Shown in pieces: positions 1 to 64,000 of a DNA stretch of 64,000 nucleotides. The position numbers and the translations under genes were made by a program. This DNA is from Anaerolineales bacterium (lineage in GTDB: Bacteria; Chloroflexota; Anaerolineae; Anaerolineales; Villigracilaceae). How positions within the stretch are numbered: position 1 is the first letter of the stretch; each line of letters begins with the position of its first letter. The notes beneath the pieces were generated by a model. The model was not told where the DNA came from and did no database searches. It saw only the letters and a list, made by a program, of their open reading frames with translations. The stretch lies in assembly GCA_013140605.1 (NCBI GenBank), contig JABFSL010000012.1, forward strand, positions 1 through 64,000. The letters are read 5' to 3'.

Positions 1-84
1 TTGGAAGAGTACAACACTATCCGTCCGCATGAGGCATTACAGGGCTTTTCACCCCGCCAATTTGCAATTCAACAAAATGCCTGA
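1..84 (+). CDS. IS3-family transposase, C-terminal fragment (cut by window edge)
   Basis: The first 27 codons read in frame from base 1 to a TGA at 82-84. They include the motif YNTIRPHEALQGFSPRQF, which is typical of the extreme C-terminus of IS3-family OrfB transposases (DDE integrase-core family). Only the tail lies in the window, so it cannot be judged whether the element is intact. The strand and frame are clear because the motif ends at a natural stop, followed by what looks like the element's terminal repeat. Confidence 0.8.
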   Translation: MEEYNTIRPHEALQGFSPRQFAIQQNA

Positions 85-126
85 TTTTGTCTATTTATCT
101 TTGGTATATAAAATGGGTACTTGACA
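1..126 (+). mobile_element. Right end of an IS3-family insertion sequence
   Basis: After the transposase stop there are about 40 bases ending in ATGGGTACTTGACA at 113-126. Read from the other strand this starts TGTCAAGTACCCAT, the TG...CA type of end used by IS3-group elements. The final TTGACA is also a perfect -35 hexamer facing outward. The left end lies outside the window, so the inverted-repeat partner and target duplication cannot be checked. Confidence 0.6.
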
Positions 127-212
127 GGGCAACCTAGCTTTACCTTCTGAGAAATATTGGAAGGCATTTGTTAATAGATAACAAGTTCGCTTTAGCGGGC
201 TTTGTAAAAGTA

Positions 213-253
213 GCCCGACGATTTTGCGAAGCACCCTGTGGGTATCGTCGGGC
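213..253. repeat. Inverted repeat / hairpin, 10-bp stem
   Basis: GCCCGACGAT (213-222) is repeated in inverted form as ATCGTCGGGC (244-253) around a 21-base loop. It sits between the IS end and the alaS leader. It has no T-tract, so it is not a simple terminator. No gene was recognised between 127 and 311. It could be a dispersed repeat or a structured RNA. Confidence 0.5.
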
Positions 254-298
254 GGGGAAAGGTCAGTTTCCTCCCTCCCCAAAATCAGGAACGCTATG

Positions 299-304
299 TA
301 TAAT
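299..304 (+). promoter_or_regulatory. -10 box in front of the alanine-rich micro-ORF
   Basis: A perfect TATAAT lies 7 bases before the ATG of the micro-ORF at 312. Transcription would start at or next to that ATG, giving a leaderless message. No good -35 hexamer is visible 16-18 bases upstream. Confidence 0.45.
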
Positions 305-311
305 CGCCTCC

Positions 312-389
312 ATGAAACAAAACCTCAAGCAAACCGCAGCCGCTCAAGCCGCCGCTACATGCGCGTTATTGAAACCTGCCACGGCTTGA
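312..389 (+). CDS. Alanine-rich leader peptide upstream of alaS (putative)
   Basis: This is a 25-codon ORF with 9 alanine codons, clustered as TAAAQAAATCA, ending in TGA at 387-389. It is followed after about 20 bases by an intrinsic terminator, and 243 bases later by alaS, the alanyl-tRNA synthetase gene. Leader peptides rich in the cognate amino acid are the sensors of ribosome-mediated attenuation, for example the Phe-rich leader of pheST in E. coli. By analogy this one could sense charged tRNA-Ala; that role is inference. A longer in-frame ORF starts at 168, but the -10 box at 299-304 argues for the start at 312. No Shine-Dalgarno is needed if the message is leaderless. Confidence 0.5.
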   Translation: MKQNLKQTAAAQAAATCALLKPATA

Positions 390-430
390 GACTGAACGAA
401 TGAAATCCAGTCCCGAATCCTAAACAGGTT
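343..430 (+). promoter_or_regulatory. Possible pause/antiterminator pairings of the alaS leader
   Basis: CTCAAGCCG (343-351), which overlaps the alanine codons, is perfectly complementary to CGGCTTGAG (382-390). AACCTG (373-378) is complementary to CAGGTT (425-430), which is the loop and 3' arm of the terminator. A ribosome stalled on the alanine codons would break the first pairing and could favour the second, so blocking the terminator. The second pairing is only 6 bp, so this model is tentative. Confidence 0.35.
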
Positions 431-443
431 CGGGACTTTTTTT
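409..443 (+). terminator. Intrinsic terminator / attenuator before alaS
   Basis: AGTCCCGAA (409-417) pairs with TTCGGGACT (429-437), extended by CC/GG near a short loop, and is followed by a run of seven T at 437-443. It is a textbook rho-independent terminator. It lies 20 bases after the micro-ORF stop and about 190 bases before alaS. Confidence 0.75.
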
Positions 444-455
444 ATTTTGTTCCAC

Positions 456-519
456 CGTAAGGGCGACCCTTCAAGATTGAGCAAGACGACTTCATTCCGC
501 TGGGCGGGTCGCCCCTACA
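456..519. repeat. Dispersed palindromic repeat (GTARGGGCGACCC type)
   Basis: GTAAGGGCGACCC (456-468) is mirrored by GGGTCGCCCCTAC near 507-519. The right-hand core GTAGGGGCG recurs inside alaS at 2253. From about 525 to 590 there is a degenerate tandem of a pentamer-like ATTCATCCTTCAAC unit. No gene is present between 390 and 632. Confidence 0.5.
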
Positions 520-596
520 TTTGCCCGACCTTCAACCTTTGACCTTCGACCTTTGACATTCATCCTTCAACATTCATCCTTCATCCTTTCCGTTGG

Positions 597-602
597 TATA
601 AT
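597..602 (+). promoter_or_regulatory. -10 box of alaS
   Basis: TATAAT preceded by GG, 30 bases before the alaS ATG. A TTGACA at 553-558 is too far away (38 bases) to be its -35. If this promoter is the main one, alaS would escape the upstream attenuator. Confidence 0.5.
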
Positions 603-632
603 TCGCCAGTCATTTCATCTTTTGGAGCACTC

Positions 633-3410
633 ATGAGCAAAAAACTAACAGGCAACCAGATCCGTCAGGACTTTATAGATTTCTTCGTCGAGCACGGACA
701 TACCGCCGTGCCGTCCATGTCACTTGTCCCAGGCGGAGATGCTACGCTTCTCTTCACAAACTCGGGCATGGTGCAGTTCAAGGATGTCTTTATAGGCACC
801 GATACCAAGCCCTACAAACGCGCCGTCGACTCGCAGAAGTGTATGCGCGTGGCTGGCAAGCACAACGACCTCGAAGATGTGGGCCGCGACGATACGCATC
901 ACACCTTCTTTGAAATGCTCGGCAACTGGTCATTTGGCGACTACTATAAGAAGGAAGCTCTCGCCTGGTCGTGGCAATTGCTGACCGAAGTCTGGGGTCT
1001 GCCCAAGGATAGACTCTACGCCACTTGTTTTCAGGACGACAAAGGCAACGTTCCGCAGGATGATGAAGCCGCCGACATTTGGAAGCAGCAGCCTGGCTTC
1101 GACCCGTCGCATGTTTTGTTCTTTGGGCGCAAGGAAAACTTCTGGCAGATGGCAGAGTTTGGTCCATGCGGGCCCTGTTCCGAGATCCACTTTGACCTCG
1201 GCGAAGAGCGCGACAACATGCGCGGCAAACCGCATCAATGCGGCGTGAACGGTGAATGCACGCGCTACCTCGAACTCTGGAACAACGTCTTCATTCAATA
1301 CAATCTCTTCGAAGATGGCCGCCTCGAGCCATTGCCCGCCAAGCATGTCGACACAGGTATGGGCTTCGAGCGCATCGTCTCCGTTCTGCAAGGCGTCGAC
1401 TCCAACTACAAGACCGACCTCTTCACTGGCTCGCTCGACATTCTGCGTTCGCTCACGGGCCACACCGAAAAAGAAATGCTCGCCGACTTCACACCCTACC
1501 GCGTCATCTGCGACCATGTCCGCTCTGCCGCATTCCTCATCGCTGACGGCGTCGTCCCTGGCAACGCGGGGCGCAACTACGTCACCCGCATGATCATCCG
1601 CCGCGGCGCGCGCTTCGGCACGAAGATCGGTTTGAATGAACCTTTCCTCGCCAAAGTTGCCGAAGCGGTGATTGCTGAATACGGCGATTTTTATCCCGAA
1701 CTCGAAAAGAACAAGGCGACCATTTTAGATAACCTGACTCGAGAGGAAGTCCGCTTCGCGCGTACCGTTGAAGCTGGTACTGCTCACTTGCAGAATCACC
1801 TCGACGACATTCGCTCACAAAATAAAACCTCCCTCGATGGACACATTGCCTTCGACTTGTATGCCACTTACGGCTTACCTTTTGAAATCTCCCGCGACAT
1901 CGCCCGCGAACAGGGACTTGATATCGACGAAGCAGGTTTCACTACTGCAAAAGAAGTCCACGCCAAAGCCTCTGGCGGCGGCAAAGCCATGGGCAAACTC
2001 GGCGGCGAAGATTCTGAGTTCTTCGCGAACATCCTCAAAGATTTGCAGGCAAAAGGCAAGCTCGGCGCGTCTGGCGTTGAATATGACCCATACAACAGCC
2101 CGCGCGTCGAAGGCGAAGTCCTCGCCCTGATCGTCAACGGCGAATCAGTTTCCTCCGCTTCTCTCGATGATGTGGTTGAAGTCATCCTGCCTAAGACTGG
2201 TTTCTATATCGAGTCTGGTGGTCAGGTTGGGGATGAAGGTTACATCCGTTCTGTAGGGGCGGGGTCTTCCCGCCCAGTTGAATGGGAAATCGAAATCACT
2301 TCCACCCGTCGCGCCGCCGCTGGAACAATCACGCACATCGGGCAGGTGATTTCTGGTCAGCCCAATGTGGGTGACAAGGCTGTTGCCGAAGTGGACACCG
2401 TCCGCCGCCATAACATCATGCGCAATCACACCGCCACGCATCTGCTGCACAAGGCGCTGCACGAAGTCCTCGGCGACCATGCCCGTCAGGCAGGTTCGCT
2501 TGTCTCTCCCAAATATCTGCGCTTCGACTTCACCCAACCCGACGGCATGACCCCCGAACAAATTGAACGCGTCGAGAAGATGGTCAACGAAGCCATTGCC
2601 GCAGATATGCCTGTGGTCAAAGTGACCAGGTCCCTCGATGAAGCCAAGAAGGAAGGCGCGATGGCTTTGTTCGGTGAAAAGTATGGTGAGATCGTAAGGA
2701 CGGTCAGTATTCTGGACTCGGACAGCTTGCTGTCCGAAAGCTCTGGCAGCAAGCTGCCAGACTCCAGAGTCTCCAATAAATACTCCTTTGAACTCTGCGG
2801 CGGTACACACATCGACCGCACCTCAGACATCGGCGCATTCATCATCGTCAGTGAAGGCTCGGCTGCGGCAGGCATTCGCCGTATCGAAGCGGTCACTGGC
2901 CGTGGTGCATACGAACTCATCAACAAGCGCTTCAAGACGCTCAAGCAAACTGCTGGCGTTTTGAAATCCAGTGTTGAAGAAGTTCCTCAAAAGGTTGAAT
3001 CTTTGCAGGACGAAATTTCCGATCTCAAAAAGGAACTCGCCAACCTCCGCGCACAACAGGCGCTTTCAACATTCAACCTGCAACTTTCAAACATTCAAAC
3101 CGTCAAAGATGTCAATGTATTCGCGATGGAAATCCCCGACTCAAATGTAGATACCCTGCGAATGTTGGCCGACAAGTTCCGCGAGAAATATCCCAAAGTG
3201 GGAGCGGCTGTTCTCGTAACAGGATCAACTGTCATCGCGGTGGTGACCGAAGACCTCGTCAAGCGCGGCCTCAAAGCTGGCGACCTCATCACAAGCATCG
3301 GCGGCAAAGGCGGCGGACGTCCCAATCTGGCGCAGGGCAGTTTGCCCGACGGCAATGTCACGGATGCGCTGAATAAAGTTGCGAAAGCGGTCGAAGAGAA
3401 GTTACAATAA
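633..3410 (+). CDS. alaS: Alanine--tRNA ligase (AlaRS)
   Basis: A 925-residue class II synthetase that charges tRNA-Ala in the cytosol. The N-terminal catalytic core includes LLFTNSGMVQFKDVF. The editing domain has HTATH (H599, H603) and CGGTH (C722, H726), the zinc-binding set that removes mischarged Ser and Gly. The C-terminal C-Ala domain ends with GGGRPNLAQGS. At 925 residues it is longer than the usual 870-880. Two extra segments are encoded by palindromic DNA: about 8 residues near 541-549 and about 21 residues at 694-714. The second lies in the editing domain between H603 and C722: the spacing is 119 residues, against 98 from memory in E. coli (H568 to C666). The start follows TTTTGGAGCACTC, a fair ribosome site. 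A short-chain dehydrogenase starts 4 bases after the stop. Confidence 0.97.
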   Translation: MSKKLTGNQIRQDFIDFFVEHGHTAVPSMSLVPGGDATLLFTNSGMVQFKDVFIGTDTKPYKRAVDSQKCMRVAGKHNDLEDVGRDDTHHTFFEMLGNWSFGDYYKKEALAWSWQLLTEVWGLPKDRLYATCFQDDKGNVPQDDEAADIWKQQPGFDPSHVLFFGRKENFWQMAEFGPCGPCSEIHFDLGEERDNMRGKPHQCGVNGECTRYLELWNNVFIQYNLFEDGRLEPLPAKHVDTGMGFERIVSVLQGVDSNYKTDLFTGSLDILRSLTGHTEKEMLADFTPYRVICDHVRSAAFLIADGVVPGNAGRNYVTRMIIRRGARFGTKIGLNEPFLAKVAEAVIAEYGDFYPELEKNKATILDNLTREEVRFARTVEAGTAHLQNHLDDIRSQNKTSLDGHIAFDLYATYGLPFEISRDIAREQGLDIDEAGFTTAKEVHAKASGGGKAMGKLGGEDSEFFANILKDLQAKGKLGASGVEYDPYNSPRVEGEVLALIVNGESVSSASLDDVVEVILPKTGFYIESGGQVGDEGYIRSVGAGSSRPVEWEIEITSTRRAAAGTITHIGQVISGQPNVGDKAVAEVDTVRRHNIMRNHTATHLLHKALHEVLGDHARQAGSLVSPKYLRFDFTQPDGMTPEQIERVEKMVNEAIAADMPVVKVTRSLDEAKKEGAMALFGEKYGEIVRTVSILDSDSLLSESSGSKLPDSRVSNKYSFELCGGTHIDRTSDIGAFIIVSEGSAAAGIRRIEAVTGRGAYELINKRFKTLKQTAGVLKSSVEEVPQKVESLQDEISDLKKELANLRAQQALSTFNLQLSNIQTVKDVNVFAMEIPDSNVDTLRMLADKFREKYPKVGAAVLVTGSTVIAVVTEDLVKRGLKAGDLITSIGGKGGGRPNLAQGSLPDGNVTDALNKVAKAVEEKLQ
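2253..2276 (+). repeat. Palindromic repeat inserted in frame in alaS (copy 1)
   Basis: A G-rich then C-rich palindrome (GTAGGGGCGGG ... CCCGCCCA) encodes V541-GAGSSRP-V549. The same GTAGGGGCG core occurs outside genes at 507-519. The segment lies after the conserved ESGGQVGDEG stretch, where AlaRS normally has no such Gly/Ser/Arg/Pro insert. It looks like a dispersed repeat captured by the coding sequence. Confidence 0.5.
2719..2760 (+). repeat. Double palindrome inserted in frame in alaS (copy 2)
   Basis: Two perfect hairpins stand side by side: CGGACAGCTTGCTGTCCG (2719-2736) and CTGGCAGCAAGCTGCCAG (2743-2760). They share the core CAGCTTGCTG / CAGCAAGCTG. Together with flanks they encode the 21 residues 694-714, between EIVRTVSI and NKYSFELCGGTH, so the insert falls just before the editing-site cysteine. 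Confidence 0.7.
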
Positions 3411-3414
3411 CCTA

Positions 3415-4209
3415 ATGGAAGATTTCAAATCCAAGTACGGTTCATACGCGCTGATCACTGGTTCTGCCAGTGGAATTGGCACTGCCTTCGCTGAAGATGT
3501 TGCCCAACGCGGCATCCACCCGATCATTTTAGATATCAATGCAGAGCAGGCGGGGCACGTTGCCAAAGACCTAAAGACAAAATATAACGTGGACGCGCGC
3601 GCATTGATCGTTGACCTGTCCAAGCCTGATTTTATGCGGCAGATCATTGAAGCCACAAGGATATTGGATATTGGCCTCGTCATTCATTGCGCGGCGGTCA
3701 GTATTATTGGTGACTATCTCGATCTGCCGCTCGAACAGCACCGCGCCCTGATCGGAGTGAATGTCACTGCCAGCATGGAATTGGCTTATTATTTTGGCGG
3801 CCAGTTCAAGGCGAGGAAAAGAGGCGGGATCATTCTGGTCTCGTCCGCATCTGCTTTGCAGGGGTCAGCGCTCGTTCAGCATTATGCCGCATCCAAGGCA
3901 TATATCCTGATGCTGGCGGAGGGGTTGTGGTTTGAATTACGCGCGCATGGCGTGGACGTTTTAGGGCTGATGCCGGGGTCAACGGAAACTCCCGCCATTC
4001 ATGTTGGCGACCCTGACTTGAGCGGGGCTTACATCATGCCTGCGGATGTTGTGGCGCATGAAGCATTGGATGCGCTTGGAAAACAGCCCAGTCTGATTTC
4101 AGGTGCGCGTAACCGCCGCGATTTCTTTTTCCTGACACGGTTTTTCTCGCGCAAGCGCGCCGTTGAGATCGTTGGAAATCGGCTGTTGAAGATATATCGC
4201 AGAAAATAA
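3415..4209 (+). CDS. Short-chain dehydrogenase/reductase (SDR)
   Basis: A 264-residue classical SDR. The Rossmann fold starts with YALITGSASGIGTAF (the TGxxxGIG cofactor motif). The catalytic tyrosine and lysine are in QHYAASKAY and the preceding serine in LVSSASAL. The substrate is unknown. I start it at the ATG 4 bases after alaS rather than at an upstream ATG inside alaS, because MEDFKSKYGSYALITG gives the normal short N-terminus. It is probably co-transcribed with alaS. The C-terminus is basic (RRDFFFLTRFFSRKRAVEI), as in membrane-associated DltE/YqjQ-type members. Confidence 0.85.
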   Translation: MEDFKSKYGSYALITGSASGIGTAFAEDVAQRGIHPIILDINAEQAGHVAKDLKTKYNVDARALIVDLSKPDFMRQIIEATRILDIGLVIHCAAVSIIGDYLDLPLEQHRALIGVNVTASMELAYYFGGQFKARKRGGIILVSSASALQGSALVQHYAASKAYILMLAEGLWFELRAHGVDVLGLMPGSTETPAIHVGDPDLSGAYIMPADVVAHEALDALGKQPSLISGARNRRDFFFLTRFFSRKRAVEIVGNRLLKIYRRK

Positions 4210-4275
4210 AAAATATAATTCAAACATGACTCGCCCCGAAATTGATCCTTCGCGGGTGAGTTTGTTTTTAAGAAT

Positions 4276-4387
4276 GTGTCTGAGAAGTTTGCTGTTTTCA
4301 CCACGAAGACACAAAGGCGCCAAGACTCAAAGAGAAAAAATTTGTGTTTTCGTGCCTTCGAGACTTCGTGGTTGGGTTTTCAGACAC
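4276..4387. repeat. Fold-back (MITE-like) element
   Basis: GTGTCTGAGAA (4276-4286) is matched in inverted orientation by TTTTCAGACAC (4377-4387), 10 of 11 bases. Inside, CCACGAAG and CTTCGTGG form a second inverted repeat around an A-rich centre with the CACGAAGACACAAAGG type of sequence. It carries no gene. A related fragment (TTCGTGACCTTTGTGTCCTTGG) recurs at 4719-4740. Confidence 0.5.
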
Positions 4388-4404
4388 TCACCAAGGAAAA
4401 TGGG

Positions 4405-4454
4405 ACGCAGATGAACGCTGATTTTCGCTGATAAAAATCGGCATTCACCTGCGT
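4405..4454. repeat. Small dispersed repeat with ACGCAG/CTGCGT ends
   Basis: ACGCAGATGAACGCTGATTT begins a segment that closes with the inverted CTGCGT at 4449-4454. The style matches other small noncoding repeats in this window, such as the core of the element at 35146-35286. No ORF is supported. Confidence 0.35.
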
Positions 4455-4503
4455 TTATCTATGTTCTATAAGGATGATAAAATCCAATTCCTCAAGGAGA
4501 GTT

Positions 4504-4698
4504 ATGGCTGTAAAACTGATCTTGCGTGACAAGGAATATGAGGTCCGCCCGGGCATGGCTTTGGTGGATGCTTTGAAGAAGAATAATATTGTGCCCGAAG
4601 CGGTCATTGCGACTCGCGACGGCGAAATGATCACAGATGATGAAATCCTGAGAGATGGTGATGTGGTCAAGTTGATCGCTGTCATCTCTGGCGGGTAA
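4504..4698 (+). CDS. Ubiquitin-like sulfur carrier (ThiS/MoaD/TtuB family)
   Basis: A 64-residue protein with the beta-grasp pattern and the C-terminal diglycine (IAVISGG) that is adenylated and thiocarboxylated in this family. It starts at an ATG preceded by CAAGGAGAG; an upstream in-frame ATG at 4474 lacks a ribosome site. It lies 61 bases before a TtuA-like tRNA thiolase gene, and no thiazole or molybdopterin genes are nearby. That makes a TtuB-like role, donating sulfur to tRNA, the best guess. The E1-like activating enzyme is not in the window. Confidence 0.85.
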   Translation: MAVKLILRDKEYEVRPGMALVDALKKNNIVPEAVIATRDGEMITDDEILRDGDVVKLIAVISGG

Positions 4699-4759
4699 AA
4701 TTAAACATAAAGAATTTCTTCGTGACCTTTGTGTCCTTGGTATTTGAAAAGAGAATTTA

Positions 4760-5689
4760 ATGAAATGTCGTAAATGTGAAAACAAAGCTTCCATTCATAT
4801 GCGCCAGCACAAACTGGCTTTATGTAAGGAACATTATCTCGAATGGGTTCCTGAACAGACTGAGCGCTTTATCAAGAAATATGAAATGTTTGCGCCCGAA
4901 GAAAAGATCCTTGTGGCGGTTTCGGGCGGCAAGGATTCGCTTTCATTGTGGCATATTCTCCTCAAGCTGGGCTATCAGGCGGATGGGTTGTATCTTGGCC
5001 TCGGCATTGACGGCGGAATCAACTATTCACACGAGTCTCAAAGATTGACGGAGGAATTCGCCGCCAAAAATAATCTCAAGCTTCACATTGTTGATATTGA
5101 AAAGGAATATGGTCAGCCCATTCCAGTGATTGCCCAACGCAGTCATCGCGGAGATGGAAAACCGTGCGCCGTGTGCGGATTGGCCAAACGTCACGAAATG
5201 AACCGCATCGCACGCGACCTTGGGTATGATGTGCTCGCGACGGGCCATAATCTTGACGATGAAGCCGCCGTGCTGTTCGGCAACACGCTGAATTGGTCCA
5301 GTGAATATCTTTTGCGTCAGGGACCCGTTTTGCCCGGCACGGCTGGACTGGCGCGCAAGGTCAAGCCGTTGTGCCGTTTTTACGAACGCGAGATGACAGC
5401 CTACGCTATTTTGAGCGGCATTGAATATATTTATGAAGAATGTCCTTTCGCCGAAGGATCGCAATCCATTTTTTATAAAGAATCGTTGAATCAACTGGAA
5501 ACAGCGCGCCCCGGTGCAAAGCTTATTTTCTATTTGAATTTTTTGGAAGCAAAGAAAAGCGGGAATTTATTTTTGGAGAAGAACGTGGAAATGGCTGATC
5601 TGCATCCATGCCCCAAATGTGGACAACCTACATCCACGCCAGATTTTTGTTCGTTTTGCAGGATGATCGAAAAGACGAAAGACAATTAA
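4760..5689 (+). CDS. TtuA/Ncs6-like tRNA 2-thiolation enzyme
   Basis: A 309-residue PP-loop ATPase. An N-terminal zinc ribbon (CRKCENKAS, then LALCKEH) is followed by the ATP-binding SGGKDS loop (about residue 55), PCAVCGLAKR with the CxxC of the iron-sulfur/sulfur-transfer site, and GHNLDDEA. A second zinc ribbon (CPKCG ... CSFC) closes the protein. This architecture is that of TtuA/NcsA (TIGR00269 family), which adenylates a tRNA uridine and replaces oxygen with sulfur. With the upstream sulfur carrier it resembles the Thermus TtuA-TtuB pair that makes 2-thio-ribothymidine at position 54. Which tRNA position is modified here is not known. Confidence 0.88.
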   Translation: MKCRKCENKASIHMRQHKLALCKEHYLEWVPEQTERFIKKYEMFAPEEKILVAVSGGKDSLSLWHILLKLGYQADGLYLGLGIDGGINYSHESQRLTEEFAAKNNLKLHIVDIEKEYGQPIPVIAQRSHRGDGKPCAVCGLAKRHEMNRIARDLGYDVLATGHNLDDEAAVLFGNTLNWSSEYLLRQGPVLPGTAGLARKVKPLCRFYEREMTAYAILSGIEYIYEECPFAEGSQSIFYKESLNQLETARPGAKLIFYLNFLEAKKSGNLFLEKNVEMADLHPCPKCGQPTSTPDFCSFCRMIEKTKDN

Positions 5690-5692
5690 CGG

Positions 5693-5775
5693 AGCGCAGA
5701 CGCTTGCACTGAGCCTGTCGAAGTGTCAGTCCGCAGTTTACTGTAATGAGCGGACTGAAGTCCGCATTCCCCTTT
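5693..5775. repeat. Cluster of small palindromic repeats
   Basis: Contains CACTGAGCCTGTCGAAGTG (a near-palindrome around 5706-5725) and GCGGACTGAAGTCCGC. Both are arranged between the convergent ends of the thiolase gene and the kinase gene. The hairpins may also end transcription from either side. No coding potential. Confidence 0.45.
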
Positions 5776-5782
5776 AAATTAC

Positions 5783-6772
5783 CTATCGCAACAAAGTTGT
5801 GATCAACCCAAGCAGGAATAACCCCAAAACAGTATAACCAGCGATCTGTTCTTCTGGAAAAATGGAGAAGGTCGGAATGTCGAAACTCGTTTGCTTCAGG
5901 TCAGCGCGTTCGGGAATCTCATGTTTGCCGAGCAGGGCATCTCGAAATTCAATGACATTATTGGGGCGGTCATCAGGATGCAGGGACATGGCCCACAAGA
6001 TGGCTCTTTCCACGTGACTGCTGATGCGTGGATTTATCTCTCGAGGCCGAGTCAGGCTGCGGGTGTCGAGGAAGCGTTTGCGCGCTTCGGCGGGAGGCTC
6101 ATTGGTCAGCAGGTGATACAGAGTCGCGGCAAAAGAAAAGATGTCAGCTCGCGCTTCCGTATGCGTATCGTCTCCGCCGTATTGTTCCAGCGGCGTATAA
6201 AGCGCAGTGCCCTGTCCCTGAATGATGGTGATGGTCACTTCGTTGGGGGCGAGAATTTTGACGAGTCCAAAATCCACCAATTTGATCACTCCGCTGGGAG
6301 TGATCTTTAAATTACTTGGCTTGATATCGCGGTGAATGATGGATGGTTCCTGGTGATGAAGATAATTCAGCGCGTCCGCAATTTGTACAGCCCAGCGGAT
6401 CACTTCATTTTCAGAAAGGAAGGTTTTGTCGCGGCGCACTTCCAACATGCGTTCGCGCAGATCCTTGCCGGGCACGTAATCCATGACGAGGTAATCGCGC
6501 GGGCCGTCTGAAAAGAAATCTGAAACCTTCGGCAGGTTGGGGTGATCAAGGCGCGCAAGGACAGACGCCTCGCGAAAGAATTGTTCGCGTGCCTGCTTGA
6601 AAACTTCGATTGGGAGCGCCTGATTGTGCTCAACTTCCTTGAGCGCGCATAATCTACCTTCCAGACGAATATCGTCTGCAAGATAAATACTGCCGGTACC
6701 GCCCTGTCCGATCTGTTCACGGATCTTGTAGCGGTCACGCAGGATCTCCCCATTCTTTAACGGCTGGGGCAA
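5783..6772 (-). CDS. Membrane-anchored eukaryotic-type Ser/Thr protein kinase
   Basis: The kinase domain has the glycine loop IGQGGTGSIYLA, the catalytic HRDIKPSNLKI and DFGLVK (metal binding), so it looks active. A single hydrophobic C-terminal segment (YTVLGLFLLGLITTLL) anchors it with a cytosolic kinase. I choose a TTG start at 6772, preceded by AAAGGAGAAGA, over a GTG at 6847 that lacks a ribosome site; this gives 329 residues. It is divergent from an FHA-winged-helix gene, and FHA domains bind phosphothreonine. That suggests a kinase and reader pair. Confidence 0.87.
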   Translation of the reverse strand: MPQPLKNGEILRDRYKIREQIGQGGTGSIYLADDIRLEGRLCALKEVEHNQALPIEVFKQAREQFFREASVLARLDHPNLPKVSDFFSDGPRDYLVMDYVPGKDLRERMLEVRRDKTFLSENEVIRWAVQIADALNYLHHQEPSIIHRDIKPSNLKITPSGVIKLVDFGLVKILAPNEVTITIIQGQGTALYTPLEQYGGDDTHTEARADIFSFAATLYHLLTNEPPAEARKRFLDTRSLTRPREINPRISSHVERAILWAMSLHPDDRPNNVIEFRDALLGKHEIPERADLKQTSFDIPTFSIFPEEQIAGYTVLGLFLLGLITTLLR

Positions 6773-6904
6773 AATCTTCTCCTTTGTGGTGCGGTGGATT
6801 CTGAGCAGGCTGTTGTTCCTGGCTGTGATATTTTCGGCGTGTATCACTTTATGTTAAGAACATAAAAATTAAACCTTGCCATGCACAGAATGCCACTTTT
6901 CTGC

Positions 6905-6913
6905 TATATTATA
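6905..6913. promoter_or_regulatory. Shared -10 region of the divergent kinase and FHA genes
   Basis: The short palindromic stretch TATATTATA reads as TATAAT on the minus strand (6908-6913), facing the kinase gene, and as TATATT on the plus strand, facing the FHA gene. It is the only AT-rich promoter-like patch in the gap, so the two genes may be co-regulated. Confidence 0.4.
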
Positions 6914-7004
6914 AACGTCTTTGTTCTACAAGCGCATAATTCTTATGATGTTATTATCCAGTTCGAAACTTGAGGGTTTTGCTAAAGTCAGTATTTGAGG
7001 CAAC

Positions 7005-7667
7005 ATGAAAAAACAACAAGATGAAGAATTTCCCATTCTGGTTGCGCAGGATGGCCCGCTAAAGGGACAGCGCTGGTCTTTGAGCGGCACCTTGATGGTT
7101 GGCCGCGACCCCACCTGCGAGATCACCATTCAAGACCGGCAGGTATCGCGTTTTCATGCGCGCATTTCGCCCACGCCCGAAGGCGTCACAATCGAAGATC
7201 TTGGCAGTAAGAATGGCACCGTTCATAATGGCACCGAACTGACCGCGCCTGTCATGCTTCAGGATGGTGACATGCTTGGCATTGCGCTCGCGCAGCAATT
7301 CCTCTTTCTAACATCCGATGCGACCATGCCTCTGGCTGAAGGCGGCATCCGTTCCGCCCGCCTTTTGATGGATCAAAAATCAAGGCAGGTTTGGATCAAT
7401 CAACAGCAGGTTGCTCCGCCATTGTCTGCCCAGCAGTTCAGGTTGTTATGGAAATTGTATGAAAGCAAGGGACAGGTTATTAGCCGCAGCGATCTTGTCA
7501 GTATTGTGTGGGGGGAGGATCAAATGGCGGGTGTCTCAGATCAGGCGCTGGATGCGCTCATCCGCCGTCTGCGTGACCGTCTCGCCGCGCTCGACCCAAC
7601 GCATCAATACATTGACACTGTGCGCGGGCATGGGATGCGGCTTGATAATCCGCCTGCTGGTGAATAA
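7005..7667 (+). CDS. FHA-domain winged-helix transcriptional regulator
   Basis: A 220-residue protein. Residues ~20-100 form a forkhead-associated domain with the phosphopeptide-binding signature GRDPTCEI, SRFHARI and LGSKNGT. Residues ~115-215 form an OmpR/PhoB-type winged helix (LSAQQFRLLWKLYESKGQVI ... ALIRRLRDRL ... YIDTVRGHGMRL). It lacks a receiver domain, so the input is probably a phosphorylated Thr/Ser protein rather than a histidine kinase. Start supported by GAGGCAAC before the ATG. The HugZ-like gene starts 5 bases after the stop, so they probably form an operon. Confidence 0.88.
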   Translation: MKKQQDEEFPILVAQDGPLKGQRWSLSGTLMVGRDPTCEITIQDRQVSRFHARISPTPEGVTIEDLGSKNGTVHNGTELTAPVMLQDGDMLGIALAQQFLFLTSDATMPLAEGGIRSARLLMDQKSRQVWINQQQVAPPLSAQQFRLLWKLYESKGQVISRSDLVSIVWGEDQMAGVSDQALDALIRRLRDRLAALDPTHQYIDTVRGHGMRLDNPPAGE

Positions 7668-7672
7668 AAATT

Positions 7673-8146
7673 ATGGATGTCCAATCAGAAAAACTTCTCG
7701 CCCAGATCATTCGTACCATGCGCGTTGCCTCATTAGGCACACTGCGTGATGAAGCTCCGCTTATTTCCATGGTGGCTTATATCGTCTCCCAGGATTTTTC
7801 GGCCTTCCATATTTTTATCAGCAGGCTTGCCCAGCATACGATAGACATGCAAAAAGACAAGCGCATGTGCCTGCTCATCGCGCAAACCGATGATGGCCGC
7901 GCCGACCCGCAAACGCTTGCGCGCGTTACCATTCGCGGCACAGCCGAATTTATGGAAGTTGGCGAGCCGGGTTATACGCCGGTCAAAAAACAATACATCG
8001 AACGGTTTCCCGAATCGGAACAATTATTCACCCTCGCAGATTTTGGAATGTGGCGCATCAAACCAAGGGGCGGAAGATATGTTGCCGGTCTTGCGAAAGC
8101 ATTCAACATCACACCAGAATTGTTAATAAAAGTTTCAGCGCGATAA
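7673..8146 (+). CDS. HugZ-like / pyridoxamine 5'-phosphate oxidase-fold protein
   Basis: A 157-residue protein of the split-barrel flavin-binding superfamily. It opens with an N-terminal strand pattern (MRVASLGTLRDEAPLISMVAYI) and has a later ARVTIRGTAEFMEV barrel strand, followed by the YIERFPESEQLFTLADF segment seen in HugZ-type heme-utilisation proteins and PPOX-class enzymes. The exact substrate (heme, FMN or F420) cannot be told from the sequence. Directly downstream of the FHA regulator. Confidence 0.75.
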   Translation: MDVQSEKLLAQIIRTMRVASLGTLRDEAPLISMVAYIVSQDFSAFHIFISRLAQHTIDMQKDKRMCLLIAQTDDGRADPQTLARVTIRGTAEFMEVGEPGYTPVKKQYIERFPESEQLFTLADFGMWRIKPRGGRYVAGLAKAFNITPELLIKVSAR

Positions 8147-8150
8147 ATCA

Positions 8151-8188
8151 AGTGACAGTCACCTTTGCAAAGGTGACTGTCACTTTTT
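8151..8188 (+). terminator. Long perfect palindrome with T-tract
   Basis: Bases 8151-8184 form an uninterrupted 34-bp palindrome (AGTGACAGTCACC ... GGTGACTGTCACT) followed by TTTTT. It ends the FHA-HugZ operon. It also lies only 13 bases before the PIG-L start, so the 3' arm adjoins that gene's ribosome site (GGAG at 8190-8193). Confidence 0.75.
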
Positions 8189-8197
8189 GGAGTCAAA

Positions 8198-9007
8198 ATG
8201 GAATCATTAAAACTACTTGCAGTCTTTGCTCATCCTGATGACGAATCAATGGGAATGGGCGGCACACTGGCAAAGTATTCCGCCGAGGGAGTGGATACAC
8301 ACCTCGTCTGCGCTTCACGCGGAGAGAGGGGCTGGTTCGGCTCCGAGGAAGAGAATCCAGGCTTGGAGAGTCTCGGCCAAACCCGCACTGTTGAGTTACA
8401 GAATGCGGTCAACGCACTGGGCATGCAATCATTGAACTTTCTCGGCTACATAGACGGTGATGTGGACAAAGCAGATCACGCCGAAGCCATCAGCAAAATC
8501 GTCACTCACATCCGCCGAATCAAGCCGCAGGTTGTTGTGACCTTTCCTCCCGATGGGAACTACGGCCACCCCGATCACATCGCCATCGGGCAATTCACCT
8601 CCGCCGCCATCGTCTGCTCCGCAGACTCAAGTTATAAAGATTTCGAAAATCTTCCAGCACATCGCGTTTCAAAAATGTATTACATGGTGGACGGAGAGAA
8701 TTTCATCAATCTCATTTCCCCATTTATGGGTGACATGACCTTCCCCGTGGACGACCAGCTTCGCGGAGAAATCGCCTGGAAGGAATGGATGATCACAACC
8801 CGCATTGACATGGCCGAACATTGCGGCGCGGCATGGGAAGCCATTCAATGCCATAAGAGTCAATTACCTACCATCGGCGCATTGGCTGAAATGCCAAAAG
8901 AATCCGCCGCCTCAGTCCTCTCCATGCAAGGGACTTTTTACCGCGCGTTTAGTCTGGTCAATGGGGGACGGAAAGTGGAAACTGATTTGTTTGAGGGATT
9001 GAGATAA
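8198..9007 (+). CDS. PIG-L (LmbE) family N-acetyl deacetylase
   Basis: A 269-residue zinc-dependent deacetylase of the GlcNAc-PI de-N-acetylase fold. The signature FAHPDDESMGMGG gives two metal ligands and the catalytic Asp; the third ligand is in GHPDHIAIG. Family members deacetylate GlcNAc-malate, GlcNAc-inositol or GlcNAc-lipids (BshB, MshB, PIG-L). No bacillithiol or mycothiol partner gene is adjacent, so the substrate is open. The gene stands alone between two hairpins. Confidence 0.87.
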   Translation: MESLKLLAVFAHPDDESMGMGGTLAKYSAEGVDTHLVCASRGERGWFGSEEENPGLESLGQTRTVELQNAVNALGMQSLNFLGYIDGDVDKADHAEAISKIVTHIRRIKPQVVVTFPPDGNYGHPDHIAIGQFTSAAIVCSADSSYKDFENLPAHRVSKMYYMVDGENFINLISPFMGDMTFPVDDQLRGEIAWKEWMITTRIDMAEHCGAAWEAIQCHKSQLPTIGALAEMPKESAASVLSMQGTFYRAFSLVNGGRKVETDLFEGLR

Positions 9008-9042
9008 AAAAAGTTTGGCGCTGGTCTCAGACCAGCGCCAAA
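9005..9042 (-). terminator. Terminator between convergent genes
   Basis: GTTTGGCGCTGGTCT (9012-9026) pairs with AGACCAGCGCCAAAC (9028-9042). A run of A at 9005-9011 acts as the T-tract for the minus strand, so it mainly terminates the CpXC gene. It may help stop PIG-L transcription too. Confidence 0.75.
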
Positions 9043-9047
9043 CACTA

Positions 9048-10409
9048 TTATCCCATTTTCTTCTTCATTGAATACTTCACTGCGATCTTGAAAACCTCAC
9101 TCAGCCTTTGTGCGAGCGGCTGCGCCTCCGTATTGCCCTGTTCGGCTTGAGCATCCATCTGTGCCACCAGTCCGCTTAAGGCTTCGAGAAATTGGTCGGT
9201 GATCACCGCGTCGTTATCGGCCAGCATTGTCTCAACAGCCGCATCATCAGGCAGTTGGATCAACTGCTCGATGAACGCCACTTCGGGCGGAGGCGCGCTG
9301 GCTTCCTGCAAGACCTGCGCCATCTTTTGCAGTTTGCCCATGCGCGTATAATCGTTTTTCTCAGAAGCCTGCCGCAGAAGTTGATTTACCACTTCCACAG
9401 AGTCCTGAGTAAAGCCCTCGATACTTTCATGGGTCGCTTTCTCCACATCCTCCTGCTTGAGCAGGTTTTCAACAAAATCGGTAGCCTGTTTGAAACGCGC
9501 TTCGAGTTGTTTATCCACTTCACTGGTGAAGAACAACAACTTCTCGCGGATGCCTTCCAGTCTTGCCTTTTCTTCAGGCATCGCCTTCTCGATCTTCTCG
9601 GTCAAATTTTGGAAGAAGATATAGTCCATGCCGGCGCGCGCCAGTTGCACATAAGCGCGGATGCGGGCATCATTCTGTGCCTCGAGGACGAAGTCCAGCA
9701 GTTTCTCGCGGTTGAGGCTTTGTCCCGCTTCCTGCAATACCTTTGTAGCTGCTTCTATTTCTCCGACAGATTCCTTAAGCTGACGGCCAAAAGCAGTCTC
9801 ATCCAAAAGTTGTTTCTGCAATTCGATCAACGCGCGCGCGATCGGCTCCTGTCCGCTTTGCATGGCGTTCTGCGCGATGCGGCTGAACAGCCCGAAGAAT
9901 TGTTCGTCAATGATCTTTTCATTTTGTTTGATCATCTCCGAGCGGACATCCGCCGTAGTGACCTGAAGCAAACGCTCCACAAGCTGAACCCGTTCCTGCT
10001 GTGACTTGATCATCTCGGATGAAATGCCATCCTTGTTCAGAATGGTCTCCATCATCGATTCAAATGTCAGGTTGGCTTGCGGACTGAACAAATAGCCTTT
10101 TCGTTTTTCAGCAGGCAAACGATCCACTACCTGTTTGATCAACGGCCCGATCATTTTTTCCTGCTCGTTGATCGGCATTCCCAATTCCATCGGGAAGAAG
10201 GTCAACAGCAATTCCTTATCATTGTCATGATAAACAACAGGCGTTGGAATGCGGCCTTCATATCCGCAGTATTGACAGCGGGCATGGTTGGATTGTCCGC
10301 TTAGCAGGCGCTGCTTGGCGGCGGGTTCGTGCGTCACATCGAAGAGTTGCTCAACATTGGCAGGGATGATCTGTCTGCAGCGGGGACATGAGATTTGTGT
10401 TTGTGGCAT
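9048..10409 (-). CDS. CpXC-domain protein
   Basis: A 453-residue protein starting with a zinc-ribbon CpXC domain (SCPRCRQIIPANVEQLFDVT, second pair HARCQYCGYEG) over about residues 1-140. The remainder is mostly helical and charged, with long runs such as EKIEKAMPEEKARLEGIREK. No membrane segment was seen. CpXC proteins are uncharacterised; the zinc ribbon suggests a protein or nucleic-acid interaction. Monocistronic by position, with its own terminator downstream. Confidence 0.8.
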   Translation of the reverse strand: MPQTQISCPRCRQIIPANVEQLFDVTHEPAAKQRLLSGQSNHARCQYCGYEGRIPTPVVYHDNDKELLLTFFPMELGMPINEQEKMIGPLIKQVVDRLPAEKRKGYLFSPQANLTFESMMETILNKDGISSEMIKSQQERVQLVERLLQVTTADVRSEMIKQNEKIIDEQFFGLFSRIAQNAMQSGQEPIARALIELQKQLLDETAFGRQLKESVGEIEAATKVLQEAGQSLNREKLLDFVLEAQNDARIRAYVQLARAGMDYIFFQNLTEKIEKAMPEEKARLEGIREKLLFFTSEVDKQLEARFKQATDFVENLLKQEDVEKATHESIEGFTQDSVEVVNQLLRQASEKNDYTRMGKLQKMAQVLQEASAPPPEVAFIEQLIQLPDDAAVETMLADNDAVITDQFLEALSGLVAQMDAQAEQGNTEAQPLAQRLSEVFKIAVKYSMKKKMG

Positions 10410-10452
10410 TTATGATTTCCGATTTTTGATTTTAGATTGACGATTTTATACT

Positions 10453-10490
10453 ATTACGAATCACGTATTGCGTTTTTCGTGATTCGTAAT
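10453..10490. repeat. Perfect inverted repeat between CpXC and pepF genes
   Basis: ATTACGAATCACG (10453-10465) and CGTGATTCGTAAT (10478-10490) form a 13-bp stem with a 12-base loop. It lies downstream of pepF and upstream of the CpXC gene. Without a clear T-tract on the minus side it is a weak terminator candidate, or a dispersed repeat. Confidence 0.5.
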
Positions 10491-10524
10491 CGACTAATGA
10501 CTATCAGACCAGACGACCAGAAGA

Positions 10525-12333
10525 CTATCCAACCAATTCTTCCAACCGATCAATATAGCCTTCCATCACCGCGAAGGTTTCTTCGACGGCTTTTGGTGTG
10601 GTTAGGTCAACGCCTGCTTTGTTGAGCACATCCAGCGGATAGACGGACGAACCAGATTTGAGGAATCCAAGATAATTTTCCACAGCGTTGGGTTCGCCGC
10701 GCAGGATTCTGCCGGAAAGAGCGTGCGCGCCCGAAATGCCTGTCGCATATTGATAAACATAATAGTCAGCGAAAAGATGACTAAATGTAGACCAAACCAT
10801 GCCCACGCGCGGACGATCAATTTTCACCTTGGGACCAAATCCCTCGGTAAACAGATCAGCCATCAGATTTTGCATTGAATCGGCGGTCAACGGTTCACCG
10901 CGTTCGGCGCGTTGATGAGTCTCCAGTTCGAAGCGAGCCAGAGTCGGCATCTGAAAGAAGTATCTAAAGAAGTTACCGCCGACCGCTTCTTCGATCAACG
11001 AGATCAGGAAATTCTTATCGGTGATTGTCTTGAGCAAATGTCCGCGCATCATGGCTTGATTAAAGTTTGAGGCGACTTCAGCCACGAAGAGCGAATAATT
11101 TGAGTAAGCCAGCGGCTGGTTTTGCCATGTGAGATACGAATGCATGGAATGACCCAACTCGTGCGCGAGTGTGCTCATGCTGCCGATGTCATTCGTAAAG
11201 GACATCATAATGAACGGGTGGGTCTTGGGAGCGCCGTACGAGAACGCGCCGTTCATCTTGCCCTGATTCGCGGTTGAATCCACCCAGCGGTCTTTGAGCG
11301 TACCCTGACGAAGTGTGTTTACATAATCCTTGCCGAGCGGCGCGAGGCTGTCGCTGATGAAGTCCACGGCCTTCTCGTAAGAAAGTGTGGTTTTCTTTTT
11401 AGCGATTGGCGCCCACATGTCGAAGTATTGGATTTCCTTCAATCCTAATGCCTTGCGGCGAATCTCAAAGTAGCGATGCCAGATGGGTAAATTCTTTTTG
11501 AACGTGTTAATAAGATTGTGGAATACTTCTTCGGGAACGTTGTTGTTGAACAAAGAAGCGGAGAGAGTTGTATTGAATTTTCTCGTACGCATATTGAATA
11601 CATTGGCGCTGATGGAAGTGGAAAGATTCGTAGCCAGTGTGTTTTTGAATTCGATATGTTTGTCTTGATAACTTTCAAAGGCGCTCTGACGAACTTTGCG
11701 GTCAGGATGCTCCAACAGAGTGGAATAGAAATTACCTTGAGTCACATCGTACTTTTTGCCTTTGCTGTCCACGGCGGGCGCAAATTTGAAATCGGCGTTT
11801 ACCAACATGCTGGTGCTTGTGGATGGTCCGCCAAATGGGTCGGCCAACATGCCGAGGATTTCCTCCACTTCACCGGAACGCACATGCGCCTGCTGGCGGA
11901 AGAGATCGTCAATGGCCTGTCCATAAACGGCAAGTTTATTATTTTCTTTCATCCACGCGTTGAGCTTTTTTCTGCCGATCTTAAGCAGTTCAGGATTCAG
12001 GAATGAAACCGCCGCAGCCACCTGACCATACATGCCCTGCGCTTTTCCAACCATCGCACCAGCAGCTTGACTGGTTGTATCCACTGCGTAGGAGAATTGC
12101 GCATACATGAATACGGTCTGCGCGCGAAGAATCAGATCTTCGATGGCAGTGTAGCCCTTCAACAAGGTGGCGGAGCTTTCGCTGAGTTTTCCTTCAAACT
12201 TTTTTACTTTGGGAATGTCGTTCAAAACTGCCTGTAATGCGGCCTCCCATTCCTTTGGAGATTTATAAACACTTTCAGCATTCCATGTATATTTTTTATT
12301 GACCTTACTGCGAGGGGGAACTGTGTTTGCCAT
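10525..12333 (-). CDS. pepF: Oligoendopeptidase F (M3 family zinc metallopeptidase)
   Basis: A 602-residue cytosolic peptidase that cleaves short peptides. The zinc site is TLAHELGHSMHSYL (H391, E392, H395), with the third ligand in the following helix region (LFVAEVASNFNQ, glutamate). Length and the N-terminal helical lobe (NKKYTWNAESVYKSPKEWEA) fit the PepF family of about 600 residues. It starts at an ATG preceded by AAAGGAAAAATC. It lies about 50 bases after the histidine kinase gene on the same strand. Confidence 0.95.
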   Translation of the reverse strand: MANTVPPRSKVNKKYTWNAESVYKSPKEWEAALQAVLNDIPKVKKFEGKLSESSATLLKGYTAIEDLILRAQTVFMYAQFSYAVDTTSQAAGAMVGKAQGMYGQVAAAVSFLNPELLKIGRKKLNAWMKENNKLAVYGQAIDDLFRQQAHVRSGEVEEILGMLADPFGGPSTSTSMLVNADFKFAPAVDSKGKKYDVTQGNFYSTLLEHPDRKVRQSAFESYQDKHIEFKNTLATNLSTSISANVFNMRTRKFNTTLSASLFNNNVPEEVFHNLINTFKKNLPIWHRYFEIRRKALGLKEIQYFDMWAPIAKKKTTLSYEKAVDFISDSLAPLGKDYVNTLRQGTLKDRWVDSTANQGKMNGAFSYGAPKTHPFIMMSFTNDIGSMSTLAHELGHSMHSYLTWQNQPLAYSNYSLFVAEVASNFNQAMMRGHLLKTITDKNFLISLIEEAVGGNFFRYFFQMPTLARFELETHQRAERGEPLTADSMQNLMADLFTEGFGPKVKIDRPRVGMVWSTFSHLFADYYVYQYATGISGAHALSGRILRGEPNAVENYLGFLKSGSSVYPLDVLNKAGVDLTTPKAVEETFAVMEGYIDRLEELVG

Positions 12334-12386
12334 GATTTTTCCTTTTTCAATGAGGATGGATTATTTTACCATTTGAAGAATTGGTT

Positions 12387-13931
12387 CTAACGCGGAAGGG
12401 AGAAACAGATTCTCGCGCCAGAGTCAGGTTTCGGGTCGGCCCAGATGCGGCCGCCATGTGCCTCAACGATTGCGCGTGCGAGATAAAGTCCCAGCCCCGC
12501 GCCTTTCGTCTGCTTGACGGCATTCGTCGAACGATAGAAGCGGTCAAAAATATGCGGCAGGTCTTTGGCTTCAATGCCACTGCCTTCATCGCTGACGCAA
12601 ATAATGATTTGCTCGGGGCGCGCTGTGCCACTGATCTTGATCTCGCCTTGCGGCGCGTACTTGAGCGCATTGGAAACAAGATTGGAAATCACTTGCTCGA
12701 TGCGTGTTTCATCACCGATGATGACAGGGAAGTTTGGCGGAAACTCTGTGACGAGGCGATGTTTGGGAGATTGTGCCGCGAAGCGCTCGGTCACTCTTAA
12801 CGCAAGGCTGGGGACGGCGACATCGGCTTGATTCAAGCTGAGGCCCCCAGCTTGCAGCCGAGAAGCATCGAGCAAATCATCGATCATCTTCGATAAACGA
12901 TCAGCTTCCTCTTCGATGACGGCCAGTGAATCACTGATGGTGTGTTTGTCCCATCGCGCATCATCGCGCCGCAGTGTGGATGCATATCCTTTAATCAGCG
13001 CAACGGGTGTGCGCAGTTCATGACTTACAATGGAAATGAAGGTTGCTTTTATTTCATCGGCGGTTCTAAAATGTGTAATGTCGCGCACGCTGACAAAGAC
13101 ATTGCGTAATTTATTTTCGCTTGAAAGCAAAGGTGCGTACGTGATGCCGACAGGGAGGTGGGGCGGTAATGGTCTGTCAATATCACCTTCCACATATAAA
13201 GTCGCGTTGGGAGTAAGAGGCCATCCATTGAGTACAGATTCTTCGAGAGTTATACCTTGCGGTTCTTTCTTCCATTTAATGATCTCGCTGTGTTTTTTGC
13301 CGACAATTTCATCGCGGCTGAGGCTGTACAGTTTTTCAAACGCGCCGTTACAACGCTCGATCACAAGATCCGCGTTGAGAATCAGGATCCCATCTGCGGC
13401 AGAATCAAGGAGCGCATCAAGCCGTTGTTTTTCAAAAGAGACTTGTCCATAAAGCTGTGCGTTGAAGACTGCGATGGCGGCCTGATCTGCAAAGGATTGC
13501 AGAAGCACGCGGTCATTCGGCGTAAACAGGTCTGCGTAATTGCGGAAGATAAAGATCACACCGATGACCTGTCCATGCGCGGCGAGGGGCAGACCTGTGC
13601 CGTTGAGCAGCCCCATGCTGGCGGTGTAGGTTAAATCCTTTAACATGCGGTTGAGTTCACGCACATCTAATTCAGAGACTTTTTCTTCAGCCAGCAAAGG
13701 CGTGAGATAACTCATAAAAGCAGGAGCAATTCCATGAGCGGTAGAGACGCGCCAGCCCTCCGCCTGCTTGAGCGCGATCAATCCCGCCTGTCCCGCCAGC
13801 ATTTCGATGGAGACACGTAAAATGCGCGCCAGCAATTTCTCAAGATCTAATTCCTGAGTGAGCATGCGCGAAATTTCGAGCAGGTAATCTCGTTGGCGGA
13901 CGCGGAAGTCGGGTAAAAGGGAAGGCAGCAT
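12387..13931 (-). CDS. GAF-PAS sensor histidine kinase
   Basis: A 514-residue soluble kinase. A GAF domain spans roughly residues 20-165, a PAS domain 170-285 (DSAADGILILNADLVIERCN), and HisKA carries phospho-acceptor H304 in SIVSHELRTPVALIKGY. The HATPase domain shows the N, G1, F and G2 boxes (NLVSNALKYAP, VSDEGSGIE, IFDRFYRS, GAGLGLYLAR). No membrane segment is present, so the signal is cytosolic. No response regulator lies next to it, so it is an orphan. No Shine-Dalgarno was seen at the start chosen, so the N-terminus is uncertain by a few residues. Confidence 0.92.
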   Translation of the reverse strand: MLPSLLPDFRVRQRDYLLEISRMLTQELDLEKLLARILRVSIEMLAGQAGLIALKQAEGWRVSTAHGIAPAFMSYLTPLLAEEKVSELDVRELNRMLKDLTYTASMGLLNGTGLPLAAHGQVIGVIFIFRNYADLFTPNDRVLLQSFADQAAIAVFNAQLYGQVSFEKQRLDALLDSAADGILILNADLVIERCNGAFEKLYSLSRDEIVGKKHSEIIKWKKEPQGITLEESVLNGWPLTPNATLYVEGDIDRPLPPHLPVGITYAPLLSSENKLRNVFVSVRDITHFRTADEIKATFISIVSHELRTPVALIKGYASTLRRDDARWDKHTISDSLAVIEEEADRLSKMIDDLLDASRLQAGGLSLNQADVAVPSLALRVTERFAAQSPKHRLVTEFPPNFPVIIGDETRIEQVISNLVSNALKYAPQGEIKISGTARPEQIIICVSDEGSGIEAKDLPHIFDRFYRSTNAVKQTKGAGLGLYLARAIVEAHGGRIWADPKPDSGARICFSLPR

Positions 13932-14121
13932 TGTAATGAGGTAGTGTTTGTATATAAAAAACGAAAGCTGGGCGGTGCGGAATTATTTTATCACCGCACC
14001 AAAAGGATGAGTGATAGAGGTGTATTAACAAATCTTTTTAGGCTGGTTATTCCGAATTTTGATTGAGATGGCGGTGATAGTACTTATGACAATTAGCTTT
14101 CAATTCTGTATATTTTGTTTG

Positions 14122-14150
14122 TTGACTTGCTTATCATATTCTCATAGAAT
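14122..14150 (+). promoter_or_regulatory. Promoter of the giant surface-protein gene
   Basis: TTGACT (14122-14127), a 17-base spacer and TAGAAT (14145-14150). Transcription should start near 14157, leaving a leader of about 215 bases before the ATG at 14372. The 440-base gap 13932-14371 holds no other gene. Confidence 0.65.
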
Positions 14151-14246
14151 GTATGAGAAATAGTACTTTTGGGTACAAACGGAGCCATGAACCAGTGTCT
14201 TGATTTGGTCGCTTTTCTCTTAATTGAGTAAGGGCGCTGGCGAGCT

Positions 14247-14287
14247 AATAGCGAAACCGACCGTTGGTTGGTTTACGCTATTTTTAT
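14247..14287 (+). terminator. Terminator-like hairpin inside the giant gene's leader
   Basis: AATAGCG (247-253) pairs with CGCTATT (276-282), and AAACC-GACC continues against GGTTGGTTT. This makes a 16-bp stem with a 3-base loop and one bulge, followed by TTTTTATTT. It lies between promoter and start codon, so it would abort most transcripts unless relieved. The 90 bases upstream could hold a regulatory RNA, but I could not match them to a known riboswitch class. Confidence 0.65.
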
Positions 14288-14371
14288 TTAAACTTAATTT
14301 TATTTTTAGAGACAACTTGTGGGATGGGAGCATGATTTCAAATATTTTTTTGTACCATTTTCGGAGGGTCA

Positions 14372-17300
14372 ATGTTTCATTATCAAGGCAAGGTTGTAAA
14401 AGCTGTCGGATTTCAGTTGTTGAGCGGGGTATCTATTCTTTTATTTTTATTTGCATCAATCGGTTTTAGATCTGTAACTATTGCTGAAGCGCGAAGTAAT
14501 AACAGCGCAGAGCCAGTTACTTCAGTGGACACAGGTGCTTTCTTGAAAGCACCTGTATTTGTTCCATTGCCAAGCGTAACTGTCGGCACTGGCGGCGGTT
14601 CGGTCATGCTGGGGGCTGATTTTACGATCACAGCCACTTTTAGAAATAATGGGGATACTGGCTACGGCCCATTTATTGACTTGTATATTCCCCATCTGGG
14701 ACCAGACGGAGTGTTTGGCAATCCTTTAACCTATGATGGTATCAGCGCGCCGGGCGGTGGAAACTATACAGCCACAATGGGCAGCGAAAATTTAATTGTG
14801 ATCACTCAAATTTTCCCAGATGCAGATGGCGCGGGGCCAGGTACTACTGGATGTGTGCAGCATCCCTGGGGTGTGGATGATGCGGGTATTTTTCTGGATG
14901 TGTGCGGTACAGCTGGCGATCAGTTGGTTTCCATTCAAATTCCGTATGGCTCTTATACCTCAAGTCAGCCGGGGTTGTCCATAAGCATTCCTGCACATCT
15001 AAGTGATCAGGCAAATTTGGGGACGGCATTGGATATTCGCGCGCGTAGTGGCTTTATTTACGGGGCCACCCCAATGGTGGACTGGTGCTGTACAGTTCCC
15101 AAAGATACAACCATTGTTTCCAGCAGCTCCACACCAGATAGTTGGCCGCCTCGTTCGACTGTTACTCCTTCAGTGGTAATTTTTTCAAAATCATCGAACG
15201 CAGGTGCATTGCCCACTGGGCCGAATAACCCGGCAACTTATACAATGACCGTCAACATAGCAGATGGTCAGCCTTTTACCGGCATTAGGATTACCGATAA
15301 TTTACCTAACAGTATTGTTTACATGGGGAATTTAACAAGCAGCCTGCCTTATACCAGTATTGGCCAACCGCCTGTAGGAGGCCCATATAACGGCGCTCAG
15401 ATTATCCTGACTTATGCCGATCAGCTTCCAACTCCAACACCAATCACCAGCGATATTGTGATTACCTTTGATTATTATGTTCCTGATCTTGACGCAAATG
15501 GGAATGTGATTGCGCCTGGATCCACTGTCAACACAGCCACGTTGGATACGATTACCTGGCAGTCTGAAGGTGGGACTGTGCCGGTGGATGTCAGTGTGGG
15601 TGTTGGTCCCGGTGTAGCCTCTCATAGCGATGAGCCGATCACTTTAGGTAAATCCAGTTCTCTGGCGGTTACCCCGGATTCCAATGGACCGACCCCGGGT
15701 GACATAATAAGATACACCATCACCTTTGAAATTTCCGATTATTTCGGCTTTACTAACTTGAATCTGACAGATGTGCTTGACGATGGACAGCATTATTATC
15801 AGGACGCAACCTATTTTCCCACTCTGAGAATTGTTCGCGATGGCGGTTCCGAGACTTACAATTTTGGCGCAGCGAATGTGGATGTGACTTGTAATTATAC
15901 CGGCGCTTCCGGCGGAGAATGTGATAGCGGGCCGACAGCCACTCCAAATGGAGCCACCACTGTCACATTTGATATCAATCAGGAATTGGTCGATCAGACA
16001 AATCCTGATAAGAATCAAATACTTGGTGATTATGTGAACGATGGCGGCATCGCCGCCAATGCAGCTACAACAGGTACTGTTACTTTTTATGCGGTCATGT
16101 TGGACAGGTATGTTGACGCCAATGGCGGCGAAAGCGTTAAGATGGGTGACTCACTGGGCGATAATGCCACACTAACCGCCAGCCGAGTTGACCCGGCAAC
16201 TTGTATATCTGGAACATGCTCGGTTACTGTTCAGACGGATACTTTGGGTGCGGGTGCGAGCGTCAGTGTGGGGCGTGGTACGCTTGAAAAAACCATCGTG
16301 GCGCGCAATGGTGCTGTCTGTAACCCGGCGACTTTTGCCGCCTGCACAAGTGTGCAAGTCTCTGCAAGTGATTCGATCACATACCGCATTACATACGATC
16401 TTCCTACTGGTGATTTTGACGGCCTAAGCTTGACCGATTTCCTGCCTCTCCCCATTTATTATGCGGATGACCCGAACGCGGACGGCGTGACTACTTGGAG
16501 TAAATATACTGGCGCGGCTTCTGTTCCGGACGCTGGCGGCTGGATGCTAGGTCCCAACGATACGCGCGGCATCGACCCGGCAGTCACGATCTCAAGTCAT
16601 ACATTAGACAACTTCATTAAGTTTGATTTCGGTACGTTTGATGATCTGGGCAACACGCCCAAAAAGATCGATATTCTGTTCACGGTGCGCGTGACTGATC
16701 AAAAATTTGGCGACGGCTTGAAGATGCGCAATAGCGTTTTACAGCAGGATGCCAACAGCCCCGGTACCACATCTACTACAAGTAATTTTATTGATCTGAC
16801 TTTAACCGAGCCCTTGCTTGTCGGCGAAAAAACAGTTGTGTCCACGGATCATGCGGGCGTGGAACCCAATCCGCCGATGAATCCACCCGTCATATTTGAA
16901 TTGCCGGGTACTACAGGCTCTGCTCCCTGGAATAGCGGCACAACACCGATCAACTCAGATTATCTGGATGCCAATCCGCTGGGAAGCGGCATTGGCGGCA
17001 TTGACGGCGGCGACATGGTCAAGTTTGCCATTGTCATTGAGAATACGGGCAGTGGCATTAATGGCGCGTATGATATTACTTTGAGGGATATATTACCGGC
17101 TGGTTATATTTTCCCCGGCCTTGGTTTGGGTGGATTTAATCTACAGGTTTATCGCGGTGATGGCAAGGCGCTCGATGATGGAACTGGTTCAGGTTTTGAA
17201 TTTTTGGGCACAGTGGCTGAACCCGGCCCGGATGGATTGACCGGTACGCCGGACGATTTCTTCGGAGCGGGCATCCGCTTGAAGGACCCGTCAGCCAACC

Positions 17301-20300
17301 CCGCTTTCGTTCCCTCTGACCCTGAGTATGGACACGGTCTCTGTCAACTTCATGAAGCTGCCAGCGGAAAGAACGTTATCATCGTCACGTACGATCTAAT
17401 GGTGCGTCCTGACATTACGCCCGGCACTGTGCTGCAAAACTTGGGTCAAGTCACCAATTACTCAGGCAGTGAAGGCGGCACTCCCTATATCCCCGGACCG
17501 ATTGAAAGCAGTTCGGATAGCGAGATCAGTATCCCAGCATTGCAAAAGCAATTGACCACCACAGAAGTCAGCGGACTTGGAAATGATCATACACAAGCTG
17601 TGATTGGTGAGTTTCTTACCTATACCCTCACCGCTACTTTCCTGGAAGGGGTGACTCCAGTTGCTCAGATCGTGGATACATTGGATGCAGGCCTCGCATT
17701 TGTGGATCTGCAATCGGTCACCGCTTCAAACCCCGACACCGACCTTGCCGGCGCGGCTGACAAAGGCATCTACAGCAGTGTGATGACTTTCGATGGCGCT
17801 GGCCTGTGTACCAATTGTACAGCCGGGACCAATCCACTGATTGAGAATAACGGCAACAAGATTACATTTGATTTTGGTACCCTTTCCAATTCAGACAACG
17901 ACAACGCTGTTGCTGAAACCATTACCATCGTATATCGCGTGATGGTCTTGAATGTTGTCTCGAATCAGAGCGCAACCACTCCATTGAATAACACTGCGGT
18001 TCTCTCATGGACTGGCGGCAGCGATACAAAATCTGCAAATCCTGTTGCCATTGTCGAGCCAAATGTCAATGTCACAAAAACCGTTGATATTATCAATGGC
18101 GTGGATGCCGGCAATTTGTTGACATATACTGTCACCATCAGTAACCCCTCTGTGTTGACTGCTTTTGATGCAACTTTGAGCGACGCATTTCCTTTTAACG
18201 CAACCACGCTTGCAAGTCAGTTGGAAAATATCACCATCACCAATGTGACCGACACTGATCTTGTCACACCAATAACTGCGGCTAACTTTACCATTGCCTG
18301 TGATGACTCACCGGGCTGTGCAGCGCCGAATCGTTGGACCTTGAGCACAGTTACGCCCTTTGACATGCCACAGAGCCGTACGATCACATTGACTATTACC
18401 GCGAATGTGTCTCCGACGGCGTTTCCATTGGCGACAATTGATAATTATGCCCAGGTACGCTGGACCAGCATGGATGGGGACTTCAGTGACCGCTCAACTT
18501 TTGTAACCGACACATCAGATTCGGAGCGGACTGGTGCTGATGGCCCCGGCGGGCTGTTGAATGATTACGCCAGACAAAGCCCAACTGTTGCGCGCACAAC
18601 GCTAACTAATTTGGCCGGCACGAAATATTTTATAGTTTCGTCTGAAGCTGGCACATCGGATGCGGCAGTTCCCCCTCGTGTCACCATCGGTGAAGTGGTT
18701 CGCTATCGAATTGCATTACGCCTAAACGAAGGCACAATGCCAGATCTTTCAATGCTGGACAATCTTCCAACCGGTATGCGCTTTATTAATGATGCTCAAG
18801 CCAGGGTGGTGTTTGTCTCGGATGGCGCTGGAATGACCTCCACTACAATAAATAATTCGCTGGCTGGATGTGGTAGTTTAAATGTAACCGGTACTGCCGC
18901 AGACTTGGTCAGTTTGCCATCTGCTTCCATTACCTGTCCTTTACCCGATATTGCAGTAGCCGGCGGAACCAACAGCCGCACTTCAAATGTTGATGCTTAT
19001 GCTTCGGGAACGGATGTATATTTCAAATTTGGAAATATTTTAAACAGCGATAATGATGCTTCACAGGAATATGTTGTCGTGGAATTCAACGCTGTTGTGG
19101 AGAACCTTGCCAGTAACCAGGGACCAAACAATTTAACAGTTGGTGTCGCAACCACCATCCGTGGAAATACCTTCCAGGCTTATATCAATACAGCCTCGGC
19201 TCCTGCGCCAGCGGCTCTATTCACATCAAATACCATCAATGTTCAAATTGCTGAACCAGCCATAACGAATTTAGCTAAATCGGTTAGCCCAGCAAGCGGC
19301 GATGCGGGCGATCAGGTTGAATATACAGTTACATTTTCCAATGTCAGCAGCGTAAACGCATCCCCGGCATATGATGTTGTGCTGACGGATAGCGTTCCTG
19401 CGAAGATGACTGTTGCGCCGATAATTCCTGCAACCGACATCACATTCACTCCCGCTTTGTGCGGCGCGTTTGTTTCAGATACATCGTCTGGCAATACCAT
19501 CACGCTCACATTTACATCACTAAATTCTGGTTGCGCGGTTTCCGTTAAATATCGCGCAACCTTGCAAACCTCTGTTATTCCCGGAGAAATCCTTACAAAC
19601 AGCGCTGTTGTAAATTACTCCAGTTTGCCATTAACAACCGGCACAACTCCCAACCCCACAGGCTCGAATACACCCGGCGCTACTGGTACTGCAACGGGAG
19701 AACGCAATGATACAGGCGGCCAGGGTGCGGATGGAACAATATTAAACAACTATCGTGATCTGGCATCTGCCAATGTGAGTATTACCGCGGTTCAGCCTGT
19801 CAAATCTCTTACTTCCTCCTCTGACCTGCTGACCCTCGGTTCAAACCTGACCGTTGGGGAGGTTGCCCGCTATCGTATGTTGCTTACTCTGGCAGAGGGT
19901 ACTTCACCGGTCACGCAAATTCGGGATAACTTACCCGTGGGCCTGCAATATCTAAATGATGAAGACACACGCCTTGCCTTTGTTTCAGATGATGGCATTC
20001 CAACTTGTGTCGGAAGCACTGCCACGGTTTCCTCCACCGACGGAGCAATTGGTACAAGCCCATGGATATGCGGAAATGAAACCACCATCGCGGCTATTAC
20101 CCCATCCTTTATATTGCCCGGCGCAGCCATTACAGGCGCGCCTTTCAACGAAGGGACTGACCCCACATTCAATCTCAGCGACATCGTCAACAGTGATACC
20201 GATGCGAACGCTGAATATATCCTCATGGAATTCAATGCGCGTGTGTTGAACGTCGCAGGCAACCAGGATGTCCCGGTAACTACGATCAATAACAATTTCA

Positions 20301-23300
20301 CAGTGCTGATCAACGCGATTGACAAGGGCACTTCCGCAAACATTCCTGTGACTGTGGTTGAGCCGATCATCACACTTGATAAGCAGCTCTCTTCCATCAC
20401 TGGTACGGTCGATGCGGGCGGAGTGGCAACCTACACCGTTACCCTGACCAATACCGGCACCGCCCCGGCTTACGATTCCAACCTCGTTGATGCTTTGCCC
20501 GCTGTCCTTGATTTCAATCCCGCTTCTGTAAGCTTTGCTTTTACAGGCGGCGCAAGCGGGTCCACTGATAATTCTTCGGATGTGTTAAACCGTGTCAATG
20601 TCACAATTGGAACAATCCCTGTCGGCGACAGCGCTACGATCACATACACGGCCAATATATTGGCGACCGTCACGCCCAATCAGTTGATCCAAAATACAGG
20701 CAACGTCACCTGGACGAGTTTGACTGGTACAGATGCAAATGAACGCGATGGTTCTGGCGGTATTAATAATTATTCGACCAGCGATTTTACTTCGTTTAAT
20801 TCACAGGCTCTCGTGCCGGTTAAATCCATTGTCAGCACCACCGCTGCTCATACATCAGAAACAGGCGACGGGTCGGCAGGAAGCGCGCGCGATCTGACCA
20901 TCGGCGAAGTGATCCGCTATCGACTCGCAGTCACGATCCCGGAAGGAACCGTTTCCCAACTCCAATTGCTGGATACATTGCCAGCCGGGTTTACATTCCT
21001 GAATGATGGCGATATCCGCATTTCGTTCCTTGCCAATGCGGATATGACGGAAGAGGCTGATCTGGCTGGCGCGGATAATGATGCTCTGCCGCCAACTTTC
21101 CTTTTGCCCTCCGGGCGCGTTTCTGTTGTGGGCCAGGATATTACCTTCACAGTTGCCGACCTTGTTGAAGCCAATGATCTTGTCAATAATGACAATGATG
21201 CCGATGATGAATTTGTGGTGATCGATTTCAATGTGCGCGTCAATGATGATGCGAACAATAACAATACCGATCTGGACAGCAACGATTTTGATCTTGTTGT
21301 TGGCGGTACAACAATTGCCACTTCCAATGTGGTTGGCTCGCGCATTGTCGAGCCGCTGCTTGATATTACAAAACTTGTTGATGATGCCACCTGGGCATAC
21401 GGCCAGACAGTTCTCTACACTTTGCGACTCACGCACACTGCGGCCAGTCTCAGCGCTGCGCAGGATCTTGTCATCACTGACCAAATCCCTGCCGGGCTAA
21501 CTTATGTTGCCGGTACCATCGCTGCACCCGCTGGCTGGACTGCAAACGATACGAATGCTCCTGATCTCACATGGACGTGTGCCGGTACTTGCTCCATGCT
21601 AACCACGGATGGAATTCTCGAATTTACATATCAGGCGCGTGTCAATGATCCGCCTGTGCCGCCAGCCTTGCCCGGTGGTGGAACTGCGACCAATACCGTT
21701 TCTGTTGCTTGGAACACTTTGTCTGGTGTTGATGCAAATGAAAGAGGCTACACTGATTCAGCTTCTGTTACCGGCACGCTTGATGAATATCGCTATGCAC
21801 TTGGAAACCGTGTTTGGTTCGATACCAACAATAACAGCCTGATCGATAATGATGGTGTAGGTGGTAATCCTGATGAAGTGGGAATAAACAACGTTAGCGT
21901 TGACCTATATAAAGATGATGGCACTGGCAATCTTGTCTATCAAAAATCCACAACCACTACGAATGGCGGTTATTACCTGTTCGACTATCTTGTAGCCGGT
22001 GATTATGTTGTGGTGCTCCCATCCACGAACTTTGATCCCAGTGCGGTGTTGGATGGTTATTATTCATCTGCGACATCCATTGATTCCAGCGGTGCTCTCT
22101 TGGAAGGCGCGGCCGCGCTCTCGAATGCCGACATTGATTCTGACGATAACGGCATGTTCCAAACAGCGGGCGGATTTATTGGCGGAGTCGCTTCCAGCGC
22201 AGTAACAATAGGCGGGGTGGAACCAATTAACGAGTCCGATTTGAACGGCGGGTCGCAGGGTGTTCAACCCGATAATCGTGCCAACATGACCGTCGACTTT
22301 GGCTTCTATCGCACAGCCATCGGTGATATCGTCTGGTTGGATGAAAACATTGACGGCGAATATGACGCCGGTGAAACGCTGGTTGATGGCGCGTCAGTGA
22401 GACTCTATGTTTCGGATGGAACAACTGACGTTGAGGTCCGAAATACAACAACTGATATCAACGGTGAATATTCGTTCACAGACCTGCCGAATGGAGATTA
22501 CATTATCAAAGTTGTCGGCCCTGTGGGAACGGTCAGTACCACGGATGTATTCAATTCAGCCGACACAACCGATCCTGATGTCAATGCAAATAATAATGAT
22601 AACGGTATTGGCAAGGCCAGCAATTCCGTCCAATCTGGCACGGTCACAATGACTGCGGGTTCGGCGGGCGCGCTGACTCAAAATACAGTTGTTCAAAATA
22701 ATGGCACAACCACCAACCCGACCCTTGATTTTGGATTTGTGTATCCATACGCTTTGGGAAACCGCGTCTGGTTTGACACCGATAACAATTCCCAAATTGA
22801 TTTCGCAAACGAACTCGGCGTGGATGGCGTTACCGTTGATCTGTATTCTTCCGCCGATCTCACCACCATCGTAGCCACAGATACAACTAGCCCTGACGGC
22901 TATTATCTGTTCGACAATCTCTTCCCCGGCGAATATGTGGTTGTTATCCCAGCTTCAAACTTCAATGGCGGAGCGTTGACCAGCTACTGGTCATCTGCCA
23001 CCCTGCGCGCCGCGGACGGAACCATCGGTGAAACCACCGCGCCAGATGCGGATAACGATCTGGATTCTGATGATAACGGCACAATGCAAACCGCAGGCGG
23101 ATTTGTCAACGCTGTCATATCAAGCCCGGTCACAGTCGGACCGTTTGGGCTGGTCGAGCCTTCGAGTGAGTCTGATCTTGAATCCGGGGTTGGTCAGGGA
23201 ACACAACCCGATGGCCGCTCCAATTTGACCGTTGATTTTGGCTTCTATCGCGTTGAAGTCGGCAACCTCGTTTATAGCGATGGCAATCAAAACGGCAATT

Positions 23301-26300
23301 ATGAATCCCTGAGTGACGTTGTTCTTTCAGGTATCACTGTGGAGTTGTATATTACAGACGGAACCACCGAAACCAAAGTCAATGTCGGCCCAGATGGAAT
23401 TTTACGCACAGCCGATGACGCATCCGGTGACATGGTCACCGATGTAAATGGCTTATATCTATTTAGTGGTTTGCCGCAAGGTGATTACATTATCAAAGTC
23501 ACAGCGCCCACCGGAACGAGCAGTACAGTGGACGGTTATAACGTTGATGACGACAACACAGACCCGAATGTCAATGCCGATGATAATGATAATGGTATAG
23601 GCTCAGGCTCAGGAATTGTTACATCAGGTTTGGTCACACTTACCCCCGGCTATGATGGCGCGCCCGGTTATGACAATAACACTATTACTTATAGTACCGG
23701 CACTACCAGCGATCCCACTTTGGACTTTGGTTTCATTCCAGTGTTCTCGCTGGGCAACCGCGTTTGGTTTGATACCAACAACAGCGGTCAGATAAATGGA
23801 CTCGAAGTTGGCATCGACAATGTTGATCTGGAACTCTACAACGCCGATGCTTCAGGCGTGGTCACAACCTCAACCGGGTTAACCGCCACAACTTCCGCTG
23901 GAGGGTACTACCTGTTCAACAATCTTCCAGCTGGGAATTATGTTGTGGTAATTCCCGCCAGCAACTTTAGCGGCATATTGAACGGCTATTGGTCTTCAGG
24001 CACTTCCCGCGATGTTGATGGCACGATCACTGAATTACCTGCCGCCCTCTCCAATACCGACAGCGACTCTGACGATAACGGGATGCTCCAAACGAGCGGC
24101 GCTTTCAATGGCGCGGTTATCTCATCCTTTGTCACACTTGGACCCAACACAAACACAGAGCCATTCAACGAACTTGACCTGGGACCCGCCGGGCAAGGTC
24201 AACCTGACCGTCAGGCCAATATGACCGTTGACTTTGGTTTTTACACAATTGAACTTGGAAATCAGGTTTGGAACGATCTCGATAACAGCGGCTTGTTTGA
24301 TAGTGCCGAGGCGGGTATCTCTAATGTGACAGTTGAACTTTGGCCTGCGGGTGGCAGCGGTGTTGCACCATTGGCAACAGCCGCCACAGATGTCAACGGC
24401 AACTACATCTTTACTGGCTTGCCCCGCGGTGATTATCTTGTCCGCATTCCGGATACGGAATTTGAAGGCGCTGGAACCCTTCGCGATTATGTCTCCAGCA
24501 CGGGCGGAGCGCTTACCCCTTATGAGCCTGCTCCCGATACTGATTCCAATTTCACCGACTCGGATGATAATGGCACAGAAACTGGCGGAACACTGGGACT
24601 CGGAGGCTACATTCAAACTTCGATAGTTTCCCTTACCCCTGCTGGTGAACAATCAGTTAACGATGCTCTTGGTCTCACCAGCGAACCTCGTGTTGACTTT
24701 GGCGTCTTTAACAGTCCCAGAATTGATCTGAGTATCACCAAGACAGACAATGTACTTTACTACCTTGTAGGTGGCACATTAAATTATGAGATCGTTGTAA
24801 CCAACAGCGGCCCGGCGGATGTGGTTGGCGCAGTGGTCACAGATGTGCTCCCCGCGCAAATCTCAGCTTGGACCTGGGATTGCGCTGTCGGTACACCTGC
24901 CTTATACAATTGCACAAGCGCCAGTTCCAATTCACTCGACTTTACCGACTCCCTCGACCTGCCGAGCGGCGCAAGCGTTACTTACAACGTCACCGCTGAT
25001 GTCGATGTAGCCGCCGTTGGCAATCTGACCAATGAAGTCACTGTCAACCTTCCAGTGGGCTCCCTCATCACCGAATCAAATTTAGTCAATAATTCAGCGC
25101 AGGATATCGATACTCAGGCCTCACTGGTTGTTACCAAGGATGATGGCCTGACAGTGGTTGGCCCTGGCTCCCCCCTGACTTATGTCATTACGATTCAGAA
25201 CACTGGCGATGTGGATCTGACCAATATCACACTCACTGATACCCTGTCTGCTGATCTGACCTACAACAATGCCAGCCTTGCTCCAACAACAATTGCGGGA
25301 AATACATTGACCTGGTCTGGTCTGTCACTTACAGCAGGTTCAAGCGTCACGATTAACGTGGAAGCCGCTGTAAGCAATTCTCCATCCAGTACAACCATAA
25401 CAAACAATGTGGATGCGGCTGATACAGATACCGGTGCATCCGCCACATCCAGTGATGTTGATTCGGTTGTATTCAATTCAAACTTTACGAAAACCTTGTT
25501 GGGCACAAACCAAAGCTTTACTCAAAATTCAGATGTGGCAATTGGCGAGATCGTGACTTATGAAATAACCGCCAACCTTGAGGCAGGCCTCGCGTTCGAT
25601 AATGTCGTCATCACTGACCGTATGGATAAAGGTCTTGCCTTTGTGGACTGCGTGTCTGTCACTCTGGCTGGTACGGATATAACCAATACCGTTTGCCCGC
25701 CAACGGTAACTGATATCGTTGATACAGGCGATGCTGGCAACCTCGCGAACCCGGGCAGGCAGGTTCAGTTTAATATTGGAAATATCACCGCAAATGAAGT
25801 TGCATCAACTCTGGTCCTTCGATATCGTGCTGTTGTACTTGATGTGATCGAGAATCAGGAAACAGATGCGTTGAACAATGGCGCCACCTGGACATGGCTT
25901 GGCGGATTGGTCTCTGCCAGCGCGAACGATGTGGTTATTGTTGAGCCAGATTTGACAATTGACAAATCCGCGCTTCCCACCTCGGCGACGGCTGGTACTG
26001 CCATTGAGTTTACCCTCGCGATAGCACATACTGACCAAAGCTCCGCCGACGCCTTTGATGTTGTGGTGACGGACATATTGCCCGCCGGTCTCGAATACAT
26101 TGCCTGTACACCTATTTCATATGAAGGGCTTGCTCCAACGACTCAACCAGACCCATGCCTTATTACTGGAGGCAATCTTTCCTTTACTTGGGATTCCTTC
26201 CCGCTAAACGAAACAGCCACGATCAAGTTTTTTGCCCGTTACACGGGTTCGCAGCCAACACTGACAAATAACGCATCCGTCGCATGGAGTTCCCTGCCGC

Positions 26301-27013
26301 TTGATCCCGCAGGCACACCTCCTGCGCCGGTACAGTTATCCACCTATAATTCGAGTTCCACAGAGCGTTGGTATGATCCGCTTGATCCGGTGAACATTTA
26401 CCAGGTCGTTGGTTCTGTTTCGATCAATTTCGTGCCAGTCGAAACAAGGACAAGAGTGAAATTGCCGAAAACCTTGCCTGCAACAGGCTTCGCTCCCAAT
26501 GTGATCACGACCCTGCCGCAGCAGCCAGCAGACAAGCTGTATTCAGCAACGGATGTGTGGGTTGAAATCCCCAGTGTCAATCTCAATACCTCAATCGTTG
26601 GCGTGCCGTTGGTGAATGATGATTGGGATGTCACCTGGCTATGGCAGCAGGCTGGATGGTTGAATGGAACCGCCTTCCCAGGCTGGCAGGGGAACAGCGT
26701 GCTAACCGGGCATGTCACTTTGCCAAATGGGAAGTCCGGTCCGTTTGAGGGGCTTGATAAACTTAAGTGGGGTGATAAGGTTATCGTCCATGCGTACGGC
26801 TCTGTGTATACCTATGAAGTGCGCGAGAATAGTACCATCAGCCCGAATAATATATCCGTGCTTCAGCATGAAGAAGAAGCCTGGCTTACATTATTGACCT
26901 GCAAGACATACAACGAACGTACGAACACCTATTCCAATCGTATTGCTGTGCGGGCAGTGTTGTTAAAAGTGGAGAGAGAAAAACAGTCTGGTGGTCTAGG
27001 TGATAATCGCTAA
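14372..27013 (+). CDS. Giant DUF11/SdrD-B repeat surface protein with LPXTG-like motif and C-terminal sortase domain
   Basis: A 4213-residue exported protein. An N-terminal signal segment (LLSGVSILLFLFASIGF, then AEA) is followed by an N-terminal beta domain to about residue 265. About twelve DUF11/isopeptide-D2-type repeats fill 265-2475 (recurring EP.l.i.K and GE..rYri patterns), then six SdrD-B/Cna-B-like repeats at 2475-3450 (LGNRVWFDTNNNG type). Four more DUF11 repeats follow to about 4020, then LPATG (4035-4039). The chain ends in a sortase domain (about 4061-4205) with H4114 (LTGHV), C4177 (TLLTCKTY) and R4190. The H-C and C-R spacings of 63 and 13 match S. aureus SrtA (64 and 13). There is no C-terminal membrane helix after the sortase. 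Strong ribosome site CGGAGGGTC. Likely adhesin or cell-wall fibre; the self-sorting role is inference. Confidence 0.9.
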   Translation: MFHYQGKVVKAVGFQLLSGVSILLFLFASIGFRSVTIAEARSNNSAEPVTSVDTGAFLKAPVFVPLPSVTVGTGGGSVMLGADFTITATFRNNGDTGYGPFIDLYIPHLGPDGVFGNPLTYDGISAPGGGNYTATMGSENLIVITQIFPDADGAGPGTTGCVQHPWGVDDAGIFLDVCGTAGDQLVSIQIPYGSYTSSQPGLSISIPAHLSDQANLGTALDIRARSGFIYGATPMVDWCCTVPKDTTIVSSSSTPDSWPPRSTVTPSVVIFSKSSNAGALPTGPNNPATYTMTVNIADGQPFTGIRITDNLPNSIVYMGNLTSSLPYTSIGQPPVGGPYNGAQIILTYADQLPTPTPITSDIVITFDYYVPDLDANGNVIAPGSTVNTATLDTITWQSEGGTVPVDVSVGVGPGVASHSDEPITLGKSSSLAVTPDSNGPTPGDIIRYTITFEISDYFGFTNLNLTDVLDDGQHYYQDATYFPTLRIVRDGGSETYNFGAANVDVTCNYTGASGGECDSGPTATPNGATTVTFDINQELVDQTNPDKNQILGDYVNDGGIAANAATTGTVTFYAVMLDRYVDANGGESVKMGDSLGDNATLTASRVDPATCISGTCSVTVQTDTLGAGASVSVGRGTLEKTIVARNGAVCNPATFAACTSVQVSASDSITYRITYDLPTGDFDGLSLTDFLPLPIYYADDPNADGVTTWSKYTGAASVPDAGGWMLGPNDTRGIDPAVTISSHTLDNFIKFDFGTFDDLGNTPKKIDILFTVRVTDQKFGDGLKMRNSVLQQDANSPGTTSTTSNFIDLTLTEPLLVGEKTVVSTDHAGVEPNPPMNPPVIFELPGTTGSAPWNSGTTPINSDYLDANPLGSGIGGIDGGDMVKFAIVIENTGSGINGAYDITLRDILPAGYIFPGLGLGGFNLQVYRGDGKALDDGTGSGFEFLGTVAEPGPDGLTGTPDDFFGAGIRLKDPSANPAFVPSDPEYGHGLCQLHEAASGKNVIIVTYDLMVRPDITPGTVLQNLGQVTNYSGSEGGTPYIPGPIESSSDSEISIPALQKQLTTTEVSGLGNDHTQAVIGEFLTYTLTATFLEGVTPVAQIVDTLDAGLAFVDLQSVTASNPDTDLAGAADKGIYSSVMTFDGAGLCTNCTAGTNPLIENNGNKITFDFGTLSNSDNDNAVAETITIVYRVMVLNVVSNQSATTPLNNTAVLSWTGGSDTKSANPVAIVEPNVNVTKTVDIINGVDAGNLLTYTVTISNPSVLTAFDATLSDAFPFNATTLASQLENITITNVTDTDLVTPITAANFTIACDDSPGCAAPNRWTLSTVTPFDMPQSRTITLTITANVSPTAFPLATIDNYAQVRWTSMDGDFSDRSTFVTDTSDSERTGADGPGGLLNDYARQSPTVARTTLTNLAGTKYFIVSSEAGTSDAAVPPRVTIGEVVRYRIALRLNEGTMPDLSMLDNLPTGMRFINDAQARVVFVSDGAGMTSTTINNSLAGCGSLNVTGTAADLVSLPSASITCPLPDIAVAGGTNSRTSNVDAYASGTDVYFKFGNILNSDNDASQEYVVVEFNAVVENLASNQGPNNLTVGVATTIRGNTFQAYINTASAPAPAALFTSNTINVQIAEPAITNLAKSVSPASGDAGDQVEYTVTFSNVSSVNASPAYDVVLTDSVPAKMTVAPIIPATDITFTPALCGAFVSDTSSGNTITLTFTSLNSGCAVSVKYRATLQTSVIPGEILTNSAVVNYSSLPLTTGTTPNPTGSNTPGATGTATGERNDTGGQGADGTILNNYRDLASANVSITAVQPVKSLTSSSDLLTLGSNLTVGEVARYRMLLTLAEGTSPVTQIRDNLPVGLQYLNDEDTRLAFVSDDGIPTCVGSTATVSSTDGAIGTSPWICGNETTIAAITPSFILPGAAITGAPFNEGTDPTFNLSDIVNSDTDANAEYILMEFNARVLNVAGNQDVPVTTINNNFTVLINAIDKGTSANIPVTVVEPIITLDKQLSSITGTVDAGGVATYTVTLTNTGTAPAYDSNLVDALPAVLDFNPASVSFAFTGGASGSTDNSSDVLNRVNVTIGTIPVGDSATITYTANILATVTPNQLIQNTGNVTWTSLTGTDANERDGSGGINNYSTSDFTSFNSQALVPVKSIVSTTAAHTSETGDGSAGSARDLTIGEVIRYRLAVTIPEGTVSQLQLLDTLPAGFTFLNDGDIRISFLANADMTEEADLAGADNDALPPTFLLPSGRVSVVGQDITFTVADLVEANDLVNNDNDADDEFVVIDFNVRVNDDANNNNTDLDSNDFDLVVGGTTIATSNVVGSRIVEPLLDITKLVDDATWAYGQTVLYTLRLTHTAASLSAAQDLVITDQIPAGLTYVAGTIAAPAGWTANDTNAPDLTWTCAGTCSMLTTDGILEFTYQARVNDPPVPPALPGGGTATNTVSVAWNTLSGVDANERGYTDSASVTGTLDEYRYALGNRVWFDTNNNSLIDNDGVGGNPDEVGINNVSVDLYKDDGTGNLVYQKSTTTTNGGYYLFDYLVAGDYVVVLPSTNFDPSAVLDGYYSSATSIDSSGALLEGAAALSNADIDSDDNGMFQTAGGFIGGVASSAVTIGGVEPINESDLNGGSQGVQPDNRANMTVDFGFYRTAIGDIVWLDENIDGEYDAGETLVDGASVRLYVSDGTTDVEVRNTTTDINGEYSFTDLPNGDYIIKVVGPVGTVSTTDVFNSADTTDPDVNANNNDNGIGKASNSVQSGTVTMTAGSAGALTQNTVVQNNGTTTNPTLDFGFVYPYALGNRVWFDTDNNSQIDFANELGVDGVTVDLYSSADLTTIVATDTTSPDGYYLFDNLFPGEYVVVIPASNFNGGALTSYWSSATLRAADGTIGETTAPDADNDLDSDDNGTMQTAGGFVNAVISSPVTVGPFGLVEPSSESDLESGVGQGTQPDGRSNLTVDFGFYRVEVGNLVYSDGNQNGNYESLSDVVLSGITVELYITDGTTETKVNVGPDGILRTADDASGDMVTDVNGLYLFSGLPQGDYIIKVTAPTGTSSTVDGYNVDDDNTDPNVNADDNDNGIGSGSGIVTSGLVTLTPGYDGAPGYDNNTITYSTGTTSDPTLDFGFIPVFSLGNRVWFDTNNSGQINGLEVGIDNVDLELYNADASGVVTTSTGLTATTSAGGYYLFNNLPAGNYVVVIPASNFSGILNGYWSSGTSRDVDGTITELPAALSNTDSDSDDNGMLQTSGAFNGAVISSFVTLGPNTNTEPFNELDLGPAGQGQPDRQANMTVDFGFYTIELGNQVWNDLDNSGLFDSAEAGISNVTVELWPAGGSGVAPLATAATDVNGNYIFTGLPRGDYLVRIPDTEFEGAGTLRDYVSSTGGALTPYEPAPDTDSNFTDSDDNGTETGGTLGLGGYIQTSIVSLTPAGEQSVNDALGLTSEPRVDFGVFNSPRIDLSITKTDNVLYYLVGGTLNYEIVVTNSGPADVVGAVVTDVLPAQISAWTWDCAVGTPALYNCTSASSNSLDFTDSLDLPSGASVTYNVTADVDVAAVGNLTNEVTVNLPVGSLITESNLVNNSAQDIDTQASLVVTKDDGLTVVGPGSPLTYVITIQNTGDVDLTNITLTDTLSADLTYNNASLAPTTIAGNTLTWSGLSLTAGSSVTINVEAAVSNSPSSTTITNNVDAADTDTGASATSSDVDSVVFNSNFTKTLLGTNQSFTQNSDVAIGEIVTYEITANLEAGLAFDNVVITDRMDKGLAFVDCVSVTLAGTDITNTVCPPTVTDIVDTGDAGNLANPGRQVQFNIGNITANEVASTLVLRYRAVVLDVIENQETDALNNGATWTWLGGLVSASANDVVIVEPDLTIDKSALPTSATAGTAIEFTLAIAHTDQSSADAFDVVVTDILPAGLEYIACTPISYEGLAPTTQPDPCLITGGNLSFTWDSFPLNETATIKFFARYTGSQPTLTNNASVAWSSLPLDPAGTPPAPVQLSTYNSSSTERWYDPLDPVNIYQVVGSVSINFVPVETRTRVKLPKTLPATGFAPNVITTLPQQPADKLYSATDVWVEIPSVNLNTSIVGVPLVNDDWDVTWLWQQAGWLNGTAFPGWQGNSVLTGHVTLPNGKSGPFEGLDKLKWGDKVIVHAYGSVYTYEVRENSTISPNNISVLQHEEEAWLTLLTCKTYNERTNTYSNRIAVRAVLLKVEREKQSGGLGDNR
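21796..24719 (+). repeat. Six tandem SdrD-B/Cna-B-like domain repeats
   Basis: Units of roughly 430-520 bases begin at about 21796, 22315, 22749, 23255, 23749 and 24249 with codons for LGNRVWFDTNNNS-type strands. Each carries a YYLFDNLPAGDYVVVIP-type strand and Asp/Asn-rich DSDDNG loops typical of calcium-stiffened SdrD B repeats. Units 1, 3 and 5 resemble each other more than units 2 and 4, as if a two-domain block had been duplicated. Confidence 0.75.
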
Positions 27014-27036
27014 TTTATGGACGTAAGTTGAATGAA

Positions 27037-27067
27037 AAACCGAGTTCATCGCGAACTCGGTTTTTTT
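27037..27067 (+). terminator. Terminator of the giant surface-protein gene
   Basis: AAACCGAGTTC (27037-27047) pairs with GAACTCGGTTT (27053-27063) and runs into seven T. It lies 24 bases after the stop codon. Confidence 0.85.
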
Positions 27068-27140
27068 ATTTCTAAACAACTGCACGCCTGCGAGTTGATG
27101 AACAGAGGTGGCGATCTTGATATTATCATGTGTTTCAGTA

Positions 27141-27238
27141 ACTCACCTTACGCGGTGTCATGCTGAAGCATCTCGTATTTCAGGAGTAGAGACCCTTCGC
27201 TACGCTCAGGGAATCACGGTTGGGTGCGTAAGGTGAGT
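27141..27238. mobile_element. MITE-like element with 13-bp terminal inverted repeats
   Basis: ACTCACCTTACGC (27141-27153) is repeated inverted as GCGTAAGGTGAGT (27226-27238). The 98-bp element has no ORF and includes the GACCCTTCGCTACGCTCAGG motif seen in dispersed repeats. Flanks are CAGTA and CGGTA, so there is no clean target duplication. It sits between the two giant genes. Confidence 0.55.
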
Positions 27239-27303
27239 CGGTAATACTCGTTGACCAAACTTGGGGCTTGCTTGCACTTCATTGCTCCTGCATTAAAAAT
27301 TTG

Positions 27304-27332
27304 TTGACAATTTAAGGTAATACTAATACAAT
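27304..27332 (+). promoter_or_regulatory. Promoter of the second giant surface-protein gene
   Basis: TTGACA (27304-27309), a 17-base spacer and TACAAT (27327-27332): a near-consensus sigma-70-type promoter. It leaves a leader of about 270 bases before the ATG at 27610. No gene was recognised in 27388-27609; CTTTGG and CCAAAG near 27497-27524 can form a small hairpin. Confidence 0.75.
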
Positions 27333-27390
27333 TGCCTACCTTTCAATATTGAAAGGTAGGCAGGCACTCCTACTCAGTGCATTTTTATTT
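27333..27390 (+). promoter_or_regulatory. Palindrome and weak terminator at the start of the leader
   Basis: A 30-bp perfect palindrome (TGCCTACCTTTCAATA and its mirror, 27333-27362) begins right at the expected transcription start. It is followed by GCACT/AGTGC (27364-27380) and ATTTTTATTT. This could be an operator overlapping the start site, a 5' stabilising stem, or an attenuator. Confidence 0.45.
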
Positions 27391-27609
27391 ATTGGTGTGA
27401 AAGCCATTTAATGATGATACTTTTGAAAATGCGACAGTGCGACTCATTGTTACAAATCTTTCCATTTGTGCTGAAAAATCTCACTCTTACAGTCTTTGGT
27501 GCTTCGGCGAAACTCCAAAGGATTTGTTGATTTAATTACTCAAGTTAATTACCCAAAATCGGTACTGAAAAATAGCAAGTAATCTAAAAAATATTTAATC
27601 GAGGTCTAT

Positions 27610-30600
27610 ATGTCAAAGCACACGTGGGTTTTTCGATTTGTGAGAAAAGCAGCTACCCTTTTCTTTTTTGTCTTTCTGCTTATAGGCCTGCTATTTCCTG
27701 CCAATATTAATCCTGCCAAGGCTGAAGGCAGCAAGGAACTTATGGCTTCTGGTATTGGCAGCCGTCCTTTGACAGAATGGCGTGTTGATACTACCGCGGG
27801 TTTATATCGCCGCACATTTTTTAGGGTATATGCCAATGCTGGCGAAAACATCCTGATGGGTTCGAGCGCCATGGGTTTGACCACACTTACGGGGGCGGGC
27901 GATATCGTACTTTATCAAGAGGGGCAGGTTTCCAATTCACAGATTAATCAAACGGCTTTGGCTGCGATAACTCCAACATTTAGATGCAGTGTAGATGGTC
28001 CGGGACTTGGAATATTAAGAGGGCTTACCTCTGCTGCAACCCGTAGTATGGAACTTGTGGGAGCCACTACAAATGGCGGTTTGGATGGGGGCTATACTCC
28101 CTGTGTTTATACAGTTCCTGTGGGAGGGACTGGAACATACTGGGTCGCCATGTATGGTCCGTCCGGGTCTGCCCCGGCCATTAATACGAATGGTTCCTCC
28201 GGGACGATCGCTGCTCCAAATATTACCGCTGCTCAAGCAAGCGGCGTATCGGTCTGGGATATTACTGTGCGGACTGGCAGCCCATTAACTGGAACCAACA
28301 AACCAGGTCGCGTTTTTGTCGATTACCTGGCGCAGAAAACTGCCGGCAATGGTGGCGTTGGAAATCAAGTCAATTCCACGGTTTATGCATCCACTGCTGA
28401 TGGCTATGTATATCAAGTGGGCCTGAATGGCCTGGACCCGTTTGGCTACATTCTTTATGGTAACAGCGTTGGGTTTTTAGACCCAGACGGCACAACGCCG
28501 CTTTATCACGATGTACAATACCCTGACAATCAATTGAGTAATCCGGCTGGCGGGGTTACGCTTCCGCCAGCTTCTGCAAGGATTTTTTTCAGTAACCCGC
28601 TTTTGTCCGATTTACCTGCCAATATTCTGCCAGCTCCAATCCCACCTGCCATTTCAAATGTTTCCTACCTGGGTTCCGCTGGCGGCGTGACTGGTTTTCA
28701 TTCCGTTGGCGGCCAGTTTACCTTTACCAGCAATGTTATTGGTATCAGTGAAGTTGTGATTAGCCTCGATGGATTGGATTTTCAGCCGGATACTCCCACC
28801 AATCGTGTAATTCGTAGTCAAGTGGCTGTTGGTGCGAACCTTATTGACTGGGATGGATTGGATAATACGGGCGTAGCTTTTCCAGTTGGAAACGGATATA
28901 AATACCGCCTGACGTTTCACGCCGGTGAATATCATTTCCCACTACTAGATGCCGAGAATAGCCCAAATGGAGGGCCGACTCTTACTTTGCTGAATCCCAT
29001 TGGCGGCGTATGCCCATTTAACGTAAACTGCCACACTGGTTTCTATGATGATCGCGGTTACAGGCTTTCAACAGGCACTATTGTTGGAACAGTGGGCCTA
29101 ACCTTACCGGGGGATGTTAATGGTGTGAATCCTCCTTTAACGAATCACTCCGATGATATTAATGGTTTTGACACATCTACCAATCAGCGCGCATGGGGTA
29201 ACGGCACCGGCAGGGGCTTTGGAAATTGGAAGGCTCTGGACCTGTGGGCCTATATCCCAGTGGGTCCGTTTGAGGAACAGCTTAATGTGGTTGATCCGAT
29301 TCCATTGATGGCAGTGGCGAAGAGTCAAACGAGCACAGGGCCGTATGCTGTAAACGATACGATCACCTACAGTATTGTGGTGACGAATACAGGCAATGTC
29401 ACGTTGACCGGAGTGAGCGTGACAGACAGCAGTGCGATAGTTGGCGTCTGCGCCCCTGCACAACCTTCAACCTTGGCACCGAACGCTACGATGACCTGCC
29501 CAGCGAGCCATGTGGTGACCCAGACAGATGTGGATACTGGCGGTTACGTCAATACGGCAACTGGAGACAGTGACCAGACCCCGCCGAGCGACAGCACGGT
29601 GACTGTCAACTTCACACAGAGTCCCGCGCTGGCGATTGTGAAGAGTGTAACCGAGACAACTTATGCTGCGGTGGGGACGATATTGCATTATTCGTATCTA
29701 GTCACGAACAGCGGCAATGTTACGTTGAACGGACCCTTCACAGTCACGGATGACAAATCCATAGATGAAAGCTGTCCTGCGACTGCGAGTCTGGCACCGG
29801 GTGCAAGCATCACCTGTACCGCGACATATACCGTCACGCAGACGGATATTGATTCAGGCAGTGTGACGAATATTGCATCAGCGCATGGCTTTTTTGGCAG
29901 CACCCCGGTCAATTCTGGGACAGATACCAAAACGGTCAATGCCGCGCAAAATCCATTGATGACAGTCGCGAAGAGTCAAACGAGCATAGGACCGTATGCT
30001 GTAAATGATACGATCACCTACAGTATTGTGGTGACGAATACGGGCAATGTGACATTGACCGGAGTGAGCGTAACAGATAATAGTGCGACAATCGGTACCT
30101 GTACCCCCGTACAACCTTCAACCTTGGCTCCGAACGCCGCGATGACCTGTCCAGCGAGCCATGTGGTGACTCAGGCTGATGTCAATGCTGGCAGTTATAT
30201 CAACACAGCAACTGGAGACAGCGATCAGACCCCGCCGAGCGACAGCACCGTGACTGTCAACTTCACGCAGAGACCGGCACACACGATCGTAAAGAGTCAA
30301 ACGAGCACAGGACCGTATGCTGTAAACGATACGATCACATACAATATTATGGTGACGAATACGGGTAATGTGACGTTGACCGGGGTAAGTGTGATAGATA
30401 ACAGTGCGACAGTCGGAACCTGCACTCCCGCACAACCTTCAACCTTGGTACCAAATGCCACAATGACCTGCCCAGCGAGCCATGTGGTGACCCAGACAGA
30501 TGTGACCACTGGCGGTTATGTCAACACGGCAACTGGAGACAGCGATCAGACCCCGCCGAGCGACAGCACTGTGACTGTCAACTTCACGCAGAGTCCGGCG

Positions 30601-32709
30601 CTCACGATTGTGAAGAGTGTGACCGAGACAACCTACGCTGCGGTGGGGACGATATTACATTATTCATATCTGGTCACGAACAGCGGCAATGTTACGCTGA
30701 ACGGACCCTTCACAGTCACGGATGATAAATCCACAGATGAGAGTTGTCCTGCGACTGCGAGTCTGGCACCGGGTGCAAGCATCACCTGTACCGCGACATA
30801 TACCGTCACGCAGGCGGATATTGATTCGGGCAGTGTGACGAATATTGCTTCAGCGCATGGCTTTTTTGGCAGCACCCCGGTTAATTCTGGGACAGATACC
30901 AAAACGGTCAATGCCGCACAAAATCCATTGATGACAGTGGTGAAGAGTTCTACAACCACGAATTTGAATGCACCAGGAACAGTGACCTACAACTATCTGG
31001 TGACGAACGCCGGGAATATAACATTGACAGGCATCAGTCTAAGTGACGATAACGACAACAATGATATGAGTTGTCCCGCGACCACACTAGCGCCGACTGC
31101 CACGATGACCTGTTCAGCGACGCATACCTTTACGCAGGCCGAACTGGACGCTAACGGTTCACCGACAACTGGGAGCGGCTTCCTGACAAATATTGTGACA
31201 GCCAGCTCGAATGAAGCGCAGAGTGCGACTGATACTCTTAATATCCCGATAGCAAACGTTGATCTGGCGTTGACGAAAACTGTAAATAACACATCGCCAA
31301 AAGTTGGAGAAGCGGTTGTCTTTACGATCACCATCACAAACCAAAGCCTGACAACTGCTGCGACAAATGTAGTTGTTGATGATGTGCTGCCCGTTGGGCT
31401 GACTTTCAATTCAGCTACGCCCAGTCTCGGATCTTTTAGTAATGTTACCGGTGACTGGACCATTGCAACTTTAGCCGCAAATACAAGCGCGACATTGCTT
31501 GTAAACGTCACGGTTACTCAAATTGGTGTGATTACGAATACAGCCGAAATTGTTGCTGTTGATCAGTTTGATATCGACTCAACTCCAAATAACCATGTGC
31601 CAACTGAAGATGATCAAGCCAGTGTAAGTATTGGCAGTCTGTTTGACCCGCCGTCTGGTATTAAAAGCTTCAGTGAAGCGGGCTTGCCGCAATTGGAATT
31701 CCGCATGGTATGGATCAACAGTGGCAACACAACCACTATCAATACTCAGGTCGTAGACAATATTCCAGCTGGGACGGCCTACGTAAGTGGAAGTATTGTA
31801 TGTACGCCTCTGGGATCTTCTGCAAATGCTGGCGCTGCCACTGTGCCATTGAATACCACAGTGGCGAACTCGTTCTGTGCCTTTGATCCGATCAACAATC
31901 GGATTCAGTGGCAGGGCTTCATTGGACCTGATAATGGCAATCTTACTGAAGCGGCCGCTGCCAATGAAGTGGTAATTACTTTCCGCGTCACCGTAAATGA
32001 TGGTGTAAATCAGGTGGTCAATTTTGGTTCATCACGGACCGATACCGATGGCGATACCGACTTCACTGATGAAACCGTATTGGGTACTTCTCTGATCATC
32101 ACGAATCAGGTTGTGTGGAATCGCAGTCCTGTAGTAGTGGTCGATGACGACCCAGGTAATACTCCTGCTGCGTCTGTTGCTTCTGGCGGCGGATTCCTGA
32201 TCCCGGTCACAGGTTTTGCGCCCGATGTTGTGACCAAGTTGAACACTGTGTCTGGCCCAGTCTACGAACCGACAAACCTCACGATTAAGATTCCGACGAT
32301 CAAGGTGTACACTTCCATCGTGGGTGTTGAACAAAAAGATGAGGATTGGGATGTCTCCTGGTTGCAGGATCAGGCCGGATGGTTGAGCGGAACCGCATAT
32401 CCAACATGGAAGGGCAACAGCGTGCTGACGGCGCATGTTGTTAATGCGGATGGAAAGCCTGGCGTATTCTTCAAACTGAAATACCTGAAGACGGGTGAGT
32501 ATATCTTTGTGTATAACCGCGGCTATCGTTATACCTATAAAGTTGTATCGAATGAGTTTGTACAGCCTGACGATATTTCAGTGTTAAAGCACGAGAGCAA
32601 ATCGTATCTCACCCTCATTACCTGCGATACCTATGATGAAGAGACAGCCACTTATCTTCGCCGTGTTGCGGTGCGCGCAGTGCTTGTGGATGTGCGCGAA
32701 ATAAAATAA
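27610..32709 (+). CDS. DUF11-repeat surface protein with IPVTG motif and C-terminal sortase domain
   Basis: A 1699-residue exported protein, paralogous in design to the 4213-residue one. The signal peptide is AATLFFFVFLLIGLLFP then PAKA. An N-terminal domain (about 40-565) holds DWDGLDNTGV and EYHFPLLDAENSPNGG stretches. Residues 568-1113 are six DUF11-type repeats in the order A-B-A-A-B-C, followed by two more to about 1520. IPVTGFAPD (1531-1539) takes the place of LPATGFAPN. The sortase domain (about 1555-1695) has H1609, C1672 (TLITCDTY) and R1685, spacings 63 and 13. As in the larger protein, no membrane helix follows. Ribosome site GAGG before the ATG. Probably displayed at the cell surface; the linkage target is unknown. 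Confidence 0.9.
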   Translation: MSKHTWVFRFVRKAATLFFFVFLLIGLLFPANINPAKAEGSKELMASGIGSRPLTEWRVDTTAGLYRRTFFRVYANAGENILMGSSAMGLTTLTGAGDIVLYQEGQVSNSQINQTALAAITPTFRCSVDGPGLGILRGLTSAATRSMELVGATTNGGLDGGYTPCVYTVPVGGTGTYWVAMYGPSGSAPAINTNGSSGTIAAPNITAAQASGVSVWDITVRTGSPLTGTNKPGRVFVDYLAQKTAGNGGVGNQVNSTVYASTADGYVYQVGLNGLDPFGYILYGNSVGFLDPDGTTPLYHDVQYPDNQLSNPAGGVTLPPASARIFFSNPLLSDLPANILPAPIPPAISNVSYLGSAGGVTGFHSVGGQFTFTSNVIGISEVVISLDGLDFQPDTPTNRVIRSQVAVGANLIDWDGLDNTGVAFPVGNGYKYRLTFHAGEYHFPLLDAENSPNGGPTLTLLNPIGGVCPFNVNCHTGFYDDRGYRLSTGTIVGTVGLTLPGDVNGVNPPLTNHSDDINGFDTSTNQRAWGNGTGRGFGNWKALDLWAYIPVGPFEEQLNVVDPIPLMAVAKSQTSTGPYAVNDTITYSIVVTNTGNVTLTGVSVTDSSAIVGVCAPAQPSTLAPNATMTCPASHVVTQTDVDTGGYVNTATGDSDQTPPSDSTVTVNFTQSPALAIVKSVTETTYAAVGTILHYSYLVTNSGNVTLNGPFTVTDDKSIDESCPATASLAPGASITCTATYTVTQTDIDSGSVTNIASAHGFFGSTPVNSGTDTKTVNAAQNPLMTVAKSQTSIGPYAVNDTITYSIVVTNTGNVTLTGVSVTDNSATIGTCTPVQPSTLAPNAAMTCPASHVVTQADVNAGSYINTATGDSDQTPPSDSTVTVNFTQRPAHTIVKSQTSTGPYAVNDTITYNIMVTNTGNVTLTGVSVIDNSATVGTCTPAQPSTLVPNATMTCPASHVVTQTDVTTGGYVNTATGDSDQTPPSDSTVTVNFTQSPALTIVKSVTETTYAAVGTILHYSYLVTNSGNVTLNGPFTVTDDKSTDESCPATASLAPGASITCTATYTVTQADIDSGSVTNIASAHGFFGSTPVNSGTDTKTVNAAQNPLMTVVKSSTTTNLNAPGTVTYNYLVTNAGNITLTGISLSDDNDNNDMSCPATTLAPTATMTCSATHTFTQAELDANGSPTTGSGFLTNIVTASSNEAQSATDTLNIPIANVDLALTKTVNNTSPKVGEAVVFTITITNQSLTTAATNVVVDDVLPVGLTFNSATPSLGSFSNVTGDWTIATLAANTSATLLVNVTVTQIGVITNTAEIVAVDQFDIDSTPNNHVPTEDDQASVSIGSLFDPPSGIKSFSEAGLPQLEFRMVWINSGNTTTINTQVVDNIPAGTAYVSGSIVCTPLGSSANAGAATVPLNTTVANSFCAFDPINNRIQWQGFIGPDNGNLTEAAAANEVVITFRVTVNDGVNQVVNFGSSRTDTDGDTDFTDETVLGTSLIITNQVVWNRSPVVVVDDDPGNTPAASVASGGGFLIPVTGFAPDVVTKLNTVSGPVYEPTNLTIKIPTIKVYTSIVGVEQKDEDWDVSWLQDQAGWLSGTAYPTWKGNSVLTAHVVNADGKPGVFFKLKYLKTGEYIFVYNRGYRYTYKVVSNEFVQPDDISVLKHESKSYLTLITCDTYDEETATYLRRVAVRAVLVDVREIK
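29311..30950 (+). repeat. Near-identical tandem domain repeats, order A-B-A-A-B-C
   Basis: A units start at about 29311, 29963 and 30288 (GAAGAGTCAAACGAGCA or AAAGAGTCAAACGAGCA). B units start near 29632 and 30604 (TTGTGAAGAGTGT), and a divergent C unit at 30936. Unit length is about 315-330 bases. The copies are almost identical at the DNA level, including the PPSDSTVTVNFTQ coding segment, so duplication is recent or kept uniform by recombination. Confidence 0.85.
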
Positions 32710-32721
32710 ACCTTGAAGCTT

Positions 32722-32763
32722 AAATCAAAAGGGCTGTTCTGATCAGAACAGCCCTTTTGATTT
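32722..32763. terminator. Bidirectional terminator
   Basis: A 42-base perfect hairpin (AAATCAAAAGGGCTGTTCTG and its mirror) between the convergent giant gene and aminotransferase gene, with A-runs and T-runs on both sides. Confidence 0.85.
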
Positions 32764-32779
32764 AATTCGAATTATATTT

Positions 32780-34102
32780 TTATCCCAATTCTTTCTCTGC
32801 AACCGTCAACGCATCCTCGAATAATTTCAAGCCTTCATCCATTTCACTTTTGCTCATCGAAAGGGGAGGGGCAATGCGAATCACACTCTTGCCGCAGGAA
32901 AGCATGAGCAGGCCGCGTTCAAATCCGAGATCTACAACGCGGTCTGTAAGTTCCTTTGCTGGTTCTTTTGTTTCTCGATCCTTTACGAATTCCACGCCGA
33001 TCATCAATCCTTTGCCGCGGACCTGCCCAATGCTGGAGTGCCTTGCCTGAATTTCTTCAAGAGCATCCATGGCATAAGATCCGACTTCCTCCGCGTTCTT
33101 CAAGTATTCCGCTTCAATAAGATCAATTGTCGCGAGCGAAGCCGCGCAGGAGATGGGGTTGCCTCCATAGGTATTGCCATGTGTGCCAATCTCCCAATCC
33201 ATTACAGATTTTCGAGCAATGCATGCGCCCAGCGGCATTCCCGAAGCAATGCCTTTTGCGGAGGTGATCATGTCAGGTTCAACACCAAAATGTTCGATGG
33301 CCCACCATTTGCCGGTGCGCCCCATTCCGCATTGCACTTCATCCAGGATCATCAAAATACCGTGCCTATCGCACAACTTCCGTAAAGCGGGGTAAAAACC
33401 GTCTGGCGGTACAATGTATCCGCCTTCGCCTTGAATGGTCTCGACTAAAATTCCCGCCACATCTTTTGGCGGCAGGATTTGATTAAGAATTTCCTCTTCA
33501 ATATAACGAACAGCTGCTTCGCCGTAATCTTCGCCTTTGCGGCGTTCCAATATGGGGCGGTAAGGATTCGGAAATGGCGCATGGGTTACACCGTTCATGA
33601 GAGGGTAAAAGCCGCCATGATATTTTGCCTTGCTCGCCGTGAAAGTCACCGCGCCCATCGTGCGTCCGTGGAAGGCGCCCGTAAAGCCGATGAAGTTCGT
33701 GCGTTTGGTGTGATAGCGCGCCAGCTTGATCGCAGTCTCAACGGCTTCGGTGCCTGAATTGGTCATGAACGAAAGCGCATCCTCTTTGAACGGCGCGATC
33801 TCATCCAACTTTTCGGCAAGTTTGATCCAATTCTCGTGATAAAAGTCTGATGAGATGTGAATGAATTTTTCGGCCTGATCCTGAATTGCTTTTACTACTT
33901 TCGGATGCGAATATCCAGTTGATACAACTGCAATTCCACCCATGAAATCCAAAAAACGATTGCCGTCCACATCCCATACTTCACTGCCTTTGCCGTGGTC
34001 CATCACGAATGGATAACCGCGCGGATAAGAAGGCGAGATCACTTTGTGGTCTCGCTCGATCATTGCCTTGGCTTTTGGGCCGGGTAAATTGGGTTTGGTC
34101 AT
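32780..34102 (-). CDS. Class III PLP-dependent aminotransferase (GABA/acetylornithine type)
   Basis: A 440-residue enzyme moving an amino group from an omega-amino donor to 2-oxoglutarate or a similar acceptor. Visible motifs: NSGTEAVETAIKLAR (PLP phosphate site), GFTGAFHGRT, DEVQCGMGRTGKWWA, and the PLP lysine in ITSAKGIASGMPLGA. Sequence style is closest to 4-aminobutyrate aminotransferases, but ornithine- or lysine-type activity is possible. The gene appears monocistronic. Confidence 0.88.
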   Translation of the reverse strand: MTKPNLPGPKAKAMIERDHKVISPSYPRGYPFVMDHGKGSEVWDVDGNRFLDFMGGIAVVSTGYSHPKVVKAIQDQAEKFIHISSDFYHENWIKLAEKLDEIAPFKEDALSFMTNSGTEAVETAIKLARYHTKRTNFIGFTGAFHGRTMGAVTFTASKAKYHGGFYPLMNGVTHAPFPNPYRPILERRKGEDYGEAAVRYIEEEILNQILPPKDVAGILVETIQGEGGYIVPPDGFYPALRKLCDRHGILMILDEVQCGMGRTGKWWAIEHFGVEPDMITSAKGIASGMPLGACIARKSVMDWEIGTHGNTYGGNPISCAASLATIDLIEAEYLKNAEEVGSYAMDALEEIQARHSSIGQVRGKGLMIGVEFVKDRETKEPAKELTDRVVDLGFERGLLMLSCGKSVIRIAPPLSMSKSEMDEGLKLFEDALTVAEKELG

Positions 34103-34163
34103 ACATACTCCTTATAACTTTTATTTCACTGCCTGTAGCGAACTTTATCCCAAAACAATAAAA

Positions 34164-35102
34164 TTAATTCTGTAATTTCAATTCAGCCAGCGCGCGCGCG
34201 CCAAGAAGCCCTGAGTCATCTCCAAGCTCGGCCCTTGTTATCACCAGCCCTTCAAGATAGCGGGGATGAATGACGCGTTCCTTCAAACTCGTGTGAAAAG
34301 AATCGAACAAGAGTGGCCCGCTTTGAGAAACCCCTCCGCCAAAGATCACTATGGACGGGTCAAATGCATGAAGAAAATTTGCCACACCGATTCCCAAATA
34401 TTTTCCCGCGGTTTGATAAGCCTCGATGGATAGGGCATCGCCTTGTTTTGCAGCCTCAGAAATTACGTGTGCTGAATTCTTTTTATCTGGATGAAGAAGC
34501 GATTCGCGCCCCGCTTTGAGCTGTTCAGCCACGAAGCGCTCTATTCCAGTCCCGGAAGAGAACGCCTCAAGATGACCGGGTTGCCCGCAGCCGCACAGCG
34601 GACCATCTGACTGAATAGTGGTGTGCCCAAGCTCAGCGGCTAGGCCGTGATGTCCCTGCAGGAGTTGATCATTAATGATCACGCCGCCCCCCACGCCGGT
34701 GCTGACAGTCAAATACAAAACATTGTGATGTCCGCGCCCGGCCCCAAATTTCCACTCCGCAAGCCCGGCAAGGTTCGCGTCATTATCCAAATAAGCTGGA
34801 ATCCCAAAATGATCAGTTAATTTTGCAGTAATGGGAAAATCGCGCCACTCCTTTATGTTTGGAGTGATCATAATCACGCCTGTGTGCGGGTCGACCGGCC
34901 CCGGAGAGGAAACCCCAATCGCGGCTACTTTCTCGTTTTTCGGCCAAATATCCTCAAGTAAATTGATAAGTCGGCCAAAAGCGTTTGGTTCCTTAGCCTT
35001 GGTCTCAACGCGTTTTTGGGAAATGGGTTCGATTTGATCTTGTTTATAAGCGGCGGCACGTAGCCGGGTTCCGCCTATATCAATTGAAACGATTGTGCGC
35101 AT
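34164..35102 (-). CDS. ROK-family sugar kinase, probable glucokinase
   Basis: A 312-residue ROK kinase. It has the ATP motif IVSIDIGGTRLRAA, the sugar-site ENDA-like YLDNDANLAG, and the zinc motif CGCGQPGHLEA (CxCGxxGCxE variant with His in place of the third Cys). It phosphorylates glucose or a related hexose to feed glycolysis, in line with gap, pgk and tpiA nearby. The message appears leaderless: a TATAAT on the minus strand at 35110-35115 lies 7 bases before the ATG. Confidence 0.87.
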   Translation of the reverse strand: MRTIVSIDIGGTRLRAAAYKQDQIEPISQKRVETKAKEPNAFGRLINLLEDIWPKNEKVAAIGVSSPGPVDPHTGVIMITPNIKEWRDFPITAKLTDHFGIPAYLDNDANLAGLAEWKFGAGRGHHNVLYLTVSTGVGGGVIINDQLLQGHHGLAAELGHTTIQSDGPLCGCGQPGHLEAFSSGTGIERFVAEQLKAGRESLLHPDKKNSAHVISEAAKQGDALSIEAYQTAGKYLGIGVANFLHAFDPSIVIFGGGVSQSGPLLFDSFHTSLKERVIHPRYLEGLVITRAELGDDSGLLGARALAELKLQN

Positions 35103-35109
35103 AAGTGCA

Positions 35110-35115
35110 ATTATA
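35110..35115 (-). promoter_or_regulatory. -10 box giving a leaderless glucokinase message
   Basis: TATAAT on the minus strand, with 7 bases (TGCACTT) between it and the ATG. Transcription would start at the start codon. Confidence 0.55.
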
Positions 35116-35145
35116 CCGTATGCCTTTATTCGCCTGCTTTAAATT

Positions 35146-35286
35146 CTTGAGTTTAGTGTTGGTTTTTTAGCCGCCAGCACAGGGCTGTTTTTGCCGCGGT
35201 TTACGCGGATTTTCACTGATTTTTTCTGATAATCCGCGTGAATTGGCGAAATTCGCGGCAAAGATTTTTTGAACACTAAACTCAAG
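35146..35286. mobile_element. MITE with 15-bp inverted repeats and 6-bp target duplication
   Basis: CTTGAGTTTAGTGTT (35146-35160) is perfectly mirrored by AACACTAAACTCAAG (35272-35286). TAAATT occurs immediately outside both ends (35140-35145 and 35287-35292). Inside are nested inverted repeats (TTTGCCGCG ... CGCGGCAAAG and ACGCGGATT ... AATCCGCGT). The 141-bp element has no ORF and lies between the divergent glucokinase and yvcK genes. Confidence 0.75.
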
Positions 35287-35348
35287 TAAATTCAGGGTGT
35301 CTCATCGTTGCGGTTAATATGGGGATTCTTGAATTTACCCAAATTTAT

Positions 35349-35377
35349 TTGACTCATCCTGCCAACCCTGCTATCAT
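35349..35377 (+). promoter_or_regulatory. Promoter giving a leaderless yvcK message
   Basis: TTGACT (35349-35354), a 17-base spacer and TATCAT (35372-35377). The ATG follows after 8 bases and there is no ribosome site, so the mRNA should be leaderless. Confidence 0.65.
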
Positions 35378-35385
35378 CTTTTTTT

Positions 35386-36717
35386 ATGAAGAAAGACTTT
35401 TTTGCCAGCCTCTGGCAAACTCTGCGTGATATTCCGCGTTGGCTTCGGCCGGGATTGGGCATTAAACGCTGGTTTGTCTTTGTAATGATCGGCATCACAT
35501 TATTGGGGCTCGGTGTTGCCGTCATTGTTATTGATCTTTATCGAACCGATTCCTCCAACCCGATCCTGCTCACATTACTTTCATATGCTTCATTAAGGTT
35601 TATCCCGCGTGTATGGCGCGCGGTCATTTTTGGCGGATTAGGCGTGGGCATTGTTGTTTATGGCATTTACCAACTCAACCGTTCCCTGCTCAGACCGTTC
35701 ATTCGTCCTGGCTCTGACATGTTCGATCAGCTTACGAATTTTCAACGTCGCGAACGCGGTCCGCGGATCGTTGCGATTGGCGGCGGTCACGGGCTTGCCA
35801 CCTTATTACGAGGACTAAAATTACATACAGGCAATCTCACCGCCGTAGTTACTGTCGCTGATGATGGCGGTTCTTCCGGGAGATTGCGCGAGAGTCTTGG
35901 TATCCTTCCTCCGGGCGATATCCGTAACTGCCTTGCCGCACTTTCCAATGACGAGGCCTTGCTGACACAACTCTTTCAATATCGCTTTAGCGGTTCGCCT
36001 GATCTTGAAGGTCACTCATTTGGGAATCTCTTTATCACCGCACTTGCCGACATCACAGGCAGTTTTGAAGATGCTGTCGTTGAATCAGGCCGTGTGCTTT
36101 CAGTGAACGGACGTGTTCTTCCATCTACATTGCATGATGTCAAATTGGTTGCCAGTATGGAACTGCCGCATTCCCTGAATGAAGTCCGTGTGGAAGGGGA
36201 GAGCAGGATCCCTGAAATGGCGGGGCGGGTCCGCCGTGTGTGGCTGGAGCCTGACAATGCTTCAGCTTTTCCTCCTGTGATCAAATCCATTTTGAATGCG
36301 GATGTGATCGTGGTAGGACCTGGCAGTTTGTATACCAGCATTCTGCCCAACCTGCTTGTGCATGACCTGCTTTCTGCGATGCAGATAAGCCGCGCAATTA
36401 AAATATTCGTTTGTAATATTGCCACGCAAACCGGTGAAACAGATTCCTATACTTGCTACGATCATATTCGAGCTTTGGAAGGACACGTGGGTGAAGATTT
36501 GTTTGATGTCATTTTATGCAACAATAATTATGAAGGCGAGATCGGCACATCCCAATGGGTGCGTGCGGATGAAAAAACATTATCAGACTCCCGCTCTTAT
36601 TGTGCCGACCTTGTGGATGAAGGACATCCCTGGCGGCATGATTCCCTCAAGCTTGCACAAGTTATCATTGATATTTTTTATGAACGTACCGGGCCATTGG
36701 GTGATAGAACACTATAG
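35386..36717 (+). CDS. YvcK/GlmR-type central carbon regulator with N-terminal membrane segments
   Basis: A 443-residue CofD-like fold protein. The UDP-sugar/nucleotide-binding pattern is clear: IVAIGGGHGLATLLRGLK, VVTVADDGGSSGRLRESLG, LPPGDIRNCLAALS. Two hydrophobic helices come first (about residues 25-47 and 63-85), so unlike the soluble B. subtilis YvcK it is membrane-tethered. YvcK/GlmR steers carbon toward peptidoglycan precursors and is a substrate of PrkC-type kinases in Firmicutes. The gene precedes gap, pgk and a PknB-like kinase. Confidence 0.87.
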   Translation: MKKDFFASLWQTLRDIPRWLRPGLGIKRWFVFVMIGITLLGLGVAVIVIDLYRTDSSNPILLTLLSYASLRFIPRVWRAVIFGGLGVGIVVYGIYQLNRSLLRPFIRPGSDMFDQLTNFQRRERGPRIVAIGGGHGLATLLRGLKLHTGNLTAVVTVADDGGSSGRLRESLGILPPGDIRNCLAALSNDEALLTQLFQYRFSGSPDLEGHSFGNLFITALADITGSFEDAVVESGRVLSVNGRVLPSTLHDVKLVASMELPHSLNEVRVEGESRIPEMAGRVRRVWLEPDNASAFPPVIKSILNADVIVVGPGSLYTSILPNLLVHDLLSAMQISRAIKIFVCNIATQTGETDSYTCYDHIRALEGHVGEDLFDVILCNNNYEGEIGTSQWVRADEKTLSDSRSYCADLVDEGHPWRHDSLKLAQVIIDIFYERTGPLGDRTL

Positions 36718-36724
36718 TGAGTGC

Positions 36725-36730
36725 TATAAT
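36725..36730 (+). promoter_or_regulatory. -10 box upstream of gap
   Basis: TATAAT about 78 bases before the gap ATG; a second candidate TAGAAT lies at 36746-36751. No strong -35 is visible for either. AAGGAGAATTCAA before the ATG is a good ribosome site. Confidence 0.4.
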
Positions 36731-36808
36731 TCAAAAAATCTATGTTAGAATATTGATTGTGTTTAAATTCACAAACAACAATATAAAATTATTTTAAGGA
36801 GAATTCAA

Positions 36809-37816
36809 ATGTCAGTAAAAGTTGGTATTAACGGTTTCGGCCGTATTGGTCGCCTTGCGTTTCGCACACTGAAGGCTCGTTACCCGGAACTCGAAGTGGT
36901 GGCGGTTAATGATCTGTTCGACCCTGCAACAAATGCTCATCTGCTAAAGCACGATTCAACCTACGGAAATTTTGACAAGAGCGTTGAAGTCAAAGATGGC
37001 AATTTGGTTGTTGACGGGAAAACAGTCAAGGTCACAGCAGAGAAGGACCCGGGCGCCATCAAATGGGCTGAAATGGGTGTGGATATCGTAATCGAATCAA
37101 CCGGCTTTTTCACCGATGCCACAAAAGCCAAAGCGCACATTGAATCAGGTGGCGCAAAGAAAATCATCATTTCCGCTCCCGCCAAGAACGAAGATATCAC
37201 CATTGTATTGGGCGTGAACGATGGCAACTATGACCCCACGAAACATAATATTGTTTCCAATGCTTCCTGCACCACAAATGGTCTTGCCCCTGTTGCCAAA
37301 GTACTCAATGATAAATTTGGCATTGACCGCGGTTTGCTCACTACAGTCCATGCTTATACTGGCTCACAGAAATTGCAGGATGTCGGCGCAAAGGATCTGC
37401 GTGATGCTCGCGGCGCCGCTCAAAATATTGTTCCATCTTCAACGGGCGCGGCCAAGGCTGTTGGCCTCGTCATTCCTGAACTCAAGGGCAAGTTTGGCGG
37501 CATGGCTTTCCGCATTCCCACGCCTACTGTTTCAGTCGTTGACTTCACCGCGATCCTGAACAAGGAAGCCTCCATCGAAGAAATCCGCGCCGCGATGCTT
37601 GAATATGCCAATGGTTCCATGAAGGGTATTCTCGATGTCACCGACGAGCCGCTCGTCTCCACCGATCTGCGCGGTACCACCTTCTCCAGTGTCTTTAGCG
37701 CGATCGACACCATCGTTCTCGGCAACCTCGTCAAAGTTGTAGCATGGTACGATAATGAATGGGGTTACGCCTGCCGTACCGCTGACCTCGTTGCGTTGAT
37801 GGCAAAAAGCCTTTAG
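36809..37816 (+). CDS. gap: Glyceraldehyde-3-phosphate dehydrogenase, type I
   Basis: A 335-residue glycolytic enzyme that oxidises glyceraldehyde 3-phosphate to 1,3-bisphosphoglycerate. NAD-binding start [15 protein letters not shown]; catalytic cysteine in [13 protein letters not shown]; catalytic histidine in [10 protein letters not shown]-terminal [11 protein letters not shown]. Full length for the family. Followed by a hairpin terminator and then pgk, with which it forms the usual gap-pgk-tpi set. Confidence 0.98.
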
Positions 37817-37821
37817 TATAT

Positions 37822-37866
37822 AAACAGGTATACAGGTAGACACGTGTGTACTTGTATACCTGTTTT
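37822..37866 (+). terminator. Hairpin between gap and pgk
   Basis: AAACAGGTATAC (37822-37833) pairs with GTATACCTGTTT (37854-37865), followed by TTCTTGTTT. It may end most gap transcripts and let a fraction through to pgk, since no clear pgk promoter follows in the 30 bases before its start. Confidence 0.65.
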
Positions 37867-37894
37867 CTTGTTTACGTTTTTATACGGAGCAGCA

Positions 37895-39064
37895 ATGAAG
37901 AAGACAGTTAAAGATATTGATCTAAAAAACAAACGCGTGCTCATGCGCGTGGATTTCAACGTGCCAATGGCCGACGGTAAAGTCACCGATGACAAGCGCA
38001 TCAAAGCCGCATTGCCGACGATTAAATATGTTTTGGAACAAGGCGCGTCATTGCTTTTGATGAGTCATCTGGGGCGACCAAAAGGCGGTCCCGACGCGGA
38101 GTTTAGCCTGCGTGCTGCTTCGGAAGCATTGGCTGCGCTGTTAGGGATTCCCGTCCAAATGGCTCCCGATTGCGTTGGCGCAGAAGTTGAAAAAATGGCA
38201 AAGGAATTAAAAGCGGGTGAAGTGTTAATGCTGGAAAATACCCGCTTCCATAAGGGCGAAGAAAAGAACGATCTCGATCTTGCCAAGCAAATGGCATCTC
38301 TTGGCGACGTGTATGTCAACGATGCGTTTGGCTCTGCTCACCGCGCACATTCATCCACCGAAGGGATTGCGCGCTTCCTGCCTGCTGTCTCTGGTTTCCT
38401 GATGGAACAGGAACTCGAATATCTTGGTCGCGCAGTTGCGAACCCTGTGCATCCATACATCGCCATTCTCGGCGGCGCAAAGATCAGTGACAAGATTCTG
38501 GTTGTCGAAACTTTGCTTTCCAAGTGCGATAAGTTGATCATCGGCGGCGGCATGGCGAACACCTTCCTCGCCGCGCAGGGATTGAATATGCAGGACAGCC
38601 TCGTCGAAGCCGAATCATTGGAACTGGCTAAAACCATTTTTGCCAAATCAAGCGACAAGATCATCCTTCCTGTCGATGCGATCATTGCGGATAAATTCGA
38701 TGCCGAAGCCAACACTCAAACTGTTGATGTGGATAAAATCCCCGCAGGCTGGCGTATGCTCGATGTAGGGCCGAAGACTCTGGAATTATACAAATCCTCA
38801 TTGACCGGAGTCAAGCTCGTCGTTTGGAACGGACCCGTTGGCGTCTTCGAGATGCCGAAATTCGCCGAAGGCACATTCGCCCTTGCGCGCATGTTGGCCG
38901 AATCTGGCGCGATCACAGTCATCGGCGGCGGTGACTCTGCCAGCGCGGTCAAGAAGGCGGGTGTTGCCAAACAGATGACGCATGTTTCCACTGGCGGCGG
39001 CGCATCGCTCGAATTCCTTGAAGGAAAAGAGCTGCCCGGCGTGGCGGCATTGCTCGATAAATAA
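37895..39064 (+). CDS. pgk: Phosphoglycerate kinase
   Basis: A 389-residue glycolytic kinase transferring phosphate from 1,3-bisphosphoglycerate to ADP. Motifs: [78 protein letters not shown] and [14 protein letters not shown] start at [10 protein letters not shown], preceded by ACGGAGCAGC; an upstream ATG at 37844 lies inside the hairpin and would add an odd 17 residues. Confidence 0.98.
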
Positions 39065-39069
39065 ACAGG

Positions 39070-39098
39070 CAGCGCGGACGAAAGTCCGCGCTGTTTTT
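39070..39098 (+). terminator. Terminator of pgk
   Basis: CAGCGCGGAC (39070-39079), GAAA tetraloop, GTCCGCGCTG (39084-39093), then TTTTT. A strong rho-independent terminator five bases after the pgk stop. Confidence 0.85.
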
Positions 39099-39164
39099 GT
39101 ATTTGATAATGTTTCAATTTTCGTGCATTTTACAGCGGGGTAACCCAAACCAATCACACTCGGC

Positions 39165-39170
39165 TATAAT
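39165..39170 (+). promoter_or_regulatory. -10 box of the kinase-tpiA unit
   Basis: TATAAT preceded by GGC, 37 bases before the kinase ATG; the gene has GGAG in GCGGAGATATGA as ribosome site. No obvious -35. Confidence 0.5.
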
Positions 39171-39206
39171 CGGGGAAAATTGCTAGCAAAGCGAGCGGAG
39201 ATATGA

Positions 39207-41003
39207 ATGTCTTTCAACATCGGTGAGAACATCGGTCCTTATCGGATCATTGAGCAATTGGGGCAGGGCGGTATGGCAACTGTTTATAAAGCCTATCATG
39301 CCGCGCTGGATCGCTATGTTGCGTTGAAGGTTTTGCATCCCGCTTTTAATCAAGATCAAACATTCACTGCCCGTTTTCAGCGCGAAGCACGTGTGGTGGC
39401 AAAATTGGAACATTCCAATATTGTCCCGGTCTATGATTATTCTGAACACGAGGCGCGGCCTTATTTGGTAATGAAGTATATCGAGGGGGATACGCTCAAG
39501 GCGCGCTTAAATCAAGGCCCGCTGACTTCAAATGAAATCGAAGGTGTGGTCAATTCAATTGGCTCCGCTTTGGCGTACGCGCATCGGCAGGGAATTTTGC
39601 ACCGTGACATTAAGCCGTCCAATGTGATGATTGCCCTGGATGGCTTGATGTATCTTGCGGATTTTGGCCTGGCGCGTATTGCGCAGGCTGGCGAATCAAC
39701 CATGTCGTCTGATTCGATCATGGGCACGCCGCAATACATTTCGCCCGAGCAGGCGATGGGTAAAAAGGATTTGGATGCGGGCACCGATATTTATTCCTTC
39801 GGTGTGATGTTGTATGAAATGGTGGTGGGACAGGTCCCATTCAGCGCGGATACTCCGTTCTCGATTATTCACGACCATATTTATACGCCTCTACCATTGC
39901 CGATGAAGGTCAACCCCAATGTGCCTGAACCTGTTCAACGGGTCCTGTTGAAGGCGCTTGCGAAGAATCGCCTCGACCGTTATGAAACTGTTGAGGAAAT
40001 GGTCGCTGCCTTTAAGGATGCATGGACTGAGGCGGGTGTGCCGATGCAAGGCACGTCCATCACGATGCGCCCGGGAATTTATAAGACCGAGCCTGCGGTT
40101 GTAAAAACTCAAAGGGCTGAACCTGTCAAAGAAACAGTGGCCGCTAAAGGCGAGGCAAAGAAGCGTTCTCCATGGAAGTGGATCGGCATTGGTGTGGCGT
40201 CCATTCTTTGTTTGGCGGTAGCATTTTTTGCAGTCATCAAGAGTACTGGCAATCCTCCTGTGGAACCAACCGCTGTGCCGACCCAAATCCCTGCCACGAA
40301 AATTCCGCCAACCGCCGAGGTATTACCAACACTGCCGGGTGGCCGTACTCCCGGCGGCCTGCCGACCCCGCCGCTAAAAGATTCACCGGAAGTGTTGGCC
40401 GCGCAGGAATTGGTGAATCAGAATCCTGGAGATCCTTTTGCGCATTTGAAATTTGCGCTTGCACTTTGGGATGCGCAGGAATTCCGCCCTGCGATGGATG
40501 AGTTGGCACAATCTGCAAATTTGGCGGGACCAAATAACAAGGAATTTTTGTTGCAGGCCGCGCAGGAATTTAAAGCACGTGATGCCTGGGTGGCGGCGGC
40601 TGGGATGTATTTGCGTCTGGTCCCGATTTACCGCAATGAAGGCATGCCGATCGAATTGGAAAATGATTTTCACGAAGCCATTTATAAATCCACTGAACAG
40701 AAGGATATGCCGCTTTTTGTTTTCTTTGAACGCATTGATAATGCCAGTTTGCCGCTTGGTTATATCGCCCGCGGACGCTATGCTTTATACAATGGCGATA
40801 TGAAGGAAGCAAAGACTCAATTGGCGAATGCCGAAAAACTTAAACCCGATATGTATGAAGTGTTTTTATTGAAAGCGGAAATTGAAATGAAGTCGGGCAG
40901 TCAAACGGAAGCGAAGAATATTTTTCTTTCACTATCATCGGATCTTGGCGCGCCGGAGTGGATACGCATCATGGCCGAAAACTATCTCAAAGCAGTCCAA
41001 TAG
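39207..41003 (+). CDS. PknB-like Ser/Thr protein kinase with TPR-like C-terminal region
   Basis: A 598-residue membrane kinase. Kinase domain about residues 12-270 with LGQGGMATVYKA, VALKVLHP, HRDIKPSNVMI, DFGLAR and GTPQYISPEQ, all intact. After a basic juxtamembrane stretch comes one membrane helix (about 325-345, WIGIGVASILCLAVAFFAVI), a Pro/Thr-rich linker and a helical, TPR-like outer region (AQELVNQNPGDPFAHLKFAL). No PASTA repeats. It lies between pgk and tpiA, 8 bases upstream of tpiA, so kinase and tpiA are probably one transcript. Confidence 0.92.
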   Translation: MSFNIGENIGPYRIIEQLGQGGMATVYKAYHAALDRYVALKVLHPAFNQDQTFTARFQREARVVAKLEHSNIVPVYDYSEHEARPYLVMKYIEGDTLKARLNQGPLTSNEIEGVVNSIGSALAYAHRQGILHRDIKPSNVMIALDGLMYLADFGLARIAQAGESTMSSDSIMGTPQYISPEQAMGKKDLDAGTDIYSFGVMLYEMVVGQVPFSADTPFSIIHDHIYTPLPLPMKVNPNVPEPVQRVLLKALAKNRLDRYETVEEMVAAFKDAWTEAGVPMQGTSITMRPGIYKTEPAVVKTQRAEPVKETVAAKGEAKKRSPWKWIGIGVASILCLAVAFFAVIKSTGNPPVEPTAVPTQIPATKIPPTAEVLPTLPGGRTPGGLPTPPLKDSPEVLAAQELVNQNPGDPFAHLKFALALWDAQEFRPAMDELAQSANLAGPNNKEFLLQAAQEFKARDAWVAAAGMYLRLVPIYRNEGMPIELENDFHEAIYKSTEQKDMPLFVFFERIDNASLPLGYIARGRYALYNGDMKEAKTQLANAEKLKPDMYEVFLLKAEIEMKSGSQTEAKNIFLSLSSDLGAPEWIRIMAENYLKAVQ

Positions 41004-41011
41004 GAAAAAAT

Positions 41012-41770
41012 ATGCGAAAACCATTTGTTGCTGGAAATTGGAAAATGAACAAGACCATCGCCGAAACGCGCGATCTGGTCGGCAAGTTGAGCGAAAAATT
41101 GAACGGGATCAGCGGTGTGGATAAAGTGATATGTCCGCCCTTTATCTCATTGATGGCCGCCTCTGCCCTGCTCGATGGCACGAATATTGGCCTCGGTGCG
41201 CAGAACATGCACTGGGAAGAGAAGGGCGCGTTCACGGGCGAGGTCTCGCCCGCGATGGTAAAAGAGTTGTGTGCTTATGTTATTCTCGGTCACTCGGAAC
41301 GGCGCGCGTATTTCAATGAAACAGATGAGGTTGTGAATCGGAAGTTGATCTCAGCCCAGGCAGTGGACTTGACCCCGATCGTTTGTGTCGGCGAGACGCT
41401 GGATCAGTACGAATCAAAACTTACCCGTGAAGTTGTCTCTCGTCAAACGAGTCAGAGTCTCAGGGATGTATCTCCTGATTTCGCTCCGCGCATTGTTGTG
41501 GCATACGAACCTGTTTGGGCAATTGGGACAGGCAAAGCCTCCAATGGCCTCGAAGCGAACGCGGTGGTGAAGGATGTGATCCGCCCCGCGCTGGCAGAGT
41601 TGTTTGGAAATGAAACCGCGCAAGCCATCCGTGTGCTATATGGCGGCTCGGTGACTTCCGCCAACGCTGCCGAATTCTTCTCCCAGCCTGATATTGATGG
41701 CGCGCTCGTAGGCGGCGCCAGCCTAAAGGTGGATGAGATTGTGGCGATCACAAAAGCTGCTGTATTGTAG
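41012..41770 (+). CDS. tpiA: Triosephosphate isomerase
   Basis: A 252-residue TIM barrel enzyme interconverting dihydroxyacetone phosphate and glyceraldehyde 3-phosphate. Motifs: FVAGNWKMNKT, catalytic His in VILGHSERR, catalytic Glu in VVAYEPVWAIGTG, and phosphate-binding LYGGSV. I start at the ATG at 41012 because MRKPFVAGNWKMN is the normal N-terminus; an upstream in-frame ATG lies inside the kinase gene. Confidence 0.98.
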   Translation: MRKPFVAGNWKMNKTIAETRDLVGKLSEKLNGISGVDKVICPPFISLMAASALLDGTNIGLGAQNMHWEEKGAFTGEVSPAMVKELCAYVILGHSERRAYFNETDEVVNRKLISAQAVDLTPIVCVGETLDQYESKLTREVVSRQTSQSLRDVSPDFAPRIVVAYEPVWAIGTGKASNGLEANAVVKDVIRPALAELFGNETAQAIRVLYGGSVTSANAAEFFSQPDIDGALVGGASLKVDEIVAITKAAVL

Positions 41771-41825
41771 ACCATAGACGATAGACCGTAGACCGTCCGC
41801 TGTCAATTGTTCATAGTCCACAACC

Positions 41826-42581
41826 ATGCCCTTCTCTGGTTTTCTCTGGTTTATTCTGATGCTTCTGCCGCTGGTCTTTCTCCAGCGGCTTTTGCATCGG
41901 GAGATACAAGCTGTATTTTTAATTCTCACCCGTAATTCACAATTGACCATTGGCCTGTTTTCCGTGATTTTCTTTCCCGGTATAGCCCTGCATGAGTTGA
42001 GTCATTTTCTGATGGCGAAATTATTGCAAGTGCGTACCGGACATTTTTCACTCATTCCAAGAACACTTCCCAACGGACGTTTACAAATGGGCTATGTCGA
42101 AACCGAACAAACGGATGTTTTTCGCGATTCGTTGATCGGCCTTGCGCCGTTGATCGCAGGGAGTTTATTTGTGGCATACGTTGGCATTAGCCAGATGCAA
42201 TTGCACAAACTCTGGGATGTTTTGCGAAACGGTCAACTCGACTTGTTCTTTATGGGGCTTGGCTTGTTGCCTACCGTTAGGGATTTTTACCTATGGTTTT
42301 ACCTTGCCTTCGCGGTTTCCAGTACCATGCTGCCTTCTGAATCAGACAGGCATGCCTGGCTTCCGCTGGGAATATGGGTGACAGCTTTATTCTCGCTGGC
42401 AATCTTCGCCGGAGCAGGCACCTGGATGCTGACGAATCTTGCTCCGCTATTAAACGATTTTTTGACAGTCGTAGCACTGTTATTTGGACTAAGCCTGATC
42501 CTGCATATTGCTCTGCTTTTGCCAACTTTTATCGCTCATCGCATTGTTTCCAAAGTAACGGGTGTGGATGTGAGATCGTAA
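41826..42581 (+). CDS. M50-like integral membrane metalloprotease
   Basis: A 251-residue, strongly hydrophobic protein with about six membrane segments. The zinc motif HELSH (residues 56-60, in FPGIALHELSHFLMAKLL) lies in a membrane-adjacent helix as in site-2 proteases. A later NPDG-type motif was not seen, so it may belong to a minor M50 branch or be a non-canonical member. The substrate is unknown. The 55 bases before it contain TAGACC repeats and no clear promoter, so it may be read through from tpiA. Confidence 0.7.
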   Translation: MPFSGFLWFILMLLPLVFLQRLLHREIQAVFLILTRNSQLTIGLFSVIFFPGIALHELSHFLMAKLLQVRTGHFSLIPRTLPNGRLQMGYVETEQTDVFRDSLIGLAPLIAGSLFVAYVGISQMQLHKLWDVLRNGQLDLFFMGLGLLPTVRDFYLWFYLAFAVSSTMLPSESDRHAWLPLGIWVTALFSLAIFAGAGTWMLTNLAPLLNDFLTVVALLFGLSLILHIALLLPTFIAHRIVSKVTGVDVRS

Positions 42582-42604
42582 CAACTGATCTGTATCCCAA
42601 ACAA

Positions 42605-42636
42605 AAAACTCCGAGTTCAAAAGAACTCGGAGTTTT
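42605..42636. terminator. Bidirectional terminator
   Basis: AAAACTCCGAGTTC (42605-42618) pairs with GAACTCGGAGTTTT (42623-42636), between the convergent M50-like and pnp genes. Confidence 0.85.
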
Positions 42637-42673
42637 GCTATAACCTATTTACTGATTACTAATCACTAATTCA

Positions 42674-44926
42674 CTATCTTCGTCCGCCGCGATCCCCGCC
42701 GCCACTGCGTCCACCACGATCATTGCCTCGTCCGCCATTGCGGTCGCCGCCACTGCCGCTTCGGCCACCGCCGCCAGGGCGGGGTCCGCTCTTGCGGGCA
42801 TCCTTCTCACGCGCTTCTTCAGCCGACCAGCCCTCAAGCACGGCCTGACGCGATAATCGAATCTTGCCTTGCGGGTCAACATCCGTGACCATGACGGTCA
42901 GCTCATCGCCCAATACGCAGACATCTTCAACCGAGTTCACGCGCTCACTTGCAAGTTGTGAAATGTGAACGAGTCCATCCATGCCGGGCAGAAGGTTCAC
43001 GAATGCGCCAAAGGCCTCAATGCGGACAACCTTGCCGGTATAAATATTTCCAACCACCACAGACTCGGTCAGACCCGCCACACGTTCCTGTGCGATCTTC
43101 GCGCCGACACTATCAGTCGAAGCGATGTAGACTGTGCCGTCTTCCTGAATGTCGATCTTGGTGTGGGTCTCTTCCTGCAGCGCGCGGATATTCTTTCCGC
43201 CGGGGCCGATCAGCGCGCCGATCTTGTCGATCGGGATCTTGACGGTGATGATGCGCGGGGCGTGCGGTTTCAGGTCTGCGCGTGCTTCGGGCAAAGCCTC
43301 GAGCATCTTTGCCATAATGGACATACGGGCGGTATGAGCCTGCGCCAATGCTTCTTTCATCATCTGTGTGCTCAAGCCGCTGATCTTGATATCCATTTGC
43401 AAAGCGGTGATGCCTTCAGCGGTTCCAGCCACTTTGAAATCCATGTCGCCGAGGTGGTCTTCGGTTCCTTGGATGTCGGTCAAAATCTGATAGCGGCCAG
43501 TTTCATCGGTGATGAGTCCCATGGCTACGCCGGACACGGGAGCCTTGATCGGCACGCCAGCGTCCATCAGCGCCAAAGTCGAACCGCAGACGGATCCCAT
43601 CGAGGTCGAGCCGTTGGATGACAACGCTTCGGACACCACGCGGATCGCATACGGGAAGGATTCTTCGGCTGGGATGACTGGTTCGAGCGCGCGCTCTGCC
43701 AACGCTCCATGACCGACCTCGCGCCTGCTCTGTCCACGAAGCATTTTGACCTCGCCTGTGGAGAAAGGCGGGAAGCTGTAGTGGTGCATGTAGCGTTTAT
43801 TTTTCTCTGGGGATAAATTATCGAGTTCCTGTGCTTCACCCAATGTCCCGAGTGTCGCAAAGGATAAAACTTGTGTCTCGCCGCGTGTGAAAAGACCAGT
43901 GCCGTGTGCGCGAGGGGAGAGTCCCACTTCGCACCAAATTGGGCGGATTTCGGTGGGTGTGCGGCCATCGGGACGTTTGCCCATGCCTAAAATTCTTTCG
44001 CGCACGATCTTGTGTTCGGCCTCGCTAAATGCGGACTTGACATCTTTTGAAGCGGGCGCAGTTTCGTCGCCTTCGACGCATAGTTCAGCGACGACAGCGG
44101 CTTGTAATTCGTCCATACCGCCGTAGAATTCATTTTTGCTCAGTGGCTTATCGAGCAGTTCGTTCATCTTGGCGTTGACTGATTCAAATACTTTCTTCTG
44201 TAATTCTTCGTTTGCGGTAGTGATGGTAGCTTCGCGCTTGGGCTTGCCAATTTCCGCTTGCATCTTGAGTTGCAGGTCAATGATCGGCTGCATGGATTGA
44301 TGTCCCAGTTCGAGTGCGGCGACCATGACATCTTCGGGGATTTCGTTGGCGCCGCATTCCACCATGAGAATTGCTTCTTTGGTGCCGGCAATTCTCAGGT
44401 CAAGATCTGAAGCGTTCATTTCCTCAAAAGTTGGGTTGAGCACGAACTCGCCATTGACACGTCCCACACGGACAGCGGCTACTGGTCCAGCCCAGGGAAT
44501 ATCCGAGATCATGATCGCGGCAGATGCGGCGTTGATCGCGAGAATATCAAGGGGATTGATACCATCGGCTGAGAACGAGTACATAATGACCTGCACTTCG
44601 TTTCGCATGCCGTGCGCGAAGAGCGGGCGCAGGGGGCGGTCTGTCAGACGCGCCACGAGGATGGAGTCTGTTGAGGCGCGACCTTCTCGTCGGAAGAAGG
44701 AACCGGGGATCTTGCCGCCGGCGTACATGCGCTCTTCGTAGTCAACGGAAAGGGGGAAGAAGTCGATTCCTTCGCGCACGCCGCCCATGGTGGCCGCGGC
44801 AAATACGATGGAATCTTCCACGCCGAAGGTGACCGCGCCACCTGCTTGAGCGGCTAATGTGCCGGTCTCAAAGGTGAATGTGCGCGTGCCTACAACGGCT
44901 GAATAGCGTTTTAGTTCGGGTTTCAT
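42674..44926 (-). CDS. pnp: Polyribonucleotide nucleotidyltransferase (PNPase)
   Basis: A 750-residue phosphorolytic 3'-5' exoribonuclease of the RNA degradosome. Two RNase PH domains (SFFRREGRASTDSILVARLTDRPLRPLF; RRDGRTPTEIR-type segment), then KH (IGALIGPGGKNIRALQEET) and S1 (GNIYTGKVVRIEAFGAFVNLLPG) domains. It ends in a Gly/Arg-rich tail (GGRGNDRGGRSGGGDRGGRR). I place the start at 44926 (MKPELKRYSAVVGTRTF), preceded by CAGGAGAC; the frame stays open to 45061 but the extra residues are not conserved in style. It follows rpsO, the common bacterial order. Confidence 0.96.
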   Translation of the reverse strand: MKPELKRYSAVVGTRTFTFETGTLAAQAGGAVTFGVEDSIVFAAATMGGVREGIDFFPLSVDYEERMYAGGKIPGSFFRREGRASTDSILVARLTDRPLRPLFAHGMRNEVQVIMYSFSADGINPLDILAINAASAAIMISDIPWAGPVAAVRVGRVNGEFVLNPTFEEMNASDLDLRIAGTKEAILMVECGANEIPEDVMVAALELGHQSMQPIIDLQLKMQAEIGKPKREATITTANEELQKKVFESVNAKMNELLDKPLSKNEFYGGMDELQAAVVAELCVEGDETAPASKDVKSAFSEAEHKIVRERILGMGKRPDGRTPTEIRPIWCEVGLSPRAHGTGLFTRGETQVLSFATLGTLGEAQELDNLSPEKNKRYMHHYSFPPFSTGEVKMLRGQSRREVGHGALAERALEPVIPAEESFPYAIRVVSEALSSNGSTSMGSVCGSTLALMDAGVPIKAPVSGVAMGLITDETGRYQILTDIQGTEDHLGDMDFKVAGTAEGITALQMDIKISGLSTQMMKEALAQAHTARMSIMAKMLEALPEARADLKPHAPRIITVKIPIDKIGALIGPGGKNIRALQEETHTKIDIQEDGTVYIASTDSVGAKIAQERVAGLTESVVVGNIYTGKVVRIEAFGAFVNLLPGMDGLVHISQLASERVNSVEDVCVLGDELTVMVTDVDPQGKIRLSRQAVLEGWSAEEAREKDARKSGPRPGGGGRSGSGGDRNGGRGNDRGGRSGGGDRGGRR

Positions 44927-45083
44927 TATTTTTTTGTCTCCTGTTTGTAGAACGGAATCAAATTCCGCTATTGGACGAGATTGCATCCCGTCTCTGATAT
45001 TACCCGCCAGTTGGTCAGGGACTGAAGAGTGGGAACAACCTGTGTTGTTCGCGCTATTCAATTCCTGACTGCGGGCTTCTCCT

Positions 45084-45102
45084 CCTCTCCCTGCGGGAGA
45101 GG
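45084..45102. repeat. Small palindrome CCTCTCCC-TGC-GGGAGAGG
   Basis: An 8-bp perfect stem with a 3-base loop between rpsO and pnp, of the dispersed-repeat type. It may also be a processing site in the rpsO-pnp transcript. Confidence 0.45.
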
Positions 45103-45117
45103 GTGGGGTGAGGGTTT

Positions 45118-45153
45118 AAAAAGACCCTAAAAGTCTCGCGACCTTTAGGGTCT
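45118..45153 (-). terminator. Terminator after rpsO
   Basis: AGACCCTAAA (45122-45131) pairs with TTTAGGGTCT (45144-45153); on the minus strand it runs into TTTTT. Located directly after the rpsO stop and ahead of pnp, so pnp expression may depend on read-through. Confidence 0.75.
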
Positions 45154-45160
45154 AACAAAC

Positions 45161-45433
45161 TTACTTACGGCGGAGTTGCAATCGTTCGGTTACGTTTAGA
45201 TAGTTCTGGTAATTGCTTGAGCGCAAGTACGTGAGCAATCGGCGGCGTTGACCGACCATTTTGAGCAAACCACGGCGGCAGGATTGATCCTGTTTGTTGC
45301 TTCGCAAATGCTCGGTGAGTTGAGTAATGCGATTGGTTAGGATGGCGATCTGAACTTCAGGGGAACCGGTATCCTTGTCGTGGCGATGAAAATCTTCAAT
45401 CGCCTTGGTCTTAATTTCTTTTGCAAGCGGCAT
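45161..45433 (-). CDS. rpsO: 30S ribosomal protein S15
   Basis: A 90-residue protein binding 16S rRNA in the platform of the small subunit. Family signature: [22 protein letters not shown] and [30 protein letters not shown]. The ribosome site AAAGGAAGC precedes the ATG. The leader of about 115 bases contains a GTTCTCTC-AAGAGAAC hairpin (45511-45526) that could serve S15 autoregulation, as known in other bacteria. Confidence 0.98.
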
Positions 45434-45558
45434 GACGTGTGCTTCCTTTCTTTAGATTTTTTTGGCGGTGCGAACACCGCACTACGCAGGTCTCCGTGTC
45501 CACAGCTTCAGTTCTCTCAAGAGAACCTGACCGTAGGGCAGGACCAGTCACGGGCGAG

Positions 45559-45585
45559 ATTATACCAGAAAAATCTTGCCTCCAA
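45559..45585 (-). promoter_or_regulatory. rpsO promoter
   Basis: Minus-strand TATAAT at 45559-45564 with a TTGGAG -35 candidate at 45580-45585 (15-base spacer). It overlaps the divergent promoter of the ABC exporter. Confidence 0.5.
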
Positions 45586-45604
45586 ATTCCATCTGTGCTA
45601 AACT
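45576..45604 (+). promoter_or_regulatory. Promoter of the first ABC exporter operon
   Basis: TTGCCT (45576-45581), a 17-base spacer ending in TGTGC, then TAAACT (45599-45604). The leader then extends 180 bases to the GTG at 45794 and contains a micro-ORF and a terminator. Confidence 0.55.
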
Positions 45605-45638
45605 TGCGGAACTTATCCCACTGAAAGGAGGCGTTTCG

Positions 45639-45698
45639 ATGAAAGAAAAATTTACCTCACATTTTGAACGTTGTACGCCTCCGCACGGGTCTTTTTAG
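45639..45698 (+). CDS. Leader micro-ORF of the ABC exporter operon (putative)
   Basis: MKEKFTSHFERCTPPHGSF, 19 codons then TAG. The ribosome site AAAGGAGG, 8 bases before the ATG, is one of the strongest in the window, which argues that it is translated. GGAGGCGT (45627-45634), containing that site, is perfectly complementary to ACGCCTCC (45675-45682) inside the ORF, so the message can hide its own ribosome site. A terminator follows. Micro-ORF plus terminator before an exporter is the known layout of translation-attenuated antibiotic-response genes; that role here is inference. Confidence 0.5.
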   Translation: MKEKFTSHFERCTPPHGSF

Positions 45699-45720
45699 AC
45701 TCTTCATGCTCTTTGCATGT

Positions 45721-45749
45721 ACCGCAGGCGCGCCCGCCCTGCGGTTTTT
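45721..45749 (+). terminator. Terminator-like hairpin in the ABC operon leader
   Basis: ACCGCAGG (45721-45728) pairs with CCTGCGGT (45738-45745), followed by TTTTT. It lies 22 bases after the micro-ORF stop and 45 before the ABC ATPase start, so it can act as an attenuator. Confidence 0.6.
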
Positions 45750-45793
45750 CATTTAACCGCAATGTCATTTAGATACAAATCAGGAGAATTCTT

Positions 45794-46777
45794 GTGACCC
45801 CTACCATTTCAGTTTCAAAACTATCGAAGCATTACAAAGTCCCCGAGCGTGAAGGCGGAATGAAAGCAGCCGTAATCAGCTTGTTCAACCGTAAATATCG
45901 CACCGTCAAGGCTGTGGACGATATCTCGTTTAGCATCGAACCTGGTGAAGTGGTCGGCTTTCTTGGCCCGAATGGCGCTGGGAAGACCACCACACTCAAA
46001 GTTTTGAGTGGACTTTTACATCCCACCTCAGGCGCGGTCAATGTTTTAGGTTATGAGCCGACCAAGCGCTCTCATGACTATCTGCGTCAGGTGGCGCTGG
46101 TGATGGGAAACCGCAACCAGCTATCTTGGGATCTGCCCGCAATCGATTCCTTTGAGTTGCAACGGGCTATTTACGGCATTCCAGTGCCTGAATTCAAAAA
46201 AACTCGTGATGATTTTATTGACCTGTTGGAATTAAAGGATCTGGTCAATAAACCCATCCGCAACCTCTCACTTGGCGAGAGAATGAAGATGGAAATCGTC
46301 GGCGCTCTGCTCCATCGTCCCAAAGTGCTTTTCCTCGACGAGCCGACCATTGGTCTGGATGTCACCATGCAGCGCCGCATCCGCGCGTTTATCAAGGAAT
46401 ACAACCAGCGTTGGGGCGCGACCGTCCTGTTGACCAGTCACTACATGGCGGATGTGGAAGCTCTCTGCAAACGAGTCATCGTGATTCATCACGGGCGGAC
46501 TCTTTTCGATGGGGAATTGAGCACGCTTGTCACTCAATTCTCATCCTTCAAGACTCTCGGCGTCACTCTGCCGAATCCCGAAGTTGATCTGTCACAGTAT
46601 GGAGAAGTGCTTACCCGTGACGGTGCGCGCGTCACCTTGCGTGTCGCCAAATCGAAGACTTCTCAGGTCACAGCGAATCTGCTCTCCGACCTGCAAGTGG
46701 ATGACCTGACCGTGGAAGATACTCCCATTGACGATGTGATTGACAGCGTCTTCACTTTAAACGAGGAAATAAAATGA
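45794..46777 (+). CDS. ABC-2 type exporter, ATPase subunit (system 1)
   Basis: A 327-residue ATPase of the NatA/DrrA-like class. Walker A GPNGAGKTTT, signature NLSLGERMKME, Walker B VLFLDEPTIGLDV, H-loop LTSHYMADVEAL. The C-terminal ~80 residues are a partner or regulatory extension. GTG start with CAGGAG 8 bases upstream. It overlaps the next gene by 4 bases (ATGA). Powers export by the two following permeases; the substrate is not evident. Confidence 0.93.
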   Translation: MTPTISVSKLSKHYKVPEREGGMKAAVISLFNRKYRTVKAVDDISFSIEPGEVVGFLGPNGAGKTTTLKVLSGLLHPTSGAVNVLGYEPTKRSHDYLRQVALVMGNRNQLSWDLPAIDSFELQRAIYGIPVPEFKKTRDDFIDLLELKDLVNKPIRNLSLGERMKMEIVGALLHRPKVLFLDEPTIGLDVTMQRRIRAFIKEYNQRWGATVLLTSHYMADVEALCKRVIVIHHGRTLFDGELSTLVTQFSSFKTLGVTLPNPEVDLSQYGEVLTRDGARVTLRVAKSKTSQVTANLLSDLQVDDLTVEDTPIDDVIDSVFTLNEEIK

Positions 46778-47577
46778 GGCGATATATCGATTTTTATCTT
46801 GCCTCAATGAAGATCGCCATTCTTAGTCAAATTCAATATAGCGTTGCGAATTACTTTTATATGATTGGCATGGTCACAGAGCCAGTCATATATCTGGTGG
46901 TGTGGACTACCATCGCAAAACAACAAGGCGGAATGGCAGGTGGATACACTGCTGGCGCGTTTGCGGCGTACTACATCATCTGGACTCTGGTGCGCAATAT
47001 GAACATCGTCTTCACTCCCTACGGATGGGAATGGCGAATTCGCGAGGGCCAACTGTCGATGGAGTTGATGCGCCCGATCCATCCTATTCACGGTGACGTG
47101 GCTTATTTTGCGGGCTGGAAGACCGTCGTTATCTTCCTGTGGCTGCCATTGGCCGCCATCCTTTCGTGGATATTCAAGCCCGACTTTGATATTCGATGGA
47201 TGGAAGTCATTGTCTTCTCTCTTGCCATCTGGGGCGCGTATCTCATCCGCACCATTTTGCTTTCCCTGCTTGGCATGATCACCTTCTGGACAACCCGCGT
47301 CAGTGCCATCTTTGACTTGTACTTCGGCCTTGAGCTGATCCTCTCTGGTCGCCTCGTTCCGATGACGCTCATGCCTACCTGGGTGCAGAATCTTTCAAAT
47401 TACCTGCCATTCAAATGGACATTCTTCTTTCCGATTGAAGCGCTGGTCGGCAATATGACCGATACCCAGCTTTGGTCAGGTGTTGGAATGCAGGTGCTGT
47501 GGATCACTTCTGGAACACTCTTTCTGAATTTGATCTGGAAATCTGCCATCAAGCAATATTCAGCGGTTGGTGGATAG
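46774..47577 (+). CDS. ABC-2 type exporter permease A (system 1)
   Basis: A 267-residue membrane protein with about six helices (FYMIGMVTEPVIYLVVWTTI; VVIFLWLPLAAILSWIF). The pattern fits the ABC2_membrane_6/DUF990 family, which is normally encoded as a pair with one ATPase. Translationally coupled to the ATPase. Confidence 0.85.
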   Translation: MRRYIDFYLASMKIAILSQIQYSVANYFYMIGMVTEPVIYLVVWTTIAKQQGGMAGGYTAGAFAAYYIIWTLVRNMNIVFTPYGWEWRIREGQLSMELMRPIHPIHGDVAYFAGWKTVVIFLWLPLAAILSWIFKPDFDIRWMEVIVFSLAIWGAYLIRTILLSLLGMITFWTTRVSAIFDLYFGLELILSGRLVPMTLMPTWVQNLSNYLPFKWTFFFPIEALVGNMTDTQLWSGVGMQVLWITSGTLFLNLIWKSAIKQYSAVGG

Positions 47578-47585
47578 GAGAAACT

Positions 47586-48371
47586 ATGAACCCGATAAAG
47601 CTCGCTTTTACCTATCTGCGGATCGGCGTCTTGAATGAGATGCAATATCGCATTAACTTTTTCATACAACTCCTTCAATCCTTCATCTCGGTCGCCACGG
47701 GACTGATCGGTCTCTCCCTTGTCTTTGGGCAGGTGACTACCCTCGCGGGCTGGTCCCGCCCGGAGTTGCTTGCCGTAATGGGAGTTCATCTGCTGATGGG
47801 CGGTGTGATCCGCTCCATCATTCAACCGAACATGGAACGCCTGATGGATGATGTTCGCAATGGCACGCTTGATTTCGCGCTGACCAAACCCGCTGACGCG
47901 CAAACCCTTGTCAGCGTGCGTGAGTTCCGCTTCTGGCAGTTGGTGGATGTCATTGTTGGGATGGTTGTGATCGGCATCGCCTTTGTTCAACTGAAGGGCA
48001 CGCTGGGCATTTTGCAGCTTCTTGGCTTTCTTGCGGCGCTGATTATGGGCGGGGTCATGTTGTATTGTGTCTGGCTGATGGTCACGTCCATTTCGTTCTG
48101 GGTGATCCGCGTTCATGAGATCAGCAACCTCTTTGAAGGTTTATATGCGGCAGGCCGCTGGCCTGTTGGAATTTATCCCGATTGGCTGCGCACAGGCCTG
48201 ACCTTTTTGGTTCCCGTGGCCTTTGCAGTGACTGTCCCCGCCGAAGCTTTGACCAACCGTCTCAGCGGCACAAGTTTATTGTTTGCTCTTGGCATGACTC
48301 TCCTTTTTGTCATCCTCTCGCGCGGACTTTGGCGTCTCGGATTAAGTAACTATTCAGGCGCATCTTCTTAA
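47586..48371 (+). CDS. ABC-2 type exporter permease B (system 1)
   Basis: A 261-residue membrane protein, second DUF990-like subunit (LLQSFISVATGLIGLSLVFG; QLLGFLAALIMGGVMLYCVW). Start set at the ATG preceded by TAGGAGAAACT; the frame is open upstream into permease A but without a conserved sequence. It ends just before a bidirectional terminator. Confidence 0.87.
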   Translation: MNPIKLAFTYLRIGVLNEMQYRINFFIQLLQSFISVATGLIGLSLVFGQVTTLAGWSRPELLAVMGVHLLMGGVIRSIIQPNMERLMDDVRNGTLDFALTKPADAQTLVSVREFRFWQLVDVIVGMVVIGIAFVQLKGTLGILQLLGFLAALIMGGVMLYCVWLMVTSISFWVIRVHEISNLFEGLYAAGRWPVGIYPDWLRTGLTFLVPVAFAVTVPAEALTNRLSGTSLLFALGMTLLFVILSRGLWRLGLSNYSGASS

Positions 48372-48374
48372 TTT

Positions 48375-48408
48375 AAAAATGGGTGGGACAATTGTCCCAC
48401 CCATTTTT
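48375..48408. terminator. Bidirectional terminator between the two ABC operons
   Basis: AAAAATGGGTGGGACAA and its mirror form a 17-bp stem. It separates the tail-to-tail exporter operons. Confidence 0.88.
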
Positions 48409-48417
48409 ATGAAATTT

Positions 48418-49200
48418 TCAAATTTCGATCTGAATCGCACTTCCGCTTTCGTAGCGGCGCAAGCCTTTATGAAATACGAATATCGCCAGGGCAAGGAATC
48501 CAATTGCGCCCAATAATAATTGTCCCAATACTTCCCATGTGAAAGCGCGGATGAATTCTGCAGGCACGGCACCCATCAACGCGGCGGGGATGATGGTGAA
48601 TAAAATTAATTTGGCATAGCTGTCAAATAGTGTGATGGGATAAATGCCAAAGGTCAGCATGGCGTTGAGCATGAGTCCGCTAAAATTGGACATCGAGCCA
48701 AACCAGAACGCCAGACTCTGCGTCAGAATAAGGAATGCTCCGAAAACAGTGGCAGCTAACAGTGCGGCGAGAGCGAAGCGGGCAAGTCCATCCCAGGTGA
48801 AATATCCCGAGAGACAGTAACTAATGAATCCGTAGAGAAAATCTCCCATCCCGCTTGCGATGGTTCTGCTGGCAACGGTATGCAGTAAAACAGGGCGCGG
48901 TAACGAAAGGTAATAATCAAGGCGGCCTTTTGCGATGATGTCACTCAGGGTGAAGGTGTTGCCGAAGAGCAAGCTGACGAGACCGAACGAGCTTGCCAGC
49001 ACGCCAAAAGTGACGTACATATCGTTCACGCCCCAGCCGCGTACATCCTTGAATTTGTTAAAGAAGATGATCCAGATCGCAAAGTAAATAAAATTGTTCA
49101 CGATCATCCCGATGACCTGAGTCAGGAATGCGGCGCGATATTCCATTGCGGATTGTAAATTGGTTTGCCAAATGGCGATAAGAAACTTGAGCTCTTTCAT
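48418..49200 (-). CDS. ABC-2 type exporter permease B (system 2)
   Basis: A 260-residue membrane protein of the same DUF990-like family (IGMIVNNFIYFAIWIIFFNKF; FALAALLAATVFGAFLIL). Starts 3 bases after the stop of the partner permease. Last gene of a minus-strand operon ATPase, DUF2785, permease, permease. Confidence 0.87.
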   Translation of the reverse strand: MKELKFLIAIWQTNLQSAMEYRAAFLTQVIGMIVNNFIYFAIWIIFFNKFKDVRGWGVNDMYVTFGVLASSFGLVSLLFGNTFTLSDIIAKGRLDYYLSLPRPVLLHTVASRTIASGMGDFLYGFISYCLSGYFTWDGLARFALAALLAATVFGAFLILTQSLAFWFGSMSNFSGLMLNAMLTFGIYPITLFDSYAKLILFTIIPAALMGAVPAEFIRAFTWEVLGQLLLGAIGFLALAIFVFHKGLRRYESGSAIQIEI

Positions 49201-49203
49201 TTT

Positions 49204-49998
49204 TTAACCGCCATTCACTGTTAATTGAGTCAACCCGCGGCGATAGGCAATGGTCAGTAAAAAGGTTAACACCACGATCCAGCCAAGCTGCAAAGTCATT
49301 ACATTGATGAAGATTTCTGTGGTCGGTGTGACAAATAAACGCGCGGGGCCATAGATCGCGCTGGAGAAGGGCAGGAACTTGGCAAAGGTCTGTAGCCACT
49401 GCGGATAAAAATCCAGTGGAATTAACATGCCGCCGAAAATGAACGAAAACTTTTGGTATATCCAGGTGAAAGCAGAAACATCTTCAACGACAAATGCAGA
49501 AAGGCCGATCATGGCGTTGATGCAGAAGTGTAAAACCCACGCGCCGAGGATTGCTGGCAATGCGATTAAAAACCCTTCAGGGTGCTCAGGCGTGCCGACC
49601 AGCCAAAGGACGGTTAGCCCGCCAAAGATCGCATTGAGCATGGCGCGGAAAATGGTCTCGCCCATGGCGGTGCTGAATTGATAAAGCAGGAAATCATAGG
49701 GCTTGTTGAGGATGTACGCGATGGAACCGTCTTTAACATTTTCAGACATGGTGCGCGCAATGGGCGGACGGCCTAATTCGATGGTCTCGGCCAGCATGAG
49801 ATACCAAAGCGTATCGTGCAGGGTGAGGCCGTTCATCGCATCCACGCCAGCCGCGTTGAATGTGACTTTCCAGAGTTGATAAAAGATCCACATGAAAGGG
49901 ATGATCATCAAACTACGCCCAGCCAGTTCACCGGGGTAGGCGAGCGAGTTAATCAGTGTTATTTGAAAGATAGACCAGTATTTCGAAAATGTCTTCAT
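49204..49998 (-). CDS. ABC-2 type exporter permease A (system 2)
   Basis: A 264-residue membrane protein (SLMIIPFMWIFYQLWKVTF; ALPAILGAWVLHFCINAMIG), paralogous to permease A of system 1. Starts 42 bases after the DUF2785 gene. Confidence 0.87.
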   Translation of the reverse strand: MKTFSKYWSIFQITLINSLAYPGELAGRSLMIIPFMWIFYQLWKVTFNAAGVDAMNGLTLHDTLWYLMLAETIELGRPPIARTMSENVKDGSIAYILNKPYDFLLYQFSTAMGETIFRAMLNAIFGGLTVLWLVGTPEHPEGFLIALPAILGAWVLHFCINAMIGLSAFVVEDVSAFTWIYQKFSFIFGGMLIPLDFYPQWLQTFAKFLPFSSAIYGPARLFVTPTTEIFINVMTLQLGWIVVLTFLLTIAYRRGLTQLTVNGG

Positions 49999-50040
49999 GG
50001 CTTCGTGTAGGCACGTACTGTTGTTTTGATTATGATCGAG

Positions 50041-50871
50041 CTAATACGGTCTCAAATTCTTGAGCGCCTCAAAGAAAAACTTTTCAAATTCACCTTGACC
50101 GGGCAATTCTTCCTCGTACATATTTAATTCCAAATAAATGCTTCTCAAAAGATTGCGTGTATTCTGAAAAGCACGGTTGTGTTCTTCATCCGTATAGGCG
50201 TCAGCCCAATCATGCTCAGTGAATGATTTGGACCATGCTTCGATTTTTTCATTTGAGATTAAACCGCGGCGCAGGATTTGATTCGCGGCACTGGCAAGCC
50301 GTTCATCTTCGCCGTGAATATAGATATGATTCGTGGAGTGGATGATCCTCTCTGAAATTGCGTTCAGAATATTCAGTAAGTCTGGCTCTTCAAGATGTCG
50401 GTTACGCCCAAGCACCATCATTAGATCGGCGGTGTGGGCGAGGGCATGCGCCCAGCCTGTAATGGGAATATATCCGCGCGAGTCTTTTTCGGTGGCGATG
50501 TACCACAGGCCTTGTTCGAGCACGAGAGTGATATCCGCTTTATCGAGCAGGCTTTTTTTGTTGTCGTTGTGTACGATCTCGGCCAGAAAGAGAACTGAGA
50601 AAGTGCGCAGGAAAACAGAGTTGCTTTCAGTTTCGCCAATTCCAATATGCAGGTTTGCGAGCAGCTCTTTGATATATCCGCGCATCTCCTCGACAGAGTA
50701 ACGATCCTGTTTGAGCCAGTTTGCGAAGACCGTGTATCCGATGTCGTCGCGCAACTGCGGGTCTGTGGAGCCGAGGTATGAGAATAGTTCACGTGTCAAT
50801 TCGGCGAGTGTATGGCCTGCGGGAATTTCATATTTATCTTTTTGTATCTCTGCCCAAAATTCTTTGTCCAT
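50041..50871 (-). CDS. DUF2785 family protein
   Basis: A 276-residue soluble helical protein. The pattern FWAEIQKDKYEIPAGHTLAE, LSYLGSTDPQLRDDIGYTVF-like repeat stretches and DSRGYIPITGWAHALAHTADLM fits DUF2785 (PF10978), whose function is unknown. In Firmicutes such proteins are often near transport or stress genes. Here it is embedded in an ABC exporter operon, 16 bases after the ATPase, so a transport or immunity accessory role is possible but unproven. Confidence 0.78.
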   Translation of the reverse strand: MDKEFWAEIQKDKYEIPAGHTLAELTRELFSYLGSTDPQLRDDIGYTVFANWLKQDRYSVEEMRGYIKELLANLHIGIGETESNSVFLRTFSVLFLAEIVHNDNKKSLLDKADITLVLEQGLWYIATEKDSRGYIPITGWAHALAHTADLMMVLGRNRHLEEPDLLNILNAISERIIHSTNHIYIHGEDERLASAANQILRRGLISNEKIEAWSKSFTEHDWADAYTDEEHNRAFQNTRNLLRSIYLELNMYEEELPGQGEFEKFFFEALKNLRPY

Positions 50872-50886
50872 GCTGAATATTCCTTT

Positions 50887-51873
50887 CTAAGCATTTGCTT
50901 CCTGATAGATCTTCGAGATCACTTCTTCGAGCGGCGGATCGGAAATGGTAATGTCCATGATATCGCCTGCTTCTGAGAGGTGTGAGATGACAGAATCAAC
51001 GGGTGTTTTGGTTGTGTCGAATTTCAGCTTCACACCGTAATGCCCAACTTTTAAAGTTTCAACGCCATTAATGGAAAAGTCTTTGGAAACTTCCAGTGCA
51101 TAACGAACCTGAACCAGTTTTGTGGTCAGAAAGTTGCGTTTCAAATTTGAGACCTTGTCCTCATACACGATCTGTCCGTGGTTGACGATGATGACACGTT
51201 TGCACAAGGCTTCCAGATCGCCCGCATCATGGGATGTGAGCAATACGCCCACGCCTTCCTCTTGATTCATGCGCCTGATCGCGTCACGGATGTGTTGTTT
51301 GGCGACCACGTCAAGGCCAATGGACGGCTCGTCGAGCAGGAGCAGTTTCGGGCGGTGCAGGAGCGAGGCGGCCACTTCACAGCGCATCCGCTGGCCGAGG
51401 GAAAGTTTCCGCACGGGCACATCCAGCAGATCTCCGATCTCAAATGCCTCAGTCAAATATTCGATCCGCTTTTTGGTTTCGCGGTCATCCAGTTCGTAGA
51501 TTTTCCCGAACAGCATGAAGGTATCCATGGCGGGTAGGTGATACCAAAGCTGCGGTCTTTGTCCGAAGACCGTGCCGATGTGATATGCAAGTTTTTGCCT
51601 GTCGATCCACGGTATATAGCCCAGTACCTTCGCCGCGCCGCTACTTGGATGTAGAATGCCTGTCAGCATTTTTATGGTGGTTGATTTTCCCGCGCCGTTG
51701 GGGCCGATGAAGCCAAGCAATTCCCCCGCTTCCATTTTGAACGATAAGCTGTGGACTGCTTCGACGGAACTGTACTCTGGCTTGATCAGCGCGCGCAAAG
51801 ACCCGCTCAGGCCTGCGGCTTTGCGTTTGGTCTGAAATGTTTTTTGCAGGTTTGTTACTTCAATTGATGTCAT
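50887..51873 (-). CDS. ABC-2 type exporter, ATPase subunit (system 2)
   Basis: A 328-residue ATPase paralogous to that of system 1. Walker A GPNGAGKSTT, signature KLSLGQRMRCE, Walker B LLLLDEPSIGLDV, H-loop LLTSHDAGDLEAL. I start at MTSIEVTNLQKTF (51873). An ATG at 51906 is in frame, but a minus-strand TATAAT at 51910-51915 would place the transcript start inside that codon. Confidence 0.92.
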   Translation of the reverse strand: MTSIEVTNLQKTFQTKRKAAGLSGSLRALIKPEYSSVEAVHSLSFKMEAGELLGFIGPNGAGKSTTIKMLTGILHPSSGAAKVLGYIPWIDRQKLAYHIGTVFGQRPQLWYHLPAMDTFMLFGKIYELDDRETKKRIEYLTEAFEIGDLLDVPVRKLSLGQRMRCEVAASLLHRPKLLLLDEPSIGLDVVAKQHIRDAIRRMNQEEGVGVLLTSHDAGDLEALCKRVIIVNHGQIVYEDKVSNLKRNFLTTKLVQVRYALEVSKDFSINGVETLKVGHYGVKLKFDTTKTPVDSVISHLSEAGDIMDITISDPPLEEVISKIYQEANA

Positions 51874-51909
51874 GATGTTGTAAAATGGGTGGAGGATTTT
51901 GTTCATAAT

Positions 51910-51915
51910 ATTATA
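51910..51915 (-). promoter_or_regulatory. -10 box of the second ABC operon
   Basis: TATAAT on the minus strand in the 60-base gap to the divergent lipoprotein gene. It sets transcription start near 51902 and a leader of about 30 bases. Confidence 0.45.
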
Positions 51916-51933
51916 GCGTGAAAGAGGCAGCGT

Positions 51934-52644
51934 ATGCGCAGGTACTATATTGTATTGATCTTGGCGTTTTTTATACAGGCATGTTCAGGCATTCCTTTTC
52001 AGAATGTTTTGTTTCCGCCCACCGATACACCTTTGCCCACCCGAACCGCCACTGTGACCTTTACGCCAAGCATCACGCCAACCGCCACGATCACCCCGAC
52101 CATCACACCCTCGCCGACAATTGTGCGCTTCCCAACCCAGGACCCAAATTTACCAACCGCCACCTTTGTGCCAATCCCCATTTTTTCAGGGGGGAGCACC
52201 ATCACGCCTGTTGTAACAGCCACAACCTTTCGGCCTGGCCCCGGGTTCCTTTCAGTGGAAATCTCGGAAAGCAAAATGTTCTGGGGAATTTGCAAACCAA
52301 ACAAATCAACGGTCACAGCGAAGGTGGAAGATTCTGATGCGGTTGCAAGCGTTGTTATTTTTGTGCAGGTGAAATCTGCGGTGGAGGAGGATTACACGCC
52401 CTGGACGACAGGCGATGTAATGTTCAATTATCGCGATGGCACTTTCTCCTACATCCTTCAGGCAACCGAGATCGAGGGACACAATCATTATAAGAATTCA
52501 TGGGTCAACATGCAGTTGGTCGCAACGGATGATGAAGGCAAGGAAATTGGCCGCACAAGGATTTATTCAGAACTTGTTGCCATGTCACCCTGCATGTGTC
52601 TTGAGCCTTTAAAGGGATGCCCGATTGTTACTCCAAAGCCATAA
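51934..52644 (+). CDS. Thr/Pro-rich lipoprotein (paralog 1)
   Basis: A 236-residue secreted lipoprotein: signal LILAFFIQAC gives a lipobox with lipidated Cys17. A low-complexity Thr/Pro stalk (ITPTATITPTITPSPT) precedes a beta-rich domain (GPGFLSVEISESKMFWGICK; GTFSYILQATEIEGHNHYKN). The domain has a Cys pair at the start and near the end (CMCLEPLKGC). Function unknown. A paralog follows 45 bases later. Confidence 0.82.
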   Translation: MRRYYIVLILAFFIQACSGIPFQNVLFPPTDTPLPTRTATVTFTPSITPTATITPTITPSPTIVRFPTQDPNLPTATFVPIPIFSGGSTITPVVTATTFRPGPGFLSVEISESKMFWGICKPNKSTVTAKVEDSDAVASVVIFVQVKSAVEEDYTPWTTGDVMFNYRDGTFSYILQATEIEGHNHYKNSWVNMQLVATDDEGKEIGRTRIYSELVAMSPCMCLEPLKGCPIVTPKP

Positions 52645-52689
52645 AACACAACTGCGTAATATCAGTGATAAAAAGGAAATTATCTTTAT

Positions 52690-53388
52690 ATGAAAAAAAT
52701 CATTCTGTTTTTGATCAGCGCCGTTTTGCTGCCCGCTTGTTCATTGGGTCAATTTATTCCTGGCGCTGGCGCCACCCCGACTCTCGCGGCTACATCAACG
52801 GCCATTCCAACCGATGCGCCCACCTTCACGCCTATCACGCCAACTTTAACTTTCACCACCACACCGACACTGGTGGGTATAAAAACAGCAACTCCCACGC
52901 CTGAATTCACATTCACACCTGAGGCTGTCACGCCCTTATTTATGATCACTCCCAACACAGGCACTCCCACTTTGCAAATGGATGGTTTTCTTTCGGTTAC
53001 GATTTCAGATGAGGAATTCTATAAAAGCAGTCAGTGTCAGCCAACATCAGTGAAATTTGTTGCGCAGGTTTCCGACCTCGTCAACTCGACCATTGTGGAT
53101 CTGTTTGTGCGCTTCAAAAGCAAACGCACAGGCGCAACGGGCGAGTGGACGCGCATCACTATGCAGAGCATTGGCGCGGGCACGTTCACGCATGAATTGA
53201 TCCCTGAAGATCTAAAAGGTCTCGCCTCCTTCCAGAATGCCTGGGTGCAATATCAATTTGTGGCAAATACAGCCAGGTCCCGCGAGGTCGGGCGGACCGC
53301 CATCTTCAGCGAGATGCTGACTTTATTGGATTGCAACCCAACGCCAACTCCTTCGCCGATCCCGACTCCCACAGTATTGAAGCCTTAA
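52690..53388 (+). CDS. Thr/Pro-rich lipoprotein (paralog 2)
   Basis: A 232-residue lipoprotein with lipobox ISAVLLPAC, a Thr/Pro stalk and the same domain as paralog 1: GFLSVTISDEEFYKSSQCQ, then GTFTHELIPEDLKGLASFQN, and a late Cys. It has a Pro/Thr tail (TPTPSPIPTPTVLKP). The sirtuin gene begins at the next base after its stop. Function unknown; possibly a ligand-binding surface domain. Confidence 0.82.
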   Translation: MKKIILFLISAVLLPACSLGQFIPGAGATPTLAATSTAIPTDAPTFTPITPTLTFTTTPTLVGIKTATPTPEFTFTPEAVTPLFMITPNTGTPTLQMDGFLSVTISDEEFYKSSQCQPTSVKFVAQVSDLVNSTIVDLFVRFKSKRTGATGEWTRITMQSIGAGTFTHELIPEDLKGLASFQNAWVQYQFVANTARSREVGRTAIFSEMLTLLDCNPTPTPSPIPTPTVLKP

Positions 53389-54123
53389 ATGGATTTTCCA
53401 TCTGAACTGATTTTTTTCCTGAGGAAGGCTGAACGCGTCTCTGTCTTAACGGGAGCTGGTGCCTCACAAGAGAGCGGACTCCGCACCTTTAGAGATGCCC
53501 AGTCTGGTCTTTGGGCACAGTACCGTCCCGAAGACTTGGCCTCCCCTGAAGCATTCGCGCGCGACCCAAAACTCGTCTGGGACTGGTACGCGTTTCGACG
53601 CGAAGCCGTAAAAGCCGTACGGCCAAACCCCGGTCATTACGCACTGGTTGAAATGGAAAAAAAGATTCCAGAATTTACACTCATTACACAAAACGTAGAC
53701 GGTCTGCATCTTTTGGCAGGAAGCAGAAATGTACTCGAATTGCACGGCAATATTTTGCGCGTGCGCTGTTCCGAATGCGGCACATTCACTGAAACATGGG
53801 GCAGTGACCTTGAATCTGTTCCGCGTTGCGAAACATGCAACGGACTGTTGCGCCCCGACGTTGTCTGGTTTGGAGAATCCCTGCCGCGCGCAGAATTGGA
53901 ATCTGCCGTGATCGCATCTCGAAAATCACAGGTATTCTTTTCAATTGGAACTTCGGGTGTAGTACAACCTGCTGCGGCTCTTGCACATGCCGCGCACAAT
54001 AACGGCTCGGTGGTCGTTGAAATTAACGCCGAGCCGACTCCGCTCACCCCCAAAGTGGATTTTGCATTTCACGGAAGATCAGGCGAGATTCTGCCAGAGT
54101 TGGTGAAAGCGGTCTGGGAATAA
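53389..54123 (+). CDS. Sirtuin, NAD-dependent protein deacylase
   Basis: A 244-residue class III sirtuin. NAD-binding GAGASQESGLRTFRDAQSGLW, TQNVDGLHLLAG with catalytic H107, zinc ribbon CSECG ... CETCNG, and VWFGESLP. It removes acyl groups from lysines using NAD. The Arg and Tyr residues that favour succinyl/malonyl substrates in CobB/SIRT5 appear as WDWYAFRREAV, so desuccinylation is plausible. The ATG directly abuts the preceding TAA, which suggests translational coupling. Confidence 0.93.
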   Translation: MDFPSELIFFLRKAERVSVLTGAGASQESGLRTFRDAQSGLWAQYRPEDLASPEAFARDPKLVWDWYAFRREAVKAVRPNPGHYALVEMEKKIPEFTLITQNVDGLHLLAGSRNVLELHGNILRVRCSECGTFTETWGSDLESVPRCETCNGLLRPDVVWFGESLPRAELESAVIASRKSQVFFSIGTSGVVQPAAALAHAAHNNGSVVVEINAEPTPLTPKVDFAFHGRSGEILPELVKAVWE

Positions 54124-54130
54124 TTATCCA

Positions 54131-54514
54131 CTACCCCTTAACGTATGACAACTTTTTGCAGATATAACCGTCCTTTACCTCGAATATATCCACCCCTCGG
54201 ACATGTCCCTTTTTTTCTGCCGCATCCACCCAGCTGTATTTCCAGTGCATAACGCATCGATTCCCAAAGCCGAAAACTTCCTCGATCTCAATATGGGCAT
54301 GAGGTGACTCGCGGAAGAATTCCTGCCAAAACTGAGTGACTGCTTTCTTCCCCGAGAACACAGTGCCATCGGGGGCTGGGGCGGTATTTTCAAAGATACA
54401 ATCATCGCTCATCAGCTGCATCATCCCTGAAACGTTATGAAGATTGAATGCCTCGTTGAACTCGAGCACGAGGCGGGCCGCTCCTTCTATTTTTGACATG
54501 CGGGTTGGACTCAT
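54131..54514 (-). CDS. SnoaL-like / NTF2-fold protein
   Basis: A 127-residue cone-fold protein (AARLVLEFNEAFNLHNVSGMMQLMSDDCIFENT; VTQFWQEFFRESPHAHIEIEEV; CVMHWKYSWVDA). Members are polyketide cyclases, isomerases or unknown. It overlaps the preceding methyltransferase by 4 bases, so the two are probably made together. Confidence 0.8.
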   Translation of the reverse strand: MSPTRMSKIEGAARLVLEFNEAFNLHNVSGMMQLMSDDCIFENTAPAPDGTVFSGKKAVTQFWQEFFRESPHAHIEIEEVFGFGNRCVMHWKYSWVDAAEKKGHVRGVDIFEVKDGYICKKLSYVKG

Positions 54515-55164
54515 GGATAAACTCTCCTTTGTAAAGCGCGATTTGCAGGAAGCCGCTCAATGCAGGCACTGACCGCTGGCACAGGAGGCGCTACGCGGCT
54601 TAGGAATTCCACTGATCGAATTTCATGGATGTGCCATCCCTTTTCTGGGGTGAAGCGTGCTCGCAACTCATCCGCGTTGACCTGGCGCGGTGCATTGGGT
54701 ATGGGAAACTCGATTGCGAACGCGTGCAAATAGTACCGACCACCAGGCAGCAGGGTCAATGCGAGTTCTTCGATGTAGCGGTCGCACTGGTCTGGATCGA
54801 ACAAGTGAAAGAACCCGGAGTCCACAACCGAACCAAACTTCCGCTGGAGCAGAGAGGGTTCCAAAGCATCTGCCACCTGGAAATTTAATAAACTCGCCAC
54901 TTCAGACGGAAGTGAACCGATCTTCTCCTGCGCGTGTGCGATGGCCGTATCAACGAAATCAATCCCGACGACTTGATGTCCGAGTTGTGCCAAATGGATT
55001 GACAGATCGCCAGAGCCGCAGCCAACATCCAGAATGGGATTCATGGGTGGATACATGGTGAGAAGGTCAGACATTGCGGGTTGGGGGCCGCCAATATCCC
55101 AGGGCGGGATATCACGATATACAGAATTGAAAAATTCAAGTGGAGCATCGCCGAATCTACTCAT
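54511..55164 (-). CDS. Class I SAM-dependent methyltransferase
   Basis: A 217-residue enzyme. SAM-binding motif LDVGCGSGDLSIHLAQLGHQVVG-type start with GIDFVDTAIAHAQEK. The pattern and length resemble thiopurine-methyltransferase-like proteins (PF08241/TPMT type). The acceptor is unknown. First gene of a two-gene unit with the SnoaL-like protein. Confidence 0.85.
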   Translation of the reverse strand: MSRFGDAPLEFFNSVYRDIPPWDIGGPQPAMSDLLTMYPPMNPILDVGCGSGDLSIHLAQLGHQVVGIDFVDTAIAHAQEKIGSLPSEVASLLNFQVADALEPSLLQRKFGSVVDSGFFHLFDPDQCDRYIEELALTLLPGGRYYLHAFAIEFPIPNAPRQVNADELRARFTPEKGWHIHEIRSVEFLSRVAPPVPAVSACIERLPANRALQRRVYP

Positions 55165-55214
55165 AAAAAGTCTCCTTGTATGCGAAAGATGTGTGGGCTT
55201 TGCCTGGCGCTAAG

Positions 55215-56030
55215 TTAGGTTGAATTTGCAGACACCCGATTCTTGCCTGATTTCTTGGCGCAGTATAACGCTTTATCGGCTGCTTCGATAAGTTCTTCCA
55301 ATTTCCCGATCGGTGGATTTAGCTCGGCAGCCCCAATGGAAATCGTAATCTGCCGATGCAGGGAAGGATTATGATCAGGTCTGCACATTGATTCGATGCT
55401 GGCGCGAATACGCTCTGCGGCGGTCACTGCCTCCTCACGGCGGGTAGTCAAGAGTGATATGAATTCTTCCCCTCCGTATCGAGCCAGCAAGTCGTCGGTC
55501 CGCGCCGTTTCACGTAATGTTTGCGCAACGGCCTGGATGGCTATATTTCCAGCTTCATGGCCAAAGGTATCGTTGTATTGCTTGAAATCATCAACATCAA
55601 GCATTAAAAGCGTCAATGGGAAACCATACTCTTTTGCGCGTATGATCTTCTGCGAAGCGGCACGACGAAAAAAAGAAATGTTGTATAACTTTGTAAGAGC
55701 ATCTGTTTCCGCTGACAGATGTAGTTTGGATATTTCCTGCTTTTCAGATTTGACAATAAGGTACATGGCTATTACAAGGCAGGCAATAAAGGCTGTCTCA
55801 ATTATCTCTCGAATGATTCCGAGCGTCTCCGATTGAAGGGTGGTACTTGCGATAACCGCAAGTGTTTCCTGTAAAGCAAAAAACATTGTGGCGGCCAGAA
55901 ATAAATACACTGAACGCTTCTGTAAGATAAAACGCATGGAATTAATGATGCGAAACCCCAGATACAGTACTACCAATGCGATTAAGGCATTGATGGTATC
56001 AACGATTGGCTCAAGCGTATGTTCCATCAT
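55215..56030 (-). CDS. Membrane diguanylate cyclase (GGDEF)
   Basis: A 271-residue protein with three to four N-terminal membrane helices (TINALIALVVLYLGFRII; YLFLAATMFFALQETLAVIA) and a GGDEF domain with active-site GGEEF (LLARYGGEEFISLL). It makes c-di-GMP. No RxxD inhibitory site was noted upstream of GGEEF. I start at MMEHTLEPIVDTI, preceded by TGGAGAG; the frame is open to 56105, but that part overlaps the upstream gene. Confidence 0.9.
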   Translation of the reverse strand: MMEHTLEPIVDTINALIALVVLYLGFRIINSMRFILQKRSVYLFLAATMFFALQETLAVIASTTLQSETLGIIREIIETAFIACLVIAMYLIVKSEKQEISKLHLSAETDALTKLYNISFFRRAASQKIIRAKEYGFPLTLLMLDVDDFKQYNDTFGHEAGNIAIQAVAQTLRETARTDDLLARYGGEEFISLLTTRREEAVTAAERIRASIESMCRPDHNPSLHRQITISIGAAELNPPIGKLEELIEAADKALYCAKKSGKNRVSANST

Positions 56031-56089
56031 CTCTCCAGACAGGTTTGTATTTAAGTTGCCGGGCCTGCTCCCAGCCCGCGTTGCACAGC

Positions 56090-57448
56090 TTATTTCCACG
56101 ACCAAAAGGCCAGATTCCCATCGGCAATTTTTTGAAATTGGCTACCGTCAGCGCCAACAGTATAGATGGCATTCTCCCCAGCCGAATCGACACCCGACAG
56201 GACCAGGTTCAGGCTATCGGGAGACCAGATCGTGCCTGAGCGTTGATATTGAGAATAGAAAGGCAGTATCTGTTGAAATGAATCCGTTGGCGCAAAGGTG
56301 GCGACTTCTTTGGTATCCCCGCTGATGCGGTCATAAACTCGGACAATCAGGCTTGCGCTCGGGTTAGCTTGAGACACCTGCTGGAAAGAACTTGCCAAAG
56401 GATCTTCCTCTCCTCCTCCCAGGAGAAAATAGGCGATCTTCTGACCATCTGGAGACCAGAAAAACGCAACCAGTTTACCTTGGGCAACTTGTTTTTGAGG
56501 GTCAGGGCGGGCACTGTCCAGCACGATCAGGTGGATGGTTGGGCCTAATTCCGCCTCTTCGAAGACCGCATAAGCCAGATCGATTCCTTTGGGCGACCAG
56601 GCGAATGCCACCGGTCCACTCAAGCTGGCCAGCACCTGTTTGACTTTTCCATCCCGCCCTGCAAGGATCAACTCATCATCGCCCGCATCGTTTTGAGTAG
56701 CCAATGCAAGAACATCGCCTGATGGCGACCAAGCGGGCGCTTCGAATGAACCTGGTTTTAGATCCAGTTCCTGTTTGGGATTCGATCCATCCAGCCCTAT
56801 GAAGGCCAAACGCGCATTCGGGTTGGCAGAACTGGCCCCGCCGATATGGACAATGAGTGTGTGGTTATCAGGGGACCAGTCCCAATAGTATGGCTGTCCG
56901 TTGCTGATAAATTTGCTTTCGCCACCGGAGGCAGCGACTAAATACTGGGCTAGTGTGCCAGACGCATCATTTCCGAGAAATGCGATGATCTGGCTGTTGG
57001 GAGACCAGGAAAGGTAGAAAGGCGCAAAATCCTGACTGGTGAAAGTGTCCACACTATTTTTTCCATCTGACGAAGCCGAAAACAGGCTGACTTCTTGTCC
57101 AGATTGGCTCAAACTAAAGCGAACAAAAGCCAGGCGCTGTCCGTCGGGGGCCCAGGCAGGGTATTGGTAAATGCGCCCTGCCTGCCCAGCGACCGGGTTT
57201 AGGTTGGCGTCCTGGGTAATGGCATTGGGCTGTTTCCCATCCCGGTCAGTGGTGTAAATATTACCGTCGTTACCCACATAAGCGATGAGTCCCAAGGGCG
57301 AATTGGGGGTTGGGACGGATGACTCAGATGTAGCGAAGGGGATGATGAACGAACAAGCGAGGGAGACAGCTAGGAAAGCCAACGCCACCATGAAAAACGG
57401 GCTCTTTTTTACAACCTTGGGCTGATCTTGATCTGATCTGGAAATCAT
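56090..57448 (-). CDS. TolB/WD40-like beta-propeller protein, membrane-anchored
   Basis: A 452-residue exported protein. An N-terminal helix (FMVALAFLAVSLACSFIIPFA) anchors it; the Cys is a possible but imperfect lipobox. The rest is a series of blades with the PD40 pattern (WAPDGQRLAFVRF, WSPNSQIIAFLG, WSPDNHTLIVHIG, WSPSGDVLALA, WSPKGIDLAYA, WSPDGQKIAYF, WSPDSLNLVLSG). Such domains bind proteins or sugars at the surface. The diguanylate cyclase gene follows on the same strand, 59 bases after the stop. Confidence 0.85.
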   Translation of the reverse strand: MISRSDQDQPKVVKKSPFFMVALAFLAVSLACSFIIPFATSESSVPTPNSPLGLIAYVGNDGNIYTTDRDGKQPNAITQDANLNPVAGQAGRIYQYPAWAPDGQRLAFVRFSLSQSGQEVSLFSASSDGKNSVDTFTSQDFAPFYLSWSPNSQIIAFLGNDASGTLAQYLVAASGGESKFISNGQPYYWDWSPDNHTLIVHIGGASSANPNARLAFIGLDGSNPKQELDLKPGSFEAPAWSPSGDVLALATQNDAGDDELILAGRDGKVKQVLASLSGPVAFAWSPKGIDLAYAVFEEAELGPTIHLIVLDSARPDPQKQVAQGKLVAFFWSPDGQKIAYFLLGGGEEDPLASSFQQVSQANPSASLIVRVYDRISGDTKEVATFAPTDSFQQILPFYSQYQRSGTIWSPDSLNLVLSGVDSAGENAIYTVGADGSQFQKIADGNLAFWSWK

Positions 57449-57989
57449 AATCTAACCTCGATTCTGGCATAGGTCGTGCGGAGTTGTATAAAAGATTACA
57501 TCGAGCGCAAAAGTATCAGCGGGATTCCGAGAATGCTGTTTTTTCGTAATTGGCGTAAACGGGCGTGTTTTGTCGAGGCATCGTCAACTGCTACCCATAA
57601 GTATACAGGGAATTGCGGTTTTCGTTCTGAATGATGGATTGTATTTGGATGGATGTATAAGCGCTAGTGTGAGGAGTTGGGATGAGAAAAGGCATCCTCG
57701 TGATGAAGACGCCTTGTTTGCGTTTAATAGTTTGTATAGATTTTATTGATTTTTAGCTTTGCAATTGATGTTCACTATGAATTTGCTTGAAATGACATGT
57801 CTAATGATGATCTCAAGGGTGGTCGTAATGGCTTGGTTTCTGAGAACACTTTGTTGGACATTTTGTGTTGAGCAAGACTTGCCACCTTGAACAAGACACC
57901 ACCGAAAAATAACTAGACAAAGTATTTCATAGACTCTGACCTTTGGCAAGTATCAAAAACCAATTTTGACTAATTCAAAGGTAAGAGCT
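57449..57989. other. AT-rich intergenic stretch without a recognised gene
   Basis: About 540 bases with no supported ORF. GTTGGAC at 57853-57859, read on the minus strand as GTCCAACAAAGTG, resembles the outer core of an attC site, but no matching partner was found to its left. It may be a decayed cassette boundary of the island to the right. Confidence 0.35.
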
Positions 57990-58343
57990 TCAAACTTTTT
58001 TAAATCTCAAATTATTTTGTGCTTTACGAATAAAACTACTAATGCCACATGCGATGATGTAATAAAAGACAAGCATCATAATGCCAATATAGTTATCGAA
58101 ATAATCTCTCGCAAGGATGCCAATAAAAATATCAATATTTCCTTCGGTGTGAAAAAGATACTCGCCCAGAGGACTTCCAAAATACTCCGTTTTTATCAAC
58201 CAATGCTGTTTTTCCCCAAAAAGATAATTTATCCGTTCAGGTTCAGAGTAGATATAGAAAACTGGCATTATAAGAATAAACACCAAGAAAACGAAAATTG
58301 TTGTTTTGTGCGGACGAAGAAATACACCAGGTTTGTGAAGCAT
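57990..58343 (-). CDS. Small hypothetical membrane protein
   Basis: A 117-residue, AT-rich gene. Two hydrophobic helices (TTIFVFLVFILIMPVFYIYS; GIMMLVFYYIIACGISSFI) flank an outer loop. Not recognised. The opposite-strand ORF over the same bases has no sensible composition. It ends far from its neighbours and lies next to an attC-like site, so it is probably a cassette gene of foreign origin. Confidence 0.55.
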   Translation of the reverse strand: MLHKPGVFLRPHKTTIFVFLVFILIMPVFYIYSEPERINYLFGEKQHWLIKTEYFGSPLGEYLFHTEGNIDIFIGILARDYFDNYIGIMMLVFYYIIACGISSFIRKAQNNLRFKKV

Positions 58344-58469
58344 AGTGATTTGTGCCTCAAAAGTCAGGCAAACCCGACTTGAAAAAGACAGACTTTACTA
58401 TCAGAAACCAAACTTATTCACGAAGCTAAAAAATAAGAAAAAGGAGAACTGCAATTATGCAAGGCAAGT

Positions 58470-58612
58470 GCCCAACGGTTTGCGTTACCTGCGCTGGTGG
58501 GGCGGGGACGGCGAAGCCGTCCAACTGGAAAATGCTATGGCGTAGAAAACTGCCTGAGATTTGCGTACGTTGCGAAGCGGCAGTCCCCAGCGTCAGCATG
58601 CGTTCGTTGGGC
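58470..58612 (-). other. attC-like integron recombination site 1
   Basis: GCCCAAC (58470-58476) and GTTGGGC (58606-58612) are inverted outer boxes; one more flanking base pair extends the match. Inner boxes also pair (GCGCTGG near 58491 with CCAGCG near 58587), and GGACGGCGAAGCCGTCC forms a central hairpin. Read on the minus strand it begins GCCCAACGAACGCATGC, the usual attC order, directly after the CPBP gene. Confidence 0.65.
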
Positions 58613-58656
58613 AGCTCATGGACTCCATGAGGGCCCCGGCTAGACGAACTCGCCCC

Positions 58657-59415
58657 TTACGGCAGTAGATAGAAGATCGCGTAGTTCATGCCGATGTTGA
58701 AGGCAATGTGACAGGCGATGGCCGGCCATATCGCCCCGGACTTCACTCGAACCAGCGCCAGAAGCGCACTCACCCCAGCCATCAACACTGCCCACAACGC
58801 CCCCGAGATAGGCAGTAGCTGGAGCCCCGCTTCACCGACCGTCACACCGTGATGCAACAGATGCACCAGCCCAAAAGCCAACGCCGTGGTACCGGTCGCG
58901 ATTCGCGCACCAAAGCGCTCGCTCAGCGATACCTGGAACATCCCACGGAAGAAGAGCTCCTCACCGAGCGGGCTGAAGATAACCGCAGGTGTCGTGAACA
59001 CTAGAAACTGAACGAAATGTGGCAATTCGAGCAAACGTGGGTCGGCCTGGTATGACATCCGAACGGTCACGTACCAGTTATCAATCGTCGTGCCAAAAAG
59101 CACATACCCAATGACATAGATGACAAGTGCGGCAATGACACCTAGAACGGGTCCCAAGAACAGCCAAACCAGCCGATCAATCTTCGTTATTCCGCTTCGC
59201 TGCCTGCCGGTACGAGAGTATAGGATGAAAGGCAGACACCACATGATAACAAAACTAGCGACCAAGGCGAGCCTATCGGAGCTTTGGCCCAAGGTGCCAA
59301 TGGCACGAAGTCCACTGAGGATGACGTAACAGGCCAGACACACAACCCAGGCGGGTTGCCTGAGCAACCGGCGCCATATTGGGCGGAGAAGTAATTCATT
59401 TGTAGCGTCACCCAT
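58657..59415 (-). CDS. CPBP-family intramembrane metalloprotease
   Basis: A 252-residue membrane protein of the CAAX-protease/bacteriocin-processing (Abi) family. The three motifs are present: EELFFRG (EExxxR), FGLVHLLHH (FxxxH) and ACHIAFN (HxxxN). About seven helices. It could process prenylated or bacteriocin-like peptides or act in self-protection. It lies between attC-like sites 1 and 2, ends 44 bases before site 1 in the expected gene-then-attC order, and so looks like a mobile cassette. Confidence 0.87.
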   Translation of the reverse strand: MGDATNELLLRPIWRRLLRQPAWVVCLACYVILSGLRAIGTLGQSSDRLALVASFVIMWCLPFILYSRTGRQRSGITKIDRLVWLFLGPVLGVIAALVIYVIGYVLFGTTIDNWYVTVRMSYQADPRLLELPHFVQFLVFTTPAVIFSPLGEELFFRGMFQVSLSERFGARIATGTTALAFGLVHLLHHGVTVGEAGLQLLPISGALWAVLMAGVSALLALVRVKSGAIWPAIACHIAFNIGMNYAIFYLLP

Positions 59416-59550
59416 TGGTTGAAATCTTTATTAGACGTTCTAACAAGAGCATAGTGCTATTTATTGATAAGACTATATCCATGTGACCTTCTTTATGATT
59501 TGTATCTTGAATTGGATAATTTTAATAGATTAACTTTCATGCTATAGCAA

Positions 59551-59678
59551 GCTAACAGTTTGCGTTGACTGGTGCTGGGCCATGCGTGGACTCTGCTTGA
59601 GAGTAGAAAAAGCTCGAAGCCAGAAAAATGCTCCTAAATCGCGCAGAATCCCCAGCGTTCAGTACACGCTTGTTGGGC
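59551..59678 (-). other. attC-like integron recombination site 2
   Basis: GCTAACA (59551-59557) and GTTGGGC (59672-59678) are the outer boxes. On the minus strand it starts GCCCAACAAGCGTGTACTG and ends GTCAACGCAAACTGTTAGC. The end CAACGCAAAC.GTT is shared with site 3 (site 1 has TAACGCAAACCGTT). Confidence 0.7.
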
Positions 59679-59685
59679 GGCGGCT

Positions 59686-60576
59686 TTATTTAACAGCCCA
59701 GAGATATGCGAGTGCTGATTGATTCACCCCACGCTTTGTCTCAACAAGCGGACGCAAACAAGCAATAAATTCTTTTATTTCAATTGGCGTTAGTGCCTCA
59801 CTCATGGCTTCTTCAAGAGTTGGTATCTTAGGGTTGCTTGCTGTTCGGAGCATTACTTCCCAACTCACATCGTTATTTTTTGGTTTGATTTCAACTTGTA
59901 AATCAAGGTGGATTTCCTTGAAGCTTGCTTTTTCCGCAAACGTAATCAAGTCTCGCTCATCAAAATCAAGCATGGGGTCGTTGTCTGGCGGCTGGATTTT
60001 ATGATAAACGGCTTTTACCTTTTGCGCTATTTCGCTTACATTGGTTACATCGTATCCCCCAAAGATATGAGATGGTTCAGGATAACGAAATCTATTTATT
60101 GGCTCAAATATGGATAATCTTCCTTGAGGCTTAAGTATGCGATAAAACTCGTTGAATGCTTGCTGTTTTGCAGCAACGTAAATTAATACCGAGCGTGTTG
60201 TAATTACTTCAACTGACTCGTTGCCGATTACTGAATGGTCTTCGGCTGGAGCGCAGATAAATTTACAACGGTCAATGATGTTCATTTCTTGTGCGATAGA
60301 TTGAGCGTGATTGAGCAAGTCTTGCGATACATCGCTGAAGATTACTTTGGCTGTTTTTGATTTTTCAAGCGCACCGAAAGCGATTAAGCCATCACCACAT
60401 CCGACATCTAAAAGCGTTTCATTTTCACCCAGATTAGCATTATGCAGAACTTTGTCCCGCACAGGATAGAGAAAGTCCATCGCAGCTTTCATCCGTTCGG
60501 TGTTACCGCCGAATCGTCGATTCAATAACCACTCACTCCACATATCTTTTTGCGATTCAGACATACCCATCCTCAT
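59686..60576 (-). CDS. SAM-dependent methyltransferase (cassette gene)
   Basis: A 296-residue class I methyltransferase: LLDVGCGDGLIAFGAL, FSDVSQDLLNHAQ, and ITTRSVLIYVAAKQQAFNEFYRILKPQGRL. The C-terminal half is unusual and not recognised. The frame stays open upstream to 60834, but that part runs through an attC-like site. I start at the ATG at 60576; ATGs at 60570 and 60564 are alternatives, and the last has AGGA upstream. It ends 7 bases before attC site 2, classic cassette packing. Confidence 0.85.
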   Translation of the reverse strand: MRMGMSESQKDMWSEWLLNRRFGGNTERMKAAMDFLYPVRDKVLHNANLGENETLLDVGCGDGLIAFGALEKSKTAKVIFSDVSQDLLNHAQSIAQEMNIIDRCKFICAPAEDHSVIGNESVEVITTRSVLIYVAAKQQAFNEFYRILKPQGRLSIFEPINRFRYPEPSHIFGGYDVTNVSEIAQKVKAVYHKIQPPDNDPMLDFDERDLITFAEKASFKEIHLDLQVEIKPKNNDVSWEVMLRTASNPKIPTLEEAMSEALTPIEIKEFIACLRPLVETKRGVNQSALAYLWAVK

Positions 60577-60609
60577 ATTTGTTGTTAGATTATTGAGATT
60601 GCGAGAGCC

Positions 60610-60746
60610 GCTCAACGGTTTGCGTTGACTGGCGTTGGGGCGGGGACGGCGAAGCCGTCCAACTGGAAAAATGAAAAGGCGTAGGAAACTGCTTGACGCG
60701 AAGCGTGCCGCAGAATCTTCAGCGTTAGATGCACGCTTTGTTGGGC
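60610..60746 (-). other. attC-like integron recombination site 3
   Basis: GCTCAAC (60610-60616) and GTTGGGC (60740-60746) are the outer boxes. Minus-strand start GCCCAACAAAGCGTGCATC, end CAACGCAAACCGTTGAGC. The central GGGGCGGGGACGGCGAAGCC segment is nearly identical to site 1, so the two sites share ancestry. Confidence 0.7.
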
Positions 60747-60752
60747 GGCGGT

Positions 60753-60848
60753 TTACTCGTGAACACTTTCTAATATCTTGCGAAACGCATTGGGTTGCGA
60801 GCCTCCCGAATGATGAAGAATTGTGGCTGCACATTCTTCAGGTGTCAT
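60753..60848 (-). pseudogene. Remnant of a cassette gene upstream of attC site 3
   Basis: A 31-codon reading frame (MTPEECAATILHHSGGSQPN then a short tail) stops 6 bases before attC site 3. Its ATG overlaps the TGA of another open frame ending DLIHAHSIYDLVIDPSK, which itself has no start. Together they look like the tail of a two-gene cassette cut off by a GCCTGCCC/GGGCAGGC palindrome at 60912-60934. Not assigned to a family. Confidence 0.35.
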
Positions 60849-60908
60849 TTGGAAGGGTCAATCACCAAGTCGTATATGCTGTGAGCATGAATCAAATCAT
60901 AATGTTTC

Positions 60909-61028
60909 CTAGCCTGCCCGCGTGGGCAGGCGTGCCGCTTTTACTTGGCTTGGGTTTGGATCAACTTCCTTGAAGCCGTAGGCAGTTACAAGTCCAAAAT
61001 GACGCGGGGCATTTTTACGGAATAGCAT
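60909..61028 (-). CDS. Small ORF overlapping the end of the lipoprotein gene
   Basis: A 39-codon frame starting at an ATG inside the last codons of the neighbouring lipoprotein gene (GGATGCTATTCCG) and ending LPTRAG in the GCCTGCCC palindrome. The stretch FGLVTAYGFKEVDPNPSQVK looks protein-like, but there is no ribosome site. It may be a gene fragment. Confidence 0.25.
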   Translation of the reverse strand: MLFRKNAPRHFGLVTAYGFKEVDPNPSQVKAARLPTRAG

Positions 61029-62124
61029 CTTGGTGAGTCGCCAAATAAATCTGCGTCGTCTGGTTGATATCTCCTTCTACAAACAAATAGATCACACCAT
61101 CTTTTAGAACCGCATTGGTGAACCAAAACTGACGCGCGCCTTTGATATCGCTCGGTTTGAAGATAGGATTACCCGCATAACGTTCCCAGTGAATACCGTC
61201 CTGGCTGGTGGCGAGACCAAGTTTCATAATTGAACCGTTTTTATCGCTCGTGCCACGATAGATCATCAGCCAGCCATCCGCTGTCTGAAAGACACGCGGT
61301 TGATGTACCCATGCAGCATCCCATGCATCCTTCTCGCCAGGCTGAAACACAGGGTCACTATCAACAAACGGTTTATCAGTTGTAGCTGGATCGTTGTACT
61401 TCGTCCATGTAACGCCATCAGTTGAAGTTGCCATGCCAATCATCTGAATCCCTGAATCACCGACGCCGCTGTAATACATGACATAACCATTGTCTGTTTT
61501 CAAAACATGCGGCGCAAGCGCCTGCTTCTCATCCCACTCACCATCTGCGCCCGGTTTGAGAATAGGTTCAGGGTCTGGTAGCCACTCTGTTAATGGTGGA
61601 CCTGCTACACACTGAGTGATCCGTCCGATCACGCTGGAGGATGGATAAGAACTCGAATCCCAGGTATAAAAAAACAATGCCCAACAGCCATCTTCCCAAA
61701 GCACACTGGATGCATACATGGCGATCTTCGCATATGGCACATCTTTCGTTTCGATGATTGGGTCATCACCCTGCTTCGTCCATGTGTAGCCATCTAAAGA
61801 AGTAACATAGCCCACTTGTGACTCAGCCGGAAAACCACGAAAGCCATTGCGGAACATATGGAACATGCCATCGTGATAAATGACTGCGCCCGGATCCGTG
61901 AAGCGGTCATCCCATGTGCCGGGCTGACCTTTGGAAACAATGGGCTCGTCACCATACACGATAAAGAATGGAACAGGCGTTGCTGTTATCTGAGGTGTAG
62001 AGGTCGCCTGAGAAGTGGGGGTTATCGGAATTTCGGTGGGAATTATTGTTGGAACTGGTGTAACTGGCGCGGCACAGGCAGACAAAACAATTGATAAACA
62101 GATCATCAACAGGGTCTTTCGCAT
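61015..62124 (-). CDS. Lipoprotein with five-bladed beta-propeller glycosidase-like domain
   Basis: A 369-residue lipoprotein (lipobox CLSIVLSAC) with a Thr/Pro linker. The rest resembles the GH43/GH32/GH130-like five-bladed propeller: repeated blades with DPGAVIYHDGMFHMFRNG, GYVTSLDGYTWTKQGDDPII, WALFFYTWDS, GYVMYYSGVGDSGIQMIGMATS, GWLMIYRGTSDKNG, GLATSQDGIHWERYAGNPIF. It may bind or cleave glycans at the cell surface. The catalytic carboxylates cannot be assigned with confidence. Confidence 0.8.
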   Translation of the reverse strand: MRKTLLMICLSIVLSACAAPVTPVPTIIPTEIPITPTSQATSTPQITATPVPFFIVYGDEPIVSKGQPGTWDDRFTDPGAVIYHDGMFHMFRNGFRGFPAESQVGYVTSLDGYTWTKQGDDPIIETKDVPYAKIAMYASSVLWEDGCWALFFYTWDSSSYPSSSVIGRITQCVAGPPLTEWLPDPEPILKPGADGEWDEKQALAPHVLKTDNGYVMYYSGVGDSGIQMIGMATSTDGVTWTKYNDPATTDKPFVDSDPVFQPGEKDAWDAAWVHQPRVFQTADGWLMIYRGTSDKNGSIMKLGLATSQDGIHWERYAGNPIFKPSDIKGARQFWFTNAVLKDGVIYLFVEGDINQTTQIYLATHQDAIP

Positions 62125-62187
62125 TGCATCACTCCTTTTGAGGCTATTATTTTCATATTCATTCTATCAACCTACATTTCCACAACG

Positions 62188-63117
62188 CTAATTCAATATC
62201 CCGGAAAGCCAATGCATCAAATTCAAAACGAATTGGGCATTTTGTTCTGCTTGTGGAGCGTTCATGCCAACGGGCTTCAAATCAACGCGTTGAGCAGTGA
62301 ACATTGCGGCTTCGCCAAAAAAAGCAGCTCGTCCCAATTCATATGGCATCACTGCCCCCTGAGTCCATCCGCCTACTGGAATCCTCGGGGTTTCCGTATC
62401 AAATTGCCAGGCTTTCTTAGGCATTAATGAAATAAAGTTTTGAGGCAATCTCAGTATGGGTGTCGCTACATCTGGGACTTGGAAGGCCTGCCCCGTGAAA
62501 GACCTTACCGCGGACACCGTCTCGTCAGGCGTGCGCCCTGCCGTAATCACATGCTCTGCAAGGGTTTGATCTTCCAATGTAAATATCGTTGGTTTATCGA
62601 ATGCCGCATCTTGTTTCGATTCATCTTCAAAATTTGCCACGGCAAAACCGTTGTTAAACTCAACCCCAAATACGAAGGCAAGCTCCTGTGATGCCCCGGC
62701 AAGCGGCATGTGATCGGCGATCAAAAGTAATGCGCCACCTTTTGATACCCAGGCCTGTACGGCATCGATCTCTTCTGCGCTAAACGCAGAAGGTGTTGGA
62801 TAGGGATAATCGTCCCATTCGCCCTCAAGCTGGGCATTTGCTATTACTAAAATTGCACAATGCCCCAGGAGGGTTTCATCAAATCTTACACGGATAGATT
62901 CGACAACATAACCATCTCGACGAAGCAATTCACCAAATGCCCAAAAGCCACCATCCAGGGTGTGAAAGTTATGATGCCCTTCATCCAAACAAACCACCGG
63001 ACCTGTACTAGAATCGTACGCTGGATGTCTCACATCGGGATTAAAGTCTTTATCAGGAACTTGTCCGCACGCAGTCAGTATGGCTAGAACAAGGAACGTA
63101 TAAATGATTTTAGACAC
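62188..63117 (-). CDS. Lipoprotein with glutamine-amidotransferase-like (DUF4350-like) domain
   Basis: A 309-residue lipoprotein (lipobox LVLAILTAC). The pattern VCLDEGHHNFHTLDGGFWAF, DGYVVESIRVRF, CAILVIANA and EEIDAVQAWVSKGGALLLIADHMP matches the DUF4350/ThuA-like class I GATase fold without a clear catalytic Cys. Function unknown. Co-directional with the hydrolase 12 bases upstream. Confidence 0.75.
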   Translation of the reverse strand: MSKIIYTFLVLAILTACGQVPDKDFNPDVRHPAYDSSTGPVVCLDEGHHNFHTLDGGFWAFGELLRRDGYVVESIRVRFDETLLGHCAILVIANAQLEGEWDDYPYPTPSAFSAEEIDAVQAWVSKGGALLLIADHMPLAGASQELAFVFGVEFNNGFAVANFEDESKQDAAFDKPTIFTLEDQTLAEHVITAGRTPDETVSAVRSFTGQAFQVPDVATPILRLPQNFISLMPKKAWQFDTETPRIPVGGWTQGAVMPYELGRAAFFGEAAMFTAQRVDLKPVGMNAPQAEQNAQFVLNLMHWLSGILN

Positions 63118-63129
63118 AGATATTTCCTC

Positions 63130-64000
63130 TCACTGCCGGAACAACATATTTTCTTCAAGCCATTCCGCCAGCGCGGAATAAAATAACACGCGCGGCGAAT
63201 ATGGGATCTCATTAAACAAGCCATGCGATGACTCATTCAGATTGTGATCCCCATTTGGGAAAATTTCAAATGAAAAATTATTCTTCCCTGAGTCGATCAA
63301 GGCTTGCAGGTTCTCCGCGCTAAACGTGACAGGCACACTTTTATCTACGCTTCCCCATAACCACAAGCCAGGCTGATTTAGTTCAGCGATAATAGGAATG
63401 GGGTCAAAGCCACCCGGTTTCAAATCACGTAGTTGCTGAGTGATTTTGGCATCATCGTAATTGGTGGCAGTATCGCCATCGTTGGTGTAGGAGCTGAACA
63501 CGTCTTCCTGTAGTGTCGATTCGACTGGACCGGAAAGAATCACCATATGCGAGATCGCGTCCGATTGAGAGGCGGCAAGCGGGATCACCCAGCCTGCCTG
63601 ACTGCCCCCGATCAACCCAATACGTTTCGCATCGATCTCCGGACGGGAAGCCAGATTCTCAACCCCGGCGATCGCATCTTCTGCGATCTTTTGCAAATTG
63701 GAGGAACTCGCGGCTTCCTGATAAACACCATCCGAATCGCCTACGCCGCGCTTATCGTAGTTCAACACGGCAAATCCCCGGCTAATTATGAAGTGCGCCA
63801 TCACCTTGCTGCCGAAGTTGTCACGCGTGCCCTGTTCGGAGCCATGCAATGCCATAAAGGCTGGCAATGGGGCGTTTGATTCTGGTAATGAAATACGCCC
63901 CATCAATTGGATTCCGTCGGCGCTCGTGAACGGGACGTCTTCATATGTATATTGAACACGCCCTGCAAATTGCCCGGAAGCAGCAGATGGCGTTACGCCA
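63130..64000 (-). CDS. Alpha/beta hydrolase, partial (5' end beyond the window)
   Basis: The frame is open to the window edge: residues before the in-frame TTG at 63906 read YEDVPFTSADGIQLMG, typical of the start of this fold, so the true start lies outside. Visible: oxyanion stretch ALHGSEQGTRDNFG, YDKRGVGDSDG, nucleophile serine in IGGSQAGWVIPLA, and catalytic His in NGDHNLNES. Dienelactone-hydrolase/acyl-peptidase-like esterase. Precedes two lipoprotein genes on the same strand. Confidence 0.88.
   Translation of the reverse strand, partial: GVTPSAASGQFAGRVQYTYEDVPFTSADGIQLMGRISLPESNAPLPAFMALHGSEQGTRDNFGSKVMAHFIISRGFAVLNYDKRGVGDSDGVYQEAASSSNLQKIAEDAIAGVENLASRPEIDAKRIGLIGGSQAGWVIPLAASQSDAISHMVILSGPVESTLQEDVFSSYTNDGDTATNYDDAKITQQLRDLKPGGFDPIPIIAELNQPGLWLWGSVDKSVPVTFSAENLQALIDSGKNNFSFEIFPNGDHNLNESSHGLFNEIPYSPRVLFYSALAEWLEENMLFRQ

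Follow-up and report, generated by a model that had tools for sequence, protein, structure and literature searches.

Two surface proteins ending in a sortase domain

The window, i.e., the whole analysed stretch of 64,000 nucleotides of an Anaerolineales genome, carries two neighbouring genes for large surface proteins, designated p1 and p2. Both end in a short LPXTG-like motif, a linker, and a sortase domain, an arrangement further called the cassette. The features are as follows:

14372..27013, + strand: p1, surface protein of 4213 aa with the same C-terminal cassette as p2 (ORF and Pfam)
26474..26497, + strand: putative sorting motif LPATGFAP of p1 (LPATGFAPNVITTL), residues 4035-4042
26561..26962, + strand: sortase domain PF04203 of p1 with H4114, C4177, and R4190 (Pfam)
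27610..32709, + strand: p2, surface protein of 1699 aa with signal peptide, DUF7507/DUF11 repeats, motif, linker, and sortase (ORF and Pfam)
27610..27723, + strand: signal-peptide-like N-terminus of p2 (MSKHTWVFRFVRKAATLFFFVFLLIGLLFPANINPAKA), by inspection; the end, after AKA, is approximate
32200..32223, + strand: putative sorting motif IPVTGFAP of p2 (IPVTGFAPDVVTKL), residues 1531-1538
32224..32283, + strand: linker of p2 between motif and sortase domain, of near-constant length (counted from the motif start, the domain begins after 24-28 residues in 97 of 97 domains)
32284..32688, + strand: sortase domain PF04203 of p2, residues 1559-1693, with H1609, C1672, and R1685 (Pfam)

Upstream of its cassette, p1 has SdrD_B, DUF11, and isopeptide-type fimbrial domains (TIGR04226), while Pfam recognized DUF7507 in six stretches, DUF11, and Sortase PF04203 on p2. 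With PF04203 scores of 84.9 (p1) and 79.7 bits (p2) and a cut-off of 26.6, both proteins belong to the sortase superfamily; TIGR01076 scored 57.1 and 51.1, respectively (cut-off 39.35). With the class C model NF033745 (cut-off 160), the scores were 55.3 and 47.7, and with the NCBIfam models of classes D, E, and F they were 38-51 bits (cut-offs 140-166). A named sortase class was rejected for p1 and p2, as no NCBIfam class cut-off was reached. H1609, C1672, and R1685 of p2 are invariant in a 30-sequence alignment (columns H99, C162, and R175, column 1 being p2 residue 1511). From the motif start to the protein end, the motif included, there are 169 residues in p2 and 179 in p1, and both C-termini are short charged tails by eye. 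No Rfam match was found within the 64-kb window. The initial annotation had described p2 as a protein with a motif followed by its own sortase domain and with a like-built neighbour; Pfam and the alignment confirmed this plan, including the catalytic residues and the equivalent place of the motif in p1.

Classical LPXTG wall proteins share a signal peptide, stalk repeats, and an [LI]PxTG motif towards the C-terminus with the cassette proteins. In p1 and p2, however, this motif is not followed by a hydrophobic segment and a basic Arg tail; the sortase domain stands in their place. A classical substrate that had lost its membrane tail was rejected as an explanation, because the sortase triad is kept.

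Further cassettes in the same genome

Eight PF04203 matches were found in the genome, five of which are C-terminal cassettes: the two in the window and three on contig C132, which read LPHTGFAP or LPDTGFAP. The other matches are a free-standing sortase on C90, in which a membrane segment was recognized by eye, a piece on C87 that coincides exactly with the end of the C90 sortase frame, and a weak match on C91. A degenerate DNA pattern for PxTGF..P had six matches in the genome versus three for a control pattern; the cassette genes account for five of the six, and the remaining one is in a 120-residue frame without sortase.

Two neighbouring cassette genes on the minus strand of C132 (L009:12010-14040 and 14376-16550) are identical in their last 932 nt, stop codon included, while upstream of this block their similarity is at chance level and the encoded N-terminal parts are unrelated. 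Judging from these sequences, the shared block represents a recent cassette transfer between the neighbours. The near-perfect match of the third C132 cassette gene to the other two is limited to roughly the last 150 nt. In a quick tree, in which 15 of 74 inner branches are starred, the five cassettes of the genome are distributed over three starred clades. Between the C132 cassette genes lie two genes that look transposase-like by eye (L009:8744-9829 and 9954-11225), which might provide a route for cassette shuffling. Near the same genes, a frame of 1542 aa with 68 CxxCH motifs (L009:20-4648) is a candidate giant multihaem cytochrome.

Family survey and conservation of the motif

Relatives were searched for with the sortase domain alone, and the motif was left out of the query so that it would not be found merely by asking for it. 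A scan of GTDB contigs gave 29 loci, 28 of them on records titled Anaerolineales, Anaerolineaceae, Anaerolineae, or just Chloroflexi; the remaining one (L042) is a weak Woesebacteria match outside Chloroflexota. The matches listed from 400 genomes of the phylum form two groups. The strong group (E below about 1e-45) consists mostly of long frames and is confined to the same order, with the exception of G276 from the same class. The weak group (E from about 4e-27 up) consists mostly of frames of 200-400 residues, and includes three pieces at contig edges which may belong to the strong group. Within the order, 137 of 151 genomes match the query at 1e-6 with either kind. Matches of intermediate strength (E of about 1e-22 to 1e-35) also turn up in the order search but hardly in the phylum list; the motif is absent from those of six genomes, a count to which others, such as those of G533, do not belong.

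The family set comprises 100 distinct domains with more than 120 bits against a four-row profile, identical domains (e.g., pairs in L100 and L159) being counted once. It was compiled from 28 of the 29 contig-scan loci, the strong phylum matches listed, and 18 hand-picked order matches, and is thus not a random sample; the partial phylum matches G387:C125, G269:C79, and G377:C65 were left out. As the upstream sequence is missing in L068 and L175, 98 domains are assessable; L041 ends after the motif. According to these sequences, p1 and p2 are members of a large Anaerolineales family.

A [TS]GF motif stands upstream of the sortase domain in 97 of the 98 assessable domains, and in all 97 it starts 24-28 residues before the domain. 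The strict form [LI]P.TGF is present in 91 domains and [LI]P.TGFAP in 73, while the six non-strict motifs are ILDTGF (L101, in which Pro is missing), APATGF, APETGF, VPKTGF, LPASGF, and LPKSGF. The only domain that has upstream sequence and lacks the motif, L070, has Tyr in the column of the catalytic Arg and an Arg directly after it; no such motif occurs in any plus frame of this locus. The triad is otherwise intact, with H in 80 of 80 sequences, C in 79 of 79 readable, and R in 78 of 79 readable. Family, motif, spacing, and intact triads are thus directly supported, and the condition under which the initial annotation would have been given up, a conserved sortase with an absent or random motif, did not occur in this sortase-only search. 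A chance motif is ruled out by its presence throughout the family and by the pattern matches in the p1/p2 genome when compared with the control.

Among the first 78 sequences, P was counted in 77, T in 76 (S in the other 2), and G and F in all 78. Entropies of the six positions are 0.94 (L/I), 0.10 (P), 3.20 (x), 0.17 (T), 0 (G), and 0 bits (F), and those of the eight residues upstream of the motif are 3.1-3.8 bits. In sortase substrates, a variable residue stands between a fixed P and a fixed T, and the conservation pattern of the motif appears to be the same. The motif was initially written as [LI]P.TGFAP[ND]; its core stands, while [ND] is not a rule of the family, as position 9 is G in 34, N in 24, and D in 9 of the 78 sequences. 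Ile at position 1 had been read as fitting an enzyme adapted to its own tethered motif rather than to classical signals. This argument is weak: Ile occurs in 17 of 97 motifs, 14 of the 17 are of the IPV type, and this type clusters on the quick tree; moreover, the sortase-motif list given in PMC12617251 includes IP.TG. In L173 (G424, minus-strand frame 2-679), the motif and linker are tandemly duplicated (LPSTGFRHGEVTQLPKQPAAPSLPSTGFRHGEVTQLPKQPAAKAY), and only the second copy is normally spaced.

Modules upstream of the cassette

Pfam analysis of 18 cassette proteins revealed different upstream parts. Enzymes and folds are represented by subtilase, an ice-binding domain, Ser/Thr kinase, endonuclease/phosphatase, and a lactonase propeller, and repeats by FG-GAP, Chlam_PMP, cadherin, MBG/YDG, and DUF11/SdrD_B stalks. 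In three of the 18 proteins (L113, L102, and L018) the sortase is the sole Pfam domain, and L108 has besides it only an Ig-like match below cut-off. Single-linkage BLAST clustering of the N-terminal regions placed 70 of 76 in one cluster; since it did not separate the architectures, the statement on N-terminal diversity rests on the Pfam results of the 18 proteins.

A crude test on the 44 frames that their loci contain in full showed a hydrophobic stretch at the N-terminus of 39. Downstream of the motif, no membrane-like stretch was seen in any of the 44, the best 19-residue hydropathy being 1.42. This lack and the portability of the block are directly supported. The block of motif, linker, and sortase therefore appears to be a portable C-terminal cassette, as initially proposed from p1 and p2; the proposal is borne out by the 97 of 98 domains with the motif, the shared 3' block of 932 nt, and the diverse N-terminal modules. 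In the protein encoded at L116:16549-18939 (G176), a Ser/Thr kinase is followed by a single membrane segment seen by eye, a spacer, LPRTGFAP, and the sortase; here the cassette appears to sit on a signalling protein.

Classical tails and free-standing sortases

When 41 relatives were searched for LPXTG anchors, two tails were found, LPTTGFADQTGLPTL...RRLRLS and LPNTGFMDEVGLPG...RRLRLS. A two-row profile of these tails has exactly one match per genome in 117 of the 151 genomes of the order. Of the 20 best-scoring profile matches, 18 (the two profile seeds included) have LPxTGF, a membrane segment, and RR; the two deviating ones are L155 with LAQTGF and L156 with LPSAGF. The genome with p1 and p2 has a classical tail with LPTTGFA as well (LPTTGFADEFGLPGLVVMALAFVIVILLARRLR; LPTTGFADEFGLPG...ARRLR). 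TIGR01167 had no match in this genome at E 0.1, and the model also missed this tail on contig C96. In this genome (G000:C96:25057-25158, L157) and in 116 others of the order, the tail belongs to a small single-copy protein with an N-terminal membrane segment, the C-terminus of which is LPxTGFA, a membrane segment, and RRLR. As the motif also occurs in classical tails, LPxTGFA probably serves the Anaerolineales lineage as a sorting signal in the classical setting too. This speaks for a real signal, and at the same time leaves room for a free-standing enzyme acting on the cassettes.

Free-standing sortases of Chloroflexota share the domain family and the phylum with the cassette proteins, but are mostly single enzymes of 200-400 residues. 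LPxTGF was found in none of the 21 free-standing rows fetched as a control. Eight of these rows have LPFT[AT]P upstream of the domain, about 32 residues away in the five with LPFTA; all are from families f25 and f61 (L120, L121, L123, L125, L131, L133, L134, and L135), and this motif is perhaps a pseudo-substrate lid of another kind. Of 39 sortases below the family score with upstream sequence, two have [LIVM]P.[TS]G[FYW], both on long frames: L073 with IPQTGF about 20 residues before the domain and L116:95-2827 with IPDTGY 26 residues before it. Because both are long proteins of genome G176, they are perhaps distant cousins of the cassette. The long-frame sortases L177, L178, L196, L074, and L075, which belong to other families, are without the motif. 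Two of them, L074:2992-5763 and L075:3186-5633, come from another part of the phylum and have a C-terminal sortase and no LPxTG. Seven sortase matches are gathered on the single contig G426:C134 (L184, L188, L190, L192, L194, L196, and L203), and the motif is absent from all of those read.

In principle, a free-standing sortase could anchor the cassette proteins, and the fused domain would then be a leftover or a retention device. The genome does have both the C90 sortase with its putative membrane segment and the classical LPTTGFA tail. However, almost all copies read retain the complete fused triad, whereas a leftover would decay, and the usual retention device, a membrane anchor, is absent from the cassettes, so we regard processing in trans as quite improbable.

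Relation to class C sortases

Among the PDB matches listed, the closest sequences are class C pilus sortases, with 2w1j as the best (2.9e-16). The sortases SrtC1 and SrtC2 of GBS PI-1 (4g1j and 4g1h) and SrtC-1 of S. pneumoniae (2w1j) have a DPX lid; they share with the cassette the core and an N-terminal segment over the active site with the same spacing. The cassette differs in that the corresponding position is occupied by LPxTGF ([TS]GF in 97 of 98 domains) instead of the D-P-aromatic lid, the segment is continuous with a giant surface protein, and there is no C-terminal transmembrane segment (44 relatives). In the profile, the lid region NPGLDPF of class C sortase 24rr is aligned with the cassette motif, and the first-strand P comes 26 residues after the lid F in 24rr and 26 (p2) or 27 residues (p1) after the motif F.

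Two AlphaFold2 runs were made. In the first (p2 with 20 upstream residues), motif and linker were unplaced with pLDDT below 50, and the overlay of this low-confidence model was about 3 residues off register. The second (p1 from motif position -5) had a mean pLDDT of 91.5, with 89, 95, and 94 for the motif and linker blocks, and two of its five models averaged at least 89. Overlays of the second run begin at model residue 1 on residue 79 of 4g1h, 85 of 4g1j, and 53 of 2w1j. Most class C structures listed overlay from model residue 1, and those of classes A, E, and F from residue 19-30. Deviating from this, the class C structure 3re9 overlays only from residue 28 and the lid mutant 6bwe from residue 20, and 2kw8 of class A already from residue 2. 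Since overlays give only first and last residues, the register between them is deduced: when overlaid without gaps, the motif Pro would lie on lid Pro85 of SrtC2 and beside Tyr92 of SrtC1, from which Pro91 is taken as the lid Pro of SrtC1. The Asp-Pro-aromatic lid of SrtC2 is described in PMC3493515 as a pseudo-substrate that overlaps bound LPAT, with the Pro similarly placed. By alignment and model, the motif thus appears to occupy the position of the class C pseudo-substrate lid, where it is predicted to be ordered in one AlphaFold2 run.

Such a place and spacing, together with an invariant motif F that matches the lid aromatic, would also be seen if the motif were only a lid, i.e., an uncut autoinhibitory pseudo-substrate of DPX type on a sortase whose substrates are other proteins, for example the membrane protein with LPxTGFA. 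The LPFT[AT]P of the f25 and f61 sortases points in the same direction. Nevertheless, a lid requires neither L/I at position 1 nor T-G, yet both are kept while x is free, and a regulatory lid does not account for the cassette being fused to many large surface proteins of different kinds. In addition, G451 and G495 have at least seven strong matches each, compared with at most one classical tail per genome. A motif serving as a lid only is therefore unlikely.

Proposed mode of action

Sortases are known as separate enzymes, each of which processes many substrates. The block of motif, linker, and sortase is most plausibly a tethered auto-sortase cassette, in which a class-C-like lid became the substrate; this reading has our reasonable, not full, confidence. 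The signal peptide would secrete the surface protein, the C-terminus of which would be a class-C-like sortase core bearing the full [LI]PxTGF signal on its N-terminal lid segment. This tethered signal would sit in the substrate groove, a docking suggested by the model. The catalytic Cys would then cut between T and G and hold the surface protein as a thioester, which an amine of the wall or of an adjacent protein would resolve. In this way, the surface protein would become anchored through its Thr, and the spent sortase with the new N-terminus GFAP... would fall away or act again. We infer cleavage at T-G, attachment, such an acceptor, and action within the chain rather than between copies. 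Self-cleavage is in agreement with the substrate-like conservation, the class C lid position, the one AlphaFold2 run, and the same signal in a classical tail. It is less easily reconciled with the deviating motifs ILDTGF (L101) and APxTGF (two domains), with motif-less relatives, both free-standing and long-frame, from other families of the order, and with the unplaced motif of the first AlphaFold2 run. Probably, many giant surface proteins of Anaerolineales cut and attach themselves.

Class C sortases build pili, and a tethered sortase might likewise connect different copies by Thr-to-Lys bonds and so form fibres of giant stalks. This agrees with the best PDB matches of the cassette being class C sortases and with the isopeptide-type fimbrial domains of p1; kinase, subtilase, and ice-binding fusions are, on the other hand, unlike pilins. 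The self-cutting step is common to polymerisation and to the auto-sortase cassette, and the acceptor differs. We consider polymerisation a rather remote alternative.

We lean slightly towards regarding the auto-sortase cassette as a separate mode of covalent display with one enzyme per substrate in one chain, in which an inhibitory lid turned into a sorting signal, the sortase is disposable and used once, and the cassette spreads between unrelated proteins, even those bearing kinases. If true, this would account for many large stalk proteins being anchored with few free-standing sortases in Anaerolineales. The family would also be a natural model for a class C lid turning into a substrate and a source of ready-made self-cleaving sortase tags.

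A published likeness is man-made. An engineered fusion of PhaC, SrtA, and a target, described in PMC4658790, carries its own recognition sequence and cleaves itself on activation. It has sortase and motif in one chain like the cassette, but was built to release a protein and not for anchoring. In the open-licence full-text literature, searched by titles and abstracts (preprints and most subscription papers lie outside it), there was no natural single chain of motif and sortase and nothing on sortases of Anaerolineales. The natural arrangement in the cassettes resembles laboratory-built fusions. The sortase-motif screens in PMC8286594 and PMC12617251 are confined to the last 50 residues, and such a motif search is therefore blind to cassette proteins; in PMC8286594, nearly half of the adhesin-like proteins are given as being without a known anchor. 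Throughout an order of environmental bacteria, substrate and enzyme would be a single molecule, and records of cassette-bearing contigs name groundwater and fen samples among their sources.
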